Assembly (NCBI GenBank): GCA_009760885.1
Contig: CM019693.1
Span: forward strand, 47,250,751 to 47,314,750
Direction: 5' to 3'
DNA: 64,000 nucleotides
From: Achatina immaculata
Taxonomy: Eukaryota; Mollusca; Gastropoda; Stylommatophora; Achatinidae
How positions within the stretch are numbered: position 1 is the stretch's first letter; every line of letters starts with the position of its first letter. Both the position numbers and the translations under genes were made by a program. This document shows, piece by piece, positions 1 through 64,000 of the stretch. The notes beneath the pieces are model-generated. The model was given only the letters and a program-made list of their open reading frames with translations. It had not been told where the DNA came from and searched no databases.

Positions 1-325
1 GTTGAAGTTGTTAGACCTAGAGTATTATAGCATATTAATGTCCATAAGTTGAAGTTGTTAGACTGAGAGTATTATAGCATATAAATGTCCATAAGTTGAA
101 GTTGTTAGACCTATATTTTTATAGCATATAAATGTCCATAAGTTGAAGTTGTTAGACTGAGAGTATTATAGCATATTAATGTCCATAAGTTGAAGTTGTT
201 AGACCTAGAGTATTATAGCATATAAATGTCCATAAGTTGAAGTTGTTAGACCTATATTTTTATAGCATATAAATGCCCATAAGTTGAAGTTGTTGGGCCT
301 AGAGTTTTATAGTCCATAAGTGTGC
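1..325. repeat. 47-bp minisatellite
   Basis: About seven head-to-tail units of 47 bp that begin GTTGAAGTTGTTAGAC. They differ by a few substitutions (CTAGAG, TGAGAG or a shortened CTATAT form). The array runs off the left edge of the window. It lies upstream of the first visible GLOD4 exon and is probably intronic. No coding potential was seen. Confidence 0.9.
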
Positions 326-567
326 AGAAAAAAAGAAGGAAGTTATGTTTCTGTACAGATTTTGTTAATCCAGTGGGAAAATGGCTAAGAGCATATTTTG
401 TTGCTGTTGGTTACTGGAAGGTTTGACAAGCATGTTAATGTTTCCAGATATTTGATCACTTCCTCTGTGTGTGTAGCTACTGCTATATGATGCATTTTGT
501 TTTGTTTTGTGCATGTTTCTGTGCTGTATTTTTTTTTACATTTCTCAAGCATTTTCACTGTTGTCAT

Positions 568-947
568 GAGGAGGTTCAACTTGTTGTTTTTTTAAGTGTT
601 TTTCTGTCCCATATTTACAAGGACTGTCCAAAAAGAAAGCATTGAGGAGGTTCAACTTGTTGTTTTTTTAAGTGTTTTTCTGTCCCATATTTACAAGGAC
701 TGTCCAAAAAGAAAGCATTGAGGAGGTTCAACTTGTTGTTTTTTTAAGTGTTTTTCTGTCCCATATTTACAAGGACTGTCCAAAAAGAAAGCATTGAGGA
801 GGTTCAACTTGTTGTTTTTTTAAGTGTTTTTCTGTCCCATATTTACAAGGACTGTCCAAAAAGAAAGCATTGAGGAGGTTCAACTTGTTGTTTTTTTAAG
901 TGTTTTTCTGTCCCATATTTACAAGGACTGTCCAAAAAGAAAGCAAT
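568..947. repeat. 76-bp minisatellite
   Basis: Five nearly identical 76-bp units, starting at 568, 644, 720, 796 and 872, each beginning GAGGAGGTTCAACTTG and ending GAAAGCATT. The very low divergence suggests recent expansion or homogenisation. Confidence 0.92.
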
Positions 948-1149
948 GACTTTTAAAAGAATATTTATTAATACACTTACAACTCACTTAGAGTCTCCTT
1001 AAGAGAGTATGTCAGTCCAAATGTTATTGCCATCTCTGGAACATGTCCCAGATCTTGTGCATGGGTCCAACAGTGAATTTATTCTCCTTCCTCTGTTATT
1101 TGAAATTGATGACCTCTCTGGGTGGATTTCAATGTTTAAAATAATAAGA

Positions 1150-1896
1150 AGGTTAGCAACGGTCAAATCTGGAGAGTAGGGTAGTAAAGTGACTAGAGTT
1201 ATGTTAACAGTGGTCAGATCTTGAGAGTAGGGTAGTGGGGTGACTAGAGTTATGTTAACAGTGGCCAGATCTTGAGAGTAGGGTAGTAAAGTGACTAGAG
1301 TTATGTTAACAGTGGCCAGATCTTGAGAGTAGGGTAGTGGGGTGATTAGAGTTATGTTAACAGCAGGCAAATCTGGAGAGTAGGGTGACTAGAGTTGTGT
1401 TAGCAGTGGCCAGATTGGAGAGTGGGGTGACTAGAGTTATGTTAACAGTGGGGAGATCTGGAGAGTAGGGTGAATAGAGTTATGTTAACAGCTGGCAGAT
1501 CTGGAGAGTGGAGTGCCTAGAATTATGTTAGCAGCAGCCAGATCTAGAGAGTAGGATGACTAGAATTATGTTAGTAGCAGCCAGATCTAGAGAGTAGGAT
1601 GACTAGAATTATGTTAGTAGCAGCCAGATCTGAAGAGTAGGATGACTAGAATTATGTTAGTAGCAGCCAGATCTAGAGAGTAGGATGACTAGAATTATGT
1701 TAGTAGCAGCCAGATCTGAAGAGTAGGATGACTAGAATTATGTTAGTAGCAGCCAGATCTGAAGAGTAGGATGACTAGAATTATGTTAGTAGCAGCCAGA
1801 TCTAGACAGTAGGATGACTAGAATTATGTTAGTAGCAGCCAGATCTGAAGAGTAGGATGACTAGAATTATGTTAGTAGCAGCCAGATCTAGAGAGT
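1150..1896. repeat. 43-46 bp minisatellite with AGATCT in each unit
   Basis: Units of about 43-50 bp in two subfamilies. The left ones contain GTAGGGTAGTAAAGTGACTAG and the right ones AGGATGACTAGAATTATG. Nearly all carry the palindrome AGATCT. No protein is encoded. Confidence 0.9.
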
Positions 1897-2127
1897 AGGA
1901 AGTTATGTTTCTGTACAGATTTTGTTAATCCAGTGGGAAAATGGCTAAGAGCATATTTTGTTGCTGTTGGTTACTGGAAGGTTTGACAAGCATGTTAATG
2001 TTTCCAGATATTTGATCACTTCCTCTGTGTGTGTAGCTACTGCTATATGATGCATTTTGTTTTGTTTTGTGCATGTTTCTGTGCTGTATTTTTTTTTACA
2101 TTTCTCAAGCATTTTCACTGTTGTCAT

Positions 2128-2506
2128 GAGGAGGTTCAACTTGTTGTTTTTTTAAGTGTTTTTCTGTCCCATATTTACAAGGACTGTCCAAAAAGAAAGC
2201 ATTGAGGAGGTTCAACTTGTTGTTTTTTTAAGTGTTTTTCTGTCCCATATTTACAAGGACTGTCCAAAAAGAAAGCATTGAGGAGGTTCAACTTGTTGTT
2301 TTTTTAAGTGTTTTTCTGTCCCATATTTACAAGGACTGTCCAAAAAGAAAGCATTGAGGAGGTTCAACTTGTTGTTTTTTTAAGTGTTTTTCTGTCCCAT
2401 ATTTACAAGGACTGTTCAAAAAGAAAGCATTGAGGAGGTTCAACTTGTTGTTTTTTAAGTGTTTTTCTGTCCCATATTTACAAGGACTGTCCAAAAAGAA
2501 AGCAAT
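2128..2506. repeat. 76-bp minisatellite, duplicate array
   Basis: Same 76-bp unit as at 568-947, again five copies, carried by the 1560-bp tandem duplication. One unit has lost a T in its T-run and one has a C-to-T change, so the arrays have barely diverged. Confidence 0.9.
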
Positions 2507-2704
2507 GACTTTTAAAAGAATATTTATTAATACACTTACAACTCACTTAGAGTCTCTTTAAGAGAATATGTCAGTCCAAATGTTATTTCCATCTCTGGAA
2601 CATGTCCCAGATCTTGTGCATGGGTCCAACAGTGAATTTATTCTCCTTCCTCTGTTATTTGAAATTGGTGACCTCTCTGGGTGGATTTCAATGTTTAAAA
2701 TAAT

Positions 2705-4168
2705 AAGAAGGTTAGCAACGGTCAAATCTGGAGAGTAGGGTAGTAAAGTGACTAGAGTTATGTTAACAGTGGCCAGATCTTGAGAGTAGGGTAGTAAAGT
2801 GACTAGAGTTATGTTAACAGTGGCCAGATCTTGAGAGTAGGGTAGTAAAGTGACTAGAGTTATGTTAACAGTGGCCAGATCTTGAGAGTAGGGTAGTGGG
2901 GTGACTAGAGTTATGTTAACAGTGGCCAGATCTTGAGAGTAGGGTAGTGGGGTGACTAGAGTTATGTTAACAGCTGGCAGATCTGGAGAGTAGGGTGACT
3001 AGAGTTATGTTAACAGTGGCCAGATCTTGAGAGTAGGGTAGTAAAGTGACTAGAGTTATGTTAACAGTGGGGAGATCTGGAGAGTAGGGTGAATAGAGTT
3101 ATGTTAACAGCTGGCAGATCTGGAGAGTGGAGTGCCTAGAATTATGTTAGCAGCAGCCAGATCTGGAGAGTAGGATGACTAGAATTATGTTAGTAGCAGC
3201 TAGATCTGAAGAGTAGGATGACTAGAATTATGTTAGTAGCAGCCAGATCTGGAGAGTAGGATGACTAGAATTATGTTAGTAGCAGCCAGATCTAGAGAGT
3301 AGGATGACTAGAATTATGTTAGTAGCAGCTAGATCTAGAGAGTAGGATGACTAGAATTATGTTAGTAGCAGCCAGATCTAGAGAGTAGGATGACTAGAAT
3401 TATGTTAGTAGCAGCCAGATCTAGAGAGTAGGATGACTAGAATTATGTTAGTAGCAGCTAGATCTAGAGAGTAGGATGACTAGAATTATGTTAGTAGCAG
3501 CCAGATCTAGAGAGTAGGATGACTAGAATTATGTTAGTAGCAGCTAGATCTGGAGAGTGGGATGACTAGAATTATGTTAGTAGCAGGCAGATCTGAAGAG
3601 TAGGATGACTAGAATTATGTTAGTAGCAGCCAGATCTAGACAGTAGGATGACTAGAATTATGTTAGTAGCAGCTAGATCTAGACAGTAGGATGACTAGAA
3701 TTATGTTAGTAGCAGCTAGATCTAGACAGTAGGATGACTAGAATTATGTTAGTAGCAGCCAGATCTAGACAGTAGGATGACTAGAATTATGTTAGTAGCA
3801 GCTAGATCTAGACAGTAGGATGACTAGAATTATGTTAGTAGCAGCTAGATCTAGACAGTAGGATGACTAGAATTATGTTAGTAGCAGCCAGATCTGAAGA
3901 GTAGGATGACTAGAATTATGTTAGTAGCAGGCAGATCTGGAGAGTGGGATGACTATAATTATGTTAGTAGCAGCCAGATCTGGAGAATAGGATGACTATA
4001 ATTATGTTAGTAGCAGCCAGATCTGGAGAATAGGATGACTAGAATTATGTTAGTAGCAGCCAGATCTAGACAGTAGGATGACTAGAATTATGTTAGTAGC
4101 AGGCAGATCTGGAGAGTGGGATGACTATAATTATGTTAGTAGCAGGCAGATCTGGAGAGTGGGATGAC
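2705..4168. repeat. 43-46 bp minisatellite, expanded copy
   Basis: Continuation of the same family in the second duplication copy, with over thirty units. Local higher-order blocks are visible (runs of units with TCTAGACAG against TCTAGAGAG), which suggests expansion by repeated unequal exchange. It ends about 140 bp before a GLOD4 exon. Confidence 0.9.
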
Positions 4169-4311
4169 TAGAGTTATTATGTGCAGCATCTAGATCTTGT
4201 GAACTCTTTCATTGCATGGCCTCTCTCAGACCCATTGAACAAACTGTATATATAACTTGTATATATAAAAACACAAATAAAAATCAAATGTGATTGTTGT
4301 ACCTCCAACAG

Positions 4312-4425
4312 TTGCCAAAACTGGAGGAAAAGATGAAGTCTGAGAATCAGACAATCCTAAAACCATTGGTTAGTCTGGACACACCAGGGAAAGCCACAGT
4401 TCAGGTTGTTATCTTGGCAGATCCT
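4312..4425 (+). CDS. GLOD4: GLOD4 internal exon (third from last)
   Basis: A 114-nt exon of 38 codons, phase 0 at both ends. Its 3' splice site is CCTCCAACAG and its donor CCT|GTGAGT. The translation reads [12 protein letters not shown]..., then [15 protein letters not shown] and ILADP. That last stretch matches the C-terminal half of animal GLOD4, a glyoxalase/VOC-fold protein whose reaction is not settled. The sequence continues in phase into the exon at 16594, which starts DGHEICYV, so ILADP|DGHEI is restored across an intron of about 12 kb. Upstream exons lie outside the window. The 3' half of this exon is copied at 5347. Confidence 0.93.
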
Positions 4426-4594
4426 GTGAGTTGAGATTTCTTTCTTTCTTCTTCTTCTACTTTGTGCTGGTATGTGTCAAATTCATATATCATTTTTATT
4501 GTCATTCATGTACACATATGTATTTTTAGTGTAATTCGCACAAAGACATGAATATGCAGTCTTATTCACATAAAGATATATGAACATGCCTAAT

Positions 4595-4711
4595 TCACTT
4601 GTCTTGTCTCCTTCATTGTATGGCTTTCAGTGTTGAGGAAACAAATAGACATCTTGATAGGGCTCTCCACTTTGCTTCATAAAATGGGATATTTAAGGTT
4701 TCTATAATTTC
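4595..4711 (-). mobile_element. RTE-6 LINE relic, C-terminal tip (left of RTE-3 insertion)
   Basis: GGGATATTTAAGGTTTCTATAATTT here matches the RTE-6 sequence at 53345 in SART3 intron 1. It continues after the RTE-3 insertion at 7313, where the same relic resumes (CTATCTCCATCTTATG). TAATTTC at 4705-4711 and 7313-7319 is the 7-bp target-site duplication. Confidence 0.7.
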
Positions 4712-4928
4712 ATCCTTGCTTATTTAACTTGTATACTGAAAATATAATGAGGAATGTTAGAGAAGATGTAGACAAAGAATATTACAATGTCATAGCAATT
4801 GGAGGTTATGAAATACCAGAGATTAGATATGCTGATGACACAGTGTTACTGTCCACAACACAAAAAGGAATGGAAAAATTAATTATGTCAGTCCGTCAGA
4901 ACAACGAAGAGCAAAACCTCTATCTTAA

Positions 4929-5346
4929 CTCTTCCCGTGCCCAAGAAAAAAACGCGGACGTTCCCATTCATGCCACACAAAAAGTGCGGGTCCTGATCTG
5001 TATAGTAGGTATAGTTGTAAAATGGAATGGAAAACAGTATTTACATGTACTTCCGTGTACTTATTATGTTTCAAAGTATAACTAAATGCATGAAAATTCC
5101 ATAAATGCAGAGTTGTTTTAGAAAAAAGAAGTAATGTGGTGTTTTTAGACAATGATTGTGCCCAGCTCACCATCGGCTAGGTCTAGATATGCACTATTTA
5201 CCATCTGAGATGTCTAGATCTACTTGTTGATCTCGTATTGTGATTCTATGTTGCATTCTCGCTAAATTAATGTCTGAAATAACATACTAACTATTTCTAC
5301 AGTCGTCTAATATGTCTAAATCTACTTAGGATACATTCAAAAGCAA
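4929..5346. mobile_element. Left part of the piggyBac-like MITE (duplicate)
   Basis: Starts with the same TIR after TTAA at 4925-4928 but lacks a right TIR. It is cut off by the duplication junction at 5346, not by transposition. Confidence 0.82.
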
Positions 5347-5405
5347 TGGTTAGTCTGGACACACCAGGGAAAGCCACAGTTCAGGTTGTTATCTTGGCAG
5401 ATCCT
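5347..5405 (+). pseudogene. GLOD4: Partial duplicate of the GLOD4 exon
   Basis: The last 59 nt of the exon at 4312-4425 are repeated here, from GGTTAGTCTGGACAC to the donor. The acceptor and first 55 nt are missing. It could act only if an AG just upstream (5342-5343) were used, which would change the frame. It is best read as a by-product of the 980-bp duplication. Confidence 0.85.
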
Positions 5406-6326
5406 GTGAGTTGAGATTTCTTTCTTTCTTCTTCTTCTACTTTGTGCTGGTATGTGTCAAATTCATATATCATTTTTATTGTCATTCATGTACACATATG
5501 TATTTTTAGTGTAATTCGCACAAAGACATGAATATGCAGTCTTATTCACATAAAGATATATGAACATGCCTAATTCACTTGTCTTGTCTCCTTCATTGTA
5601 TGGCTTTCAGTGTTGAGGAAACAAATAGACATCTTGATAGGGCTCTCCACTTTGCTTCATAAAATGGGATATTTAAGGTTTCTATAATTTCATCCTTGCT
5701 TATTTAACTTGTATACTGAAAATATAATGAGGAATGTTAGAGAAGATGTAGACAAAGAATATTACAATGTCATAGCAATTGGAGGTTATGAAATACCAGA
5801 GATTAGATATGCTGATGACACAGTGTTACTGTCCACAACACAAAAAGGAATGGAAAAATTAATTATGTCAGTCCGTCAGAACAACGAAGAGCAAAACCTC
5901 TATCTTAACTCTTCCCGTGCCCAAGAAAAAAACGCGGACGTTCCCATTCATGCCACACAAAAAGTGCGGGTCCTGATCTGTATAGTAGGTATAGTTGTAA
6001 AATGGAATGGAAAACAGTATTTACATGTACTTCCGTGTACTTATTATGTTTCAAAGTATAACTAAATGCATGAAAATTCCATAAATGCAGAGTTGTTTTA
6101 GAAAAAAGAAGTAATGTGGTGTTTTTAGACAATGATTGTGCCCAGCTCACCATCGGCTAGGTCTAGATATGCACTATTTACCATCTGAGATGTCTAGATC
6201 TACTTGTTGATCTCGTATTGTGATTCTATGTTGCATTCTCGCTAAATTAATGTCTGAAATAACATACTAACTATTTCTACAGTCGTCTAATATGTCTAAA
6301 TCTACTTAGGATACATTCAAAAGCAA
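5347..6326. repeat. 980-bp tandem duplication, copy 2
   Basis: Second copy of 4367-5346. It holds a partial GLOD4 exon at 5347-5405 with the same GTGAGT donor but without the original acceptor. Only a weak AAAAG precedes it, so it is probably skipped. Confidence 0.92.
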
Positions 6327-6601
6327 TGGGGTGGTCACAGGCCATGTCCATACCCCTATCCACATCGTCAAAAATTGAAAAATTTCGATGTTTCTCTTCC
6401 TTTTTCTCACTCGGCATCGCTCGTAACTAAGGACTCTTCCGCCATTTTGAAAAGTGTCAGCGGAAACGTGAACGAAATATGTACAATCTAAATGTTACAC
6501 CGGTTGGTTTTATTGAAACAAATGAATTGTCACTATAACGACTATGGCATGCAACTCAGTAACCGGAAATTCTCACTATAGCGACTATGGCACGGAAAGA
6601 G
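5909..6601. mobile_element. piggyBac-like non-autonomous MITE (693 bp)
   Basis: The ends are CTCTTCCCGTGCC (5909-5921) and GGCACGGAAAGAG (6589-6601), a 13-bp terminal inverted repeat with one mismatch. Both sides have TTAA (5905-5908 and 6602-6605), the signature target duplication of piggyBac transposases. Removing the element and one TTAA rejoins the RTE-3 reading frame. There is no transposase ORF inside. Its left 418 bp also occur at 4929-5346 because of the later 980-bp duplication. Confidence 0.85.
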
Positions 6602-7312
6602 TTAATGCGAAGAAAACTAAACTGATGACAACTGACAAAACAAACAAGGCAGCTGAAATATGTATCAGTGAGGAAAAACTGGAAGAAGTGGAGAGTTGTG
6701 AATATCTTGGATCATTACTAACTAGTAGTAGAGATGCAATGAGGGAAATTAAAAGGAGGACGTCTGTCAGTCTTCAGAAAAATAAAACAACTAAAGAATC
6801 TGTGGAGAGGAACAGACAGAACCACAAAAATAAGATTTTTAAGGGCATGCATCTTTCCCATCGCAATATATGCCTGTGAGACCTGGACACTTAACAAAAC
6901 AGCTGAGAAACACATAAATGCCTTTGAATGTAAATGCTACAGAAGAGTTCTTCAAATATCGTGGACACAAAAAAGAACAAATATATCCATACTACAAGAA
7001 CCTAATAATCCATACTACAAGAACCTAATATTGAAGAAGACTGGCTAGTAAAGAGGATTAAACAGAGAAAACTTAAATATTTTGGACACATTAAACGTCA
7101 TGATAATCTAGAGAAGACCGTCTTGGAAGGATACGTAATGGGAAAAAGAAAGAGAGGAGACCAAGACGAAGATGGCTGCAAGACATCGTTGATGATCTGC
7201 AAATGGATGCATCAGCAGCAGGGCATCTTGCTCACAACTGAGAGGCCTACAGGAGTGCTGTTAGGGAGGCAAAGTTCCACAAGGAACGTGCAAATGAATG
7301 AATGAATGAATG

Positions 7313-7624
7313 TAATTTCCTATCTCCATCTTATGCGTGGGCGGCCTCTTCCCGTTACCTGCATGTGAATGTTTTCTGTGGTGTACTGTCTGGTGGTAAC
7401 CATGTTACGTGTTCAGACCATTTGACTTATTGTTTCTGAATATAGTGTAATATTGGTGTTACTCCAGCCTGTGCACTGATGTTGTCATTTCTTGTTTGGT
7501 CTCTTCTTGTCACATTAGTATTCTCCTTAAACATCTCATTTCTGTTGTGATGAGTTTTCTTTTGTTTTTGGCTGTTAGTGTCCATGTTTGACATTGATAG
7601 CATAGAGTTGGGAGAAAAATTGTG
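7313..7624 (-). mobile_element. RTE-6 LINE relic, RT C-terminal part
   Basis: The minus strand reads ...LCYQCQTWTLTAKNKRKL and CLRRILM, typical of the RTE thumb/C-terminal region (consensus ..Y.CETWTL..). Several stops are present. It continues at 8226 beyond an inserted LINE 3' end. Confidence 0.75.
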
Positions 7625-7630
7625 TAGTAC

Positions 7631-8024
7631 AGTGCTCTTTTTGTTTCATATAACAACTCTGGAACTCTCTCCCCTGCCACCGAAAGTCTTTTCATTCAAA
7701 CCTCTTTTCAATATTTACTGGCTTGTAGCTATATGTCTGCATGGAATATCTAATAGCCTCTCATCCCATGGCTCTAAAAGAACATAGTTCTAAATGTAAC
7801 TTATTAGAAATTATCTTAGTGAATGTGCAAGAGTGGAATGTCAAAAGAACTTCAGTGAAAATGTGTGTGTGTGTGTATTTACATGTATGTGTGAGCACTT
7901 TCTTATTAGATTAGTTACCTCTCATGTAGTTCATTATCCTACATTTGTGAATGTGATATTTTCATCTTGCATTCTTAGATATTTTTTCATGTAATTTGTA
8001 TACTTATATATTTCAGATAGTTTT

Positions 8025-8082
<58 letters not shown>

Positions 8083-8219
8083 GTAATTTTTATACTTATA
8101 TTAAATTGAGTGTGTGGGAATAATGAAAGATGGTGTGATAAAGGGCAGAATGTAAGACGGACCTGCACAGCCAATTTTTCACCTTTTTAAAATAAAGATC
8201 ATTCATTCAGTCATTCGTT
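7631..8219 (+). mobile_element. LINE 3' end (CR1/L2-like) inserted in RTE-6
   Basis: The plus strand encodes LWNSLPCHRKSFHSNLF, matching the WNSLP C-terminus of CR1/L2/Jockey-type reverse transcriptases. A non-coding 3' end with AAATAAAGATCATTCATTC follows. A 6-bp duplication TAGTAC flanks it (7625-7630, 8220-8225). Deleting the insert rejoins the RTE-6 coding sequence. A (TA)n run lies at about 8031-8080. The clade assignment is tentative. Confidence 0.65.
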
Positions 8220-8225
8220 TAGTAC

Positions 8226-8955
8226 TGATGTGTTTGTTTTTCAGTAAAGGTTTCATTTGTCCATTGACCTGATTTACTTTATTGCATCTGTTCTCAATCT
8301 CAGCGTCAATTTTCCCTGAGGATGACATTATGCTACCTAGATATTTGAAATGTTTCACTTGTTTCAAGTGCTGGTTGTCTAGGATGATATTATGCTACCT
8401 AGATATTTGAAATGTTTCACTTGTTTCAAGTGCTGGTTGTCTAGGATGATATTATGCTACCTAGATATTTGAAATGTTTCACTTGTTTCAAGAGCTGGTC
8501 ATCTAGGATGATATTATGTTACCTAGATATTTGAAATATTTCACTTGTTTCAAGAGCTGGTTGTCTAGGAGGATCTATGTTAGATTTCTTCTCTTGCTAT
8601 GGTCATGACTTCCATTTACTCAGCCCTGATCTTCATGTTGTGGCTTAGACATGCCCTTGCTAAGTTATCTGTGTTCTGCTTTAGGTCTTTCTCTGATGTG
8701 GCTATGAGTACTTGATCATCAGCAAAAAGGAGTTTGTTTATGGTCCACCTATTGGGTGTGTCTTCTGGAAGGTGTTGTTATCAGTATTGTTTCTAGGATT
8801 GCGCTGTGGTAGAATTTTTACTGTGTATGCAGATAATGTCAGTGTATGTTATGAATAGTAAGGGAGATAGTACACAGCCCTGCCTCACTCCAGATTTTAT
8901 GATGAATGCTTCAGAGTGTCCCACATTTGATCTAACTGTACACTGACTGTTTTCA
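8226..8955 (-). mobile_element. RTE-6 LINE relic, RT domain
   Basis: On the minus strand, [14 protein letters not shown] (motif B) is near 8890, LFADDQVLIATSEKD (motif C, FADD box) near 8735, and HLKQVKHFKYLGSIM near 8380. The last segment is locally multiplied: a 62-bp stretch occurs four times at 8321-8570. Stops and frameshifts are common. It is an old insertion in the GLOD4 intron, copied again at about 13984-14713. Confidence 0.82.
8321..8570. repeat. 62-bp tandem repeat within RTE-6 coding sequence
   Basis: Four units of about 62 bp (GATGATATTATGCTACCTAG...). They arose by tandem duplication of the HFKYLGS region of the RTE-6 relic. The same four units are at about 14080-14330 in the large duplicate. 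Confidence 0.9.
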
Positions 8956-8957
8956 TA

Positions 8958-9390
8958 TACAGGGTGTTCCGTAACTGCACTAACCCAGTATCGATTCCGG
9001 TTTCATTTCATTCCTTTGCATGTCCCTTGCGGAACTTTGCCTCCCAAACAGCACTCCTGTAGGCCTCTCGGTTGTGAGCAAGATGGCCTGCTGCTGCTGC
9101 ATCCATTTCCAGATCATCAATGATGTCTTGCAGCCATCTTCGTTTCGGTCTTCCTCTTTTTCTTTTTCCCATTATGTATCCTTCCAATACGGTCTTCTCT
9201 AAATTATCATGACGTTTAATGTGGCCAAAATATGCTTAACAGTTGAATGCAGTGAATGTTACACAACAGCAGGCTTCAACACACTAACGTACGCAGGTAG
9301 ATGTGGCTAGATACCGCAGTCATTAAGATATCACTACAATACCAGAATGGATACTGGGTTAGTGCACAGTTATTTTCTGAATGCACCGTA
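8958..9390. mobile_element. Mariner-type MITE with RTE-3 fragment inside
   Basis: A TA dinucleotide is followed by CAGGGTGTTCCGTAACTG. The other end is an imperfect inverted copy (...CTGAATGCACCGTA). GCACTAACCCAGTATC at 8977-8992 is exactly inverted at 9350-9365. CAGGGTGTTC ends are typical of Tc1/mariner-like elements. The interior holds a minus-strand RTE-3 3'-end fragment at about 9003-9232 and no transposase. A copy is at about 14716-15148. Confidence 0.62.
9003..9232 (-). mobile_element. RTE-3 3'-end fragment
   Basis: The minus strand matches the C-terminal end of RTE-3, complementary to GTCTTGCAGCCATCTTCGT and its surroundings, also seen at 23395-23600. It is degenerate and nested in the mariner-type MITE. 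Confidence 0.75.
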
Positions 9391-9894
9391 GATTTTTGCA
9401 TTGGTTGATCAGATAAGATTCACATAGGCATGAATGTTTGATCTGATTCACATCAAGATAAAAATATTGTGCCTAATTCACACAGACATGAATGTGTGGT
9501 CTGATTCACATAAAGATGTAACTGTAATCAGACTGGTATCCCCAAACTCAAGGCATTCCCATTTGTGCTCCGCCTTCTATTCCAACACCCACTGAAGTAT
9601 GCACCTGCTGATGCACATGGGAATTTTGTTTCTGAAATACACCCTCCAGAAGTAAGAAGCAAAGAAATGATAAAAATTTGGCTTTTAAAGTTTCAGATTT
9701 GGTGGTGAAGTTCTGTTCATTTTCTTTGTTTTCTTTCTTTTTTGAGCAGACAAAGATGAGACTAACAAACCAGCACAAGCACAAAATGTCACACTAGACA
9801 CAAGTATTTATCTCATTTATTTACATCATTTTCAGCTCCTTAACTTCCCAGGCTCAAAAGTAAAGGAGAGGCAGCGGTTAAGCATCTTAAATAT
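9391..9894. other. Intronic sequence without recognised genes
   Basis: Contains a loose 24-bp-like repetition of TTCACA-A-GACATGAATG, also seen at 4500-4600. The rest looks unique. A short minus-strand ORF has no recognisable domain. Confidence 0.5.
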
Positions 9895-9909
9895 TTGTTC
9901 AAGAAAACA

Positions 9910-10880
9910 AGAGATATCTTTTGCTCTCACACATGTGGGATATCTTTTACTCTCACACATGTGGGATATCTTTTACTCTCACACATGTGGGATATCTTTT
10001 ACTCTCACACATGTGGGATATCTTTTACTCTCACACATGTGGGATATCTTTTACTCTCACACATGTGGGATATCTTTTACTCTCACACATGTGGGATATC
10101 TTTTACTCTCACACATGTGGGATATCTTTTGCTCTCACACATGTGGGATATCGTTTACTCTCACACATGTGGGATATCTTTTACTCTCACACATGTGGGA
10201 TATCTTTTACTCTCACACATGTGGGATATCTTTTACTCTCACACATGTGGTATATCTTTTACTCTGACACATGTGGGATATCTTTTACTCTCACACATGC
10301 TAGATTTGTTAAAGAAAACAAGGGATATCTTATACTCTTACACATGCTAGATTTGTTCAAGAAAACAAGGGATGTCTTTTACTCTCACACATGTGGTATA
10401 TCTTTTACTCTGACACATGTGGGATATCTTTTACTCTCACACATGCTAGATTTGTTAAAGAAAACAAGGGATATCTTATACTCTTACACATGCTAGATTT
10501 GTTCAAGAAAACAAGGGATATCTTTTACTCTCACACATGTGGAATATTGTATACTCTCACAAATGTGGGATGTCTTTTACTCTCACACATGTGGTATATC
10601 TTTTACTGTGACACATGTGGGATATCTTTTACTCTCACACATGTGGTATATCTTTTACTCTCACACATGTGGGATATCTTTTACTCTGACACATATGGCA
10701 TATCTTATACTCTCACACATGTGGCATATCTTATACTCTCACACATGTGGCATATCTTATACTCTCACACATGTGGCATATCTTATACTTTCACACATGT
10801 GGCATATCTTATACTCTCACACATGTGGCATATCTTATACTCTCACACATATGTCATATCTTATACTCTTACACACGCTA
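9910..10880. repeat. 26-bp satellite (TCTCACACATGTGGGATATC)
   Basis: More than thirty units of about 26 bp. Subfamilies differ at ATGTGGGATATC, ATGTGGTATATC and ATGTGGCATATC, and inserts of GCTAGATTTGTTCAAGAAAAC break the array. Since 26 is not a multiple of 3 and the unit lacks stops, all three plus frames stay open for 110-190 codons. These are repeat artefacts, not genes. Confidence 0.93.
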
Positions 10881-10949
10881 TATTTGTTCAAGAAAACAAA
10901 GGATCTGTTAATCACTCACAGTCTGAAAACTAGTTGGTTGTATATTATC

Positions 10950-11270
10950 TGATATCCCTCATCGGTCATATTTTATGTTGTCTGATATCCCTCATCGGTC
11001 ATATTTTATGTTGTCTGATATCCCTCATCGGTCATATTTTATGTTGTCTGATATCCCTCATCAGTCATATTTTATGTTGTCTGGTATCTCTCATCAGTCA
11101 TACTTTATGTTGTCAGATATCTCTCATCAGTCATACTTTATGTTGTCTGGTATCTCTCATCAGTCATACTTTATGTTGTCAGATATCTCTCATCAGTCAT
11201 ACTTTATGTTGTCAGATATCGCTCATCAGTCATACTTTATGTTGTCTATATCTGTCATTATGTTATGTCA
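10950..11270. repeat. 33-bp satellite (GTTGTCTGATATCCCTCATC)
   Basis: About ten 33-bp units in two alternating forms (TCTGATATCCC, TCAGATATCTC). The length is a multiple of 3, so an artefactual 11-residue periodic ORF results. Copies occur at 15538-15830 and 16221-16450, always just upstream of the GLOD4 exon that starts at 15982 or 16594. Confidence 0.92.
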
Positions 11271-11378
11271 CATTAGTCTTGCAGTCATACATTTAGTTGC
11301 CTGAGATCTCATTAGTCATGAAGTCATATTTTATACTGTCTAATATTTATCATCAATCATACTTTATGTTGTCTGATC

Positions 11379-13670
11379 TCTCTCTCTCTCTGAACCTTAA
11401 GTGCCCAGGGCACATGGGGCTTCCGCAAGGGTTTTCCACAAATGCCTGTCTTTCGCCTTTTTTTCTGCTCTTGCCCAGGTGAGCCCTCTATTGCTCAACA
11501 TCCTTTCTGTTGTTCTTCTCCATGTCTCTTTTGGTCTACCCTTACTTCTGCTCCCCTGTGGTGTCCATCTTAGTGCTATTTTTGGTAGTGAGTTGTCAGT
11601 CATTCGGAGCACATGTCCCAACCATCGCCATCGTCTTTCCTCAATAATTGTTGTCAGTGGTTTCATCTGCATTTCTGCCAATAAGATGTTATTTCTTATG
11701 GTGTTTGGCCAAAATATTTTTTTAATTCTACGTAAACATTTAGTCTGGAAAGAATTCAACTTGTTTTCTATGGTTTTGGTGATTTTCCAGCATTCACTTC
11801 CATAGAGTAGTACACTTAGAACATTACTCTTAAATATCCTGATTTTCATATTTATGCTTAGTTTATTTGATTTCCATATATTCTGCAGCATTGCAAAAGC
11901 CTGGTTTGCTTTAGTAAGTCTGCTGCTGATGTCCTCTGTGCTGTCTCCATTTTCTACTACTCTGCTGCCAAGGTATACAAATTCGTTGACCTCCTCCACT
12001 AACTTGTTATCTACTCTGAGTACATTTCTGTTGTTCACATTTTGCTTCATTAACTTTGTCTTTCCTACGTTGATCTTTAGTCCTATGTTGTTTGCATTCT
12101 GGGTTAACTTGTTTATTTTATCTTGCATATCTTTGTGACTGCTTGATAATAGACAAATGTCGTCCGCAAAGTCAAGGTCCTCCAGCACTGTGTTAAGGGT
12201 CCATTGTAATCCTCTGCGTTTGTCTGATGTTGCCTCCTTCATTAACCAGTCTACTGCCAAGATAAATAATGTTGGTGATAGTACACATCCCTGTTTCACT
12301 CCTGTTTGTACCCTAAAGCTGCTGGAGGTATGTTCTCCACAGATAACTTTGCACTGAAAACCCTCGTATAGGGCTTTGATTACATTAACTATTTTATGGG
12401 GGAGGCCATGCCATCTTAGGATTTTCCACAGTGCATCTCTGTTGACACTGTCAAAGGCTTTCTCAAAATCTATGAATAATGCATATGTTGTGCTATGCCA
12501 TTCATTTGCCTGTTCTAATATTTGTCTAAGTACAAATATATGGTCTATGCATGATCTTCCTTTCCTAAATCCTGCCTGCTCTTTCCGAAGTTTTTCCTCA
12601 AGTGTTGGTACAATTCTGTTGATGATTATTCTGCAAAATACTTTACTAGTGAGTGGCAGTAGGGTAATGCCTCTCCAGTTCCCGCAATATCTGAGGTCAC
12701 CCTTCTTTGGTAGTTTTACTATAAGACCAGTTTTCCACTCCTCTGGGGCTTTCTCTAAATCCCAAATTTGTTGTAATATCCGGCAAAGTTGTTTTGGTGT
12801 TTCTGTTTCTTCTGCTTTCAACATCTCAGCAGTCACTTCATCTTCACCTGGTGCCCTGTCTGATTTTAGCATCTTTATCGCCTCTTTTACTTCATTTATT
12901 GTTATTGGTCCTGTATTGATATTTAGTTCCGCTTTTGCTTCAGGTATATCTATTGCTTGTGCTGCTTGTGTTCTGTTTAGTAGGGTGTTAAAGTGTTCCC
13001 TCCATCTTTCAATTTTTTCTCTTTCTCCACTGACCAGTTGTCCATTTTGTGTTCTTACTGCACTTTCACATCTTGTATTGAAGTTACCTGTCATCTGCTT
13101 TGTGATTTTATATATGGTTTTCATGTCATTTGTATATGCTGCTTTCTCTGCTGTCTCTGCTAAGTTGTCATAATACTGACGTTTATCTTGACGGCATGAT
13201 TCCTTCACTTCTTTGTCTTTTTGTGCATAATTACTTAAAACTCGTTCTTTAAGCCGTTGTGATTTGGTGTTCAGTAATTTTTTCTTGATTTCTTTTCTTT
13301 GCTCTATCTTTTCCCATGTGGTCTCACTTATCCATTCCTCTTTTCTCCTTTTCCGATATCCCAGCACCTCTTTTGCTGTTTCCTGTAGTGTTTTATTGAA
13401 CTCTAATATGGACATTTCTGCTTCGTCTTGTAGGACACTGAAGCGGTTCTTAAGTATTATTGAGAATTCATTTCTTGTTTGCTGGTCTATCAGTTTTCTT
13501 GTATCAAAATGTATCTTTCTGTGTTCTCCGATTCTGGCTTTCCTTAATTTTAGTTTTATTTTTGCTACCAGAAGGTTGTGATCACTTCCTATATCTGCTC
13601 CTTTCCTTGCTCGCACATCTTGTAGTGACCGTTTCCACTTGTTGTTTATTAGTATGTGATCGATTTGGAT
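11379..13670 (-). mobile_element. RTE-1 LINE, 5'-truncated copy
   Basis: Minus-strand RTE retrotransposon that starts inside the endonuclease domain (QIDHILI) and runs to a (CT)n tail at 11379-11392, i.e. (AG)n on its own strand. The RT reading frame is complete. The right flank is the large duplicate (TTATTAGATTAG at 13671, same as 7903), so the insertion lies at the junction of two long repeats. Confidence 0.92.
11397..13670 (-). CDS. RTE-1 endonuclease-reverse transcriptase, C-terminal 75 percent
   Basis: An uninterrupted frame of about 757 codons; the 5' end is missing, so there is no genuine start. In order it shows the end of the AP-endonuclease domain (GSDHNLLVAKIKLKL), a linker, the RT fingers (LPKKGDLRYCGNWRGITLLP), AGFRKGRSCIDH, motif A (FIDFEKAFDSVNR), motif B (TGVKQGCVLSPTLF), motif C (LDFADDICLLSS), YLGSRVVENGD, a thumb with LYGSECWKIT, and the RTE C-terminus (GHVLRM...GRPKETWRRT). 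Proteins of this kind copy their RNA by target-primed reverse transcription. The lack of stops implies a young insertion, but without promoter and N-terminus it should be inactive. Confidence 0.9.
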   Translation of the reverse strand: MQIDHILINNKWKRSLQDVRARKGADIGSDHNLLVAKIKLKLRKARIGEHRKIHFDTRKLIDQQTRNEFSIILKNRFSVLQDEAEMSILEFNKTLQETAKEVLGYRKRRKEEWISETTWEKIEQRKEIKKKLLNTKSQRLKERVLSNYAQKDKEVKESCRQDKRQYYDNLAETAEKAAYTNDMKTIYKITKQMTGNFNTRCESAVRTQNGQLVSGEREKIERWREHFNTLLNRTQAAQAIDIPEAKAELNINTGPITINEVKEAIKMLKSDRAPGEDEVTAEMLKAEETETPKQLCRILQQIWDLEKAPEEWKTGLIVKLPKKGDLRYCGNWRGITLLPLTSKVFCRIIINRIVPTLEEKLRKEQAGFRKGRSCIDHIFVLRQILEQANEWHSTTYALFIDFEKAFDSVNRDALWKILRWHGLPHKIVNVIKALYEGFQCKVICGEHTSSSFRVQTGVKQGCVLSPTLFILAVDWLMKEATSDKRRGLQWTLNTVLEDLDFADDICLLSSSHKDMQDKINKLTQNANNIGLKINVGKTKLMKQNVNNRNVLRVDNKLVEEVNEFVYLGSRVVENGDSTEDISSRLTKANQAFAMLQNIWKSNKLSINMKIRIFKSNVLSVLLYGSECWKITKTIENKLNSFQTKCLRRIKKIFWPNTIRNNILLAEMQMKPLTTIIEERRWRWLGHVLRMTDNSLPKIALRWTPQGSRSKGRPKETWRRTTERMLSNRGLTWARAEKKAKDRHLWKTLAEAPCALGT

Positions 13671-13792
13671 TTATTAGATTAGTTACCTCTCATGTAGTTC
13701 ATTATCCTACATTTGTGAATGTGATATTTTCATCTTGCATTCTTAGATATTTTTTCATGTAATTTGTATACTTATATATTTCAGATAGTTTT

Positions 13793-13840
<48 letters not shown>

Positions 13841-13983
13841 GTAATTTTTATACTTATATTAAATTGAGTGTGTGGGAATAATGAAAGATGGTGTGATAAA
13901 GGGCAGAATGTAAGACGGACCTGCACAGCCAATTTTTCACCTTTTTAAAATAAAGATCATTCATTCAGTCATTCGTTTAGTAC

Positions 13984-14713
13984 TGATGTGTTTGTTTTTC
14001 AGTAAAGGTTTCATTTGTCCATTGACCTGATTTACTTTATTGCATCTGTTCTCAATCTCAGCGTCAATTTTCCCTGAGGATGACATTATGCTACCTAGAT
14101 ATTTGAAATGTTTCACTTGTTTCAAGTGCTGGTTGTCTAGGATGATATTATGCTACCTAGATATTTGAAATGTTTCACTTGTTTCAAGTGCTGGTTGTCT
14201 AGGATGATATTATGCTACCTAGATATTTGAAATGTTTCACTTGTTTCAAGAGCTGGTCATCTAGGATGATATTATGTTACCTAGATATTTGAAATATTTC
14301 ACTTGTTTCAAGAGCTGGTTGTCTAGGAGGATCTATGTTAGATTTCTTCTCTTGCTATGGTCATGACTTCCATTTACTCAGCCCTGATCTTCATGTTGTG
14401 GCTTAGACATGCCCTTGCTAAGTTATCTGTGTTCTGCTTTAGGTCTTTCTCTGATGTGGCTATGAGTACTTGATCATCAGCAAAAAGGAGTTTGTTTATG
14501 GTCCACCTATTGGGTGTGTCTTCTGGAAGGTGTTGTTATCAGTATTGTTTCTAGGATTGCGCTGTGGTAGAATTTTTACTGTGTATGCAGATAATGTCAG
14601 TGTATGTTATGAATAGTAAGGGAGATAGTACACAGCCCTGCCTCACTCCAGATTTTATGATGAATGGTTCAGAGTGTCCCACATTTGATCTAACTGTACA
14701 CTGACTGTTTTCA
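13984..14713 (-). mobile_element. RTE-6 LINE relic, duplicate
   Basis: Near-identical copy of 8226-8955, including [14 protein letters not shown] and the four 62-bp repeats. It belongs to the large duplication, not to an independent insertion. Confidence 0.82.
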
Positions 14714-14715
14714 TA

Positions 14716-15148
14716 TACAGGGTGTTCCGTAACTGCACTAACCCAGTATCGATTCCGGTTTCATTTCATTCCTTTGCATGTCCCTTGCGGAACTTTGCCT
14801 CCCAAACAGCACTCCTGTAGGCCTCTCGGTTGTGAGCAAGATGGCCTGCTGCTGCTGCATCCATTTCCAGATCATCAATGATGTCTTGCAGCCATCTTCG
14901 TTTCGGTCTTCCTCTTTTTCTTTTTCCCATTATGTATCCTTCCAATACGGTCTTCTCTAAATTATCATGACGTTTAATGTGGCCAAAATATGCTTAACAG
15001 TTGAATGCAGTGAATGTTACACAACAGCAGGCTTCAACACACTAACGTACGCAGGTAGATGTGGCTAGATACCGCAGTCATTAAGATATCACTACAATAC
15101 CAGAATGGATACTGGGTTAGTGCACAGTTATTTTCTGAATGCACCGTA
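14716..15148. mobile_element. Mariner-type MITE with RTE-3 fragment, duplicate
   Basis: Copy of 8958-9390 carried by the large duplication. Confidence 0.6.
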
Positions 15149-15191
15149 GATTTTTGCATTGGTTGATCAGATAAGATTCACATAGGCATGA

Positions 15192-15475
15192 ATGACACAT
15201 GTGGTATATCTTTACTGTGACACATGTGGGATATCTTTTACTCTCACACATGTGGTATATCTTTTACTCTCACACATGTGGGATATCTTTTACTCTGACA
15301 CATATGGCATATCTTATACTCTCACACATGTGGCATATCTTATACTCTCACACATGTGGCATATCTTATACTCTCACACATGTGGCATATCTTATACTTT
15401 CACACATGTGGCATATCTTATACTCTCACACATGTGTCATATCTTATACTCTTACACACGCTATATTTGTTCAAG
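15192..15475. repeat. 26-bp satellite, short copy
   Basis: About eleven units, matching the right end of the array at 9910-10880. Confidence 0.9.
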
Positions 15476-15981
15476 AAAACAAAGGATCTGTTAATCACTC
15501 ACAGTCTGAAAACTAGTTGGTTGTATATTATCTGATATCCCTCATCGGTCATATTTTATGTTGTCTGATATCCCTCATCGGTCATATTTTATGTTGTCTG
15601 ATATCCCTCATCGGTCATATTTTATGTTGTCTGATATCCCTCATCAGTCATATTTTATGTTGTCTGGTATCTCTCATCATTCATACTTTATGTTGTCAGA
15701 TATCTCTCATCAGTCATACTTTATGTTGTCTGGTATCTCTCATCAGTCATACTTTATGTTGTCAGATATCTCTCATCAGTCATACTTTATGTTGTCAGAT
15801 ATCGCTCATCAGTCATACTTTATGTTGTCTATATCTGTCATTATGTTATGTCACATTAGTCTTGCAGTCATACTTTTAGTTGCCTGAGATCTCATTAGTC
15901 ATGAAGTCATATTTTATACTGTCTAATATTTATCATCAATCATACTTTATGTTGTCTGATACCTCATACATTTTGTGACAG

Positions 15982-16068
15982 GATGGACATGAGATCTGCT
16001 ATGTAGGAGCTGAAGCATTCCATCAGCTGTCTCAAGTAGACCCAAGCGCTGATAGTCTGCTAGATCAG
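15982..16068 (+). pseudogene. GLOD4: GLOD4 penultimate exon, duplicate with damaged donor
   Basis: Identical in coding content to 16594-16680 and preceded by the same acceptor TTTTGTGACAG. The donor has lost one G: the exon end reads AGATCAGTGAGA instead of AGATCAGGTGAGA. Splicing at the remaining GT would drop one exon base and break the frame into the last exon. Intact donors of the same type follow at 35-bp spacing. Including this copy together with the other would insert 29 extra residues. It is probably a decoy or non-functional copy; RNA is needed to tell. Confidence 0.8.
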
Positions 16069-16205
16069 TGAGATAACCAACACTGATAGTCTGCTAGATC
16101 AGGTGAGATAACCAGCACTGATAGTCTGCTAGATTAGGTGAGATAACCAGCACTGATAGTCTGCTAGATCAGGTGAGATAACCAGCACTGATAGTCTGCT
16201 AGATC
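16047..16205 (+). repeat. 35-bp splice-donor minisatellite, copy 1
   Basis: Five units of ACTGATAGTCTGCTAGATCA + GGTGAGATAACCAGC. The unit is the last 21 nt of the GLOD4 exon plus 14 nt of the intron, so each unit holds a CAG|GTGAGA (or TAG|GTGAGA) donor. The first, native donor is damaged. Confidence 0.9.
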
Positions 16206-16220
16206 AGGTGAGATAACCAG

Positions 16221-16450
16221 CATCGGTCATATTTTATGTTGTCTGATATCCCTCATCAGTCATATTTTATGTTGTCTGGTATCTCTCATCAGTCATACTT
16301 TATGTTGTCAGATATCTCTCATCAGTCATACTTTATGTTGTCTGGTATCTCTCATCAGTCATACTTTATGTTGTCAGATATCTCTCATCAGTCATACTTT
16401 ATGTTGTCAGATATCGCTCATCAGTCATACTTTATGTTGTCTATATCTGT
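16221..16450. repeat. 33-bp satellite, third copy
   Basis: Seven units of the 33-bp family, part of the 612-bp duplication, directly 5' of the intact penultimate GLOD4 exon. Confidence 0.9.
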
Positions 16451-16593
16451 CATTATGTTATGTCACATTAGTCTTGCAGTCATACATTTAGTTGCCTGAG
16501 ATCTCATTAGTCATGAAGTCATATTTTATACTGTCTAATATTTATCATCAATCATACTTTATGTTGTCTGATACCTCATACATTTTGTGACAG

Positions 16594-16680
16594 GATGGAC
16601 ATGAGATCTGCTATGTAGGAGCTGAAGCATTCCATCAGCTGTCTCAAGTAGACCCAAGCGCTGATAGTCTGCTAGATCAG
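16594..16680 (+). CDS. GLOD4: GLOD4 penultimate exon
   Basis: 87 nt, 29 codons, phase 0 on both sides, acceptor TTTTGTGACAG, donor GATCAG|GTGAGA. The translation begins [16 protein letters not shown] and ends [10 protein letters not shown]. It closely follows the GLOD4 C-terminal segment (DGHEICFVGDEAF in vertebrates), part of the last VOC/glyoxalase-like module. It joins in phase to ILADP upstream and AISADKSDEWF downstream. The donor is the first of at least six near-identical donors at 35-bp spacing. Reading through it would add Val-Arg and stop (GTG AGA TAA). Confidence 0.93.
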
Positions 16681-16880
16681 GTGAGATAACCAACACTGAT
16701 AGTCTGCTAGATCAGGTGAGATAACCAGCACTGATAGTCTGCTAGATTAGGTGAGATAACCAGCACTGATAGTCTGCTAGATCAGGTGAGATAACCAGCA
16801 CTGATAGTCTGCTAGATCAGGTGAGATAACCAGCACTGATAGTTTGCTAGATCAGGTGAGATAACCAGCACTGATAGTAA
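16660..16880 (+). repeat. 35-bp splice-donor minisatellite, main copy
   Basis: Six well-conserved 35-bp units, each with GATCAG|GTGAGA or a close variant, starting from the native exon end. Diverged units continue to 17170 and again at 18090-18235, on both sides of an inserted retroelement relic. The array therefore predates that insertion. Confidence 0.92.
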
Positions 16881-17170
16881 CAACATATTGATAGCAACAA
16901 TACACTGGTTGTCTACTGTATCAGATGAGGTAACTACCAGCAGTACACTGATAGTCTTCTAAACCATTTTGAGATAACTAGCAGTAATACACTGATATTC
17001 AGCTAAATCATTTCAAATAGTTATAATACACTTATATTCTGTTGCATACGATGAGATAACTAGCAACAATACATTGAAAGTCTGTGAAATTGGGTGAGAT
17101 AAGCAACAATACACTGATAGTCTACAAAATAGGTGAGATAACAAGCAACAATACACTGAGAGTCTACAAA
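16881..17170 (+). repeat. Diverged continuation of the 35-bp array
   Basis: Degenerate units of about 40 bp with GATAGTCT...GTGAGATAA(C/G)...CAACAATACACT. The drift from the sharp units near the exon is gradual. Confidence 0.75.
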
Positions 17171-18090
17171 CATTAGAACATGTGCTGTCAGCATGCAGAG
17201 TATCATTAGGTCAAGGACACTACACCTGGTGGCACAGCAGAGTGTTGCAAGAACTAGTAGCCATTGTAGACAGGGCAAAAAGATAAAGCAAATAACAGCA
17301 AAAGAGTTGAGATCCCACCTAAATACTTCATAGGCACTGGTACGACATCAGATATTGAAATCAGGGACATTCCCATACCATCACTGCTAGATAGTGGAAA
17401 TGACTGGGATGTGATAGTGGACCTACCAGGAAGAAGAGAATACCCAACTGCCATTAAGAACACAGGAATGCGTCCAGACATTGTAGTGTACTCCATAGAA
17501 AAACAGGAACTAATAATGATTGAGCTTACGGTTCCGTACGAAACAAGAATAGAGGAGCAACATCTGTTCAGATGTGAGAACTACAATGACCTGGTCAAGC
17601 AACTGAGGCAGGGGGCAGGAGTCAGGGCAAAAGTGATAGCTGTAGAAGTTGGAGCGAGAGGATTCATAGCAACAACAGCATACGACCTGTGTAAGCAATT
17701 GGGCATAAAGGGACAAGCAAGAGCAAGGGCATTGAAAAGCCTTTCAGAAACAGCAGAAAAGGATTCATGCTGGCTGTGGAGTATGCGAAACAAGCATTGA
17801 GAACATAAATAAATTCACTTGTCGCTGCCAACACCAGTCCTTCATGGCTAAAATCGCTAAAGACGCACTTCAAAGTGCAGTGCCAACTCAGTCCCGGGAC
17901 AAAAAAGCAACAACTCACAAGACCTCTGGGAGTCATGAGCCAGAGGGGCCCACCCCCCCCCCCTTAGAATGTCAGGAGTTTAATAGGGCCGAAACACTTG
18001 TCTGGGGGGGGGGGGGAATACTTCCTCTGATGATCTGAAAGAGTTGTGTTGTTGTTCCACTCTCTGTAGTAGAGAGTTTCCTGCATACTA
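17171..18090 (+). mobile_element. Non-LTR retroelement 3' part with PD-(D/E)XK-type C-terminus
   Basis: A 5'-truncated relic inside the 35-bp satellite. It begins in a coding stretch (LEHVLSACRVSLGQGHYTWW) just downstream of an RT domain and ends with a 3' region holding C-runs, G-runs and TACTTCCTCTGATGATCTG. The same 3' tail occurs at 40835-40915 and 43555-43630, and a second coding copy at 32091. The likely source is an R2/NeSL-like LINE that uses a restriction-like endonuclease. The clade is inferred. Confidence 0.72.
17290..17800 (+). CDS. Retroelement restriction-like endonuclease domain (partial)
   Basis: An open frame of about 170 codons follows a one-base frameshift near 17285 that separates it from LACRVSLGQGHYTWW upstream. 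It reads VEIPPKYFIGTGTTSD, then DWDVIVDLPGRREYP, MRPDIVVYS, LIMIELTVPYETRIEE, and ends AEKDSCWLWSMRNKH. RPD...(14 residues)...ELT fits the PD-(D/E)XK layout of restriction-like endonucleases that nick target DNA in R2-group elements. In other animals this domain also appears fused to RT-derived proteins. There is no start codon of its own, so it is a relic of a longer ORF. Confidence 0.7.
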
Positions 18091-18240
18091 CAAAACAGAT
18101 GAGGTAACAAGCAATAACACACTGAGAGTCTACAAAATAGGTGATTTAATAAGCAACAGTACACTTAGTCTATGAAATAGGTGAGATAACAGGCAACAAT
18201 ACACTGATAGTCTACAAAATAGGTGAGATTGGCTAATATA
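18091..18240 (+). repeat. Diverged 35-41 bp units, right side
   Basis: GAGAGTCTACAAAATAGGTGA units, the continuation of the exon-derived array on the far side of the inserted retroelement. Confidence 0.72.
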
Positions 18241-18420
18241 ATATACTGATTCACTGCTTCTTTTAAGTCACTTCAAAATTGTGAGTTAAGATGACAATAT
18301 CTTGTCACATTTTATTTATGTCATATGATATTGTCACCACAGGTACATGCTCTATAAGCTTACAGATTAATTTTGTGTGAATGGACATTTTGGTTACTTG
18401 ATTATCATGTTTGTCCCCAG

Positions 18421-18486
18421 GCAATATCTGCAGACAAAAGTGATGAGTGGTTTGCAAAGAAAGGCAAATCCAAAGAAAAGGCATAA
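18421..18486 (+). CDS. GLOD4: GLOD4 last coding exon
   Basis: Acceptor TTTGTCCCCAG. 21 codons, AISADKSDEWFAKKGK then SKEKA, and stop TAA at 18484-18486. ADKSDEWFAK is the conserved C-terminal end of GLOD4. It is in phase with the exon at 16594. It is the only host exon in the window not touched by a duplication. Confidence 0.94.
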   Translation, partial: AISADKSDEWFAKKGKSKEKA

Positions 18487-19050
18487 GAGGGAGGGATTTC
18501 CATGTGCCACAGTGTGCTGATATGTGAGGTTCTGGCATTAGAATTATGCATATTTTATTGTTTAAGAAGGATTGTTATGACATATGATATCAGAGAATTC
18601 AGCACACAGTGTGTTGTGTGGGACAAGGAAGTTGACCTTCATTGTTCCTTCTTGTTCTGAGGAGCATGTTCGTAAATCTCAAGAGTGGTGCCTTATCTTC
18701 CTTAAATTCTCACTTTAGCTTCTGTAAATAACTTTTTCTTTTGCTTGACTATAATTTGTTCCATATCCTTGTTCATGTTCATTTCCTTTGACCTTTTTCA
18801 CTTTTTCATCGGTTCTTTGAAATAGCAACAGTCAGCACTACTGTTCTCCACTCATCCTTTCCCGTTGTTCTAGTCTCTAGCTGACCAAAATCCAGGCTTA
18901 GCTGCCTCTCTTACTCCTCACCAGCAGCCATACTCTGCCCAGCTTCCTCAGAGAGAGTGGAGAGTCTCCGTGTTTTCTTTTATGTTTTCCTTGATAAAGC
19001 CAGGTTATATAATATATTTTATAATAAAAACCAAAATATTGGGTTATTAT
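18487..19050 (+). other. GLOD4 3' untranslated region (probable)
   Basis: No coding signal. The first AATAAA after the stop is at 19023-19028, which would give a 3' UTR of about 550 nt. The exact cleavage site is unknown. Confidence 0.6.
19023..19028 (+). terminator. Candidate GLOD4 polyadenylation signal
   Basis: AATAAA about 540 nt after the GLOD4 stop codon, with T-rich sequence downstream (GGGTTATTATTGTTGCC). Confidence 0.5.
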
Positions 19051-19377
19051 TGTTGCCTTTCATAACCATTTCATTACCCTTTTATGACTAATTGTTCTTC
19101 TTTCCTTCTGTTCTGTACCAGTTTTCATAAAACTGCACCATACACCTCCTCCTTCTAACTGCACTTATAACTCGTTGTGTCTAAAGACTTGTGATATCAA
19201 AACGCTTCTGTAGCAGGTTCATGTTTGGTTTGACGTGGGTGGCCAGAGGAACTAGCTACAACTTATGGTGTAGTTTCCATATCTAGTACCAGGAGTAGAT
19301 ATTAATATAGTAAGACTGTTGATGACTGTCATAAAGTACTTCTTTCTTGGAACACACAATAATTAGTGTATGAGTAT

Positions 19378-19530
19378 ATATAACTATACATGAAGCCACT
19401 GCAGTAAAGCTATGATACCAGAGTGTATAAACTAGGGAAAAAGTATAAACAGCTTTATTACTTAAACTGCTTGTGTACTCGTTAAGTAATAAAGCTGTTC
19501 CTACTTTTTTCCTAGTTTATACATTCTTTC
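19378..19530. mobile_element. Inverted pair of PLE ends (hairpin)
   Basis: GTGTATAAACTAGGGAAAAA...CAGCTTTATTACTTAA (about 19422-19466) is inverted at 19479-19525 (TTAAGTAATAAAGCTGTTCC...TTTATACATTC). The same GTTAAGTAATAAAGCTGCTCC end marks the PLE copies at 42045, 51825 and 57246. The left neighbour (AGTAAAGCTATGATACCAG) matches the inverse of 42095-42125. It is a solo terminal remnant of the Penelope-like element. Confidence 0.7.
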
Positions 19531-19584
19531 ATGGAAATCATACTACTTCTTTCAAAAGAACACATGAATGTTCCAGGGAGGATA

Positions 19585-19800
19585 ATCCAGCTACGAGACT
19601 GAATACATCACTTCATGTGAATCCAGCCACGAGACTGAATACATCACTTCATGTGAATCCAGCCACGAGACTGAATACATCACTTCATGTGAATCCAGCC
19701 ACGAGACTGAATACATCACTTCATGTGAATCCAGCCACGAGACTGAATACATCACCTCATGTGATTCCAGCCATGAGACTGAATACATCACCTCATGTGT
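19585..19800. repeat. 36-bp minisatellite
   Basis: Six units of AATCCAGCCACGAGACTGAA + TACATCACTTCATGTG. The period is a multiple of 3, so ORFs on both strands are artefacts. Intergenic, downstream of GLOD4. Confidence 0.92.
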
Positions 19801-20069
19801 TATAATCTTTATTGTTTGGTTGTGGTTATGAAATATTTTCTTTTCATAGAATCTTCCTAACCATGGTAGAACAGTTTTAATATCTTTTTATGTCTGTTGC
19901 ATTTTTGGTTGATTTCATGAAGATATTTTAATCATAGGTTGCCATTTCCTACAGTGATGTCACAGATTTTTAAAACAAATTTTTTTTAACTTACTCCATT
20001 TATATTTACTTTATAAAGCACTTATGTCAGCTCTTCAAATAAAATAATTTGCCAAAGAACTGGTACCAC

Positions 20070-20315
20070 AATCAACTGACCCACCATCTTTATCTCATTG
20101 TATCATTCACCAGTGAATTCACCCTCTTTATCTCATTGTATCATTCACCAGTGAATTCACCCTCTTTATCTCATTGTATCATTCACCAGTGAATTCACCC
20201 TCTTTATCTCATTGTATCATTTCACCAGTAAATTCACCCTCTTTATCTCATTGTATCATTTCACTAGTGAATTCACCCTCTTTATCTCATTGTATCACTT
20301 GCCAGTGAATTTCTC
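20070..20315. repeat. 38-bp minisatellite
   Basis: Six units of ATTCACCCTCTTTATCTCAT + TGTATCATTCACCAGTGA. Confidence 0.92.
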
Positions 20316-20454
20316 ATGAAATTGATTCCAGGCATGAGAACAAATTTTTCAGAATTGTCTGTCCTATAAAGATGTAAAAGACTTGGTCAGAATGAAGCTA
20401 AGGAATAAAATATAGGGTTACCAACAGATTCTGAGCAAGACCCAGAGTGTCATC

Positions 20455-22815
20455 AGAGTGCAGGCTTACATCTGTAGCATGATCTCATACATTAATTATC
20501 AACAAGTATAAGAGGCTTACATCTGTAGCATGATCTTCTTCTTCTTCATTCGCTTCTACCACCAAGATCGCCCCGTGATCCTACTGAATTTACTCCTGTG
20601 ATTCTCGCGATAGTCTCATTTAGGATGGAGGCTTAGAGCATCGTGGGGCTTGGACCTATATTCTCGGCAGGTCACAGAAGCGGCATTGTGTGACACTGTG
20701 GTTTTTGTTGCACCAATTTAGTCTAGAGTTGGACTTTCTCACTAGAAAACCTTGATGTGGTTTGAATATGAATATATCCCATCCGGATGAGAGGTGGTTG
20801 CCCATCCAGCTTAGAGTTTGACTTTCTCACTGGAAAACCTCAACATGTTTTGGATATCAGTATATCCCCGCCAGGTGAAAGGTGGCGGCCCATCCAGCCC
20901 AGAGTTGGACTTTCTCGCTGGAAAACCTCAGCGTGATTAGGATACGCATACATCCCCGTTGGGTGAGAGGTGGTTGCTGTCTAGACTGCACTGGTCCAGT
21001 GTCTCCAACTTCAGCATTTTGTGGTCATGGCCACTACTCTTCCTAGTTGTGACCAGGACAGAGCCTTTGTCGAGGAGGACGAATCCTCTCCACTAGTAAG
21101 TTTCGCCCCTGGGTTAAGCAGTTTTAGGCGTATTATCCCAGTATGGGTGTATATAGGACGTGACCAACCTCTAGAGCGGAGGTACCATGATATGCGTAGC
21201 CATCAAGTTTCACCCCTGGGTTAAGCTGGTTTAGGCATATTTCACCAGTATGGGTGTATATAGAACGTGGTCAGCCTCTAGAGCAGAGGTGCCATGGTAT
21301 GAGTAGCCCTCACCACAAGTCTACTGGCCATACCGATTAGCTTCACTTAATCCTTTCTATCACCTTTCCCACATTGGCGCCGCACAGCAACCCTAATCAC
21401 ATTTTTCTTCATTGGCTAGGAGGAATTTCGCTCCACGCATGGCAGCCAAAGAACTCACCAGCAGAGTCTTAGGTTAACCCCTGGATTAAGCCGGTTTAGG
21501 CATTGAGCCAGTTTAGGACGTGGCCGGCCTCTAGAACAGAGGTGCTGTGATATGAGTAGCCCTGACCACGAGACTACTGGCTACTTCACTTAATCCTTTC
21601 TATCACAATTTCCACAGTGGCGACACGCGGCAACCCTAATCTCATTTTTCTTCATTTGCTGGGAGGAGTTTCACCCCACACACAGCAGCTGAAGAATCTT
21701 ACCAGCAACGGGTTTGAAATCAGAGTTTTCCTTCTCCTAGATGAGCTGACAACCAAGACTAACGGGTCTCATCTATCCACAATGTCTGGTTTTCAGGTGC
21801 CAGATATTCACCTTTCCCTCCTTCTGTCAGTTTAAATAGTTCCGCCATGAGAAGGCCAGGAGCTATACTTGGACTGTCAGAGGCTATTTGAGATACATGC
21901 CTTGGAGGCATTTAATTGGAGTGGAGAGCGTATTTCACCCCCCCCCGGCTATCAGTCCTTAGAACCTGTAGCATGATCTCATACATTAATTATCAAATAT
22001 AAGAAGCTTACATCTGTAGCATGACCTCGTACATTAATTATCAACAAGTATAGATGCTTACATCTGTAACATGATCTCAAACATTAATGATCAACAAGTA
22101 AGAGAGGCTTACATCTGTTACATAATCTCAGACTTTAATGACTAAGAAGTATAAGAGGCTTACATCTGTAGTATGACCTCATAAATTAATGACCAACAAG
22201 TATAAGAGATTTACATCTGTAGTATGACCTCATAAATTAATGACCAACAAGTATAAGAGGCTTACATCTGTAGGATGACCTCATACATTAATTATCAACA
22301 AGTGTAAGAGCCTTACATCTGTAGCATGATCTCAGATTTTAATGATCAATAAGCATAAGAGGCTTACATCTGTAGCATGACCTCAGATTTTAATGATCAA
22401 TAAGCATAAGAGACTTACATCTGTAGCATGACCTCATACATTAATTATCAACATAGAGGCTTACATCTGTAGCATGACCTCATACATTAATGACTAACAA
22501 GTATAAGATGCTTACATCTGTAGTATTACCTCGTACATTAATTATCAACAAGTGTAAGAGGTTTACATCTGTAGCATTACCTCATACATTAATGACCAAC
22601 AAGTATAGGGGCTTACATCTGTAGCATGACCTCGTACATTAATGACCAACAAGTATAAGAGGCTTACATCTGTAGCATGACCTCGTACATTAATGACCAA
22701 CAAGTATAAGAGGCTTACATCTGTAGCATGACCTCGTACATTAATGACCAACAGGTATAAGGGGCTTACATCTGTAGCATGACCTTGTACATTAATGACC
22801 AACAAGTCTAAGAGC
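20455..22815. repeat. 51-bp minisatellite, split by a retroposon
   Basis: Unit of about 51 bp, TTACATCTGTAGCATGACCT + CATACATTAATGACCAACAA + GTATAAGAGGC. About seventeen units lie at 21966-22815, and one and a half lie before the retroposon at 20537. The array was interrupted by retroposon copy A, which has a 14-bp target duplication within a unit. Confidence 0.9.
20537..21965 (-). mobile_element. GAA-tailed non-coding retroposon, copy A (full length)
   Basis: 1429 bp on the minus strand, flanked by the 14-bp duplication CTGTAGCATGATCT (20523-20536, 21966-21979). On its own strand it begins GTTCTAAGGACTGATAGCCG and ends in (GAA)n. The interior contains two sets of subrepeats: units of about 120 bp around CTCTAGAGGxCGGxCACGTCC with CATACTGGTGAAATATGCC, and units of about 80 bp around CACCTCTCACCCGGCGGGGA with GGTTTTCCGGTGAGAAAG. 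No long ORF and no RNA polymerase III boxes were recognised. Copies B (29481) and C (38850) share the structure. It must use another element's RT; which one is unknown. Confidence 0.82.
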
Positions 22816-23365
22816 CAGGCAGAAAAATGTAAATAAAAAAAGCTCTTTGAACATGCTAAATGTGAGACTTAGTCAGCAGGGAAGAGCTTGAGATTAATCT
22901 AAAATTTTATCTTAGTCCTTATAATGATGTCCTCTGTCTAGTCCCTGAATCCAGCTTTGGTTTTTTATGTTTATATGGGCAGGACATATTTTCTGTAAAA
23001 ACTGGCATATAATACACTTTTTGTCAGTTTATAACATACTGTCAGAGAGAGCTTGGCAAAGATATATGGTTCAGTTCCATATTACAAAAGAGATAGAGGA
23101 AAATAGCTGTATGGTTCAGTTCCATATTACAGAAGAGATGATAAAGGAAATAGCTATACAGTTCAGTTCCATATTACAAAAAAGATAGAGGAAAATAGCT
23201 GTTAGAGATAACAAGAAAAATGAAAATAATGATAAATGTCAGTTCATTATTTTGTCAAAATACCATCATCAAGGATATTAAAGAAGACAAAACAACAGAT
23301 AAATACACATTTTAAAAATTACCCAAGTTCTAGTATGTATGAAAATCAGGCACGCACAAAGGAGA
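22816..23365. other. Intergenic sequence without recognised genes
   Basis: AT-rich. It holds three copies of a GTTCAGTTCCATATTAC motif at 23060-23175. Nothing else was recognised. Confidence 0.5.
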
Positions 23366-24270
23366 GTCAATCAATCAGTCATTTGCATGTCCCTTTTGGA
23401 ACTTTGCCTCCCTAACAGCTCTCCTGTAGCACTCTTGGTTGTAAGCAAGGTGCCCTGCTACTGATGCACCCATTTGCAGATCATCAACGATGTCTTGCAG
23501 CCATCTTCGTCTTGGTCTTCCTCTCTTTCTTTTTCCCATTATGTACCTTTCCAAGACGGTCTTCTCTAGATTATCAGGACGTTTAATATGTCCAAAATAT
23601 TTAAGTTTTCTCTGTTTAATCCTCTTTACTAGCCAGTCTTCTTCAATATTAAGTTCTTGTAGTGTGGATATATTTGTTCTTTTTTGTGTCCATGATATTT
23701 GAAGAACTCTTCTGTAGCATTTACATTCAAAGGCATTTATGTGTTTCTCAGCTGTTTTGTTAAGTGTCCAGGTCTCACAGGCATATGTTGCGATGGGAAA
23801 GATGCATGCCCTTAAAAATCTTATTTTTGTAGTTCTGTCTTTTCCTCTCCACAGCTTCTTTAGTTGTTTTATTTTTTGAAGACCGATAGATGTCCTTCTT
23901 CTAATTTCCCTCATTGTATCTCTGTTATTAGTTAGTAATGATTCAGGATATTCAAAACTCTCCATCTCTTCCAATTTTTCCTCATTGATATATATTTCAG
24001 CTGGGTCATTTGTTTTGTCATTTGTCATCAGTTTAGTTTTCTTTGCATTAATACATTGGTTTTGCTCTTCACTGTTCTTACAGACTGACCTAATTAGTTT
24101 TTCCATTCCTTTTTGTGTTGTGGATAGTTATACTGTGTCATCAGCATATCTCATTTCTGGTATTTCATAACCTCCAATTGTTGCCTCCATTGTAATATTC
24201 TTTGTTGATCTTCTCTAACATTCCTCATTATATTTTCAGTATACAAATTAAATAAATACAGCGATAGTAT
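23366..24270 (-). mobile_element. RTE-3 LINE relic, 3' third
   Basis: Minus-strand relic that starts near RT motif B (LSLYLFNLYTENIM), shows the YADD region with a stop near 24140, and then a 243-codon open stretch. It is the closest relative here of the copy at 4712-7312 and truncates at nearly the same point. The tail is CAATCAATCAG on the plus strand, a short tetranucleotide-like repeat. Confidence 0.83.
23375..24106 (-). pseudogene. RTE-3 reverse transcriptase C-terminal region
   Basis: 243 residues without stops: MEKLIRSVCKNSEEQNQC, NAKKTKLMTNDKTN, FPIATYACETWTLNKTAEKH, NAFECKCYRRVLQISWT, KRGRPRRRWLQDIVDDL. These are the thumb and C-terminal motifs of RTE/BovB-like enzymes. The catalytic part lies upstream and is broken. 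Confidence 0.82.
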
Positions 24271-24669
24271 GTGTATTCGAGTGTTTGCTTTCTAGTAGGA
24301 TGCCACAAAGCTAAGTATTTCATTTTCTTTTAGTTATATGTTATGTTGTGTTTGTGTATGTAATCCTTGAGAAAGCTCATGCCGAAATAATGGATGTTGT
24401 ATGTTTTTTATTTAATCATTCTCATCTTAATCTCATACTTTCTGCTATTTGTTTTGTCCTCACTCCCTGTGCTGCCGTGTAAAACCACCATCAACCTCTA
24501 CTTACATTTAACACTATAACCAGTTTTGCTGCAGTCACTGTCCCCTTTTTATCTGTCACAGTACTCTGCAGCCCTGACAGACCCCTTGTTTTATGTCAGA
24601 CCAAGTTGTTTCACCATTTATTCTTAGTGCTGTTGGCCTAGATCTTACCTTATTATATCCTTCCCGTGT
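24271..24669. other. Unclassified relic region
   Basis: Contains TTGAGAAAGCTCATGCCGAA, which resembles the AAGGCTCACGCCGAAACG motif of the PLE ends in this window, so it may be a diverged PLE remnant. No gene was recognised. Confidence 0.35.
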
Positions 24670-27140
24670 CGTTAAACGTCACATAGGACTCGCAAGGTAG
24701 TCCAACAATTTTTTTCTATTTTCAGCAAGCTTTTCTACCTCATCAAGGGATTTTATGCCTATTAATTTGGCCTCTCTTAATAATGTCCTCTTTAGAGTTT
24801 CACGTGGTCTGCCTCTTTTTCTTCTGCCTGTTGTGTTCCACTTGATAGCTTGTTTTGGGATTCTCTGATCGTTTCTTCTCATCACATGACCAACATATGT
24901 CTATCTCCTTTTCCTGATCACTCATGAGACTGGTTGTTGTTCAGTCATCTGTCTTATCTCTGCATTGTTCTTGAATTTGTTCCACATGATGCTGAGTATT
25001 TTCCATAGGCATTTGTTTTCAAAAGAGTCTAATTTCTTGTCTATTTCTTTAGTTGTTTTCCAGCTTTCGCATGCATAAATGAGGGTGGATATTACAATTG
25101 AATTGAATAGTCTTATCTTGGTTTTTGTGCTTATAACTTTTGGTTGCCATATGTTCTCAAGACTCGTGAAGATCGGTGCTCCTTTTGGAATTCTAATTCT
25201 AACTTCCTTTCTGGTGTCACCATCCTGGTCTATGTAGCTGCTAAGGTATGCAAACTGATTGACTTCTTCAATATCTGTCCCTTCTACGTGTATTTTCCCA
25301 TTCTGATTAATGGGAAGTTTCATTATTTTTGTTTTGTCTTTGTTTATTTCAAATCCTATTATGCTAGCCAGTGAAGACAGGATATCTGTTTTTTCTTGCA
25401 TGAAATTCACATTGTTACTGATAAGAGTTATGTCATCAGCAAAATCAAGATCTTCTAGTTGGGTCCCATGTACCCAATCAATACCTGTGTTACTTGTGCT
25501 GCATTTTTTCATTATGAAGCATATTGGAATTCCAAAAAGCAAAGCAGACAGTATACGTCCTTATTTGATGTCTGTTTCAATCTGGAACCATTCACACATT
25601 CCTTCTTCTGTTTTGACTGTACTGCACAAACATATCCATTGTAGAGGTCCTTAATGATGTTGACAGTTTTAGATGGTATTCCATGTAGACTTAAAATTCT
25701 CTACATTGAATCTCTGTGTATGCTATCAAATGGCTTTTTTAAAGTCTATGAAGTTCAGGATTAATGGTTTCTGCTTTTCAATATGTTCTTCAAGTATTAT
25801 TCTTAGAGTAAGGATCTGGTCGAGACAGCTTCTCCCTTTTCGAAATCCTGCTTGTTCTTCTCTCATTGCAGTATCCACTATATCTTTAAGTCTATTCAAA
25901 ATGACCTTGCAAAATACTTTTGACACAACTGATATTAAGGTTAGTCCTCTCCAGTTGGTACAGTCACTAAGATTGCCTTTTTTTGGTATTTTAACAATGA
26001 TTCCTTTCTTCCAATTAGAAGGGACCTTCTCTTCTTTCCAAATCTTGTTAAACATTTCAGCTGTTATTTCATTTCACCTGCAGCTTTGTTGTTAGCCATT
26101 AAATTCACTGCTGTTTCAATTTCATGCAATGTAATTTCATCTAGGTTGACATTTAGTTGTTTCAAGTGGTTTCAAGGTTTATCAGTTCTTTTGGGTGTGG
26201 TCAATTAAGTAATTTTTGGAAGTGTTTAGCCCATCTTTGCTTTTGGTCTTTACTTGATGTTAATAGGGTTTCAGTTTTGCTAAGGATTGGTCTTTCTTTA
26301 GATGTTAGCCTCTTTTGTATGTTATATTGGTCTTTCTTTAGATGTTAGCCTCTTTTGTATGATATATAAAGTTTTGCTGTCTCCTGTTTTTGCTGCTTTC
26401 TCTGCTTCTTTCGCCATATTGTCTATGTATTCTCTTTTATCCCTTCTAGCTGAACTTTTTACTTTCTTGTCTCTTTCTTTGTATGTTGCTTTTCCAAGAT
26501 CTGTCTTTACATTCAACATGTCTAATTTGGCTACTCGTCTTTCATGTATGTACTTCCATGTGCTTTCTGATAGCCATGCTTTTCTATTTGGTTTTTTTCA
26601 GTCCAGCACTTGCTTTTGCTGCTTTGATTATGGCTGTGCTGTAAGAATTCCATAATTCATCTATACCTATCTCCTCTACTTCACTGAGTGTTGTGGAATG
26701 ATTGGCAAGTTCCTGATTGAAATTACTGTTAGTATTCTCTTCTTGTAAGCTGTGGTTGTTTATCTTTCCGTGTATTGATTTCTTGTGTTCGCATTTCAGT
26801 TTTAGTTTTATTTTCCCTACACACATCACTGTTAACATCTGCACCCTCTATATGCCCTTATATCAGAGATGTTCTGTATTGCTTTCTAAAACAAAAATGA
26901 TCTTTTTGGTTTCTAGTTCTATCATCTGGAGATATCCACGTTGTTTTATGTATCTCGTTGTGTGGAAATATTGTGCCTCCAATGACCATGCCCTCTGTTA
27001 GACATATTTCAGTTAATCTTTCTCCGTTCTGATCTACTGTGTCAGTTCCTTCTTTCCCCATTACTTTTTCAACGTCAGTGTTTTCTTTCCCTACCGTAGC
27101 GGTGAAGTCCCCCATAGCAAGTAGGATGACATGTTTAGGG
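24670..27140 (-). mobile_element. RTE-5 LINE relic, nearly whole coding region
   Basis: On the minus strand from 27140: endonuclease pieces (LLAMGDFTATVGKEN, GGTIFPHNEIHKTTW), a linker, RT fingers (VKIPKKGNLSDCTNWRGLTL), EEQAGFRKGRSCLDQ, FIDFKKAFDS, LDFADDITLISNN, an RTE thumb (IYACESWKTTKE), and the C-terminus (RRKRGRPRETLKRTLLREA). There are many stops and frameshifts. It is related to RTE-1 but clearly older. It interrupts or abuts RTE-4 at about 27140. Confidence 0.85.
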
Positions 27141-28064
27141 TCTAGATACAGCTGTGATGTTAATTGTGTCAAATGTTGGAAATCCCATTTTTTTCCATTA
27201 TTTCTCGTTTCTGGTGTTGTACACAATCAAATTCTTTTGAATAGTTTATAAAAGATAGATACAGACTCACATTAAATTCTCTGCATTTCTCTATTATTAG
27301 AGAATCTTATGTTGAAAATATGATCTCTTGTTCCTCTTTCCTGTCTAAATCCAGCTTGGATCATATTGATTTCTCCTTCTCTTTTCTTTTCAAGTCTACC
27401 CATTATGATTTTTAACAGAATTTTACTGGCACGACTAATCATGGCAACAGTTCTCTCTCTCTCTGAACCTTAGCACATGGGGCTTCCGCAAGGTTTTCCA
27501 CAAATGCCTGTCCCTTGCTTTTTTTTCCGCTCTTGCCCAGGTGAGCTCTCTATTACTCAACATCTTTTCTGTTGTTCTTCTCCATGTCTCTTTTGGTCTA
27601 CCCTTACTTCTGTTCCCATGTGGTGTCCATCTTAGTTCTGTTTTTGGTAGTGAGTTGTCAGTCATTCGGAGCACATGTCCCAACCAACAGTTTTATAGTT
27701 TGTGGATAATTTCAGGTTACCCTTTTTCGACATTGGTATGAATACAGTTCCTTTCTGTTCTTTTTGCCAAATACTTGAATGCCATATCTTTTTACATAGT
27801 GCATGATATATTGTACCACATTCTTTTCCTCCTGCGTTAATGAGTTCAGCTGTTATCACATCTCGGTGATTTAACATTTTTCAGACTCTTTATTGCCCAT
27901 AAAACTTCTTCAGTTGTTGATTCGTGTTCTTTCTTCTCCAATAATAATTTACACTGTTGATTTCCACCTTCACAGTCAGTTGTTTCATACATTCCTCTGC
28001 AATATTCCTTCCATCTTTCTAGAATTTCCTCTGTCTCTGTCAGTGTCTTCCCCCATCTAGTCAC
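27141..28064 (-). mobile_element. RTE-4 LINE relic, split by an RTE-1 fragment
   Basis: The minus strand has a linker region (ETEEILERWKEYCRGMYE), RT fingers (PMSKKGNLKLSTNYK, cut at 27690), then beyond the insertion MISRASKILLKIIMGRLEKK, INMIQAGFRQERGTRDH and a decayed motif A. It is an older element that received the RTE-1 fragment at 27453-27685. Confidence 0.78.
27453..27685 (-). mobile_element. RTE-1 3' fragment (233 bp) with target duplication
   Basis: The last 76 codons of the RTE-1 ORF (GHVLRMTDNSLPKTELRWTP ... KETWRRTTEKMLSNR) and a (CT)n tail, flanked by AACAGTT at 27446-27452 and 27686-27692. A clean 5'-truncated insertion into RTE-4. Confidence 0.87.
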
Positions 28065-28099
28065 AAATTATATTTTGTTTAGGTGTAACACTTCTTGTG

Positions 28100-28400
28100 T
28101 CTTCATTTCTTTAAACAAAAATGTGGCTTTTTACATGGACAAATTAACATCAAAAGCATTATTAGATTATAACCCAGTAAATGATAGAATCCTCACTATC
28201 AGACTTAAAGGCACCCCTAGAAATGTAATAATTATCCAGATATATGCACCTACATCAGCAGCAGAAGAAGAGGAAGAAGAATAGTTTTATAACACACTGC
28301 AAACGACGATAGACGTTATATGAAGAAATGATACTGTATTAATAATGGGTGATTTTAATGCAAAGATCGGTACAGAAAGAGCATATAAAAACCTTTTATC
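28100..28400 (+). mobile_element. RTE endonuclease-domain fragment
   Basis: The plus strand reads LKGTPRNVIIIQIYAPTSAA, a stop, then VLIMGDFNAKIGTERAYKN: two hallmark motifs (YAPT, GDFNAK) of the AP-like endonuclease of RTE elements. It is cut off before the catalytic SDH box. Confidence 0.72.
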
Positions 28401-28659
28401 ACCCATGGAACAGGTGAGAAGATATAGGGGGGAAAAGAGAAAAAAAAATATGAAAAGGAATATAAATCAGAGCATAGTTACTCAATCAAAAGAAAGAGTT
28501 ATTCAGAGAAAGCAGAACTGACCTTAGTGAATAGAACTAGCCTCAAAGATAAGGGTCTGTTCATTGGAAGAACAAGAGCTGATAGCAGCAAATGAAGTGT
28601 GCTCTCACAGAGCAATTTGTGCACCTTGCAGAAAATGCATCTTGTTTCAGTCAGTTTTG

Positions 28660-28925
28660 GTTGAGTGATACATGACAGAGAAACTACACAGCTCGTTGTA
28701 AACATCAGTCAAACATGACAGAGAAACTACACAGCTCGTTGTAAACATCAGTCAAACATGACAGAGAAACTACACAGCTCGTAAACATCAGTCAAACATG
28801 ACAGAGAAACTACACCGCTTGTAAACGTCAGTCAGACATGACAGAGAAACTACACAGCTTGTAAACGTCAGTCAGACATGACAGAGAAACTACACAGCTC
28901 ATTATAAACGTCAGTCAAACAGTAT
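28660..28925. repeat. 38-43 bp minisatellite
   Basis: Six units of CATGACAGAGAAACTACACA + GCTCGTTGTAAACATCAGTC, shortening in later units. It lies directly 5' of the DUF4817-type transposase relic and may derive from that element's end. Confidence 0.88.
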
Positions 28926-28943
28926 TATTTTTTTTAATATGAT

Positions 28944-29466
28944 GTGATGTCACTCAAAAATTACATGGCACTAACAACTGAGCAGAAAACTCAAGTTGTG
29001 GAATGGTTTCTGCAAATAAATTTCATTGTCACAGTCCAGTGCAGGTTCAAAAACAAGTACAAGTGCAAAGAAGCGCCATCAAGGAATACGGTGAATATGT
29101 TGGTAAAGCGGTTTCACAAGAGTGGGAATGTAAGGGGCAAGAAAAGAAGTGGGAGCAAGCTACGGGTTCACATAGCCAAGACTTGAGGAAATTGTGCGAG
29201 TGTGGTCTCATCTCCTACCTGGAAATTTGTGTGACGGTCAGCTGTAGAAAATGGGGCATCGACTTTGACAGCATGGCACATACTTCAAACCAGTCTATAC
29301 AAGATCCATGTCTTCCAGTCTCTGACAACTATGTGCTGAGAAAAGCAGACAAGGTTTTTGGTGGAATTCGGAAATCACTTGCAGCAGAACCCTCACTTGG
29401 TTCAGTGCTTTCACCTTAAGGGGAACAGTGACAGGCAAAACATGCATTTCTAGGCCAGTCAACATC
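28944..29466 (+). pseudogene. DUF4817-type transposase, N-terminal part
   Basis: The frame from 28944 gives ALTTEQKTQVVEWFLQ, CKEAPSRNTVNMLVKRF and GNVRGKKRSGSK, a helix-turn-helix DNA-binding domain of the DUF4817 kind. A shifted frame continues with RSAVENGAST and LYKIHVFQSLT. At least two frameshifts are present. Confidence 0.78.
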
Positions 29467-29480
29467 AACATAACATTCAC

Positions 29481-30777
29481 GCTGTTGGCGAGATCTTCAG
29501 CTGCCGTGCGTGGAGCGGTGCTCTTCCCGGCCAATGAAGAAATTTGCAAATGAGGTTGCCGCGCAGCACCACTGCGGAAAAGGTGGTTGAAAGGATAAAT
29601 CGAAGCAAACAGTCAAATCACGGCACCTCTGGTCTGGAGGTCGGCCACGTCCTGAGTGCAGTCATATCGGGTGAAATGCATGAACCGGCTTGTCTCACTG
29701 CTGGCTTGACTCTTCAAATGCCGCGCGTGGAGTGAAGCTCCTCCCGGTTAAAGAAGTAAATGCGGAAATAAAGGTTGCTGTGCGGCGCCGATGGGAAAAG
29801 GTGGTGGAAAGTGAAGTTTAACCTGGTATGTCCAGTAGTATCGCTACGACAGCTATACCACGGCGCCTCTGCTCTAGAGGCCGCCTACGTCCGAAATACA
29901 CCTACACTGGTGAAATATGCCTAAACCGGCACACACCAGGGGTGGAACTCGATGGCTAGACATGTCATGCCACCTCCGCTCTAGAGGTCGGTAACGCCTG
30001 ATAAACACCCATACTGGTGAATTTTGCCTAAACCGGCTCATACCAGGGGTGAATCTTGAAGGCTATGAATGTCACAGTACCTCTGCCCTAGAGGTCGGTC
30101 CCGTCCCAAACACGCCCATACTGGGAAATGCCTAAACCGGCTCAACCGAGGGGTAGAAGTCACTAGTGGCGAGGATTCGTCCTCCTGGACAAAAGCTCCA
30201 TCCTGGTCACAACTAGGAAGGGTAGCGGCCACGACCACAAAATGCTGAAGTCGGAGACACTGGACCAGGGAAGTCTAGATAGGCAACCACCTCTCACCCG
30301 GCGGGGATGTCTGCGTATCCTAATCACGCTGAGGTTTTCCGGTGAGAAAGTCCAACCCTGGACTGGATGGGCAACCACCTCTCACCCGGCGGTGATACAC
30401 GGGTATCTCAAAACACGTCGAGGTTTTCCGGTGAGAAAGTCCAACTCTGGCCTGGGTGGGCTAACGCCTCTCACCCAGCGGGGATGCACTGATATTCCAA
30501 ACACGTCGAGGTCTTCCGGTGAGAAAGTCCAACCCTAAACCAAACTGGTGCAATGAAAACCACGGTGTCACGCAATCCCGCTTCCGAGACCCACCAAGAA
30601 TACAGGCTAAAGCACTGTGATACTCTGAACCCCTTGTGGTCCTTTCGTGGAACTCGTGTGGTCTATTTTGGCCCACACAGGGGACCACGGGACCTAACGA
30701 GGACCACATGCGTGAATTCAGTAGGTTCATAGTGCGGTTTTTGGTGGTAGAAGTGAACGAAGAAGAAGAAGAAGAAG
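29481..30777 (+). mobile_element. GAA-tailed non-coding retroposon, copy B (5'-truncated)
   Basis: 1297 bp flanked by the 14-bp duplication AACATAACATTCAC (29467-29480, 30778-30791). It starts inside the family (GCTGTTGGCGAGATC), so it is 5'-truncated relative to A and C, and it ends GAACGAAGAAGAAGAAGAAG. It has the same two subrepeat sets as copies A and C. The target is a broken transposase gene. Confidence 0.85.
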
Positions 30778-30791
30778 AACATAACATTCAC

Positions 30792-31240
30792 AGATCCACC
30801 CTGCATGCCCGGAATGTCTAGCCGTTGTCCACTGTTTCTCCACAGTGTGTGATTGGGACTTTCATCTTTGATGATTACGTCACTGGAGAGACATGCTATG
30901 ATGCTCGATTCCTTCTTCCTTCCTGATCTGAGATGGAGACAATGTTCTCTTCAAGCGCATTGATTCCAGCAGGCTAGAGCTAGACCGTGCACCACCCCAG
31001 AACTCCTGGAATTCCTCCAGCTCAAATTTCATCAGTGCATAGTGTCCAGTCATTTCCATCAGCAATTCCAAAGCAGATTCTCTTGTCCACCCTGCAGTCC
31101 AGAGTTATATCTGTGTGATTACTTCCCCTGGGGTGAAGGACAAAGTGTTCAGCAGTGCTCCCCAAAATCTGACTGAACAGGAGGAGAGGATCTTGGGCAC
31201 CTGTCACAAGAGGAGAATGCTCACTCATACCGTACAGAAC
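30792..31240 (+). pseudogene. DUF4817-type transposase, DDE part
   Basis: The plus strand, in shifting frames, gives VIGTFIFDDYVTGETCYDA, then FQQARARPCTT (family consensus FQQDGARPHH), and further SPELYLCDYFPWG. The middle catalytic Asp is replaced by Ala (GCT). Stops are frequent. Inactive relic. Confidence 0.72.
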
Positions 31241-31449
31241 TTTGTATTAAATCTCCAGGCAGTTTGAAAATACTAAGGGACTTATGTCGGGCATGTCATC
31301 CACAAAGCTACCCACATGTGAAATTCCAATCCTTGTTTATTACTTTGACACTGTATTAAATAAATAAATTCACTTTTGCCAATGTACTGTTAAATTGAAA
31401 TTGACTGAGACACCATGTACTTTTTATGAGTTATTTTTCACTAGATATG

Positions 31450-31685
31450 TAATCAGAATATTCCTGTCTCCAGATAATGTAGTTAGATTATTCCTGTCTC
31501 CAGATAACGTGATCAGAATGGTTCTGTCTCCATATATGTAATCAAAATATTCCTGTCTCCAGATAATGTGATCAGAATGGTCCTGTCTCCATATATGTAA
31601 TCAAAATATTCCTGTCTCCAGATATGTAATCAGAATGTTCCTGTCTCCAGATACATAATCAGAATGTTCCTCTGGTTGAGTAGAT
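31450..31685. repeat. 30-bp minisatellite
   Basis: Seven or eight imperfect units of CCTGTCTCCAGATAATGTGA + TCAGAATATT. The surrounding 31260-31910 shows no genes. Confidence 0.85.
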
Positions 31686-31917
31686 GGATGTGGGACTGAG
31701 AACTGTGTGTTTAATCTTTTCAACAAATAAATAAAATACCTCCACAGTGTCATATAACTAATATATTAATTTAAGGTGTCAAAAACTAATTTATTATTGT
31801 CATTCAGTCACATATTAAACATAATACTCCCAAAATGTCACAGACTAACGCAGTATTTAAACAGTGTTACAGAACTGATATAATACAGCCGCAGTGTTCA
31901 GTTTAAAAAAAAAAAAG

Positions 31918-32085
31918 TAAAATCCCCATTTCCATCCCATTTTAAGGCATATTGGGGATAGGGTGTTAGGCCCGTATTTTCCATGACCTTCGGCACATGA
32001 AAGTGTGATGTGGTCAGTATCACGCCTGGCCACTTTACCTTCCCAGATTTCCTTGGTACCCATTTTTAGAGGCTGAGTGAATCCC
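31918..32085 (-). mobile_element. SINE-like dispersed relic
   Basis: The minus strand contains CTAAAAATGGGTACC...GGTAAAGTGGCCAGGCG, a pattern I associate with a SINE-like repeat common in marine invertebrates. No pol III boxes were checked with confidence. A copy is at 33839-34006. Confidence 0.4.
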
Positions 32086-32530
32086 GCCAGTTAAAACAAG
32101 TGGCAGGAGTAAAGGCTAAACTGACAGCTGTAGAAGTAGGAGCTTAGGACTTGTGTGAGCAACTCGGTGTGTGAACAGCTCGGTGTGTGAGCAACTCGGT
32201 GTGTGAGCAACTCGGTGTGTGAGCAGCTCGGTGTGTGAGCAGCTCGGTGTGTGAGCAGCTCGGTGTGTGAGCAGCTCGGTGTGTGAGCAACTCGGTGTGT
32301 GAGCAGCTCGGTGTGTGAGCAGCTCGATGTGTGAGCAACTCGGTGTGTGAGCAACTCGGTGTGTGAGCAGCTCGGTGTGTGAGCAGCTCGGTGTGTGAGC
32401 AGCTCGGTGTGTGAGCAACTCGGTGTGTGTGAGCAGCTCGGTATAAAACAACAAGCAAGAACAAAAGCCTGTCAGAAACAGCAGAAAAGACTTCATGCTT
32501 GGACATGGGACACGAGCAGTAAGCAATGTT
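32086..32530 (+). mobile_element. Second restriction-like-endonuclease retroelement relic, split by its own minisatellite
   Basis: The left part translates to LKQVAGVKAKLTAVEVGA then DLCEQLGV, matching VKQLRQGAGVRAKVIAVEVGA...DLCKQLGI of the copy at 17411. After the 16-bp array the sequence resumes with IKQQARTKA and LHAWTWDTS, matching IKGQARARA and DSCWLWSM. The array therefore sits exactly inside the QLG codons. A copy is at 34007-34445. Confidence 0.8.
32150..32443. repeat. 16-bp minisatellite grown from retroelement coding sequence
   Basis: About eighteen units of GAGCARCTCGGTGTGT. The unit is the retroelement's own sequence at the DLCEQLG codons. The period is not a multiple of 3, so three minus frames stay open (AHTPSCSHTELLT-type peptides) as artefacts. 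Confidence 0.93.
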
Positions 32531-32549
32531 AAAAACTGAAATAGCTTAA

Positions 32550-32985
32550 TTTGTCACTTCTAACACCAGTCCTGTGTGACAGAATAGCTAAGATGTGTTT
32601 CAAGATTCTAGGTCATCTAACACCAGTCCTGTGTGACAGAGTAGCTAAGATGTGTTTCATGATTCTATGTCATGCAGGAGATGTCACTTCTAACACCAGT
32701 CCTGCGTGACAGAATAGCTAAGATGTTTTTTCAAGATTCTGTGTCACACAGGAGATGTCACTTCTAACACCAGTCCTATGTGACAGAGAAGCTAAGATGT
32801 GATTCAAGATTCTACATCACACAGGAGATGTCACTTCAACACCAGTCCTATGTGACAGAGTAGCTAAGATGTGTTTTAAGATTCTATGTCACACAGGAGA
32901 TGGACATCTAACACTAGTCCTATGTGACAAAGTAGCTAAGATGTGTTTCAAGATTCTATGTCACATGGAGGATAGTGGAGTAGAA
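32550..32985. repeat. 60-72 bp repeats from the same retroelement's 3' region
   Basis: Six or seven units of TCACTTCTAACACCAGTCCT + GTGTGACAGAATAGCTAAGA + TGTGTTTCAAGATTCT. The seed matches the 3' region of the relic at 17815-17870 (ACTTGTCGCTGCCAACACCA, GTCCTTCATGGCTAAAATCG). A copy is at 34470-34905. Confidence 0.85.
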
Positions 32986-33356
32986 AAATTAATTAATAAT
33001 TAACAATTTACAGGCTTCTGGGAGTCATGACCCAGAGAGTATGACAGAATACACCATGGTGCAAATCTAGCACGTTGACATTAGTGGAACAGTTTCATAC
33101 TGCCGTCATGACACTTCCGTGATTCTTGTGTTGTTTGATCTCATTTCCAACTCAGCAGAAATTCTGTTACTGGGCAATGCACAGAAATACAATAGACAGG
33201 CCAGGAAACAGTTAACTACACACATACACACACTGCCATTGGAGTTCATAAAGACTGAGACGTTGTTCCAAATATATAAATGAGTTTAATTCATGCCACA
33301 AGATGATGATGGAATGTATGAACTTGATAAAAAATATATGATGTTATATATCAAAC

Positions 33357-33836
33357 CCCCCGTGTGGTACCCGGGATCTACAAAGAATAGGACCACTGTA
33401 CCCTACCATGCATGATCGTAAAAGGCGACTAAGGAGGGTTCAGCATAGGGCCAGCAACCCTATCTGGTAAAAAAAACTATCAGACTGCTACAGAAACGGA
33501 AGCAAGGGAAAAAGCAAATGCAGGTGGAAGGAGAAATGCGAATCAGGAAACTGAACCCATGAAGGTTGTGGATGAAAGCCAGCCACTGGAAGTCCCCAGC
33601 CCGACTGCAGACCTCCTGGAACCTAAACATAAGATGCAAATAGGCAGCTGGAATGTAAGAACACTAAACCAGACTGGAAAACTAGCACAAACCATCAAGG
33701 AAATGCACAGATACAAACTAGACATACTAGGAATACAAGAAGCAAGATGGACAGGACAAGGCAGAAGGAAATTAACAACACAGCACACAGAAGATACAAT
33801 AATATGGTCAGGTAAAGAAGATCTTCATAAAGGAGG
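33357..33836 (+). mobile_element. RTE-1 5' end only (cut by duplication)
   Basis: Starts CCCCCCGTGTGGTACCCGG and includes the ATG region at 33559 and 93 codons of endonuclease N-terminus, then stops at the duplication junction 33836. A 5'-only LINE fragment cannot come from normal target-primed insertion; here the tandem duplication explains it. Confidence 0.85.
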
Positions 33837-35753
33837 AGTAAAATCCCCATTTCCATCCCATTTTAAGGCATATTGGGGATAGGGTGTTAGGCCCGTATTT
33901 TCCATGACCTTCGGCACATGAAAGTGTGATGTGGTCAGTATCACGCCTGGCCACTTTACCTTCCCAGATTTCCTTGGTACCCATTTTTAGAGGCTGAGTG
34001 AATCCCGCCAGTTAAAACAAGTGGCAGGAGTAAAGGCTAAACTGACAGCTGTAGAAGTAGGAGCTTAGGACTTGTGTGAGCAACTCGGTGTGTGAACAGC
34101 TCGGTGTGTGAGCAACTCGGTGTGTGAGCAACTCGGTGTGTGAGCAGCTCGGTGTGTGAGCAGCTCGGTGTGTGAGCAGCTCGGTGTGTGAGCAGCTCGG
34201 TGTGTGAGCAACTCGGTGTGTGAGCAGCTCGGTGTGTGAGCAGCTCGATGTGTGAGCAACTCGGTGTGTGAGCAACTCGGTGTGTGAGCAGCTCGGTGTG
34301 TGAGCAGCTCGGTGTGTGAGCAACTCGGTGTGTGAGCAACTCGGTGTGTGAGCAGCTCGGTGTAAAACAACAAGCAAGAACAAAAGCCTGTCAGAAACAG
34401 CAGAAAAGACTTCATGCTTGGACATGGGACACGAGCAGTAAGCAATGTTAAAAACTGAAATAGCTTAATTTGTCACTTCTAACACCAGTCCTGTGTGACA
34501 GAATAGCTAAGATGTGTTTCAAGATTCTAGGTCATCTAACACCAGTCCTGTGTGACAGAGTAGCTAAGATGTGTTTCATGATTCTATGTCATGCAGGAGA
34601 TGTCACTTCTAACACCAGTCCTGCGTGACAGAATAGCTAAGATGTTTTTTCAAGATTCTGTGTCACACAGGAGATGTCACTTCTAACACCAGTCCTATGT
34701 GACAGAGAAGCTAAGATGTGATTCAAGATTCTACATCACACAGGAGATGTCACTTCAACACCAGTCCTATGTGACAGAGTAGCTAAGATGTGTTTTAAGA
34801 TTCTATGTCACACAGGAGATGGACATCTAACACTAGTCCTATGTGACAAAGTAGCTAAGATGTGTTTCAAGATTCTATGTCACATGGAGGATAGTGGAGT
34901 AGAAAAATTAATTAATAATTAACAATTTACAGGCTTCTGGGAGTCATGACCCAGAGAGTATGACAGAATACACCATGGTGCAAATCTAGCACGTTGACAT
35001 TAGTGGAACAGTTTCATACTGCCGTCATGACACTTCCGTGATTCTTGTGTTGTTTGATCTCATTTCCAACTCAGCAGAAATTCTGTTACTGGGCAATGCA
35101 CAGAAATACAATAGACAGGCCAGGAAACAGTTAACTACACACATACACACACTGCCATTGGAGTTCATAAAGACTGAGACGTTGTTCCAAATATAAATGA
35201 GTTTAATTCATGCCACAAGATGATGATGGAATGTATGAACTTGATAAAAAATATATGATGTTATATATCAAACCCCCCGTGTGGTACCCGGGATCTACAA
35301 AGAATAGGACCACTGTACCCTACCATGCATGATCGTAAAAGGCGACTAAGGAGGGTTCAGCATAGGGCCAGCAACCCTATCTGGTAAAAAAAACTATCAG
35401 ACTGCTACAGAAACGGAAGCAAGGGAAAAAGCAAATGCAGGTGGAAGGAGAAATGCGAATCAGGAAACTGAACCCATGAAGGTTGTGGATGAAAGCCAGC
35501 CACTGGAAGTCCCCAGCCCGACTGCAGACCTCCTGGAACCTAAACATAAGATGCAAATAGGCAGCTGGAATGTAAGAACACTAAACCAGACTGGAAAACT
35601 AGCACAAACCATCAAGGAAATGCACAGATACAAACTAGACATACTAGGAATACAAGAAGCAAGATGGACAGGACAAGGCAGAAGGAAATTAACAACACAG
35701 CACACAGAAGATACAATAATATGGTCAGGTAAAGAAGATCTTCATAAAGGAGG
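33837..35753. repeat. 1.92-kb tandem duplication, copy 2
   Basis: Copy of 31916-33836, with small length differences in the 16-bp satellite. Confidence 0.92.
34071..34363. repeat. 16-bp minisatellite, duplicate array
   Basis: Same 16-bp family in the second 1.92-kb copy, with slightly different unit order at its right end. Confidence 0.92.
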
Positions 35754-38452
35754 AGTAGCATTGATTATAACAACAGAAGCATCGAGAGCATTGCTGAAAT
35801 GGACCCCAATAAATGAGAGATTATTATATGCACGGTTCAACTCAAGATTCACGAAGCTGTCTATTATAGTTTGTTATGCACCAACAGAAGCAGCTGAAGA
35901 GGAATTAAAAGAAGATTTTTACAACAGCCTCCAAGCAACAGTAGAAACAATACCCAAGCATGATATGCTACTCATCTTGGGTGACTTCAATGCAAAAGTA
36001 GGTGAAGGAAATGAAGATAGAAGAAGAATCATGGGAAGAGAAGGAATTCGAGAAATAAATGAAAATGGAGAAAGACTGTGCAGTTTCTGTGAAGAAAACA
36101 TGATGACCATCGGAGGGACAATTTTCCAACACAAAAACATCCATAAGGTGACTTGGAGGTCACCAGATAAAACCATAGAAAACCAAATCGATCACATACT
36201 AATAAACAACAAGTGGAAACGGTCACTACAAGATGTACGAGCAAGGAAAGGAGCAGATGTAGGAAGTGATCACAACCTTCTGGTAGCAAAAATAAAACTA
36301 AAATTAAGGAAAGCCAAAATCGGAGAACACAGAAGATACATTTTGATACAAGCAAACTGATAGACCAGCAAACAAGAAATGAATTCTCAATAGTACTTAA
36401 GAACCGCTTCAGTGTCCTACAAGACGAAGCAGAAATGTCCATATTAGAGTTCAATAAAACACTACAGGAAACAGCAAAAGAGGTGCTGGGATATCGGAAA
36501 AGGAGAAAAGAGGAATGGATAAGCGAGACCACATGGGAAAAGATAGAGCAAAGAAAAGAAATCAAGAAAAAATTACTGAACACCAAATCACAACGGCTTA
36601 AAGAACGAGTTTTAAGTAATTATGCACAAAAAGACAAAGAAGTGAAGGAATCATGCCGTCAAGATAAACGTCAATATTATGACAATTAGCAGAAACAGCA
36701 GAGAAAGCAGCATATACAAATGACATGAAAACCATATATAAAATCACAAAGCAGATGACAGGTAACTTCAACACAAGATGTGAAAGTGCAGTAAGAACAC
36801 AAAATGGACAACTGGTCAGTGGAGAAAGAGAAAAAATTGAAAGATGGAGGGAACACTTTAACACCCTACTAAACAGAACACAAGCAGCACAAACAATAGA
36901 CATACCTGAAGCAAAAACGGAACTAAACATCAATATAGGACCAATAACAATAAATGAAGTAAAGGAGGTGATAAAGAAGCTAAAATCAGACAGGGCACCA
37001 GGTGAAGATGAAGTGACTGCGGAGATGTTGAAAGCAGAAGAAACAGAAACACCAAAACAACTTTGCCGGATATTACAACAAATTTGGGATTTAGAAAAAG
37101 CCCCAGAGGAGTGGAAAACTGGTCTTATAGTAAAATTACCAAAGAAGGGTGACCTCAGAGATTGCGGGAACTGGAGAGGCATTACCCTACTGCCTCTCAC
37201 CAGTAAAGTATTTTGCAGAATAATCATCAACAGAATTGTACCAACACTTGAGGAAAAACTTCGGAAAGAGCAGGCAGGATTTAGGAAAGGAAGATCATGC
37301 ATAGACCACATATTTGTACTTAGACAAATATTAGAACAGGCAAATGAGTGGCATAGCACAACATATGCATTATTCATAGATTTTGAGAAAGCCTTTGACA
37401 GTGTCAACAGAGATGCACTGTGGAAAATCCTAAGATGGCATGGCCTCCCCCATAAAATAGTTAATGTAATCAAAGCCCTATACGAGGGTTTTCAGTGCAA
37501 AGTTATCTGTGGAGAACATACCTCCAGCAGCTTTAGGGTACAAACAGGAGTGAAACAGGGATGTGTACTATCACCAACATTATTTATCTTGGCAGTAGAC
37601 TGGTTAATGAAGGAGGCAACATCAGACAAACGCAGAGGATTACAATGGACCCTTGACACAGTGCTGGAGGACCTTGACTTTGCGGATGATATTTGTCTAT
37701 TATCAAGCAGTCACAAAGATATGCAAGATAAAATAAACAAGCTAACTCAGAATGCAAACAACATAGGACTAAAGATCAACGTAGAAAAGACAAAGTTAAT
37801 GAAGCAAAATGTGAACAACAGAAATGTACTCAGAGTAGATAACAAGTTAGTGGAGGAGGTAAACGAATTTGTATACCTTGGCAGCAGAGTAGTAGAAAAT
37901 GGAGACAGCACAGAGGACATCAACAGCAGACTTACTAGAGCAAACCAGGCTTTTGCAATGCTGCAGAATATATGGAAATCCAAAAAACTAAGCATAAATA
38001 TGAAAATCAGGATATTTAAGAGTAATGTTCTAAGTGTACTACTCTATGGAAGCGAATGCTGGAAAATCACCAAAACCATAGAAAACAAGTTGAATTCTTT
38101 CCAGATTAAATGTTTACGAAGAATTAGAAAAATATTTTGGCCAAACACTATAAGAAATAACATCTTATTAGCAGAAATGCAGATGAAACCACTGACAACA
38201 ATTATTGAGGAAAGACGCTGGCGATGGTTGGGACATGTGCTCCGAATGACTGACAACTCACTACCAAAAATACCACTAAGATGGACACCACAGGGGAGCA
38301 GAAGTAAGGGTAGACCAAAAGAGACATGGAGAAGAACAACAGAAAGGATGTTGAGCAATAGAGGGCTCACCTGGGCAAGAGCAGAAAAAAAGGCGAAGGA
38401 CAGGCATTTGTGGAAAACCCTTGCCCCCATGTGCCCTGGGCACTTAAGGTTC

Positions 38453-38457
<5 letters not shown>
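35273..38457 (+). mobile_element. RTE-1 LINE, nearly full length
   Basis: The 5' leader starts CCCCCCGTGTGGTACCCGGG, the ORF starts at 35476, and the 3' end GGCACTTAAGGTTCAG is followed by (AT)n at 38455-38505. It is inserted in a 70-bp satellite whose units continue at 38507-38740. Coding defects: one-base deletions near 36332 and 36685, and a five-base deletion near 38425 that sends the frame into the (AT)n tail. Confidence 0.9.
35476..36360 (+). CDS. RTE-1 endonuclease domain (frameshifted ORF, part 1)
   Basis: 294 codons. The AP-endonuclease motifs appear in order: GSWNVRTLNQTGKL (residues about 34-47), [64 protein letters not shown]. All expected catalytic motif residues (N, E, D-N, S-D-H) are present. 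The frame breaks after KIGEHR by loss of one A in an A-run (compare the intact copy at 11397-13670). A sequencing error in the homopolymer is possible. Confidence 0.9.
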   Translation: MKVVDESQPLEVPSPTADLLEPKHKMQIGSWNVRTLNQTGKLAQTIKEMHRYKLDILGIQEARWTGQGRRKLTTQHTEDTIIWSGKEDLHKGGVALIITTEASRALLKWTPINERLLYARFNSRFTKLSIIVCYAPTEAAEEELKEDFYNSLQATVETIPKHDMLLILGDFNAKVGEGNEDRRRIMGREGIREINENGERLCSFCEENMMTIGGTIFQHKNIHKVTWRSPDKTIENQIDHILINNKWKRSLQDVRARKGADVGSDHNLLVAKIKLKLRKAKIGEHRRYILIQAN

Positions 38458-38509
<52 letters not shown>

Positions 38510-38521
38510 ACAACAAGATGA
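36361..38521 (+). CDS. RTE-1 reverse transcriptase (frameshifted ORF, parts 2 and 3)
   Basis: The linker is open to a second one-base deletion near 36685 (DKRQYYDN then stop). The RT domain is open from about 36690 to 38521. Motifs are LPKKGDLRDCGNWRGITLLP, EQAGFRKGRSCIDH, FIDFEKAFDSVNRDA (A), TGVKQGCVLSPTLF (B), LDFADDICLLSS (C), LYGSECWKITK, RWRWLGHVLRM and GRPKETWRR. The final 20 or so residues are an artificial YIYIYI run read from (AT)n, because the normal ending (APCALGT and stop in the 11397 copy) was lost. Confidence 0.88.
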
Positions 38522-38742
38522 TGATGGAATGTATGAACTTGATGAAAAATATATGATGTTATATATCAAACTTCATGTTACAACAAGATGATGATGGAAT
38601 GTATGAACTTGATGAAAAATATATGATGTTATATATCAAACTGCATGTTACAACAAGATGATGATGGAATGTATGAACTTGATGAAAAATATATGATGTT
38701 ATATATCAAACTGCATGTTACAACAAGATGAATGTAGTTCTG
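38507..38742. repeat. 70-bp minisatellite
   Basis: Three and a half units of CATGTTACAACAAGATGATG + ATGGAATGTATGAACTTGAT. Single partial units precede both RTE-1 5' ends (33290-33356, 35205-35272), showing that RTE-1 was inserted into this array. Confidence 0.9.
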
Positions 38743-38849
38743 GGGGGCTTAATGGATAAATAAAAGTCACCTCCATAAGAACTAACAAAAACTAGCACAC
38801 AATTATCAAACTACGTCCTAGTACTGAAACTAGTAATTATCAGACTACA

Positions 38850-40205
38850 GGTTCTAAAGACTGTTATAGCCGGAGGTAGGGTGAGGGATACGCTCTCCAC
38901 TCTAATTAAAATGTCTCCAAGCTCAAACAGCCTCTGACAGTCAAGTCCAGCTCCTGGCCTCCTCGTGCCGGAACTGTTCAAACTGTCGGAGAAAAGGGCG
39001 AAGGTGAATATCTGGCGCCTGAAAACCAGACGCTTCGGGTAGATGAGTCTTGTTTGATAGCTCATCTGAGAGAAGAAAAACTCTGATTTAAAACCCGCTG
39101 TTGGCGAGATTCTTCAGCTGCCGTGCGTGGAGTGGGGCTCCTTCCGGCCAGTGAAGAAAGGTGCGAATGGGGTTGCCGCGCGGCGCCACAATGGAAAGGT
39201 GAAAGAAAGGATTTAGTGAAGTAGTCAGTAGTCTCGAGGTCAGGACTTCTCAAATCACGGCACCTTTGCTCTGGAGGTCGGCCACGTCCTATGTGCATAT
39301 ATACCGGACGAATTGCCTGAACCGGCTTAACCCAGGGGTTAAACTAAGACACTGCTGGCGAGATTCTTCGTTTGCCGCGCGTGGGGCGAAACTCCTTCCG
39401 GCCAATGAAGAAAATTCGAATAGGGGTGCTGAGCGTCGCCTCTGTGAAAAGGTGATAGAAAGGATAAAGTGAAGATTAATTGGTATGTCCAGTAGTCTCG
39501 CAACGAGAGGTACTCATACCACGGTACCTCTGCTTTAGAGGCCGGCCACGTCCGATATACACCCATACTGGTGAAATATGCTTAAACCAGGGGTGAAACT
39601 TGATGACTACTCATGTCGTGGTACCTCCGCTCTAGAGGTCGAACACATCCTAAACGCGTCCACACTAGGATAATACGCCTAAACCGGCTTAACCCATGGG
39701 TGAAACCTACTAGTGGGAAGGATTCATCCTCCTTGACAAAAGCTCCGTCCTGGTCACAACTAGGAAGGGTAGCGGCCACCACCACAAAATGCTGAAGTCG
39801 GAGACACTGGACCAGGCCAGTCTAGATAGGCAACCACCTCTCACCCGACGGGGATGAATGCGTGTCCTAATCACGCTGAGGTTTTCCTGTGAGAAAGCCC
39901 AACTCTGGGCTGAATGGGCTGCCATCTCTCACCCGGCGGGAATATACTGATATCCAAAACACGTCGAGGTTTTCCAGTGAGAAAGCCCAGCTCACAGTGT
40001 CACGCAATCCCGCTTCTGAGACCCACCGAGAATAGCCCAAGCCCTGCTATACTCTGAACCTCATGTGGTCCTCTCGGGAATCTCTTGTGGCCCTCACGGG
40101 GACCACATGGGGACCACAGGACCAATCAAGGATCACAGAAGTAAATTCAGTAGGATCACGGGGCGATCTTGGTGGTAGAAGCGGACGAAGAAGAAGATGA
40201 TGAAG
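38850..40205 (+). mobile_element. GAA-tailed non-coding retroposon, copy C (full length)
   Basis: 1356 bp flanked by the 11-bp duplication ATCAGACTACA (38839-38849, 40206-40216). It begins GGTTCTAAAGACTGTTATAG, homologous to the 5' end of copy A, and ends GGACGAAGAAGAAGATGATGAAG. It has the same internal sets of CTCTAGAG-centred and CCGGCGGGGA-centred subrepeats, with different unit numbers. No long ORF. The target lies at the edge of the 34-bp CTACATCCTAGCACTG satellite. Confidence 0.85.
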
Positions 40206-40545
40206 ATCAGACTACATCCTAGCACTGAAACTAACAACTATCAAACTACATCCTAGCACTGAAACTAACAGCTATCAAACTACATCTTAACACAGAAGCT
40301 AACCAAACTACATCCTAGCACTGAAACTAACAACTATCAAACTACATCCTAGCACTGAAACTAACAACTATCAAACTACATCCTAGCACTGAAACTAACA
40401 ACTATCAAACTACATCTTAACATAGAAGCTAACCAAACTACATCCTAGCACTGAAACTAACAACTATCAAACTACATCCTAACATAGAAGCTAACCAAAC
40501 TACATCCTAGCACTGAAACTAACAACTATCAAACTACATCATAAA
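40206..40545. repeat. 34-bp satellite (ACTACATCCTAGCACTGAAA)
   Basis: About ten units of 34 bp with a shorter 29-bp variant (TAACATAGAAGCTAACCAA). Confidence 0.9.
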
Positions 40546-41085
40546 ACTAACAATCCCTAACTACAGCTCACGAACTGAGTCATGTTTCATCCCCACAGCG
40601 AATATTACTGAATCTCGAATGTCCTAAGTTCACATTCACTGCACGAGATTTCTCTCACTTGCACGCCAAGTCTGCCGTCACGTATTCTCAAGAGAAACAA
40701 TTATGAAAGGTTTAGCAACTGACATAAACAGCCACTGCCATTTAATCTGCAAACATCCACAGATATTATCTCCCTTGTATCAAGGAACTTTACTCTCCGT
40801 AGTGTCGAGAATTTGCAGCTCCAAAGCACGTGACTAAAAGGGGGGGTACTTCCTCTGATGATCTGGAGAACTGTGTAGTTGTTTCTTCTCTACAGTAGTT
40901 TCCTGCATCTATATTATCCGCCATTAAAAACGCACCGCTTTATTTATTTATTTATTTAATTTTTAAGAAATTTATTTGACCCATAAGTCATTTTACTAGA
41001 TTTAAAATACATAAAAGCACTGATTTCACGTTTCTCATCCATGTACTGACTTAGTTAAACATGGCGTATTCATAAACATAATGCA
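40546..41085. repeat. Duplicated single-copy segment, copy 1
   Basis: Matches 43267-43800 with an offset of 2716-2721 bp. Its middle (40835-40915, GGGGGTACTTCCTCTGATGA) is the 3' tail of the restriction-like-endonuclease retroelement also seen at 18010. No gene was recognised. Confidence 0.85.
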
Positions 41086-41578
41086 TATGTATGTCAAACG
41101 TGAGCCAAACCTTAAGGACATCCTCGTCCACAGCCACCTGAAGCAGAGCCTTATATATGTTGGCACCAGAAAATGTAACCGCCCCCGCTGCGTTACCTGC
41201 CCTGTAGTCTGGGAAACGAAAACAATCACCTTTCCCAAAACTATCCTCACCCTTCATGAGGGATTCACATGCGAGTCCCGTAGTATGATATATGTCATCG
41301 TTTGCAAAAGATGCAGGATGACATATATTGGTGAGACTGGCCTCAGATTGGGGGACCGCATGCAAAAACATCTGTACGACATCACCCAGCATGCTTCGAA
41401 ACCAGTCCCAAATCATTTCAATGGCCCCAACCACAGAGGCAAATCTGACTTTCTGGTTACAGCCATCAAACAATGTCACGCAGATGACACAAGCCGCCTG
41501 GCACTTGAGAACCGCTGCATTCAAAATTATGGGACGCTGGAACCACATGGGTTAAACTCGCTGTTTAGTTACACGTAA
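41081..41578 (+). CDS. PLE GIY-YIG endonuclease domain (C-terminal part of RT-endonuclease)
   Basis: 165 codons. Residues 9-21 (PNLKDILVHSHLK) are the end of the PLE reverse transcriptase. A Cys cluster C32-x4-C37-x2-C40 follows (KCNRPRCVTCP), typical of the PLE linker. Then come the GIY-YIG core (MIYVIVCKRC, residues 69-78; MTYIGETGLRLGDRMQKH, 80-97), a conserved Glu region LALENRCIQNYG, and the C-terminus TLEPHGLNSLFSYT. In intact PLEs this domain nicks target DNA. The first Met is not the real start; the RT part is missing. Confidence 0.88.
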   Translation: MHMYVKREPNLKDILVHSHLKQSLIYVGTRKCNRPRCVTCPVVWETKTITFPKTILTLHEGFTCESRSMIYVIVCKRCRMTYIGETGLRLGDRMQKHLYDITQHASKPVPNHFNGPNHRGKSDFLVTAIKQCHADDTSRLALENRCIQNYGTLEPHGLNSLFSYT

Positions 41579-42090
41579 CATTCTCTTCAATCATTACAGT
41601 ACCTCTCCACAATGTCCACCCCTTCTTACTTTTCAAACTTCCTCACAGCATCACTCTGCAACCCCTCTTCCCCAATCATCTGTTTCAACTTCTCCTAGCT
41701 AGGTCAATATTGCATCACACACTCTCTCTCCCTTCCCCGGTTCCCCATCCACCACCCCCAGTTACAACCCACCGACCACATGTCACAGGTCTCTATTTAA
41801 AGTCTCCAAGTTCTACTAAATCCATTCCTGACACACACCGCCGGACAAGCCACACCTTACAATTTACAGCTAAGTACTCTTTAGAAAAAAATTTTTTTAA
41901 AATTTTTATTTATTTATTTATTTATTATTTTTAAAAATTATTTTAAATAGCATTCATGTGAATCCATACGTTATCTCCTCTCTCTACTTCTTCGTCCTGT
42001 ATGTTTTTGTATGATTAAGGCTCACACCGAAACGTCACAACTTTGTAATCGTTAAGTAATAAACCTGCTCCTACTTTTTCCTGTTTTATA
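41086..42090 (+). mobile_element. Penelope-like element, 5'-truncated, copy 1
   Basis: Begins near the end of the RT domain (NLKDILVHSHLK), continues through the GIY-YIG endonuclease, and ends with a non-coding 3' region containing TCTATTTAAAGTC, an A/T-rich stretch, AAGGCTCACACCGAAACGTC and GTTAAGTAATAAACCTGCTCC. It is the clearest PLE in the window. Confidence 0.85.
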
Positions 42091-42239
42091 CATTCTGGTA
42101 TCACAGCTTTACTGCGGTGCTTCGTGTATAGTTATATACTTATACACTAATTATTGAGATAGACATACACATCTACAAAACGCAACGTATAGACAGACAT
42201 ACACATCTACAAAGCACAACGTATAGATAGACATACAAG

Positions 42240-42615
42240 AATGTATAAAATTGGAAAAAAGTAGGAGCAGCTTTATTACTTAACGATTACAAAGTTGTGA
42301 CGCTTCGGCGTGAGCCTTAATCATACAAAAACATACAGACGAAGAAATAGGGGAGAGATATGAATTAGATTTACATGAATACTGTTAAAAAAAAAAGAAA
42401 AAAAGTACTTAGCTGTAAATTGCAAGGTGTGGCTTGTCTGGCGGTGTGTGTCAGGAATGGATCTGGTAGGACGTGGAAATTGTTTAAATAGAGACCTGTG
42501 GCATGTGGTCGGTGGGTTGTAACTGGGGGTGGTGGATGGGGAACCGGGAGGGGAGAGAGAGTGACGCACTACTGACCTAGCTAGGAGAATTTGAAACAGG
42601 TGATTGGGGAAGAGT
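42240..42615 (-). mobile_element. PLE 3' end, inverted copy
   Basis: Minus-strand copy of the PLE non-coding end: CTTTATTACTTAACGATTAC, CTTCGGCGTGAGCCTTAATC, and TAGAGACCTGTGGCATGTGG (inverse of CCACATGTCACAGGTCTCTA). With the plus-strand copy at 41086-42090 it forms a head-to-head pair around three 34-bp AGACATACACATCTAC repeats at 42150-42235. Confidence 0.82.
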
Positions 42616-42621
42616 GTTGCA

Positions 42622-43262
42622 GAGAAGCAACTTTCAAACTACATCCTAGCACTGAAACTAACAACTATCAAACTACATCCTAGCACTGAAACTAACAACT
42701 TTCAAACTACATCCTAGCACTGAAACTAACAACTATCAAACTACATCCTAGCACTGAAACTAACAACTATCAAACTACATCCTAGCACTGAAACTAACAA
42801 CTATCAAACTACATCCTAGCACTGAAACTAACAACTATCAAACTACATCCTAGCACTGAAACTAACAACTTTCAAACTACATCCTAACATAGAAGCTAAC
42901 CAAACTACATCCTAGCACTGAAACTAACAACTATCAAACTACATCTTAACATAGAAGCTAACCAAACTACATCCTAGCACTGAAACTAACAACTATCAAA
43001 CTACATCTTAACATAGAAGCTAACCAAACTACATCCTAGCACTGAAACTAACAACTATCAAACTACATCTTAACATAGAAGCTAACCAAACTACATCCTA
43101 GCACTGAAACTAACAACTATCAAACTACATCTTAACATAGAAGCTAACCAAACTACATCCTAGCACTGAAACTAACAACTATCAAACTACATCCTAGCAC
43201 TGAAACTAACAACTATCAAACTACATCCTAGCACTGAAACTAACAACTATCAAACTACATCA
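42622..43262. repeat. 34-bp satellite, second array
   Basis: About nineteen units of the same 34/29-bp family, with a higher-order 34+29 alternation at 42880-43150. Confidence 0.9.
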
Positions 43263-43800
43263 TAAAACTAACAATCCCTAACTATAGCTCACGAACTGAG
43301 TCATGTTTCATCCCCACAGCGAATATTACTGAATCTCGAATGTCCTAAGTTCACATTCACTGCACGAGATTTCTCTCACTTGCACGCCAAGTCTGCCGTC
43401 ACGTATTCTCAAGAGAAACAATTATGAAAGGTTTAGCAACTGACATAAACAGCCACTGCCATTTAATCTGCAGACATCCACAGATATTATCTCCCTTGTA
43501 TCAAGGAACTTTACTCTCCGTAGTGTCGAGAATATGCAGCTCCAAAACACGTGACTAAAAGGGGGGTACTTCCTCTGATGATCTGGAGAACTGTGTAGTT
43601 GTTTCTTCTCTACAGTAGTTTCCTGCATCTATATTATCCGCCATTAAAAACGCACCGCTTTATTTATTTATTTAATTTTTTAAAAATTTATTTGACCCAT
43701 AAGTCATTGTACTAGATTTAAAATACATAAAAGCACTGATTTCACGTTTCTCATCCATGTACTGACTTAGTTAAACATGGCGTATTCATAAACATAATGC
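43263..43800. repeat. Duplicated single-copy segment, copy 2
   Basis: Second copy of 40546-41085. It diverges after CATAATGC, where copy 1 passes into a PLE. Confidence 0.85.
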
Positions 43801-44120
43801 CTAAGGAAAATACTCGGTATAAAGTGGAACAAATTAAAAAACAACGCAGAGATAAGACAGTTGAGCAAACAACAACCTGTCTCATGGGTGATCAGAAAAA
43901 GAAGATGGATACATGTTGGTCATGTGATGAGAAAAACGAGCAGACAAGCTATCAAGTAGAAAACAGCAGGCTGAAGAAAAAGAGATCGCCCACGTGAAAC
44001 ACTAAAGGTGACATTGTTAAGAGAGGCCAGTTCAGTGAGCATAACATCCCTTGATGAAGCTGAAAAACTCGCCGAAGACAGGGAATCTCGGCGAACTAGC
44101 ATGGGGGCCCTGTGTGACGG
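43801..44120 (+). mobile_element. RTE C-terminal fragment (RTE-5 type)
   Basis: In shifting frames: WIHVGHVMRKTSRQAIKWK, RPRETLKVTLLREA, SLDEAEKLAEDRE and MGALCDG. It parallels the RTE-5 C-terminus at 24679-24885 (RPRETLKRTLLREA, SLDEVEKLAENRK). It is degenerate. Confidence 0.75.
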
Positions 44121-44289
44121 TTAGCGGCAAGAGAAGGATGTAAGATTCATAAACATGAAACACTTCATAAGCTGCCCATAAACAGTTGTATACCTTTGGC
44201 GTAAAAAAAAAACAACAAACAAACAAAATTCACACTCGCTGTCAAGAAGTCACAGCCATCATTAACAGTTTATGTAACGCCCCACGCTC

Positions 44290-44370
44290 GCTTGACGCTG
44301 ATACCTAAGGAGTCAAGCGGGCGTGGTTTAAGCGTCAAGCGGGCGTGGTTTAAGCGTCAAGCGGGCGTGG
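44290..44370. repeat. 23-bp repeat (GCGTCAAGCGGGCGTGGTTT)
   Basis: Three GC-rich units, the only strong GC-rich repeat in this part. The rest of 44120-44640 shows nothing recognised. Confidence 0.8.
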
Positions 44371-44639
44371 TGTCAGCGTTTCATGTTGCTGCAGAGTGTC
44401 TGATAAAATGGTTGGGGTGTGGCCTTTCATTCTGCAATTAGTTCTAGCTCCAGCTCATTCAGTCTTCATGTCATACTGATGGCTCCTTCTGTTCAGTTCA
44501 TACCACGCATGTTCAATCGGCTTCATGCTCTTTCAAAGAGAGAAGTTACTGGATGGGCTGTCACCGATGGATCTCATAATCAAGTCTAAAGACAGGGAAT
44601 TGTGGAGATAAATGATCGCCTACGCCACACGGCACGGCA

Positions 44640-45293
44640 CTTGATTGATTGATTCCCATACGTTTTCGGCCTTTGGCATTAGGATTTCTTTCAGTGTTTT
44701 TAGGGAGATGACTTCAATGTTGTATTGATCATGTGTTTCTCGTAATTTAGATTTCCCATTAACGTAAGCTTTGATTATATTTTGCTGTTATCCTCTCCGC
44801 CATATTGTCACATATATTTTTCATATGACTGTAGGTAATGCCATCTGGACTCGGAGCACCCATTTTTGCTTTGCCAAAGATTTCTCTTACCTCTTCTGTA
44901 GTTATAACCTCCTCGAATTCCATATGAATATTGGACAATATATCCCCAAAAAAGCCACACGATCGCATTGACTGCCCTGATCTGTTTGTTGTAAATATTG
45001 TCTGAGAAACGCCCTTCCTATCTGTTCATCTAAACAGACTTTATCACCCTCGCTTTCGTCTTTGGCGTGCTCTTCATTCTCAGAGACACTCGCCAGAAGA
45101 GACGCAGCGCCTTGTCAGTTGAAACTTCCCGTGAAATTGTCTGCCAGCATCGCCTTCGAGACTCAGTTTCTAGAGATTCAAATTCGCCAGTCGCTTTCTT
45201 CATATCCTTTTCCAGTACTGTCCATAGTACCACTTTTTTGCCCCAACTTCGCCATCATTCTCTTATTCGCCCATGCCAATTTGATCTCGTCAG
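44640..45293 (-). mobile_element. Old non-LTR reverse transcriptase relic
   Basis: The minus strand gives VITTEEVREIFGKAKMGAPS and PDGITYSHMKNIC, the RT finger motif (GAPSPDGI), preceded by a frameshifted region (EHAKDESEGDKVCLDEQIGR, FWRVSLRMKSTPKTKARVIK). The clade is uncertain; GA(P)xPDGI is seen in R2/NeSL-like elements, which would fit the RLE relics at 17171 and 32086. The part 44995-45293 is copied at 45294-45592 and 47049-47347. Confidence 0.6.
44995..45293. repeat. 299-bp tandem duplication, copy 1
   Basis: ATATTGTCTGAGAAACGCCC ... GATCTCGTCAG, repeated at 45294-45592 with a 299-bp offset. Confidence 0.93.
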
Positions 45294-45772
45294 ATATTGT
45301 CTGAGAAACGCCCTTCCTATCTGTTCATCTAAACAGACTTTATCACCCTCGCTTTCGTCTTTGGCGTGCTCTTCATTCTCAGAGACACTCGCCAGAAGAG
45401 ACGCAGCGCCTTGTCAGTTGAAACTTCCCGTGAAATTGTCTGCCAGCATCGCCTTCGAGACTCAGTTTCTAGAGATTCAAATTCGCCAGTCGCTTTCTTC
45501 ATATCCTTTTCCAGTACTGTCCATAGTACCACTTTTTTGCCCCAACTTCGCCATCATTCTCTTATTCGCCCATGCCAATTTGATCTCGTCAGTCCATCAA
45601 AGAAGCTTACACCATTGTCTTTAATGCCAGCGTGACCGGTTATTCTCCCCTCACAACATATACCATGTATGATGTCTGATAATAACGTATAGATGGACAT
45701 ACACAGCAACAAAGCAGAACGTATAGATAGACACACACAGTTACAAAGCACAACCTATATATAGTCATACAC

Positions 45773-46565
45773 GAGGATGTCCTTAAGGTTTGGCTCACGG
45801 TTGACATCCTCGTCCACAGCCACTTGAAGCAGAGCCTTACATATGTTGGCACCAGAAAATGTAACTGCCCCCGCTGCGTTACCTGCCCTGTAGTCTGGGA
45901 AACGAAAACAATCACCTTTCCCAAAACTATCCTCACCCTTCATGAGGGATTCACATGCGAGTCCTGTAGTGTGATATATGTCATCGTTTGCAAAAGATGC
46001 AGGATGACATATATTGGTGAGACTGGCCTCAGATTGGGGGACCGCATGCAAAAACATCTGTACGACATCACCCAGCATGCTCGAAACCAGTCCCAAATCA
46101 TTTCAATGGCCCCAACCACAGAGGCAAATCTGACTTTCTGGTTACAGCCATCAAACAATGTCACGCAGATGACACAAGCTGCCTGGCACTTGAGAACCGC
46201 TGCATTCAAAATTATGGGACGCTGGAACCACATGGGTTAAACTCGCTGTTTAGTTACACGTAACATTCTCTTCAATCATTACAGTACCTCTCCACAAAGT
46301 CCACCCCTTCTTACTTTTCAAACTTCCTCACAGCATCACTCTGCAACCCCTCTTCCCCAATCATCTGTTTCAACTTCTCCTAGCTAGGTCAATATTGCAT
46401 CACACACTCTCTCTCCCTTCCCCGGTTCCCCATCCACCACCCCCAGTTACAACCCACCGACCACATGTCACAGGTCTCTATTTAAAGTCTCCACGTTCTA
46501 CTAAATCCATTCCTGACACACACCGCCGGACAAGTCACACCTTACAATTTACAGCTAAGTACTCT
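45773..46565 (+). mobile_element. PLE copy 2, with 5' inversion
   Basis: The same PLE 3' part as at 41086. The first 28 bp (ACGAGGATGTCCTTAAGGTT + TGGCTCAC) are the reverse complement of PLE sequence that normally precedes the start of the direct part (TTGACATCCTCGTCCACAGC), a small 5' inversion. A one-base deletion near 46081 (ATGCTCGAA for ATGCTTCGAA) breaks the GIY-YIG frame after YDITQHA. It is interrupted by RTE-2 at 46565. Confidence 0.85.
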
Positions 46566-47048
46566 GGGTAAAGCTGGGGCGACCATCCCCAACCCAGCGC
46601 GTCACAGGTGGCGGATGGTGAAAGTCCTCCAGATATGGAGGATCCCTGTGAATAAGGAGTTGTCCAAATAAGCAGGCGCGGACCAACTGGCGGTAGACTC
46701 AGAGAGCGAGGTGGGGTAGTAGGTGGCTCTACTACTCCTATAAAGTGCCTCAGGTGCTCAGTGAAGGGAATACCAGGCGGGTCAGAGGCGCCTTAAAACC
46801 TCTCGCTCCCGCTGCCTTGCGGGTAGGACAGGGAGTCCAAAGGCTAGCGGAGAGTCCGTACACAAACCGACAGAAGGCAACGGGAAACCACTGTTGTAGC
46901 TCCCAGGAACAATTATGCTTATTCAGAGTCATAGATTTATCATGAACGACGTTAACGGATGTTCCTCTGGAACAGCCTCGTCCGGTAGGGCAGCTCACGA
47001 GCCACAGGTGAGGACAGATCGTCATCAAGCTACTGGTGGCAAAACTAA
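46566..47048 (+). mobile_element. RTE-2 5' end only (cut by duplication)
   Basis: GGGTAAAGCTGGGGCGACCA ... GGCAAAACTAA: the leader and the first 46 codons of the RTE-2 ORF. It ends at the duplication boundary and not at a target site. Confidence 0.88.
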
Positions 47049-48803
47049 ATATTGTCTGAGAAACGCCCTTCCTATCTGTTCATCTAAACAGACTTTATCA
47101 CCCTCGCTTTCGTCTTTGGCGTGCTCTTCATTCTCAGAGACACTCGCCAGAAGAGACGCAGCGCCTTGTCAGTTGAAACTTCCCGTGAAATTGTCTGCCA
47201 GCATCGCCTTCGAGACTCAGTTTCTAGAGATTCAAATTCGCCAGTCGCTTTCTTCATATCCTTTTCCAGTACTGTCCATAGTACCACTTTTTTGCCCCAA
47301 CTTCGCCATCATTCTCTTATTCGCCCATGCCAATTTGATCTCGTCAGTCCATCAAAGAAGCTTACACCATTGTCTTTAATGCCAGCGTGACCGGTTATTC
47401 TCCCCTCACAACATATACCATGTATGATGTCTGATAATAACGTATAGATGGACATACACAGCAACAAAGCAGAACGTATAGATAGACACACACAGTTACA
47501 AAGCACAACCTATATATAGTCATACACGAGGATGTCCTTAAGGTTTGGCTCACGGTTGACATCCTCGTCCACAGCCACTTGAAGCAGAGCCTTACATATG
47601 TTGGCACCAGAAAATGTAACTGCCCCCGCTGCGTTACCTGCCCTGTAGTCTGGGAAACGAAAACAATCACCTTTCCCAAAACTATCCTCACCCTTCATGA
47701 GGGATTCACATGCGAGTCCTGTAGTGTGATATATGTCATCGTTTGCAAAAGATGCAGGATGACATATATTGGTGAGACTGGCCTCAGATTGGGGGACCGC
47801 ATGCAAAAACATCTGTACGACATCACCCAGCATGCTCGAAACCAGTCCCAAATCATTTCAATGGCCCCAACCACAGAGGCAAATCTGACTTTCTGGTTAC
47901 AGCCATCAAACAATGTCACGCAGATGACACAAGCTGCCTGGCACTTGAGAACCGCTGCATTCAAAATTATGGGACGCTGGAACCACATGGGTTAAACTCG
48001 CTGTTTAGTTACACGTAACATTCTCTTCAATCATTACAGTACCTCTCCACAAAGTCCACCCCTTCTTACTTTTCAAACTTCCTCACAGCATCACTCTGCA
48101 ACCCCTCTTCCCCAATCATCTGTTTCAACTTCTCCTAGCTAGGTCAATATTGCATCACACACTCTCTCTCCCTTCCCCGGTTCCCCATCCACCACCCCCA
48201 GTTACAACCCACCGACCACATGTCACAGGTCTCTATTTAAAGTCTCCACGTTCTACTAAATCCATTCCTGACACACACCGCCGGACAAGTCACACCTTAC
48301 AATTTACAGCTAAGTACTCTGGGTAAAGCTGGGGCGACCATCCCCAACCCAGCGCGTCACAGGTGGCGGATGGTGAAAGTCCTCCAGATATGGAGGATCC
48401 CTGTGAATAAGGAGTTGTCCAAATAAGCAGGCGCGGACCAACTGGCGGTAGACTCAGAGAGCGAGGTGGGGTAGTAGGTGGCTCTACTACTCCTATAAAG
48501 TGCCTCAGGTGCTCAGTGAAGGGAATACCAGGCGGGTCAGAGGCGCCTTAAAACCTCTCGCTCCCGCTGCCTTGCGGGTAGGACAGGGAGTCCAAAGGCT
48601 AGCGGAGAGTCCGTACACAAACCGACAGAAGGCAACGGGAAACCACTGTTGTAGCTCCCAGGAACAATTATGCTTATTCAGAGTCATAGATTTATCATGA
48701 ACGACGTTAACGGATGTTCCTCTGGAACAGCCTCGTCCGGTAGGGCAGCTCACGAGCCACAGGTGAGGACAGATCGTCATCAAGCTACTGGTGGCAAAAC
48801 TAA
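47049..48803. repeat. 1755-bp tandem duplication, copy 2
   Basis: Second copy; here the sequence goes on into full-length RTE-2. The two copies look identical over long stretches, so the event is recent or an assembly duplication. Confidence 0.93.
47528..48320 (+). mobile_element. PLE copy 3 (duplicate of copy 2), left part
   Basis: Carried by the 1755-bp duplication, with the same 5' inversion and frameshift. RTE-2 splits it at AAGTACTCT; the right part resumes at 51638. Confidence 0.85.
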
Positions 48804-51339
48804 CAAGTTCAAAATAGCAACATGGAATGTTAGAACTTTATTCCAGGCTGGAAAATTAGAAAATGGAAAGATGGAAATGGAAAGGATGAAGATCAACATA
48901 TTAGGAATGAGTGAAGTTAGATGGACAGGTGCAGGGAAGATAAACTCAGATAAATATACAATAATATATTCAGGAAGTGAGAAACATGAACGAGGAGTAG
49001 GAATTATATTTGATGAAAAAACGGCAAGGACAGTTGTAGGATATTTGAACATCTCGGACAGAGTCCTGCTAGCCCAACTAAAAGGACACCCAATAAACAT
49101 AAATATTGCACAAGTGTATGCTCCAACATCTGAAAGTTCTGAGGAAGATGTACAGATATTTTATAATGACATAGAGACAGCACTAAAACACACAAAGTCA
49201 CATGAAGTTACCATAGTCATGGGAGATTTTAATGCCAAAGTTGGTAAAGGAAGAACTTCGGACATCGTTGGTGACTATGGACTGGGGGAGAGGAATGACA
49301 GAGGTTATAAATTAATTGAATGGGCAAGAATACATAGCATGGTTGTAGGAAACACCTGGTTTAAACAACATCCTCGAAGACTGGCAACGTGGTGCAGCCC
49401 AGACAAAAAGACATTTAACCAGATAGACTACATATTAATCAACAAACGATTCCGCAATGCATTACTGACAACAAAAACCATGCCAGGCGCTGACTGCAAT
49501 AGTGACCATGATCCACTCTGTGGAAAAGTTAGAATAAAGCTAAAGAAAGCAGGCAGAAAAGTGAGAAACATCAAACTGAATACAGAACTTCTTAAAAATG
49601 ACCAAGAATTGCGAGAACAATACAAAGTTATTATAACAAATAGATACAATGCAATAGCAAAGATAAATAGTATAGATGAACAATGGGAAATGTTAAGAGA
49701 TTCTATCCACCAAACTGTTAAGGAGATAATACCATCGAAAAAAGAAGCCCCTAAAAATAAATGGATGACAGACGACATCTTAGGACTGATGGACAAGAGG
49801 AGGAGGAGTAAAAAGAACGAGGAAAAATATAGCAAGATAAATAAAGAAATAAGACGCAAATGCAGAGAAGCAAAAGAAGTGTGGTTAAATGAACAGTGCA
49901 GACAGACAGAGGACACTCATAATAAAGACAGCAAAAACATGCATAAACGAATTAATGAACTCACAGGCAGGAAAACAAAATATACCACAGGATGCCTGAA
50001 ATCGAAAGAAGGTAAAATGTTAATGGCAAAAGAAGACATTGTGGACAGGTGGACAGAGTATATCGGTGAGCTATATGGAGGAGAAAGACCAGAATTAACA
50101 CCAGATACTGAAAACTGTGAGGGACCACCAATACTTGAAGATGAAATCATAGATGCCATCAAACACATGAAGAAAGGAAAAGCGACTGGGCCTGATAATA
50201 TAACAATAGAAGAAATAGAGGCACTAGAGGAGACAGGAATAAAAATAATAACCAAGTTACTGAATGATATTTACAACAGTGGTTATATTCCCAGTGACCT
50301 GATTAAATCCACGTTTATAGCACTACCAAAGAAACCAGGTGCAAAGGAATGTGACGACCACCGGACTATCAGCCTCTCATGTCACATAACGAAGCTACTT
50401 TTGAGAATAATTATGAGAAGAACAAGGAAAAAGATAAAAATGGAAATAGCAGATGAACAGTTTGGATTTGTTGAAGGAAAGGGAACACACAATGCCATTT
50501 ATGCTTTACGAACACTAACAGAAAGAGCTTTAGAAGTACAGAAAGATCTCTACTTATGCTTCATTGATTACAGCAAGGCATTTGACAAGGTGAAACATAG
50601 TGAAATTATTAAAATGCTTGAAGACATCAATATAGACGGCAAAGACTTGAGGACTGTAAAACATCTATACTGGCAGCAAGAAGCAGCAGTTCGAGTTGAA
50701 AATGGAATTGGAAAATACCAACCTATAAAACAAGGGGTGCGACAAGGATGTGTACTATCTCCAGACCTTTTTTCTCTGTACAGCGAGAATATTCTAAGAA
50801 CAATCATCACAGAACCAGGCATAAAAATTGGAGGATACAATATTAACAACCTTCGGTATGCTGACGACACAGTACTGATAGCGGAGAACCAACAAGACCT
50901 GCAAAATCTCTTGGATAAAGTCGCCAAAGAAAGTGAACAGAAAGGCCTTACTTTGAACATCAAAAAGACAGAGACTATGGTTATATCTAAGAAACAGAAT
51001 CCACCAGCATGCAGTATTCAATTAAACGGAACCATTCTAAAGCAGGTGCAGAAATTCAAATACCTTGGAGCAGTAATAACTTCAGATGGGAAATGCAAAA
51101 CAGAAATTAGGAACAGAATAGGCCAAGCAAAGACTGCATTTCAGAGAATGAGAAACATATTAGTTAACACATCCTTATCAATGAATGTTAGAAAACGAGT
51201 CCTAAAATGCTATATTGAATCTATCTTGTTATATGGAAGTGAATCATGGACAATAGGCAAGTCTGCACAAAAATCATTGGAAGCAGCAGAAATGTATTTT
51301 ATTAGAAGAATGTTGCGAATCCCTGGACAGCAAAAATAA
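48670..51339 (+). CDS. RTE-2 endonuclease-reverse transcriptase, main ORF
   Basis: 889 codons. AP-endonuclease: [15 protein letters not shown] (W52, N53), [51 protein letters not shown] (D279, H280). [45 protein letters not shown], motif [14 protein letters not shown] (from about 630), motif [15 protein letters not shown], motif [13 protein letters not shown] (YADD 730-733), then [13 protein letters not shown] and [10 protein letters not shown]. The start may be M1 or M10. It nicks DNA and reverse-transcribes its own RNA at the target. The frame ends at LRIPGQQK and stop, because one base is missing near 51318. Confidence 0.93.
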
Positions 51340-51629
51340 CTAATGAAGAATGTACGAGAAGAGCTGGAGAGACAAAAAACCTTGTCAGAAAGATAAGAGA
51401 GAGACAATGTACTTTCATAGGACATGCAATGAGAAGAGGGGGCATTGAAAATATTATAACAACAGGAAAAATAGAAGGAAGAAGATCAAGAGGAAGACCA
51501 AGAGAAATGATACTGGACAGTCTGACGGGATGGTGTGAGAGGAGATCACCAACTGAACTGATGGCCTACATGAAGGATCGTGTACTCTGGAGAAGCATAA
51601 TAGCCAACGCCAGTCGGCACGGCACCTGA
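51318..51629 (+). CDS. RTE-2 C-terminal region in shifted frame
   Basis: Directly after the frameshift the other frame reads [20 protein letters not shown], then [38 protein letters not shown] and [10 protein letters not shown] with stop at 51627. [11 protein letters not shown] would be the joined sense. The lesion lies in a CCC run, so a sequencing error is possible. Confidence 0.88.
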
Positions 51630-51637
51630 TGATGATG

Positions 51638-51905
51638 ACTCTTTAAAAAAAATTTTGTTAATTTTTTTTTATTCTTATTTATTTATTTATTCTTATTATT
51701 TTTTTTAAAAATTATTTTAAATAGCATTCATGTGAATCCATACTTTATCTCCTCTCTCTACTTCTTCGTCCTGTATGTTTTTGTATGATTAAGGCTCACG
51801 CCGAAACGTCACAACTTTGTAATCGTTAAGTAATAAAGCTGCTCCTACTTTTTCCTGTTTTGTACATTCTAGTATCACAGCTTTACTGCAGTGCTTCGTG
51901 TATAG
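51638..51905 (+). mobile_element. PLE copy 3, right part (3' end)
   Basis: ACTCTTTAAAAAAAATTTTG ... ATTAAGGCTCACGCCGAAAC ... GTTAAGTAATAAAGCTGCTC, the continuation of 47528-48320 after RTE-2. Confidence 0.87.
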
Positions 51906-51929
51906 TTATATACTTATACACTAATTATT

Positions 51930-52436
51930 GAGATAGACATACACATCTACAAAGCACAACGTATAGTTAGACATACACATCTACAAAGCATAACGTATAG
52001 ATAGACATACACATCTACAAAGCACAACGTATAGATAGACGTACACATCTACAAAGCACAACGTATAGATAGACGTACACATCTACAAAGCACAACGTAT
52101 AGATAGACGTACACATCTACAAAGCACAACGTATAGATAGACGTACACATCTACAAAACACAACGTATAGTTAGATATACACATCTACAAAGCACAACGT
52201 ATAGTTAGATATACACATCTACAAAGCACAACGTATAGATAGACATACACATCTTCAAAACACAACGTATAGATAGACATACACATCTACAAAACACAAC
52301 GTATAGATAGACATACACATCTACAAAGCACAACGTATAGATAGACATACACATCTTCAAAACACAACGTATAGATAGACATACACATCTACAAAACACA
52401 ACGTATAGATAGACATACACATCTACAAAGCATAAC
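51930..52436. repeat. 34-bp satellite (ATAGATAGACATACACATCT)
   Basis: About fifteen units of ATAGATAGACATACACATCT + ACAAAGCACAACGT. Shorter pieces lie at 42150-42240, 45680-45772, 47435-47527, 52780-52835, 54672-54720 and 55075-55130, often next to PLE ends. Minus-strand ORFs are artefacts. Confidence 0.93.
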
Positions 52437-52765
52437 GGGGGTGAAGACGCCCGTTGAGGCAATCAGAGACCCATAGCTGATATGCCAGCGTCAGGGTTAG
52501 CGACCCATAGCTGACCACGACCCTGTCCCTCCTCTCTGTGGTACCTCCAGTAACAGGCCTAGCCTGGCTAAAGGGGCAGGGATCACAACAGTCCCCATGG
52601 TGGTGGAGTCTGCTAAAGAAGCATCACACACCCCCTACTTTTTAGCTGTACTTCGGGACTGAAAAAGTAGCCGCCATAACACTCTCCCAAGCCGATACGA
52701 TGCTGTGCCTCAACACCTCTACAACATCGGCTGCAAAAAACAACAGCTCGCAGTTACAGGGAGTT
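52437..52765. other. GC-rich leader-like segment of unknown origin
   Basis: GGGGGTGAAGACGCCCGTTG ... CAGTTACAGGGAGTTCGTAC inside the 34-bp satellite. Its composition and style recall the 5' leader of RTE-2 (46566), so it could be a 5' piece of another RTE, but I see no coding part. It is copied at 54722-55056. It ends about 95 bp before SART3 exon 1 and could affect its promoter. Confidence 0.45.
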
Positions 52766-52860
52766 CGTACAAGTACAAAGTATAACGTTTAGATAGACAT
52801 ACACAGCAACAAAGCACAACGTATAGATAGACATACTCTCTTGTACTGGAGAAAAATAAC

Positions 52861-53022
52861 ATGGCGGAGGGAGACAAAAACGAAATGTCTGTGACTGAAA
52901 ATCAGCGTGAGTCTTTTGTGGACATGGAGGCAGAAAACGAATCTTCAGACGACAGCTTGACTGATGACGATGACCAACAGGATGCTGCAAATGAAGCTAA
53001 ACTTTCTGAACTTGGAAAATCG
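52861..53022 (+). CDS. SART3: SART3 exon 1 (start codon), copy 1
   Basis: ATG in AAAATAACATGGCGG, 54 codons, ending LSELGKS at donor TCG|GTACTT. It reads MAEGDKNEMSVTENQR, then an acidic stretch ESSDDSLTDDDDQQ. It joins in phase 0 to the exon at 58328 (ISENPYLYDSH), whose identity as SART3 is clear. Vertebrate SART3 also has an acidic N-terminus before its HAT repeats. SART3 is a nuclear factor that recycles U4/U6 snRNPs. An identical copy is at 55152. Which copy is used, or whether both are alternative first exons, cannot be told. Confidence 0.75.
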
Positions 53023-53254
53023 GTACTTATTTGATCTACACGAAACAGTTTGGAGATAGAATATATACTTGTATCGGTTCCCCTCTATTTCAGCATGCGC
53101 GCTTCTGTTTATTTGAGGTCTCATGCAAATAAGATACTATCTTTACGATTTTCAGAGTGGTAACTTTTCATTGGCAAGCTTATGCGGTCGTAGAAGTTAG
53201 GCAAGTCCACGTTCTGTGTGTATGTATATGTGTGCCTTTTGTGTGTGTCCCCAG

Positions 53255-53665
53255 TGATGTCTTGTCGCCTTCCTCATATACCTTTCAGTGTTGAGGGGAC
53301 AAATAGACGTATTGATAGGGGTCTGTAAATTGCTTCATATAATGGGATATTTAAGGTTCCTGTAATCTCCTCTCTCCATCTCATGTGTGGAAGGCCTCTT
53401 CCTCTGTCACTTACACATCTTAGTGTGTATGTTTTCTGTGGTATACTGCCTGGTGCTAGTCATGTCATGTGGTCAAACCATGTGACTTCTTGTTTCTGGA
53501 TGTAGTGTAATACTGGTGTTACTTCAGCCTTTGCCCTGATGGTGTCATTTCTTGTTTGGTCTCTTCTTGTCACATGTAGCATTCTCCTTAAACATTTCTG
53601 TCATGATGATTTTCCTTTTGTTTGTGTCTGTTGGTGTCCATGTTTGACGTTGCTAGAGTTGTGAG
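53255..53665 (-). mobile_element. RTE-6 C-terminal relic in SART3 intron 1
   Basis: Homologous to 7313-7600 and 4595-4711: GATATTTAAGGTTCCTGTAA, GAAGGCCTCTTCCTCTGTCA and CTTGTTTGGTCTCTTCTTGT are shared. It provides the uninterrupted form of the site where RTE-3 inserted at 4711/7313. A copy is at 55546-55955. Confidence 0.7.
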
Positions 53666-54440
53666 GAAAAGTGTATTTTTTCAGTGATAAGTTTAGTATT
53701 TCATGTTGCACTAGTTTGACAGTTTATATATCTTTTTCCCATATTAAAGGTAGACATAGGAATATGAGTTTCATAACACAAAAATTGAAAGAGTGAGGAA
53801 AGTGGTAGAAAATAAGATGGGGACGTATACATGAACAACAAAATCTAATCTTTCAACAAATACTTTTTTTCAAGGGTCACATACAAAAGATGAAAAAAAA
53901 ACACAACAGATAAAAACATGAAAAACAGATAAAAAAGAAGCAGTTTGCAATTTTGGTATTGTCCTCATAATAAAGACAGGCATAAAATGCACTTGTTGCA
54001 GTATGGTTTTTTTCTCGCCACAAATGTCTTTTGCTTTAAAAAATTTTTTTTTGAGAAGTATTACCACTGTGATACTTTACTCAAAAGTGTGTTCTCTTTA
54101 TGTGAAAACTATTACTACTGTGATACTTTACTCAAATGTTTGTTTTAGTTTCTGTGAAAACTATTACTGCTGTGATACTTTAGACAGATGTTATACAGTG
54201 TGTTTTCCCAGAAAAATATTAACATCCACACTTCACTCAAAAGCTTCCTTTATCTTTCTTGTGGTTATATCTCCATCAGTAGTTCACTCAAAAGTTTCTT
54301 TTGTGTTTCTCTGAAAACTATTATCATCAGTACTTTAACTTAAAAGTTTATTTTTCTCAGAAGACTATTATCATTTTAATCTTCTTGCATTCATATTTTT
54401 TTCCAATTTTGTTGTTTTTCCTTGCTGACTTGTCTCCATG
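53666..54440. other. SART3 intron 1, degenerate about 40-bp repetition
   Basis: GTGAAAACTATTACTACTGTGAT and ACTTTACTCAAAAGT recur loosely between 54040 and 54370. No gene. Duplicated at 55957-56740. Confidence 0.6.
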
Positions 54441-54670
54441 CTTCTTGTACCAAGCCCTGTGATGTTTCATGGCGGTTATATCTCCATCCTTTTTTGTAGC
54501 GAGCCCTCTTATGTTTTGTAGTGGTTATATCTCCATCCTTTTTGTACCAAAACCTGTGATGTTTTGTGGTGGTTATATCTCCATACTTCTAGTAACAAGC
54601 CCTGTGATACTTTGTGGTGGTTACATCTCTATGCTTCTAGAACCAAGCCCTGTGATATTTTGTGGTGGTA
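54440..54670. repeat. 48-bp satellite, first block
   Basis: Four to five units of TGTGATGTTTTGTGGTGGTT + ATATCTCCATACTTCTAGTA. CTG at 54457-54459 is the empty PLE target. Confidence 0.92.
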
Positions 54671-55151
54671 CATCTACAAAACACAACGTATAGATAGACA
54701 TACACATCTACAAAGCATAACGGGGGTGAAGACGCCCGTTGAGGCAATCAGAGACCCATAGCTGATATGCCAGCGTCAGGGTTAGCGACCCATAGCTGAC
54801 CACGACCCTGTCCCTCCTCTCTGTGGTACCTCCAGTAACAGGCCTAGCCTGGCTAAAGGGGCAGGGATCACAACAGTCCCCATGGTGGTGGAGTCTGCTA
54901 AAGAAGCATCACACACCCCCTACTTTTTAGCTGTACTTCGGGGCTGAAAAAGTAGCCGCCATAACACTCTCCCAAGCCGATACGATGCTGTGCCTCAACA
55001 CCTCTACAACATCGGCTGCAAAAAACAACAGCTCGCAGTTACAGGGAGTTCGTACAGGTACAAGTACAAAGTATAACGTTTAGATAGACATACACAGCAA
55101 CAAAGCACAACGTATAGATAGACATACTCTCTTGTACTGGAGAAAAATAAC

Positions 55152-55313
55152 ATGGCGGAGGGAGACAAAAACGAAATGTCTGTGACTGAAAATCAGCGTG
55201 AGTCTTTTGTGGACATGGAGGCAGAAAACGAATCTTCAGACGACAGCTTGACTGATGACGATGACCAACAGGATGCTGCAAATGAAGCTAAACTTTCTGA
55301 ACTTGGAAAATCG
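55152..55313 (+). CDS. SART3: SART3 exon 1, copy 2
   Basis: Identical in sequence to 52861-53022, including the start context and the donor TCG|GTACTT. It is 2.3 kb nearer to exon 2. Both copies have the same upstream 300 bp, so both could be transcribed. Splicing from exon 1 copy 1 into copy 2 is not possible, because copy 2 has no acceptor at its start. Confidence 0.73.
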
Positions 55314-56750
55314 GTACTTATTTGATCTACACGAAACAGTTTGGAGATAGAATATATATACTTGTATCGGTTCCCCTCTATTTCAGCATGCGCGCTTCTG
55401 TTTATTTGAGGTCTCATGCAAATAAGATACTATCTTTACGATTTTCAGAGTGGTAACTTTTCATTGGCAAGCTTATGCGGTCGTAGAAGTTAGGCAAGTC
55501 CACGTTCTGTGTGTATGTATATGTGTGCCTTTTGTGTGTGTCCCCAGTGATGTCTTGTCGCCTTCCTCATATACCTTTCAGTGTTGAGGGGACAAATAGA
55601 CGTATTGATAGGGGTCTGTAAATTGCTTCATATAATGGGATATTTAAGGTTCCTGTAATCTCCTCTCTCCATCTCATGTGTGGAAGGCCTCTTCCTCTGT
55701 CACTTACACATCTTAGTGTGTATGTTTTCTGTGGTATACTGCCTGGTGCTAGTCATGTCATGTGGTCAAACCATGTGACTTCTTGTTTCTGGATGTAGTG
55801 TAATACTGGTGTTACTTCAGCCTTTGCCCTGATGGTGTCATTTCTTGTTTGATCTCTTCTTGTCACATGTAGCATTCTCCTTAAACATTTCTGTCATGAT
55901 GATTTTCCTTTTGTTTGTGTCTGTTGGTGTCCATGTTTGACGTTGCTAGAGTTGTGAGGAAAAGTGTATTTTTTCAGTGATAAGTTTAGTATTTCATGTT
56001 GCACTAGTTTGACAGTTTATATATCTTTTTCCCATATAAAGGTAGACATAGGAATATGAGTTTCATAACACAAAAATTGAAAGAGTGAGGAAAGTGGTAG
56101 AAAATAAGATGGGGACGTATACATGAACAACAAAATCTAATCTTTCAACAAATACTTTTTTTCAAGGGTCACATACAAAAAATGAAAAAAAAAACACAAC
56201 AGATAAAAACATGAAAAACAGATAAAAAAGAAGCAGTTTGCACTTTTGGTATTGTCCTCATAATAAAGAGGCATAAAATGCACTTGTTGCAGTATGGTTT
56301 TTTTCTCGCCACGAATGTCTTTCGCTTAAAAAAATTTTTTTTTGAGAAGTATTACCATTGTGATACTTTACTCAAAAGTGTGTTCTCTTTATGTGAAAAC
56401 TATTACTACTGTGATACTTTACTCAAATGTTTGTTTTACTTTCTGTGGAAACTGTTACTGCTGTGATACTTTACTCAGATGTTATACAGTGTTTTTTCCC
56501 AGAAAAATATTAACATCCACACTTCACTCAAAAGCTTCCTTTATCTTTCTTGTGGTTATATCTCCATCAGTAGTTCACTCAAAACTTTCTTTTGTGTTTC
56601 TCTGAAAACTATTATCATCAGTACTTTAACTTAAAAGTTTATTTTTCTCAGAAGACTATTACCATTTTAATCTTCTTGCATTCATATTTTTTTCCAATTT
56701 TGTTGTTTTTCCTTGCTGACTTGTCTCCATGCTTCTTGTACCAAGCCCTG

Positions 56751-57290
56751 GAACCACATGGGTTAAACTCGCTGTTTAGTTACACGTAACATCATCTTCT
56801 TCAATCATTATAGTACCTCTCCACTAAATGCACCCCTTCTTACTTTTCAAACTTCCTCACAGCATCACTCTGCAACCCCGCTATTTTCTCTGCAACACCT
56901 CTTCCCCAATCACCTGTTTCAAATTCTCCTAGCTAGGCCAGTAGTGCGTCACTCTCTCTCCCCTCCCCGGTTCCCCATCCACCACCCCCAGTTACAACCC
57001 ACCGACCACATGTCACAGGTCTCTATTTAAACAATTTCCACGTCCTACCAGATCCATTCCTGACACACACCACCAGACAAGCCACACCTTGCAATTTACA
57101 GCTAAGTACTCCTTTAAGAAACCTTTTTTTTTTTTTTTTTAACAGTATTCATGTAAATCTATACTTTATCTCCTCTCCCTATTTCTTCGTCCTGTATGTT
57201 TTTGTATGATTAAGGCTCACGCCGAAACGTCACAACTTTGTAATCGTTAAGTAATAAAGCTGCTCCTACTTTTTTCCAATTTTATACATT
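56751..57290 (+). mobile_element. PLE fragment, 540 bp, with empty site in the window
   Basis: Starts with the last codons of the GIY-YIG ORF (EPHGLNSLFSYT) and ends TTCCAATTTTATACATT. Flanks are ...AAGCCCTG and CTGTGATGTTTC, with CTG duplicated (56748-56750, 57291-57293). The duplicate locus at 54451-54468 (AAGCCCTGTGATGTTTC) has no insertion. It thus defines the true 3' end of the PLE family. Confidence 0.93.
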
Positions 57291-57985
57291 CTGTGATGTT
57301 TCATGGCGGTTATATCTCCATTCTTTTTTGTAGCAAGCCCTCTTATGTTTTGTAGTGGTTATATCTCCATCCTTTTTGTACCAAAACCTGTGATGTTTTG
57401 TGGTGGTTATATCTCCATACTTCTAGTACCAAGCCCTGTGATACTTTGTGGTGGTTACATCTCTATGCTTCTAGTACTAACCCCTGTGATATTTTGTGGT
57501 GGTTATATCTCCATACTTCTAGTACCAAGACCTATGATGTTTTGTGGTGGTTATATCTCCATGCTTCTAGTACTAACCTCTGTGATATTTTGTGGTGGTT
57601 ATATCTCCATACTTCTAGTACCAAGCCCTGTGATATTTTGTGGTGGTTATATCTCCATACTTCTAGTACTAACCCCTGTGATGTTTTGTGGTGGTTATAT
57701 CTCCATGCTTCTAGTACCAAGCCCTGTGATGTTTTGTGGTGGTTATATCTCCATGCTTCTAGTACCAAGACCTATGATGTTTTGTGGTGGTTATATCTCC
57801 ATGCTTCTAGTACCAAGCCCTGTGATATTTTGTGGTGGTTATATCTCCATACTTCTAGTACTAACCCCTGTGATATTTTGTGGTGGTTATATCTCCATAC
57901 TTCTAGTACTAAGCCCTGTGATATTTTGTGGTGGTTATATCTCCATACTTCTAGTACCAAGCCTCGTGATATTTTGTGGTGGTTA
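57291..57985. repeat. 48-bp satellite, main block
   Basis: About fourteen units of 48 bp (16 codons), giving an open frame with (F)CGGYISMLLVPSPVI-type peptides. The pattern and the open antisense frame mark it as a repeat artefact. Further units lie at 58072-58180 and 59788-59905. It lies in SART3 intron 1. Confidence 0.93.
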
Positions 57986-58327
57986 CAGGAAAATATTGGC
58001 ACTAACACCATATCTCTATGTGCCCCTAAGGCACAATAGGATTATCTTTACCTTACTTACCTTTTACATCTCTGTGCTTCTAGTACCAAGCCCTGTGATG
58101 TTTTGTGGTGGTTATATCTCCATGCTTCTAGTACCAAGACCTATGATGTTTTGTGGTGGTTATGTCTCCATGCTTCCGGTGCTGAAATCTTTTTTTTTAT
58201 GCTCTTTCTATTTCTCATTTTATTGTTTATATAAATGATAACTAACAAAAAATTTTATGTCTTTTTTTAAATTATAATTTCTTTCCCATGTTTTTTTTTT
58301 CTAATTTGAAAATTGCTATATATATAG

Positions 58328-58454
58328 ATATCTGAGAACCCATACCTATATGACAGTCATACAGAACGAATTAAGATCTTGCGCAAGATGGGTGACCTAC
58401 ATAGACTTCGAGAAGTACGAGAAGAGATGGCATGCTACTTTCCTCTCACTGAAG
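58328..58454 (+). CDS. SART3: SART3 exon 2, copy 1
   Basis: 127 nt, acceptor GCTATATATATAG, donor CTGAAG|GTAAAC, phase 0 in and phase 1 out. The translation begins ISENPYLYDSHTERIKILRK and ends REVREEMACYFPLTE. It matches the first HAT repeat region of SART3 (human: YDYNCHVDLIRLLR...MSEIFPLTEELWLEW). HAT repeats form a helical scaffold that binds USP15/USP4 and U4/U6 components in vertebrates. The donor is the first of about twelve such sites in a 29-bp array. A copy is at 60039. Confidence 0.88.
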
Positions 58455-58790
58455 GTAAACTTGCTACTTTCCTCTCACTGAAAGTAAACTTTCTACTTTC
58501 CTGTCATTGAAGGTAAGCTTGCTACTTTCCTGTCATTGAAGGTAAGTTTGCTACTTTCCTGTCACTGAAGGTAAGTTTGCTACTTTCCTGTCACTGAAGG
58601 TAAACTTGCTACTTTTCTCTCACTGAAGGTAAGCTTGCTACTTTCCTGTCACTGAAGGTAAACTTGCTACTTTCCTGTCACTGAAGGTAAACTTGCTACT
58701 TTTCTCTCACTGAAGGTAAACTTGCTACTTTTCTCTCACTGAAGGTAAAGTTGCTACTTTTCTCTCACTGAAGGTAAACTTGTTCCGTAC
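58432..58790 (+). repeat. 29-bp splice-donor minisatellite, copy 1
   Basis: About twelve units of TGCTACTTTCCTCTCACTGA + AGGTAAACT. The unit starts in the coding end of SART3 exon 2 (CYFPLTE) and contains the donor. Several later units read GAAG|GTAAGT or GTAAGC, closer to the donor consensus than the native GTAAAC. Confidence 0.93.
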
Positions 58791-59096
58791 TGAATTTTAA
58801 CATTTGTCTTTTGAAGATAAACTTTTCTCTTACTCTGAAGAAATGCTTTATGAACTGTTTATTTTTAAATATTAACTATTTCTCTTACTGAAAGTAAACT
58901 CTCCTTATGGAAGGTAAACATTCCAACATAAATGAAAGTCAGTTATTTCCATGTAACATTTTTTTCCCTCAGTATTTCTGTAGGAGCTTAGTTTCTTATG
59001 TTGTTTTATATCTTGTCATTGTATCTTGTATCATCTCTGTTATGATGTGTTGTTTTATATCTTGTCATTGTATGTTGTATCATCTCTCTTATGCTG

Positions 59097-59785
59097 TGTG
59101 GAGACAGTGTGATGAGTTGACAGTTGGTGGAAATCTGTGGAGACAGCGTGAAGAGTTGACAGTTGATGGAAGTCTGTGGAGACAGTGTGATGAGTTGACA
59201 GTTGATGGAAGTCTATGGAGACAGTGTGATGAGTTGACAGTTGGTGGAAGTCTGTGGAGACAGTGTAACAAATTGACAGTTCATGGAAGTCTATGGAGAC
59301 AATGTGATGAGTTGACGGTTGGTGGAAGTCTGTGGAGACAGTGTAACAAATTGACAGTTCATGGAAGTCTGTGGAGACAATGTGATGAGTTGACAGTTGG
59401 TGGAAGTCTATGGAGACAGTATAACAAATTGACAGTTCATGGAAGTCTGTGGAGACAGTGTAACAAATTGACAGTTCATGGAAGTCTGTGGAGACAGTGT
59501 AACAAATTGACAGTTCATGGAAGTCTGTGGAGACAGTGTGATGAGTTGACAGTTCATGGAAGTCTGTGGAGGCAGTGTGATGAGTTGACAGTTCATGGAA
59601 GTCTGTGGAGGCAGTGTGATGAGTTGACAGTTCATGGAAGTCTGTGGAGGCAGTGTGATGAGTTGACAGTTCATGGAAGTCTGTGGAGGCAGTGTGATGA
59701 GTTGACAGTTCATGGAAGTCTGTGGAGACAGTGTGATGAGTTGACAGTTCATGGAAGTCTGTGGAGGCAGTGTGATGAGTTGACA
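59097..59785. repeat. 39-bp satellite
   Basis: About eighteen units of GGAAGTCTGTGGAGACAGTG + TGATGAGTTGACAGTTCAT. The period equals 13 codons, so a long plus frame (SLWRQCDELTVHG repeated) and a long minus frame both stay open. These are artefacts within SART3 intron 2. Confidence 0.93.
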
Positions 59786-60038
59786 TCCACGCTTCTAGTA
59801 CCAAGACCTGTGATGTTTTGTGGTGGTTATATCTCCATGCTTCTAGTACCAAGACCTGTGATGTTTTGTGGTGGTTATGTCTCCATGCTTCTGGTGCTGA
59901 AATCTTTTTTTTTTATGCTCTTTCTATTTCTCATTTTATTGTTTATATAAATGATATCTAACAAAAACTTTTATGTCTTTTTTAAAATTGTAATTTCTTT
60001 CCCATGTTTTTATTTTTCTAATTTGAAAATTGCTATAG

Positions 60039-60165
60039 ATATCTGAGAACCCATACCTATATGACAGTCATACAGAAAGAATTAAGATCTTGCGCAAGAT
60101 GGGTGACCTACATAGACTTCGAGAAGTACGAGAAGAGATGGCATGCTACTTTCCTCTCACTGAAG
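60039..60165 (+). CDS. SART3: SART3 exon 2, copy 2
   Basis: Same as 58328-58454 apart from one synonymous change (CGA to AGA, Arg). Acceptor TTGCTATAG and donor CTGAAG|GTAAAC are intact. Because the exon is 127 nt, including both copies would shift the frame, so they should be mutually exclusive in a productive mRNA. Confidence 0.87.
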
Positions 60166-60555
60166 GTAAACTTGCTACTTTCCTCTCACTGAAAGTAAGA
60201 TTGCTACTTTCCTGCCACTGAAGGTAAGCTTGCTACTTTCCTGTCACTGAAGGTAAGTTTGCTACTTTCCTGTCTCAGAAAGTAAACTTTCTACTTTCCT
60301 GTCATTGAAGGTAAGCTTGCTACTTTCCTGTCACTGAAGGTAAGTTTGCTACTTTCCTGTCACTGAAGGTAAGCTTGCTACTTTCCTGTCACTGAAGGTA
60401 AACTTGCTACTTTTCTCTCACTGAAGGTAAGCTTGCTACTTTCCTGTCACTGAAGGTAAACTTGCTACTTTCCTGTCACTGAAGGTAAACTTGCTACTTT
60501 TCTCTCACTGAAGGTAAACTTGCTACTTTTCTCTCACTGAAGGTAAACTTGCTCC
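60143..60555 (+). repeat. 29-bp splice-donor minisatellite, copy 2
   Basis: About fourteen units, each with a GAAG|GTAA(A/G) donor-like site; two units read GAAAGTAA. It is longer than copy 1, so it has expanded or contracted since the duplication. Confidence 0.93.
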
Positions 60556-60867
60556 GTACTGAATTTTAACATTTGTCTTTTGAAGATAAACTTTTCTCTT
60601 ACTCTGAAGAAATGCTTTATGAACTGTTTATTTTTAAATATGAACTATTTCTCTTACTGAAAGTAAACTCTCCTTATGGAAAGTAAACATTCCAACATAA
60701 ATGAAAGTCAGTTATTTCCATGTAACATTTTTTTCCCTCAGTATTTCTGTAGGAGCTTAGTTTCTTATGTTGTTTTATATCTTGTCATTGTATGTTGTAT
60801 CATCTCTGTTATGATGTGTTGTTTTATATCTTGTCATTGTATGTTGTATCATCTCTCTTATGCTGTG

Positions 60868-61808
60868 TGGAGACAGTGTGATGAGTTGACAGTTGGTGGA
60901 AATCTGTGGAGACAGTGTGAAGAGTTGACAGTTGATGGAAGTCTATGGAGACAGTGTGATGAGTTGACAGTTGGTGGAAATCTGTGGAGACAACGTGATG
61001 AGTTGACAGTTGGTGGAAGTCTGTGGAGACAGTGTAACAAATTGACAGTTCATGGAAGTCTATGGAGACAATGTGATGAGTTGACGGTTGGTGGAAGTCT
61101 GTGGAGACAGTGTAACAAATTGACAGTTCATGGAAGTCTGTGGAGACAATGTGATGAGTTGACAGTTGGTGGAAGTCTATGGAGACAGTATAACAAATTG
61201 ACAGTTCATGGAAGTCTGTGGAGACAGTGTAACAAATTGACAGTTCATGGAAGTCTGTGGAGACAGTGTAACAAATTGACAGTTCATGGAAGTCTGTGGA
61301 GACAGTGTGATGAGTTGACAGTTCATGGAAGTCTGTGGAGGCAGTGTGATGAGTTGACAGTTCATGGAAGTCTGTGGAGGCAGTGTGATGAGTTGACAGT
61401 TCATGGAAGTCTGTGGAGGCAGTGTGATGAGTTGACAGTTCATGGAAGTCTGTGGAGGCAGTGTGATGAGTTGACAGTTCATGGAAGTCTGTGGAGACAG
61501 TGTGATGAGTTGACAGTTCATGGAAGTCTGTGGAGGCAGTGTGATGAATTGACAGTTCATGGAAGTCTGTGGAGGCAGTGTGATGAGTTGACAGTTCATG
61601 GAAGTCTGTGGAGACAGTGTGAAGAGTTGACAGTTCATGAAAGTCTGTGGAGACAGTGTGAAGAGTTGACAGTTCATGGAAGTCTGTGGAGACAGTGTGA
61701 AGAGTTGACAGTTCATGGAAGTCTATGGAGACAGTGTGATGAGTTGACAGTTGGTGGAAATCTGTGGAGACAGTGTGATGAGTTGACAGTTGGTGGAAGT
61801 CTGTGGAG
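60868..61808. repeat. 39-bp satellite, second array
   Basis: About twenty-four units, including a GAAGAGTTGACAG variant block. A SINE at 61811-62034 splits the right end; one more unit follows at 62035-62075. Confidence 0.93.
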
Positions 61809-61810
61809 AC

Positions 61811-62034
61811 AATTTTTTATAAATAGGAAACTACGAGGTTTTGGTACGGTAAAGTAAGAGAACAAATATTGTAGGATTAAACCTCGAAAAAATCATAGAC
61901 AAAGCGCTTTAGTGAGACGTGAGAGAAAGAAAAATCACAAGAGAATTACCTGGGATTCGAACACGGACTCCGGTAGGACGAGCAGCCGTCTAGCCATGAG
62001 AGAACAGCGTACTATCGACTTAGCCAACTAGCAC
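61811..62034 (-). mobile_element. tRNA-derived SINE
   Basis: The minus strand begins GTGCTAGTTGGCTAAGTCGA. It has a good A box (TGGCTAAGTCG, 62016-62026) and B box (GTTCGAATC, 61954-61962), then a non-tRNA body and an AT-rich end. TGGTGGAAGTCTGTGGAG at 61791-61808 and 62036-62053 is the likely target duplication, made within a 39-bp repeat. It is not a functional tRNA gene. Confidence 0.8.
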
Positions 62035-62054
62035 ATGGTGGAAGTCTGTGGAGG

Positions 62055-62955
62055 CAGTGTGATGAGTTGACAGTGTGTGGCAAAATGGCGTGCAGAACTG
62101 TGCACTGGGCAAGTGACAACCAGTGACATAATATGGAGTGGCAGACCCATGACAGCAGGTAGAGCAGTATATAAAACATGCATGGAACCTGCAATATTGG
62201 AGAAGAGACCAGCGAATGTGAATGAACTGACACATGACTTGAGCCTATCACATGGAATAGTGTGCAGGTGGGGGTTTCTTAAGCTGTGTGCTTGCAGGGT
62301 CCCATGAGCTCTTTTGCTAGGACCACAAGACAAAGAGAATGGCTTTTGCCCTGTCATTCCTACAACAAAATGCCATTCATGGCCAAGACTCTCTTGAAAT
62401 CATCATCACTGATGATGGGACAAGGGTTCACTGTATCATTTCAGAACTGAAAAGTGAAAGCATGAAATGGAAGTATCTGGACTCCACATGAACCAGGAAA
62501 TTCAAAATGATGGCTGCTGTGTTTTTGGATAAAAAAGGTGTATTGTCGGTTAATGCAGTTAATTAATTAACTGGAATAAAAATTAATTAACTTGAGTGTT
62601 TACAAGCTGCAATCAGATATTGCCCTGGCCTGGTTGTTCTTCCATGATAATGCTCACCCACACAAGGCTGCTTCAGTTGGGGAACTCTTGTAACATCTGT
62701 GAGAGAATCTGGACCATCCGCCATACAGTCCTGGTCTGGTGCTCTCAAGGAACATCTTGGCAGTCACAGGTTTCAGAGTGATGAGGATGTCAAGACAGCA
62801 GTGACGCGGCGACTCTCTGTCCAGGGCACCACATTTTTTTTAGATGGGCATAAAAAAACTTGTCCAACACTTAGACAAATGCCTCAGTCATCATGGCTCA
62901 GATAACCCTTTCCTGTGCTCAGACAAATGCCTCAGTCATCATGGCTCAGATAACC
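62055..62955 (+). pseudogene. Mariner-like transposase relic
   Basis: On the plus strand in several frames: NELTHDLSLSHGIV (helix-turn-helix), FALSFLQQNAIHGQDSLE, IIITDDGTRVHC (first catalytic Asp region), MKWKYLDST, MMAAVFLDKKGVLSV, FHDNAHPHKAA (second Asp), DHPPYSPGL (third Asp replaced by Gly), LKEHLGSHRFQSDEDVKTAV, LVQHLDKCLSHHGSD. The LDKCLSHHGSD end is tandemly repeated at 62915-62960. Dead DD34D-type copy in SART3 intron 2. Confidence 0.82.
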
Positions 62956-63082
62956 CTTCCAAACTCACTGTTGGACAGCACCCTTTAGCATTTCTGCTGT
63001 TGTATTGTTTTGTATCATGTCACTGTAAAGTGTATCATTTCTGTGTTATTATGCTTTATTACTAATAATATTCATATTTTAA

Positions 63083-63245
63083 AAAATCCTCTGTTCTGAA
63101 CAATATCCTTCATTGTAAAAGATAAACTATATCTTGTAATTCTCCTTCATTGTAAAAGATAAACTATATCTTGTAATTCTCCTTCATTGTAAAAGATAAT
63201 GTAATTCTCCTTCATTGTAAAAGATAAATTGTATCTTGTAATTTT
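63083..63245. repeat. 37-bp minisatellite
   Basis: Four units of TCCTTCATTGTAAAAGATAA + ACTATATCTTGTAATTC. Confidence 0.9.
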
Positions 63246-63293
63246 GCAAAAAAAAAAAAAAAAGAAAAAAGTTGTTTTTTTTTTAACCAAATG

Positions 63294-63403
63294 CAGAAAG
63301 ATTAAATAGTTCTTTGTCCTTATCACAGAACTGTGGTTAGATTAGCTACAGAAAGATTAAATAGTTCTTTGTCCTTATCACAGAACTGTGGTTAGATTAG
63401 CTA
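63294..63403 (+). repeat. 55-bp duplication across the SART3 exon 3 acceptor
   Basis: CAGAAAGATTAAATAGTTCT ... AACTGTGGTTAGATTAGCTA occurs twice in tandem (63294-63348 and 63349-63403). It contains polypyrimidine sequence, the acceptor TTATCACAG and the first 20 or so bases of exon 3, so two identical acceptors lie 55 bp apart. Confidence 0.92.
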
Positions 63404-63488
63404 CATGATGAGCTTCCTTTGGTTTCTGATGATAATGAACGGAAGAAAGTGGAGGAACTGTTTGAGAAAGCATTCAGAGACTATCAGT
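63384..63488 (+). CDS. SART3: SART3 exon 3 with in-frame TAG
   Basis: 105 nt, acceptor TTATCACAG, donor CAGT|GTAAGT. Joined to exon 2 (phase 1) it reads EELWLD, then stop TAG at 63398-63400, then LHDELPLVSDDNERKKVEEL and FEKAFRDYQ. Human SART3 has EELWLEWLHDEI at this place, so the TAG replaces a Trp codon (TGG to TAG) while the rest of the exon is well conserved. Possible readings: a recent null or pseudogene allele, a base error, or A-to-I editing that would restore Trp. The remaining exons are beyond the window. Confidence 0.85.
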
Positions 63489-63559
63489 GTAAGTAATATA
63501 TAAATTTGCTTGTCCATGTGATAGTCTGCTGATCAGTGCAAAGATCACTAGAGGCAACA

Positions 63560-63890
63560 CAGGTGTGGTTTCTTAGAAAAATGTTAAAGAATGCATGGAC
63601 AGGTAAGATGACAAATAGGGAATGTCTAAGAAGACCAGATGTGGAAAGGAGTCTAATTTAAATCCATAAGAAAATAACAGGGTTCATTCGTCGGACATTA
63701 ACGAGAATCACTTGAAAATATCATAGCAGGAAAAGATAAATGGTCAGAGAGGCAGAGGAAGACCAAGGGAAAGTGATGGACAGTCTAACATGATGCCACA
63801 GTCACCCCTGAGCTGATGGAAGGATCAATATCAGTTGAGAAGCATATACATCAACTGCTGCTGGCATGGCAGCTGATAGTTACTTGTCCT
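63560..63890 (+). mobile_element. RTE C-terminal relic (RTE-2 type) in SART3 intron 3
   Basis: In mixed frames NAWTGKMTNRECLRRPDVER, GFIRRTLTRIT, ENIIAGKDKWSERQRKTKGK and MDSLT, parallel to RTE-2 [36 protein letters not shown] and LDSLTG. Old and degenerate. Confidence 0.7.
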
Positions 63891-63924
63891 TAGTGTTTGT
63901 GTCCAGCTAAGAAATATTGATATA

Positions 63925-64000
63925 TATAAGGATATGCTGGATAACTTGATGACAGATGTGAGAGATATGCTGGATAACTTGATGACAGATGTGAAGGATA
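63925..64000. repeat. 33-38 bp tandem repeat at the window edge
   Basis: GATATGCTGGATAACTTGATGACAGATGTGA occurs twice and continues past the end of the window. In SART3 intron 3. Confidence 0.8.

What the first reader, a model, noticed from the sequence alone, without database searches (positions are those of the whole stretch)
16660..17170. A second, independent splice-donor minisatellite in GLOD4
The 35-bp unit is the last 21 nt of the penultimate GLOD4 exon plus 14 nt of intron, repeating CAG|GTGAGA six times sharply, and then more diverged for over a kilobase (also 18091-18240). Reading through the first donor adds Val-Arg-stop. The same kind of array in two unrelated genes in one window suggests that exon-intron borders seed minisatellites in this genome. 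I know of no named class for this.
Basis: partly seen in the sequence, partly recalled or inferred. Interest (0 to 1): 0.78.

Follow-up and report, generated by a model that had tools for sequence, protein, structure and literature searches.

The report
Splice-donor minisatellite in snail GLOD4
A short stretch of DNA spanning the end of a coding segment and the start of the next intron has been copied head to tail in a land-snail gene; this kind of repeat is already known from lancelets as a "mirage", and meeting it in a mollusc suggests that the kind is more widespread.

Summary
The array is real. A 35-bp unit (24 nt of exon end plus 11 nt of intron start in TRF's phase) stands six times at 16657-16878, on the penultimate coding exon of GLOD4 of a probable stylommatophoran land snail. 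About ten diverged units follow (16895-17170 and 18092-18231), split by a ~0.9-kb insertion. Exon and array are duplicated nearby (15982-16222), where the native donor has lost one G. SART3 in the same window has a like array at a donor and a 2 x 55 bp repeat across an acceptor.

The claim that exon-intron borders seed minisatellites is not supported here. Arrays cover 28.6% of the window, and 3 of 9 identified junctions lie in them against 2.49 expected by rotation. Donor motifs in the old units are no better conserved than the rest of the unit.

Best reading: ordinary, unselected minisatellite growth, tolerated because the original donor stays outermost and the added units are intronic. The genome-wide test could not be run: the genome search did not complete in nine tries.

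The parts
4312..4425 (+). GLOD4 exon before the array exon (LPKLEEKM...VILADP), donor CCT|GTGAGT
   Evidence: tblastn with recalled human GLOD4, 80% identity, E 3.6e-14; sequence
15982..16068 (+). copy of the GLOD4 penultimate exon, identical over 87 nt; native donor reads CAG|TGAGAT (one G missing), and reading on gives a stop after LLDQ
16045..16222 (+). copy of the 35-bp array: first unit 34 nt, then four full units, with the same order of unit variants as the main array
   Evidence: TRF; unit list
16594..16680 (+). GLOD4 penultimate coding exon, 29 codons, phase 0-0
   Evidence: PDB 9csj match; tblastn; sequence
16657..16878 (+). 35-bp splice-donor minisatellite, six full units plus a partial one; unit = 24 nt exon end + 11 nt intron start
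   Evidence: TRF 6.3 copies, 96%; unit list
16895..17170 (+). older diverged units of the same family, left part
   Evidence: TRF rows 16926-17013 and 17025-17165; profile matches; alignment
17171..18091 (.). insertion that splits the old array; ORF 17270-17797 (176 aa) without a Pfam match
   Evidence: edges inferred from the broken unit
18092..18231 (+). older diverged units, right part
   Evidence: TRF row 18088-18229; profile match 18202-18229; alignment
18421..18486 (+). GLOD4 last coding exon (AISADKSDEWFAKKGKSKEKA, stop), outside the array; acceptor AG 18419-18420
58328..58454 (+). SART3 exon ending ACT GAA G|GTAAAC
   Evidence: PDB 5jjx/5jpz/5ctq SART3 matches; relatives; sequence
58433..58782 (+). 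29-bp splice-donor minisatellite of SART3, 12.1 copies; unit = 22 nt exon end + 7 nt intron start
   Evidence: TRF; donor list
60039..60553 (+). second copy of the SART3 exon and its array (array 60144-60553, 14.1 copies)
63294..63405 (+). 2 x 55 bp repeat, 100% matches, across the acceptor of the next SART3 exon (63384-63488)
   Evidence: TRF; tblastn; sequence

Best explanation
It is a 'mirage': a minisatellite whose unit straddles an exon-intron border, here the donor of the penultimate GLOD4 exon. A short tandem duplication once copied the last ~24 exonic and ~11 intronic nt, and ordinary minisatellite turnover (slippage or unequal exchange) enlarged it. Because added units lie after the original donor they are intronic. 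The exon, its frame and one intact donor stay in place, so the growth is not removed by selection, whereas a repeat of similar length inside an exon would disrupt the protein. Units far from the exon have drifted, units near it are young and alike. Splicing mostly uses the first donor; use of a later donor would add Val-Arg-stop and drop the last 21 residues. Shown: array, gene, frame, age gradient, lack of special donor conservation, lack of excess at junctions in this window. Inferred: the growth mechanism, tolerance by selection, and which donor is used.
For: Exon and last exon join in frame at the first donor and match GLOD4. Of the 120 listed relatives, 119 carry a WF or WY in the last 40 residues as in the full C-terminus, and 0 of 120 end in VR, so the outermost donor is the ancestral one. 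Sharp units sit next to the exon and diverged units further in, cut by a later insertion. Old units keep the donor no better than other positions: mean agreement 7.44 of 10 for the donor 9-mer against 6.96 for the rest (7.87 without three end columns that none match), column permutation P 0.39, rank 15 of 27 windows, GT kept in 5 of 10. Arrays cover 28.6% of the window and junction overlap equals the rotation mean. With local direct duplications added, 55.4% of the window is tandemly repeated at some scale and 5 of 9 junctions fall in it. Lancelet mirages behave the same way: many repeats carry splice signals yet regular splicing was seen (PMC3087553; PMC3902484).
Against: No RNA evidence here. 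The six GLOD4 donors are nearly equal in score (five at 7.1, one at 4.8), and in SART3 the native donor (3.1) is weaker than 5 of 11 downstream ones (up to 8.0), with a recalled human-like matrix, so exclusive use of the first donor is not obvious. Two donor arrays and one acceptor repeat among nine junctions is a small sample, and 2 of 4 donors is above the mean of 1.11, so junction bias cannot be excluded.
Confidence: 0.72

Rival explanations
1. Exon-intron borders actively seed minisatellites in this genome, for example through pausing, R-loops or a sequence property of donors.
For: Two unrelated genes in one window have donor-spanning arrays with similar exonic share (24 and 22 nt), and a third junction has a 2-copy repeat. 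Donors overlapped: 2 of 4 against 0.68 expected for arrays of period 20 or more and 6 or more copies. Units with AGGTRAG on the + strand are seen in 4 merged array loci against 0.31 expected, though all four are the GLOD4 family.
Against: 3 of 9 junctions in arrays against a rotation mean of 2.49; 47.5% of rotations reach it; for the strictest class 11.5% reach the donor count. The other array loci of the window have no exon that I could find. Survivorship gives the same picture: junction-spanning repeats are the exon-touching kind that leaves the mRNA intact.
Confidence: 0.12
2. The array is kept for a purpose: a set of alternative donors that yields a C-terminally shortened GLOD4 or lowers its level through premature stops.
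For: Each later donor adds Val-Arg-stop. By coordinates the stop would lie 26 nt before the junction for donor 2 and 61 nt for donor 3, so products from donor 3 on could be decay targets by the vertebrate 50-55 nt rule (rule recalled).
Against: Donor motif is not conserved above the rest of the unit in the ten old units and GT is lost in 5 of 10. The human C-terminal residues of GLOD4 are kept across the listed relatives. Same arrangement in SART3 shifts the frame or hits a stop, which looks like a cost rather than a use.
Confidence: 0.06
3. The duplicated exon plus array, and perhaps unit counts, are products of the assembly: two alleles placed in tandem, or misjoins in repeats.
For: The window is full of close direct duplications at 95.6-100% identity, one of 1755 bp exactly abutting and identical. 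Land-snail heterozygosity is about 1% (Candidula 1.09%, PMC8496239 passage). The extra GLOD4 exon copy has a broken donor, and SART3 carries a stop where 4 of 4 relatives have Trp. In PMC3087553 a lancelet mirage was mis-assembled in the draft genome.
Against: It cannot explain the array itself: it occurs with different unit counts in two copies, its old units are diverged, and a like array is in another gene.
Confidence: 0.1

Closest known systems
Lancelet 'mirages' (Adh3, troponin C, retinol dehydrogenase-type and other loci cited, globins BflGb6 and BflGb9, PGBD5)
   Same: Minisatellite-like tandem repeats that span an exon-intron boundary, at 5' or 3' borders, with many but not all units carrying splice signals; copy number differs between haplotypes (6 and 3 in BflGb6); Adh3 units 10-72 bp (PMC3087553 passages; PMC3902484 passage). 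Here 35, 29 and 55 bp, donor and acceptor, copy counts differ between the two local copies.
   Different: Reported in lancelets; this window is a gastropod. Regular splicing was shown there by RT-PCR; not testable here. PMC3902484 describes the 60 and 108 bp PGBD5 repeats as imperfect.
Human interferon-induced 6-16 (IFI6) minisatellite with multiple splice donor sites (Turri, Cuin and Porter 1995)
   Different: There the donors are provided in the transcript; here their use is unknown. The paper itself is not held.
Intron gain by tandem genomic duplication of AGGT-containing sequence (e.g. potato RdRp case, PMC4974935; listing only)
   Same: Tandem duplication that copies an AG|GT site.
   Different: Here no new intron is made: the intron's acceptor (18419-18420) lies outside the array.
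Internal tandem repeats that modify exon-intron structure in human segmental duplications (PMC2812944 passages)
   Same: About 30-bp units, some at exon-intron boundaries, in duplicated gene regions.
   Different: There mostly exonic variation between paralogues with novel introns inferred; here donor repeats in intron space.

Membership tests
Mirage (boundary-spanning minisatellite) | Tandem repeat whose unit contains an exon-intron boundary | tested here: met
   Unit = 24 nt exon + 11 nt intron of GLOD4; 22 + 7 in SART3
Mirage (boundary-spanning minisatellite) | Many but not all units carry splice signals | tested here: met
   Six of six sharp units have GT at the donor position; 5 of 10 old units do
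Mirage (boundary-spanning minisatellite) | Copy-number instability | tested here: inconclusive
   5.1 against 6.3 units in GLOD4 and 12.1 against 14.1 in SART3 between local copies that may be alleles or paralogues
Mirage (boundary-spanning minisatellite) | Regular splicing not disturbed | not testable with these tools
   No RNA data; reported for lancelet Adh3 and globins
IFI6-type multiple-donor minisatellite | Several repeat donors used in transcripts | not testable with these tools
   No RNA data
Intron gain by AGGT tandem duplication | New intron whose donor and acceptor both come from the duplicated unit | tested here: not met
   Acceptor at 18419-18420 lies outside the array; the unit brings donors only
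GLOD4 | Sequence match over the C-terminal exons | tested here: met
   PDB 9csj E 4.2e-16; 86% to two land-snail proteins over the 88-residue tail

The most novel reading that the evidence does not exclude
Boundary-spanning minisatellites are a recurrent feature of land-snail genomes, arising independently of lancelets wherever local tandem duplication is rampant, and in some genes (SART3) they line up decoy donors stronger than the true one, so that these snails must rely on a first-donor or exon-definition rule that makes splicing choice directly testable with natural arrays.
Probability: 0.2. Interest if true: 0.6.

Novelty: new member of a known kind. Interest (0 to 1): 0.36.

Why it matters
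Mirages have, in the papers I could search, been described in lancelets. Finding the same structure in two genes of one 64-kb snail window, in a region where about a quarter to a third of the bases lie in tandem arrays, suggests that they follow from high tandem-duplication load plus selection rather than from a lancelet peculiarity. Arrays of equal or stronger donors behind a native one are natural tests of how the spliceosome chooses among donors, and of whether such repeats feed intron sliding or gain.

Tried and rejected
Genome-wide scan of junction-spanning units: not possible. Reverse transcriptase search for the species: hits at most 61% identical, almost all from unnamed contigs, not useful for naming the species. 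Lancelet origin was considered because of the mirage papers and rejected: Branchiostoma belcheri GLOD4 is 74% identical over the tail against 86% for two stylommatophoran snails. Selection on donors in old units: tested, no sign. A regulated C-terminal isoform: no sign in protein records, 0 of 120 listed end in VR, but nearly all of these are other species. Pfam for the ORF in the insertion: no match. One search used junction coordinates that were 1-2 nt off for three of nine junctions (16681, 18423, 63490); the test asks for 5 nt on either side, and the corrected positions give the same 3 of 9 in arrays. One search left out duplication pairs shorter than 400 bp, over 7 kb apart, under 95% identity or more than 80% array, which drops the SART3 pair. 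Junctions of the duplicate exon copies were left out of the nine.

Full report
WHAT IS THERE. The 35-bp array at 16657-16878 is real: TRF gives 6.3 copies at 96%, and none of 20 dinucleotide shuffles gives anything of comparable score. The six full units read AGCGCTGATAGTCTGCTAGATCAG|GTGAGATAACC and near-copies. The first 24 nt of the first unit are the end of the exon 16594-16680 (87 nt, 29 codons, [29 protein letters not shown]), which together with the exon 18421-18486 matches GLOD4 in the PDB (9csj_A, E 4.2e-16; sequence). tblastn with a recalled human GLOD4 also finds the exon before it at 4312-4425. The exons join in phase 0 at the first donor.

OLDER UNITS. Further into the intron about ten diverged units follow. 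TRF sees them as rows 16926-17013, 17025-17165 and 18088-18229 with periods 42-44. A profile of the sharp units matches two of them well (17112-17142, E 3.9e-5; 18202-18229, E 1.2e-3), others weakly. They carry a 7-nt longer spacer. A stretch of about 0.9 kb (17171-18091) interrupts them between CTACAAA and CTACAAA; it holds a 176-aa ORF with no Pfam match.

DUPLICATE. 15600-16222 and 16212-16835 are 99% alike. Both hold the exon (identical over 87 nt) and the array with the same order of unit variants, so array growth came before the duplication. In the upstream copy the native donor has lost one G (CAG|TGAGAT) and reading on gives a stop directly after LLDQ.

SECOND GENE. The exon 58328-58454 matches SART3 in the PDB (5jjx E 1.8e-4), and a search by the window's own SART3 residues finds Elysia and Aplysia SART3-like proteins (69% and 68%). 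Its last 22 nt plus 7 intronic nt form a 29-bp array of 12.1 copies (58433-58782), with a second copy of exon and array downstream (60144-60553, 14.1 copies). The next SART3 exon has a perfect 2 x 55 bp repeat across its acceptor (63294-63405).

WHICH ORGANISM. Over the 88-residue GLOD4 tail the two best of 974 proteins are Candidula unifasciata and Bradybaena similaris, both 86%, both Stylommatophora. A lancelet (B. belcheri) is at 74%. I infer a stylommatophoran land snail or close kin; the species is not known.

IS IT MORE THAN CHANCE THAT ARRAYS SIT ON JUNCTIONS? I could identify nine independent junctions (five of GLOD4, four of SART3; duplicate copies left out). Three lie in arrays. Arrays cover 28.6% of the window, and over all rotations of the window the mean is 2.49, with 47.5% reaching 3. 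For donors alone it is 2 of 4 against 1.11 (31.3% reach it); for long arrays only (period 20 or more, 6 or more copies) 2 of 4 against 0.68 (11.5%). Adding local direct duplications, 55.4% of the window is tandemly repeated and 5 of 9 junctions fall in it. So this window gives no support for seeding at borders, though nine junctions cannot exclude a modest bias. There may be exons of other genes that I did not find.

IS THE DONOR UNDER SELECTION IN THE REPEATS? In the ten old units the donor 9-mer agrees with the sharp consensus in 7.44 of 10 on average, the rest in 6.96 (7.87 if three end columns that none match are left out). Column permutation gives P 0.39, and the donor ranks 15th of 27 nine-column windows. 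Five of ten keep the GT. This looks like neutral decay.

CONSEQUENCE IF LATER DONORS ARE USED. In GLOD4 each adds Val-Arg-stop and drops the last 21 residues. By coordinates the stop lies 26 nt before the junction for donor 2 and 61 nt for donor 3. In SART3 10 of 11 later donors add an in-frame stop within the extension and the other shifts the frame; with a recalled human-like matrix the native donor (3.1) is weaker than 5 of the 11 (up to 8.0), which makes splicing choice there an interesting test. Among the 120 listed GLOD4 relatives none ends in VR and 119 keep the WF/WY of the usual C-terminus.

WHAT IS KNOWN. There is one. [quoted passage not shown] A passage of PMC3902484 adds troponin C and PGBD5. 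[quoted passage not shown] In the ten searches I made I met no report of mirages in a mollusc; the one gastropod paper that one search returned uses 'minisatellite' only in a reference title. The library lacks most subscription papers.

VERDICT. A mirage in a new phylum: a new member of a known kind. The most likely account is tolerated, unselected minisatellite growth. Junction-spanning repeats are the exon-touching repeats that leave the mRNA intact, so selection alone can make arrays appear to favour borders (inference). The close duplications, the broken donor of the extra exon, and the SART3 stop also warn of allelic or assembly effects.

Noticed in passing
63384-63488: The SART3 exon reads ELWLD-stop-LHDE; both 55-bp repeat copies have TAG where 4 of 4 relatives found have Trp. 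Allele, pseudogene or sequence error.
   Followed up: partly
334-3476, 4359-6329, 31916-35757, 45294-48803, 52385-56750, 58076-61632: Close direct duplications of about 1-2.3 kb at 94-100% identity, one of 1755 bp abutting and identical; recent tandem duplication or alleles placed in tandem by the assembly.
   Followed up: partly
4359-5349 and 5339-6329: A 980-bp tandem duplication begins inside a GLOD4 exon and so repeats its donor as well.
   Followed up: partly
17270-17797: 176-aa ORF inside the insertion that splits the old array; no Pfam match. It looks like part of a mobile element (impression only).
   Followed up: no
11400-13670 (-), 36179-38455 (+), 48655-51336 (+): LINE-type reverse transcriptases, two near-identical copies in opposite orientation and one longer ORF with an endonuclease domain.
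   Followed up: no
whole window: 28.6% of bases lie in tandem arrays of period 6 or more, 58 merged loci of period 15 or more, a very high load.
   Followed up: partly
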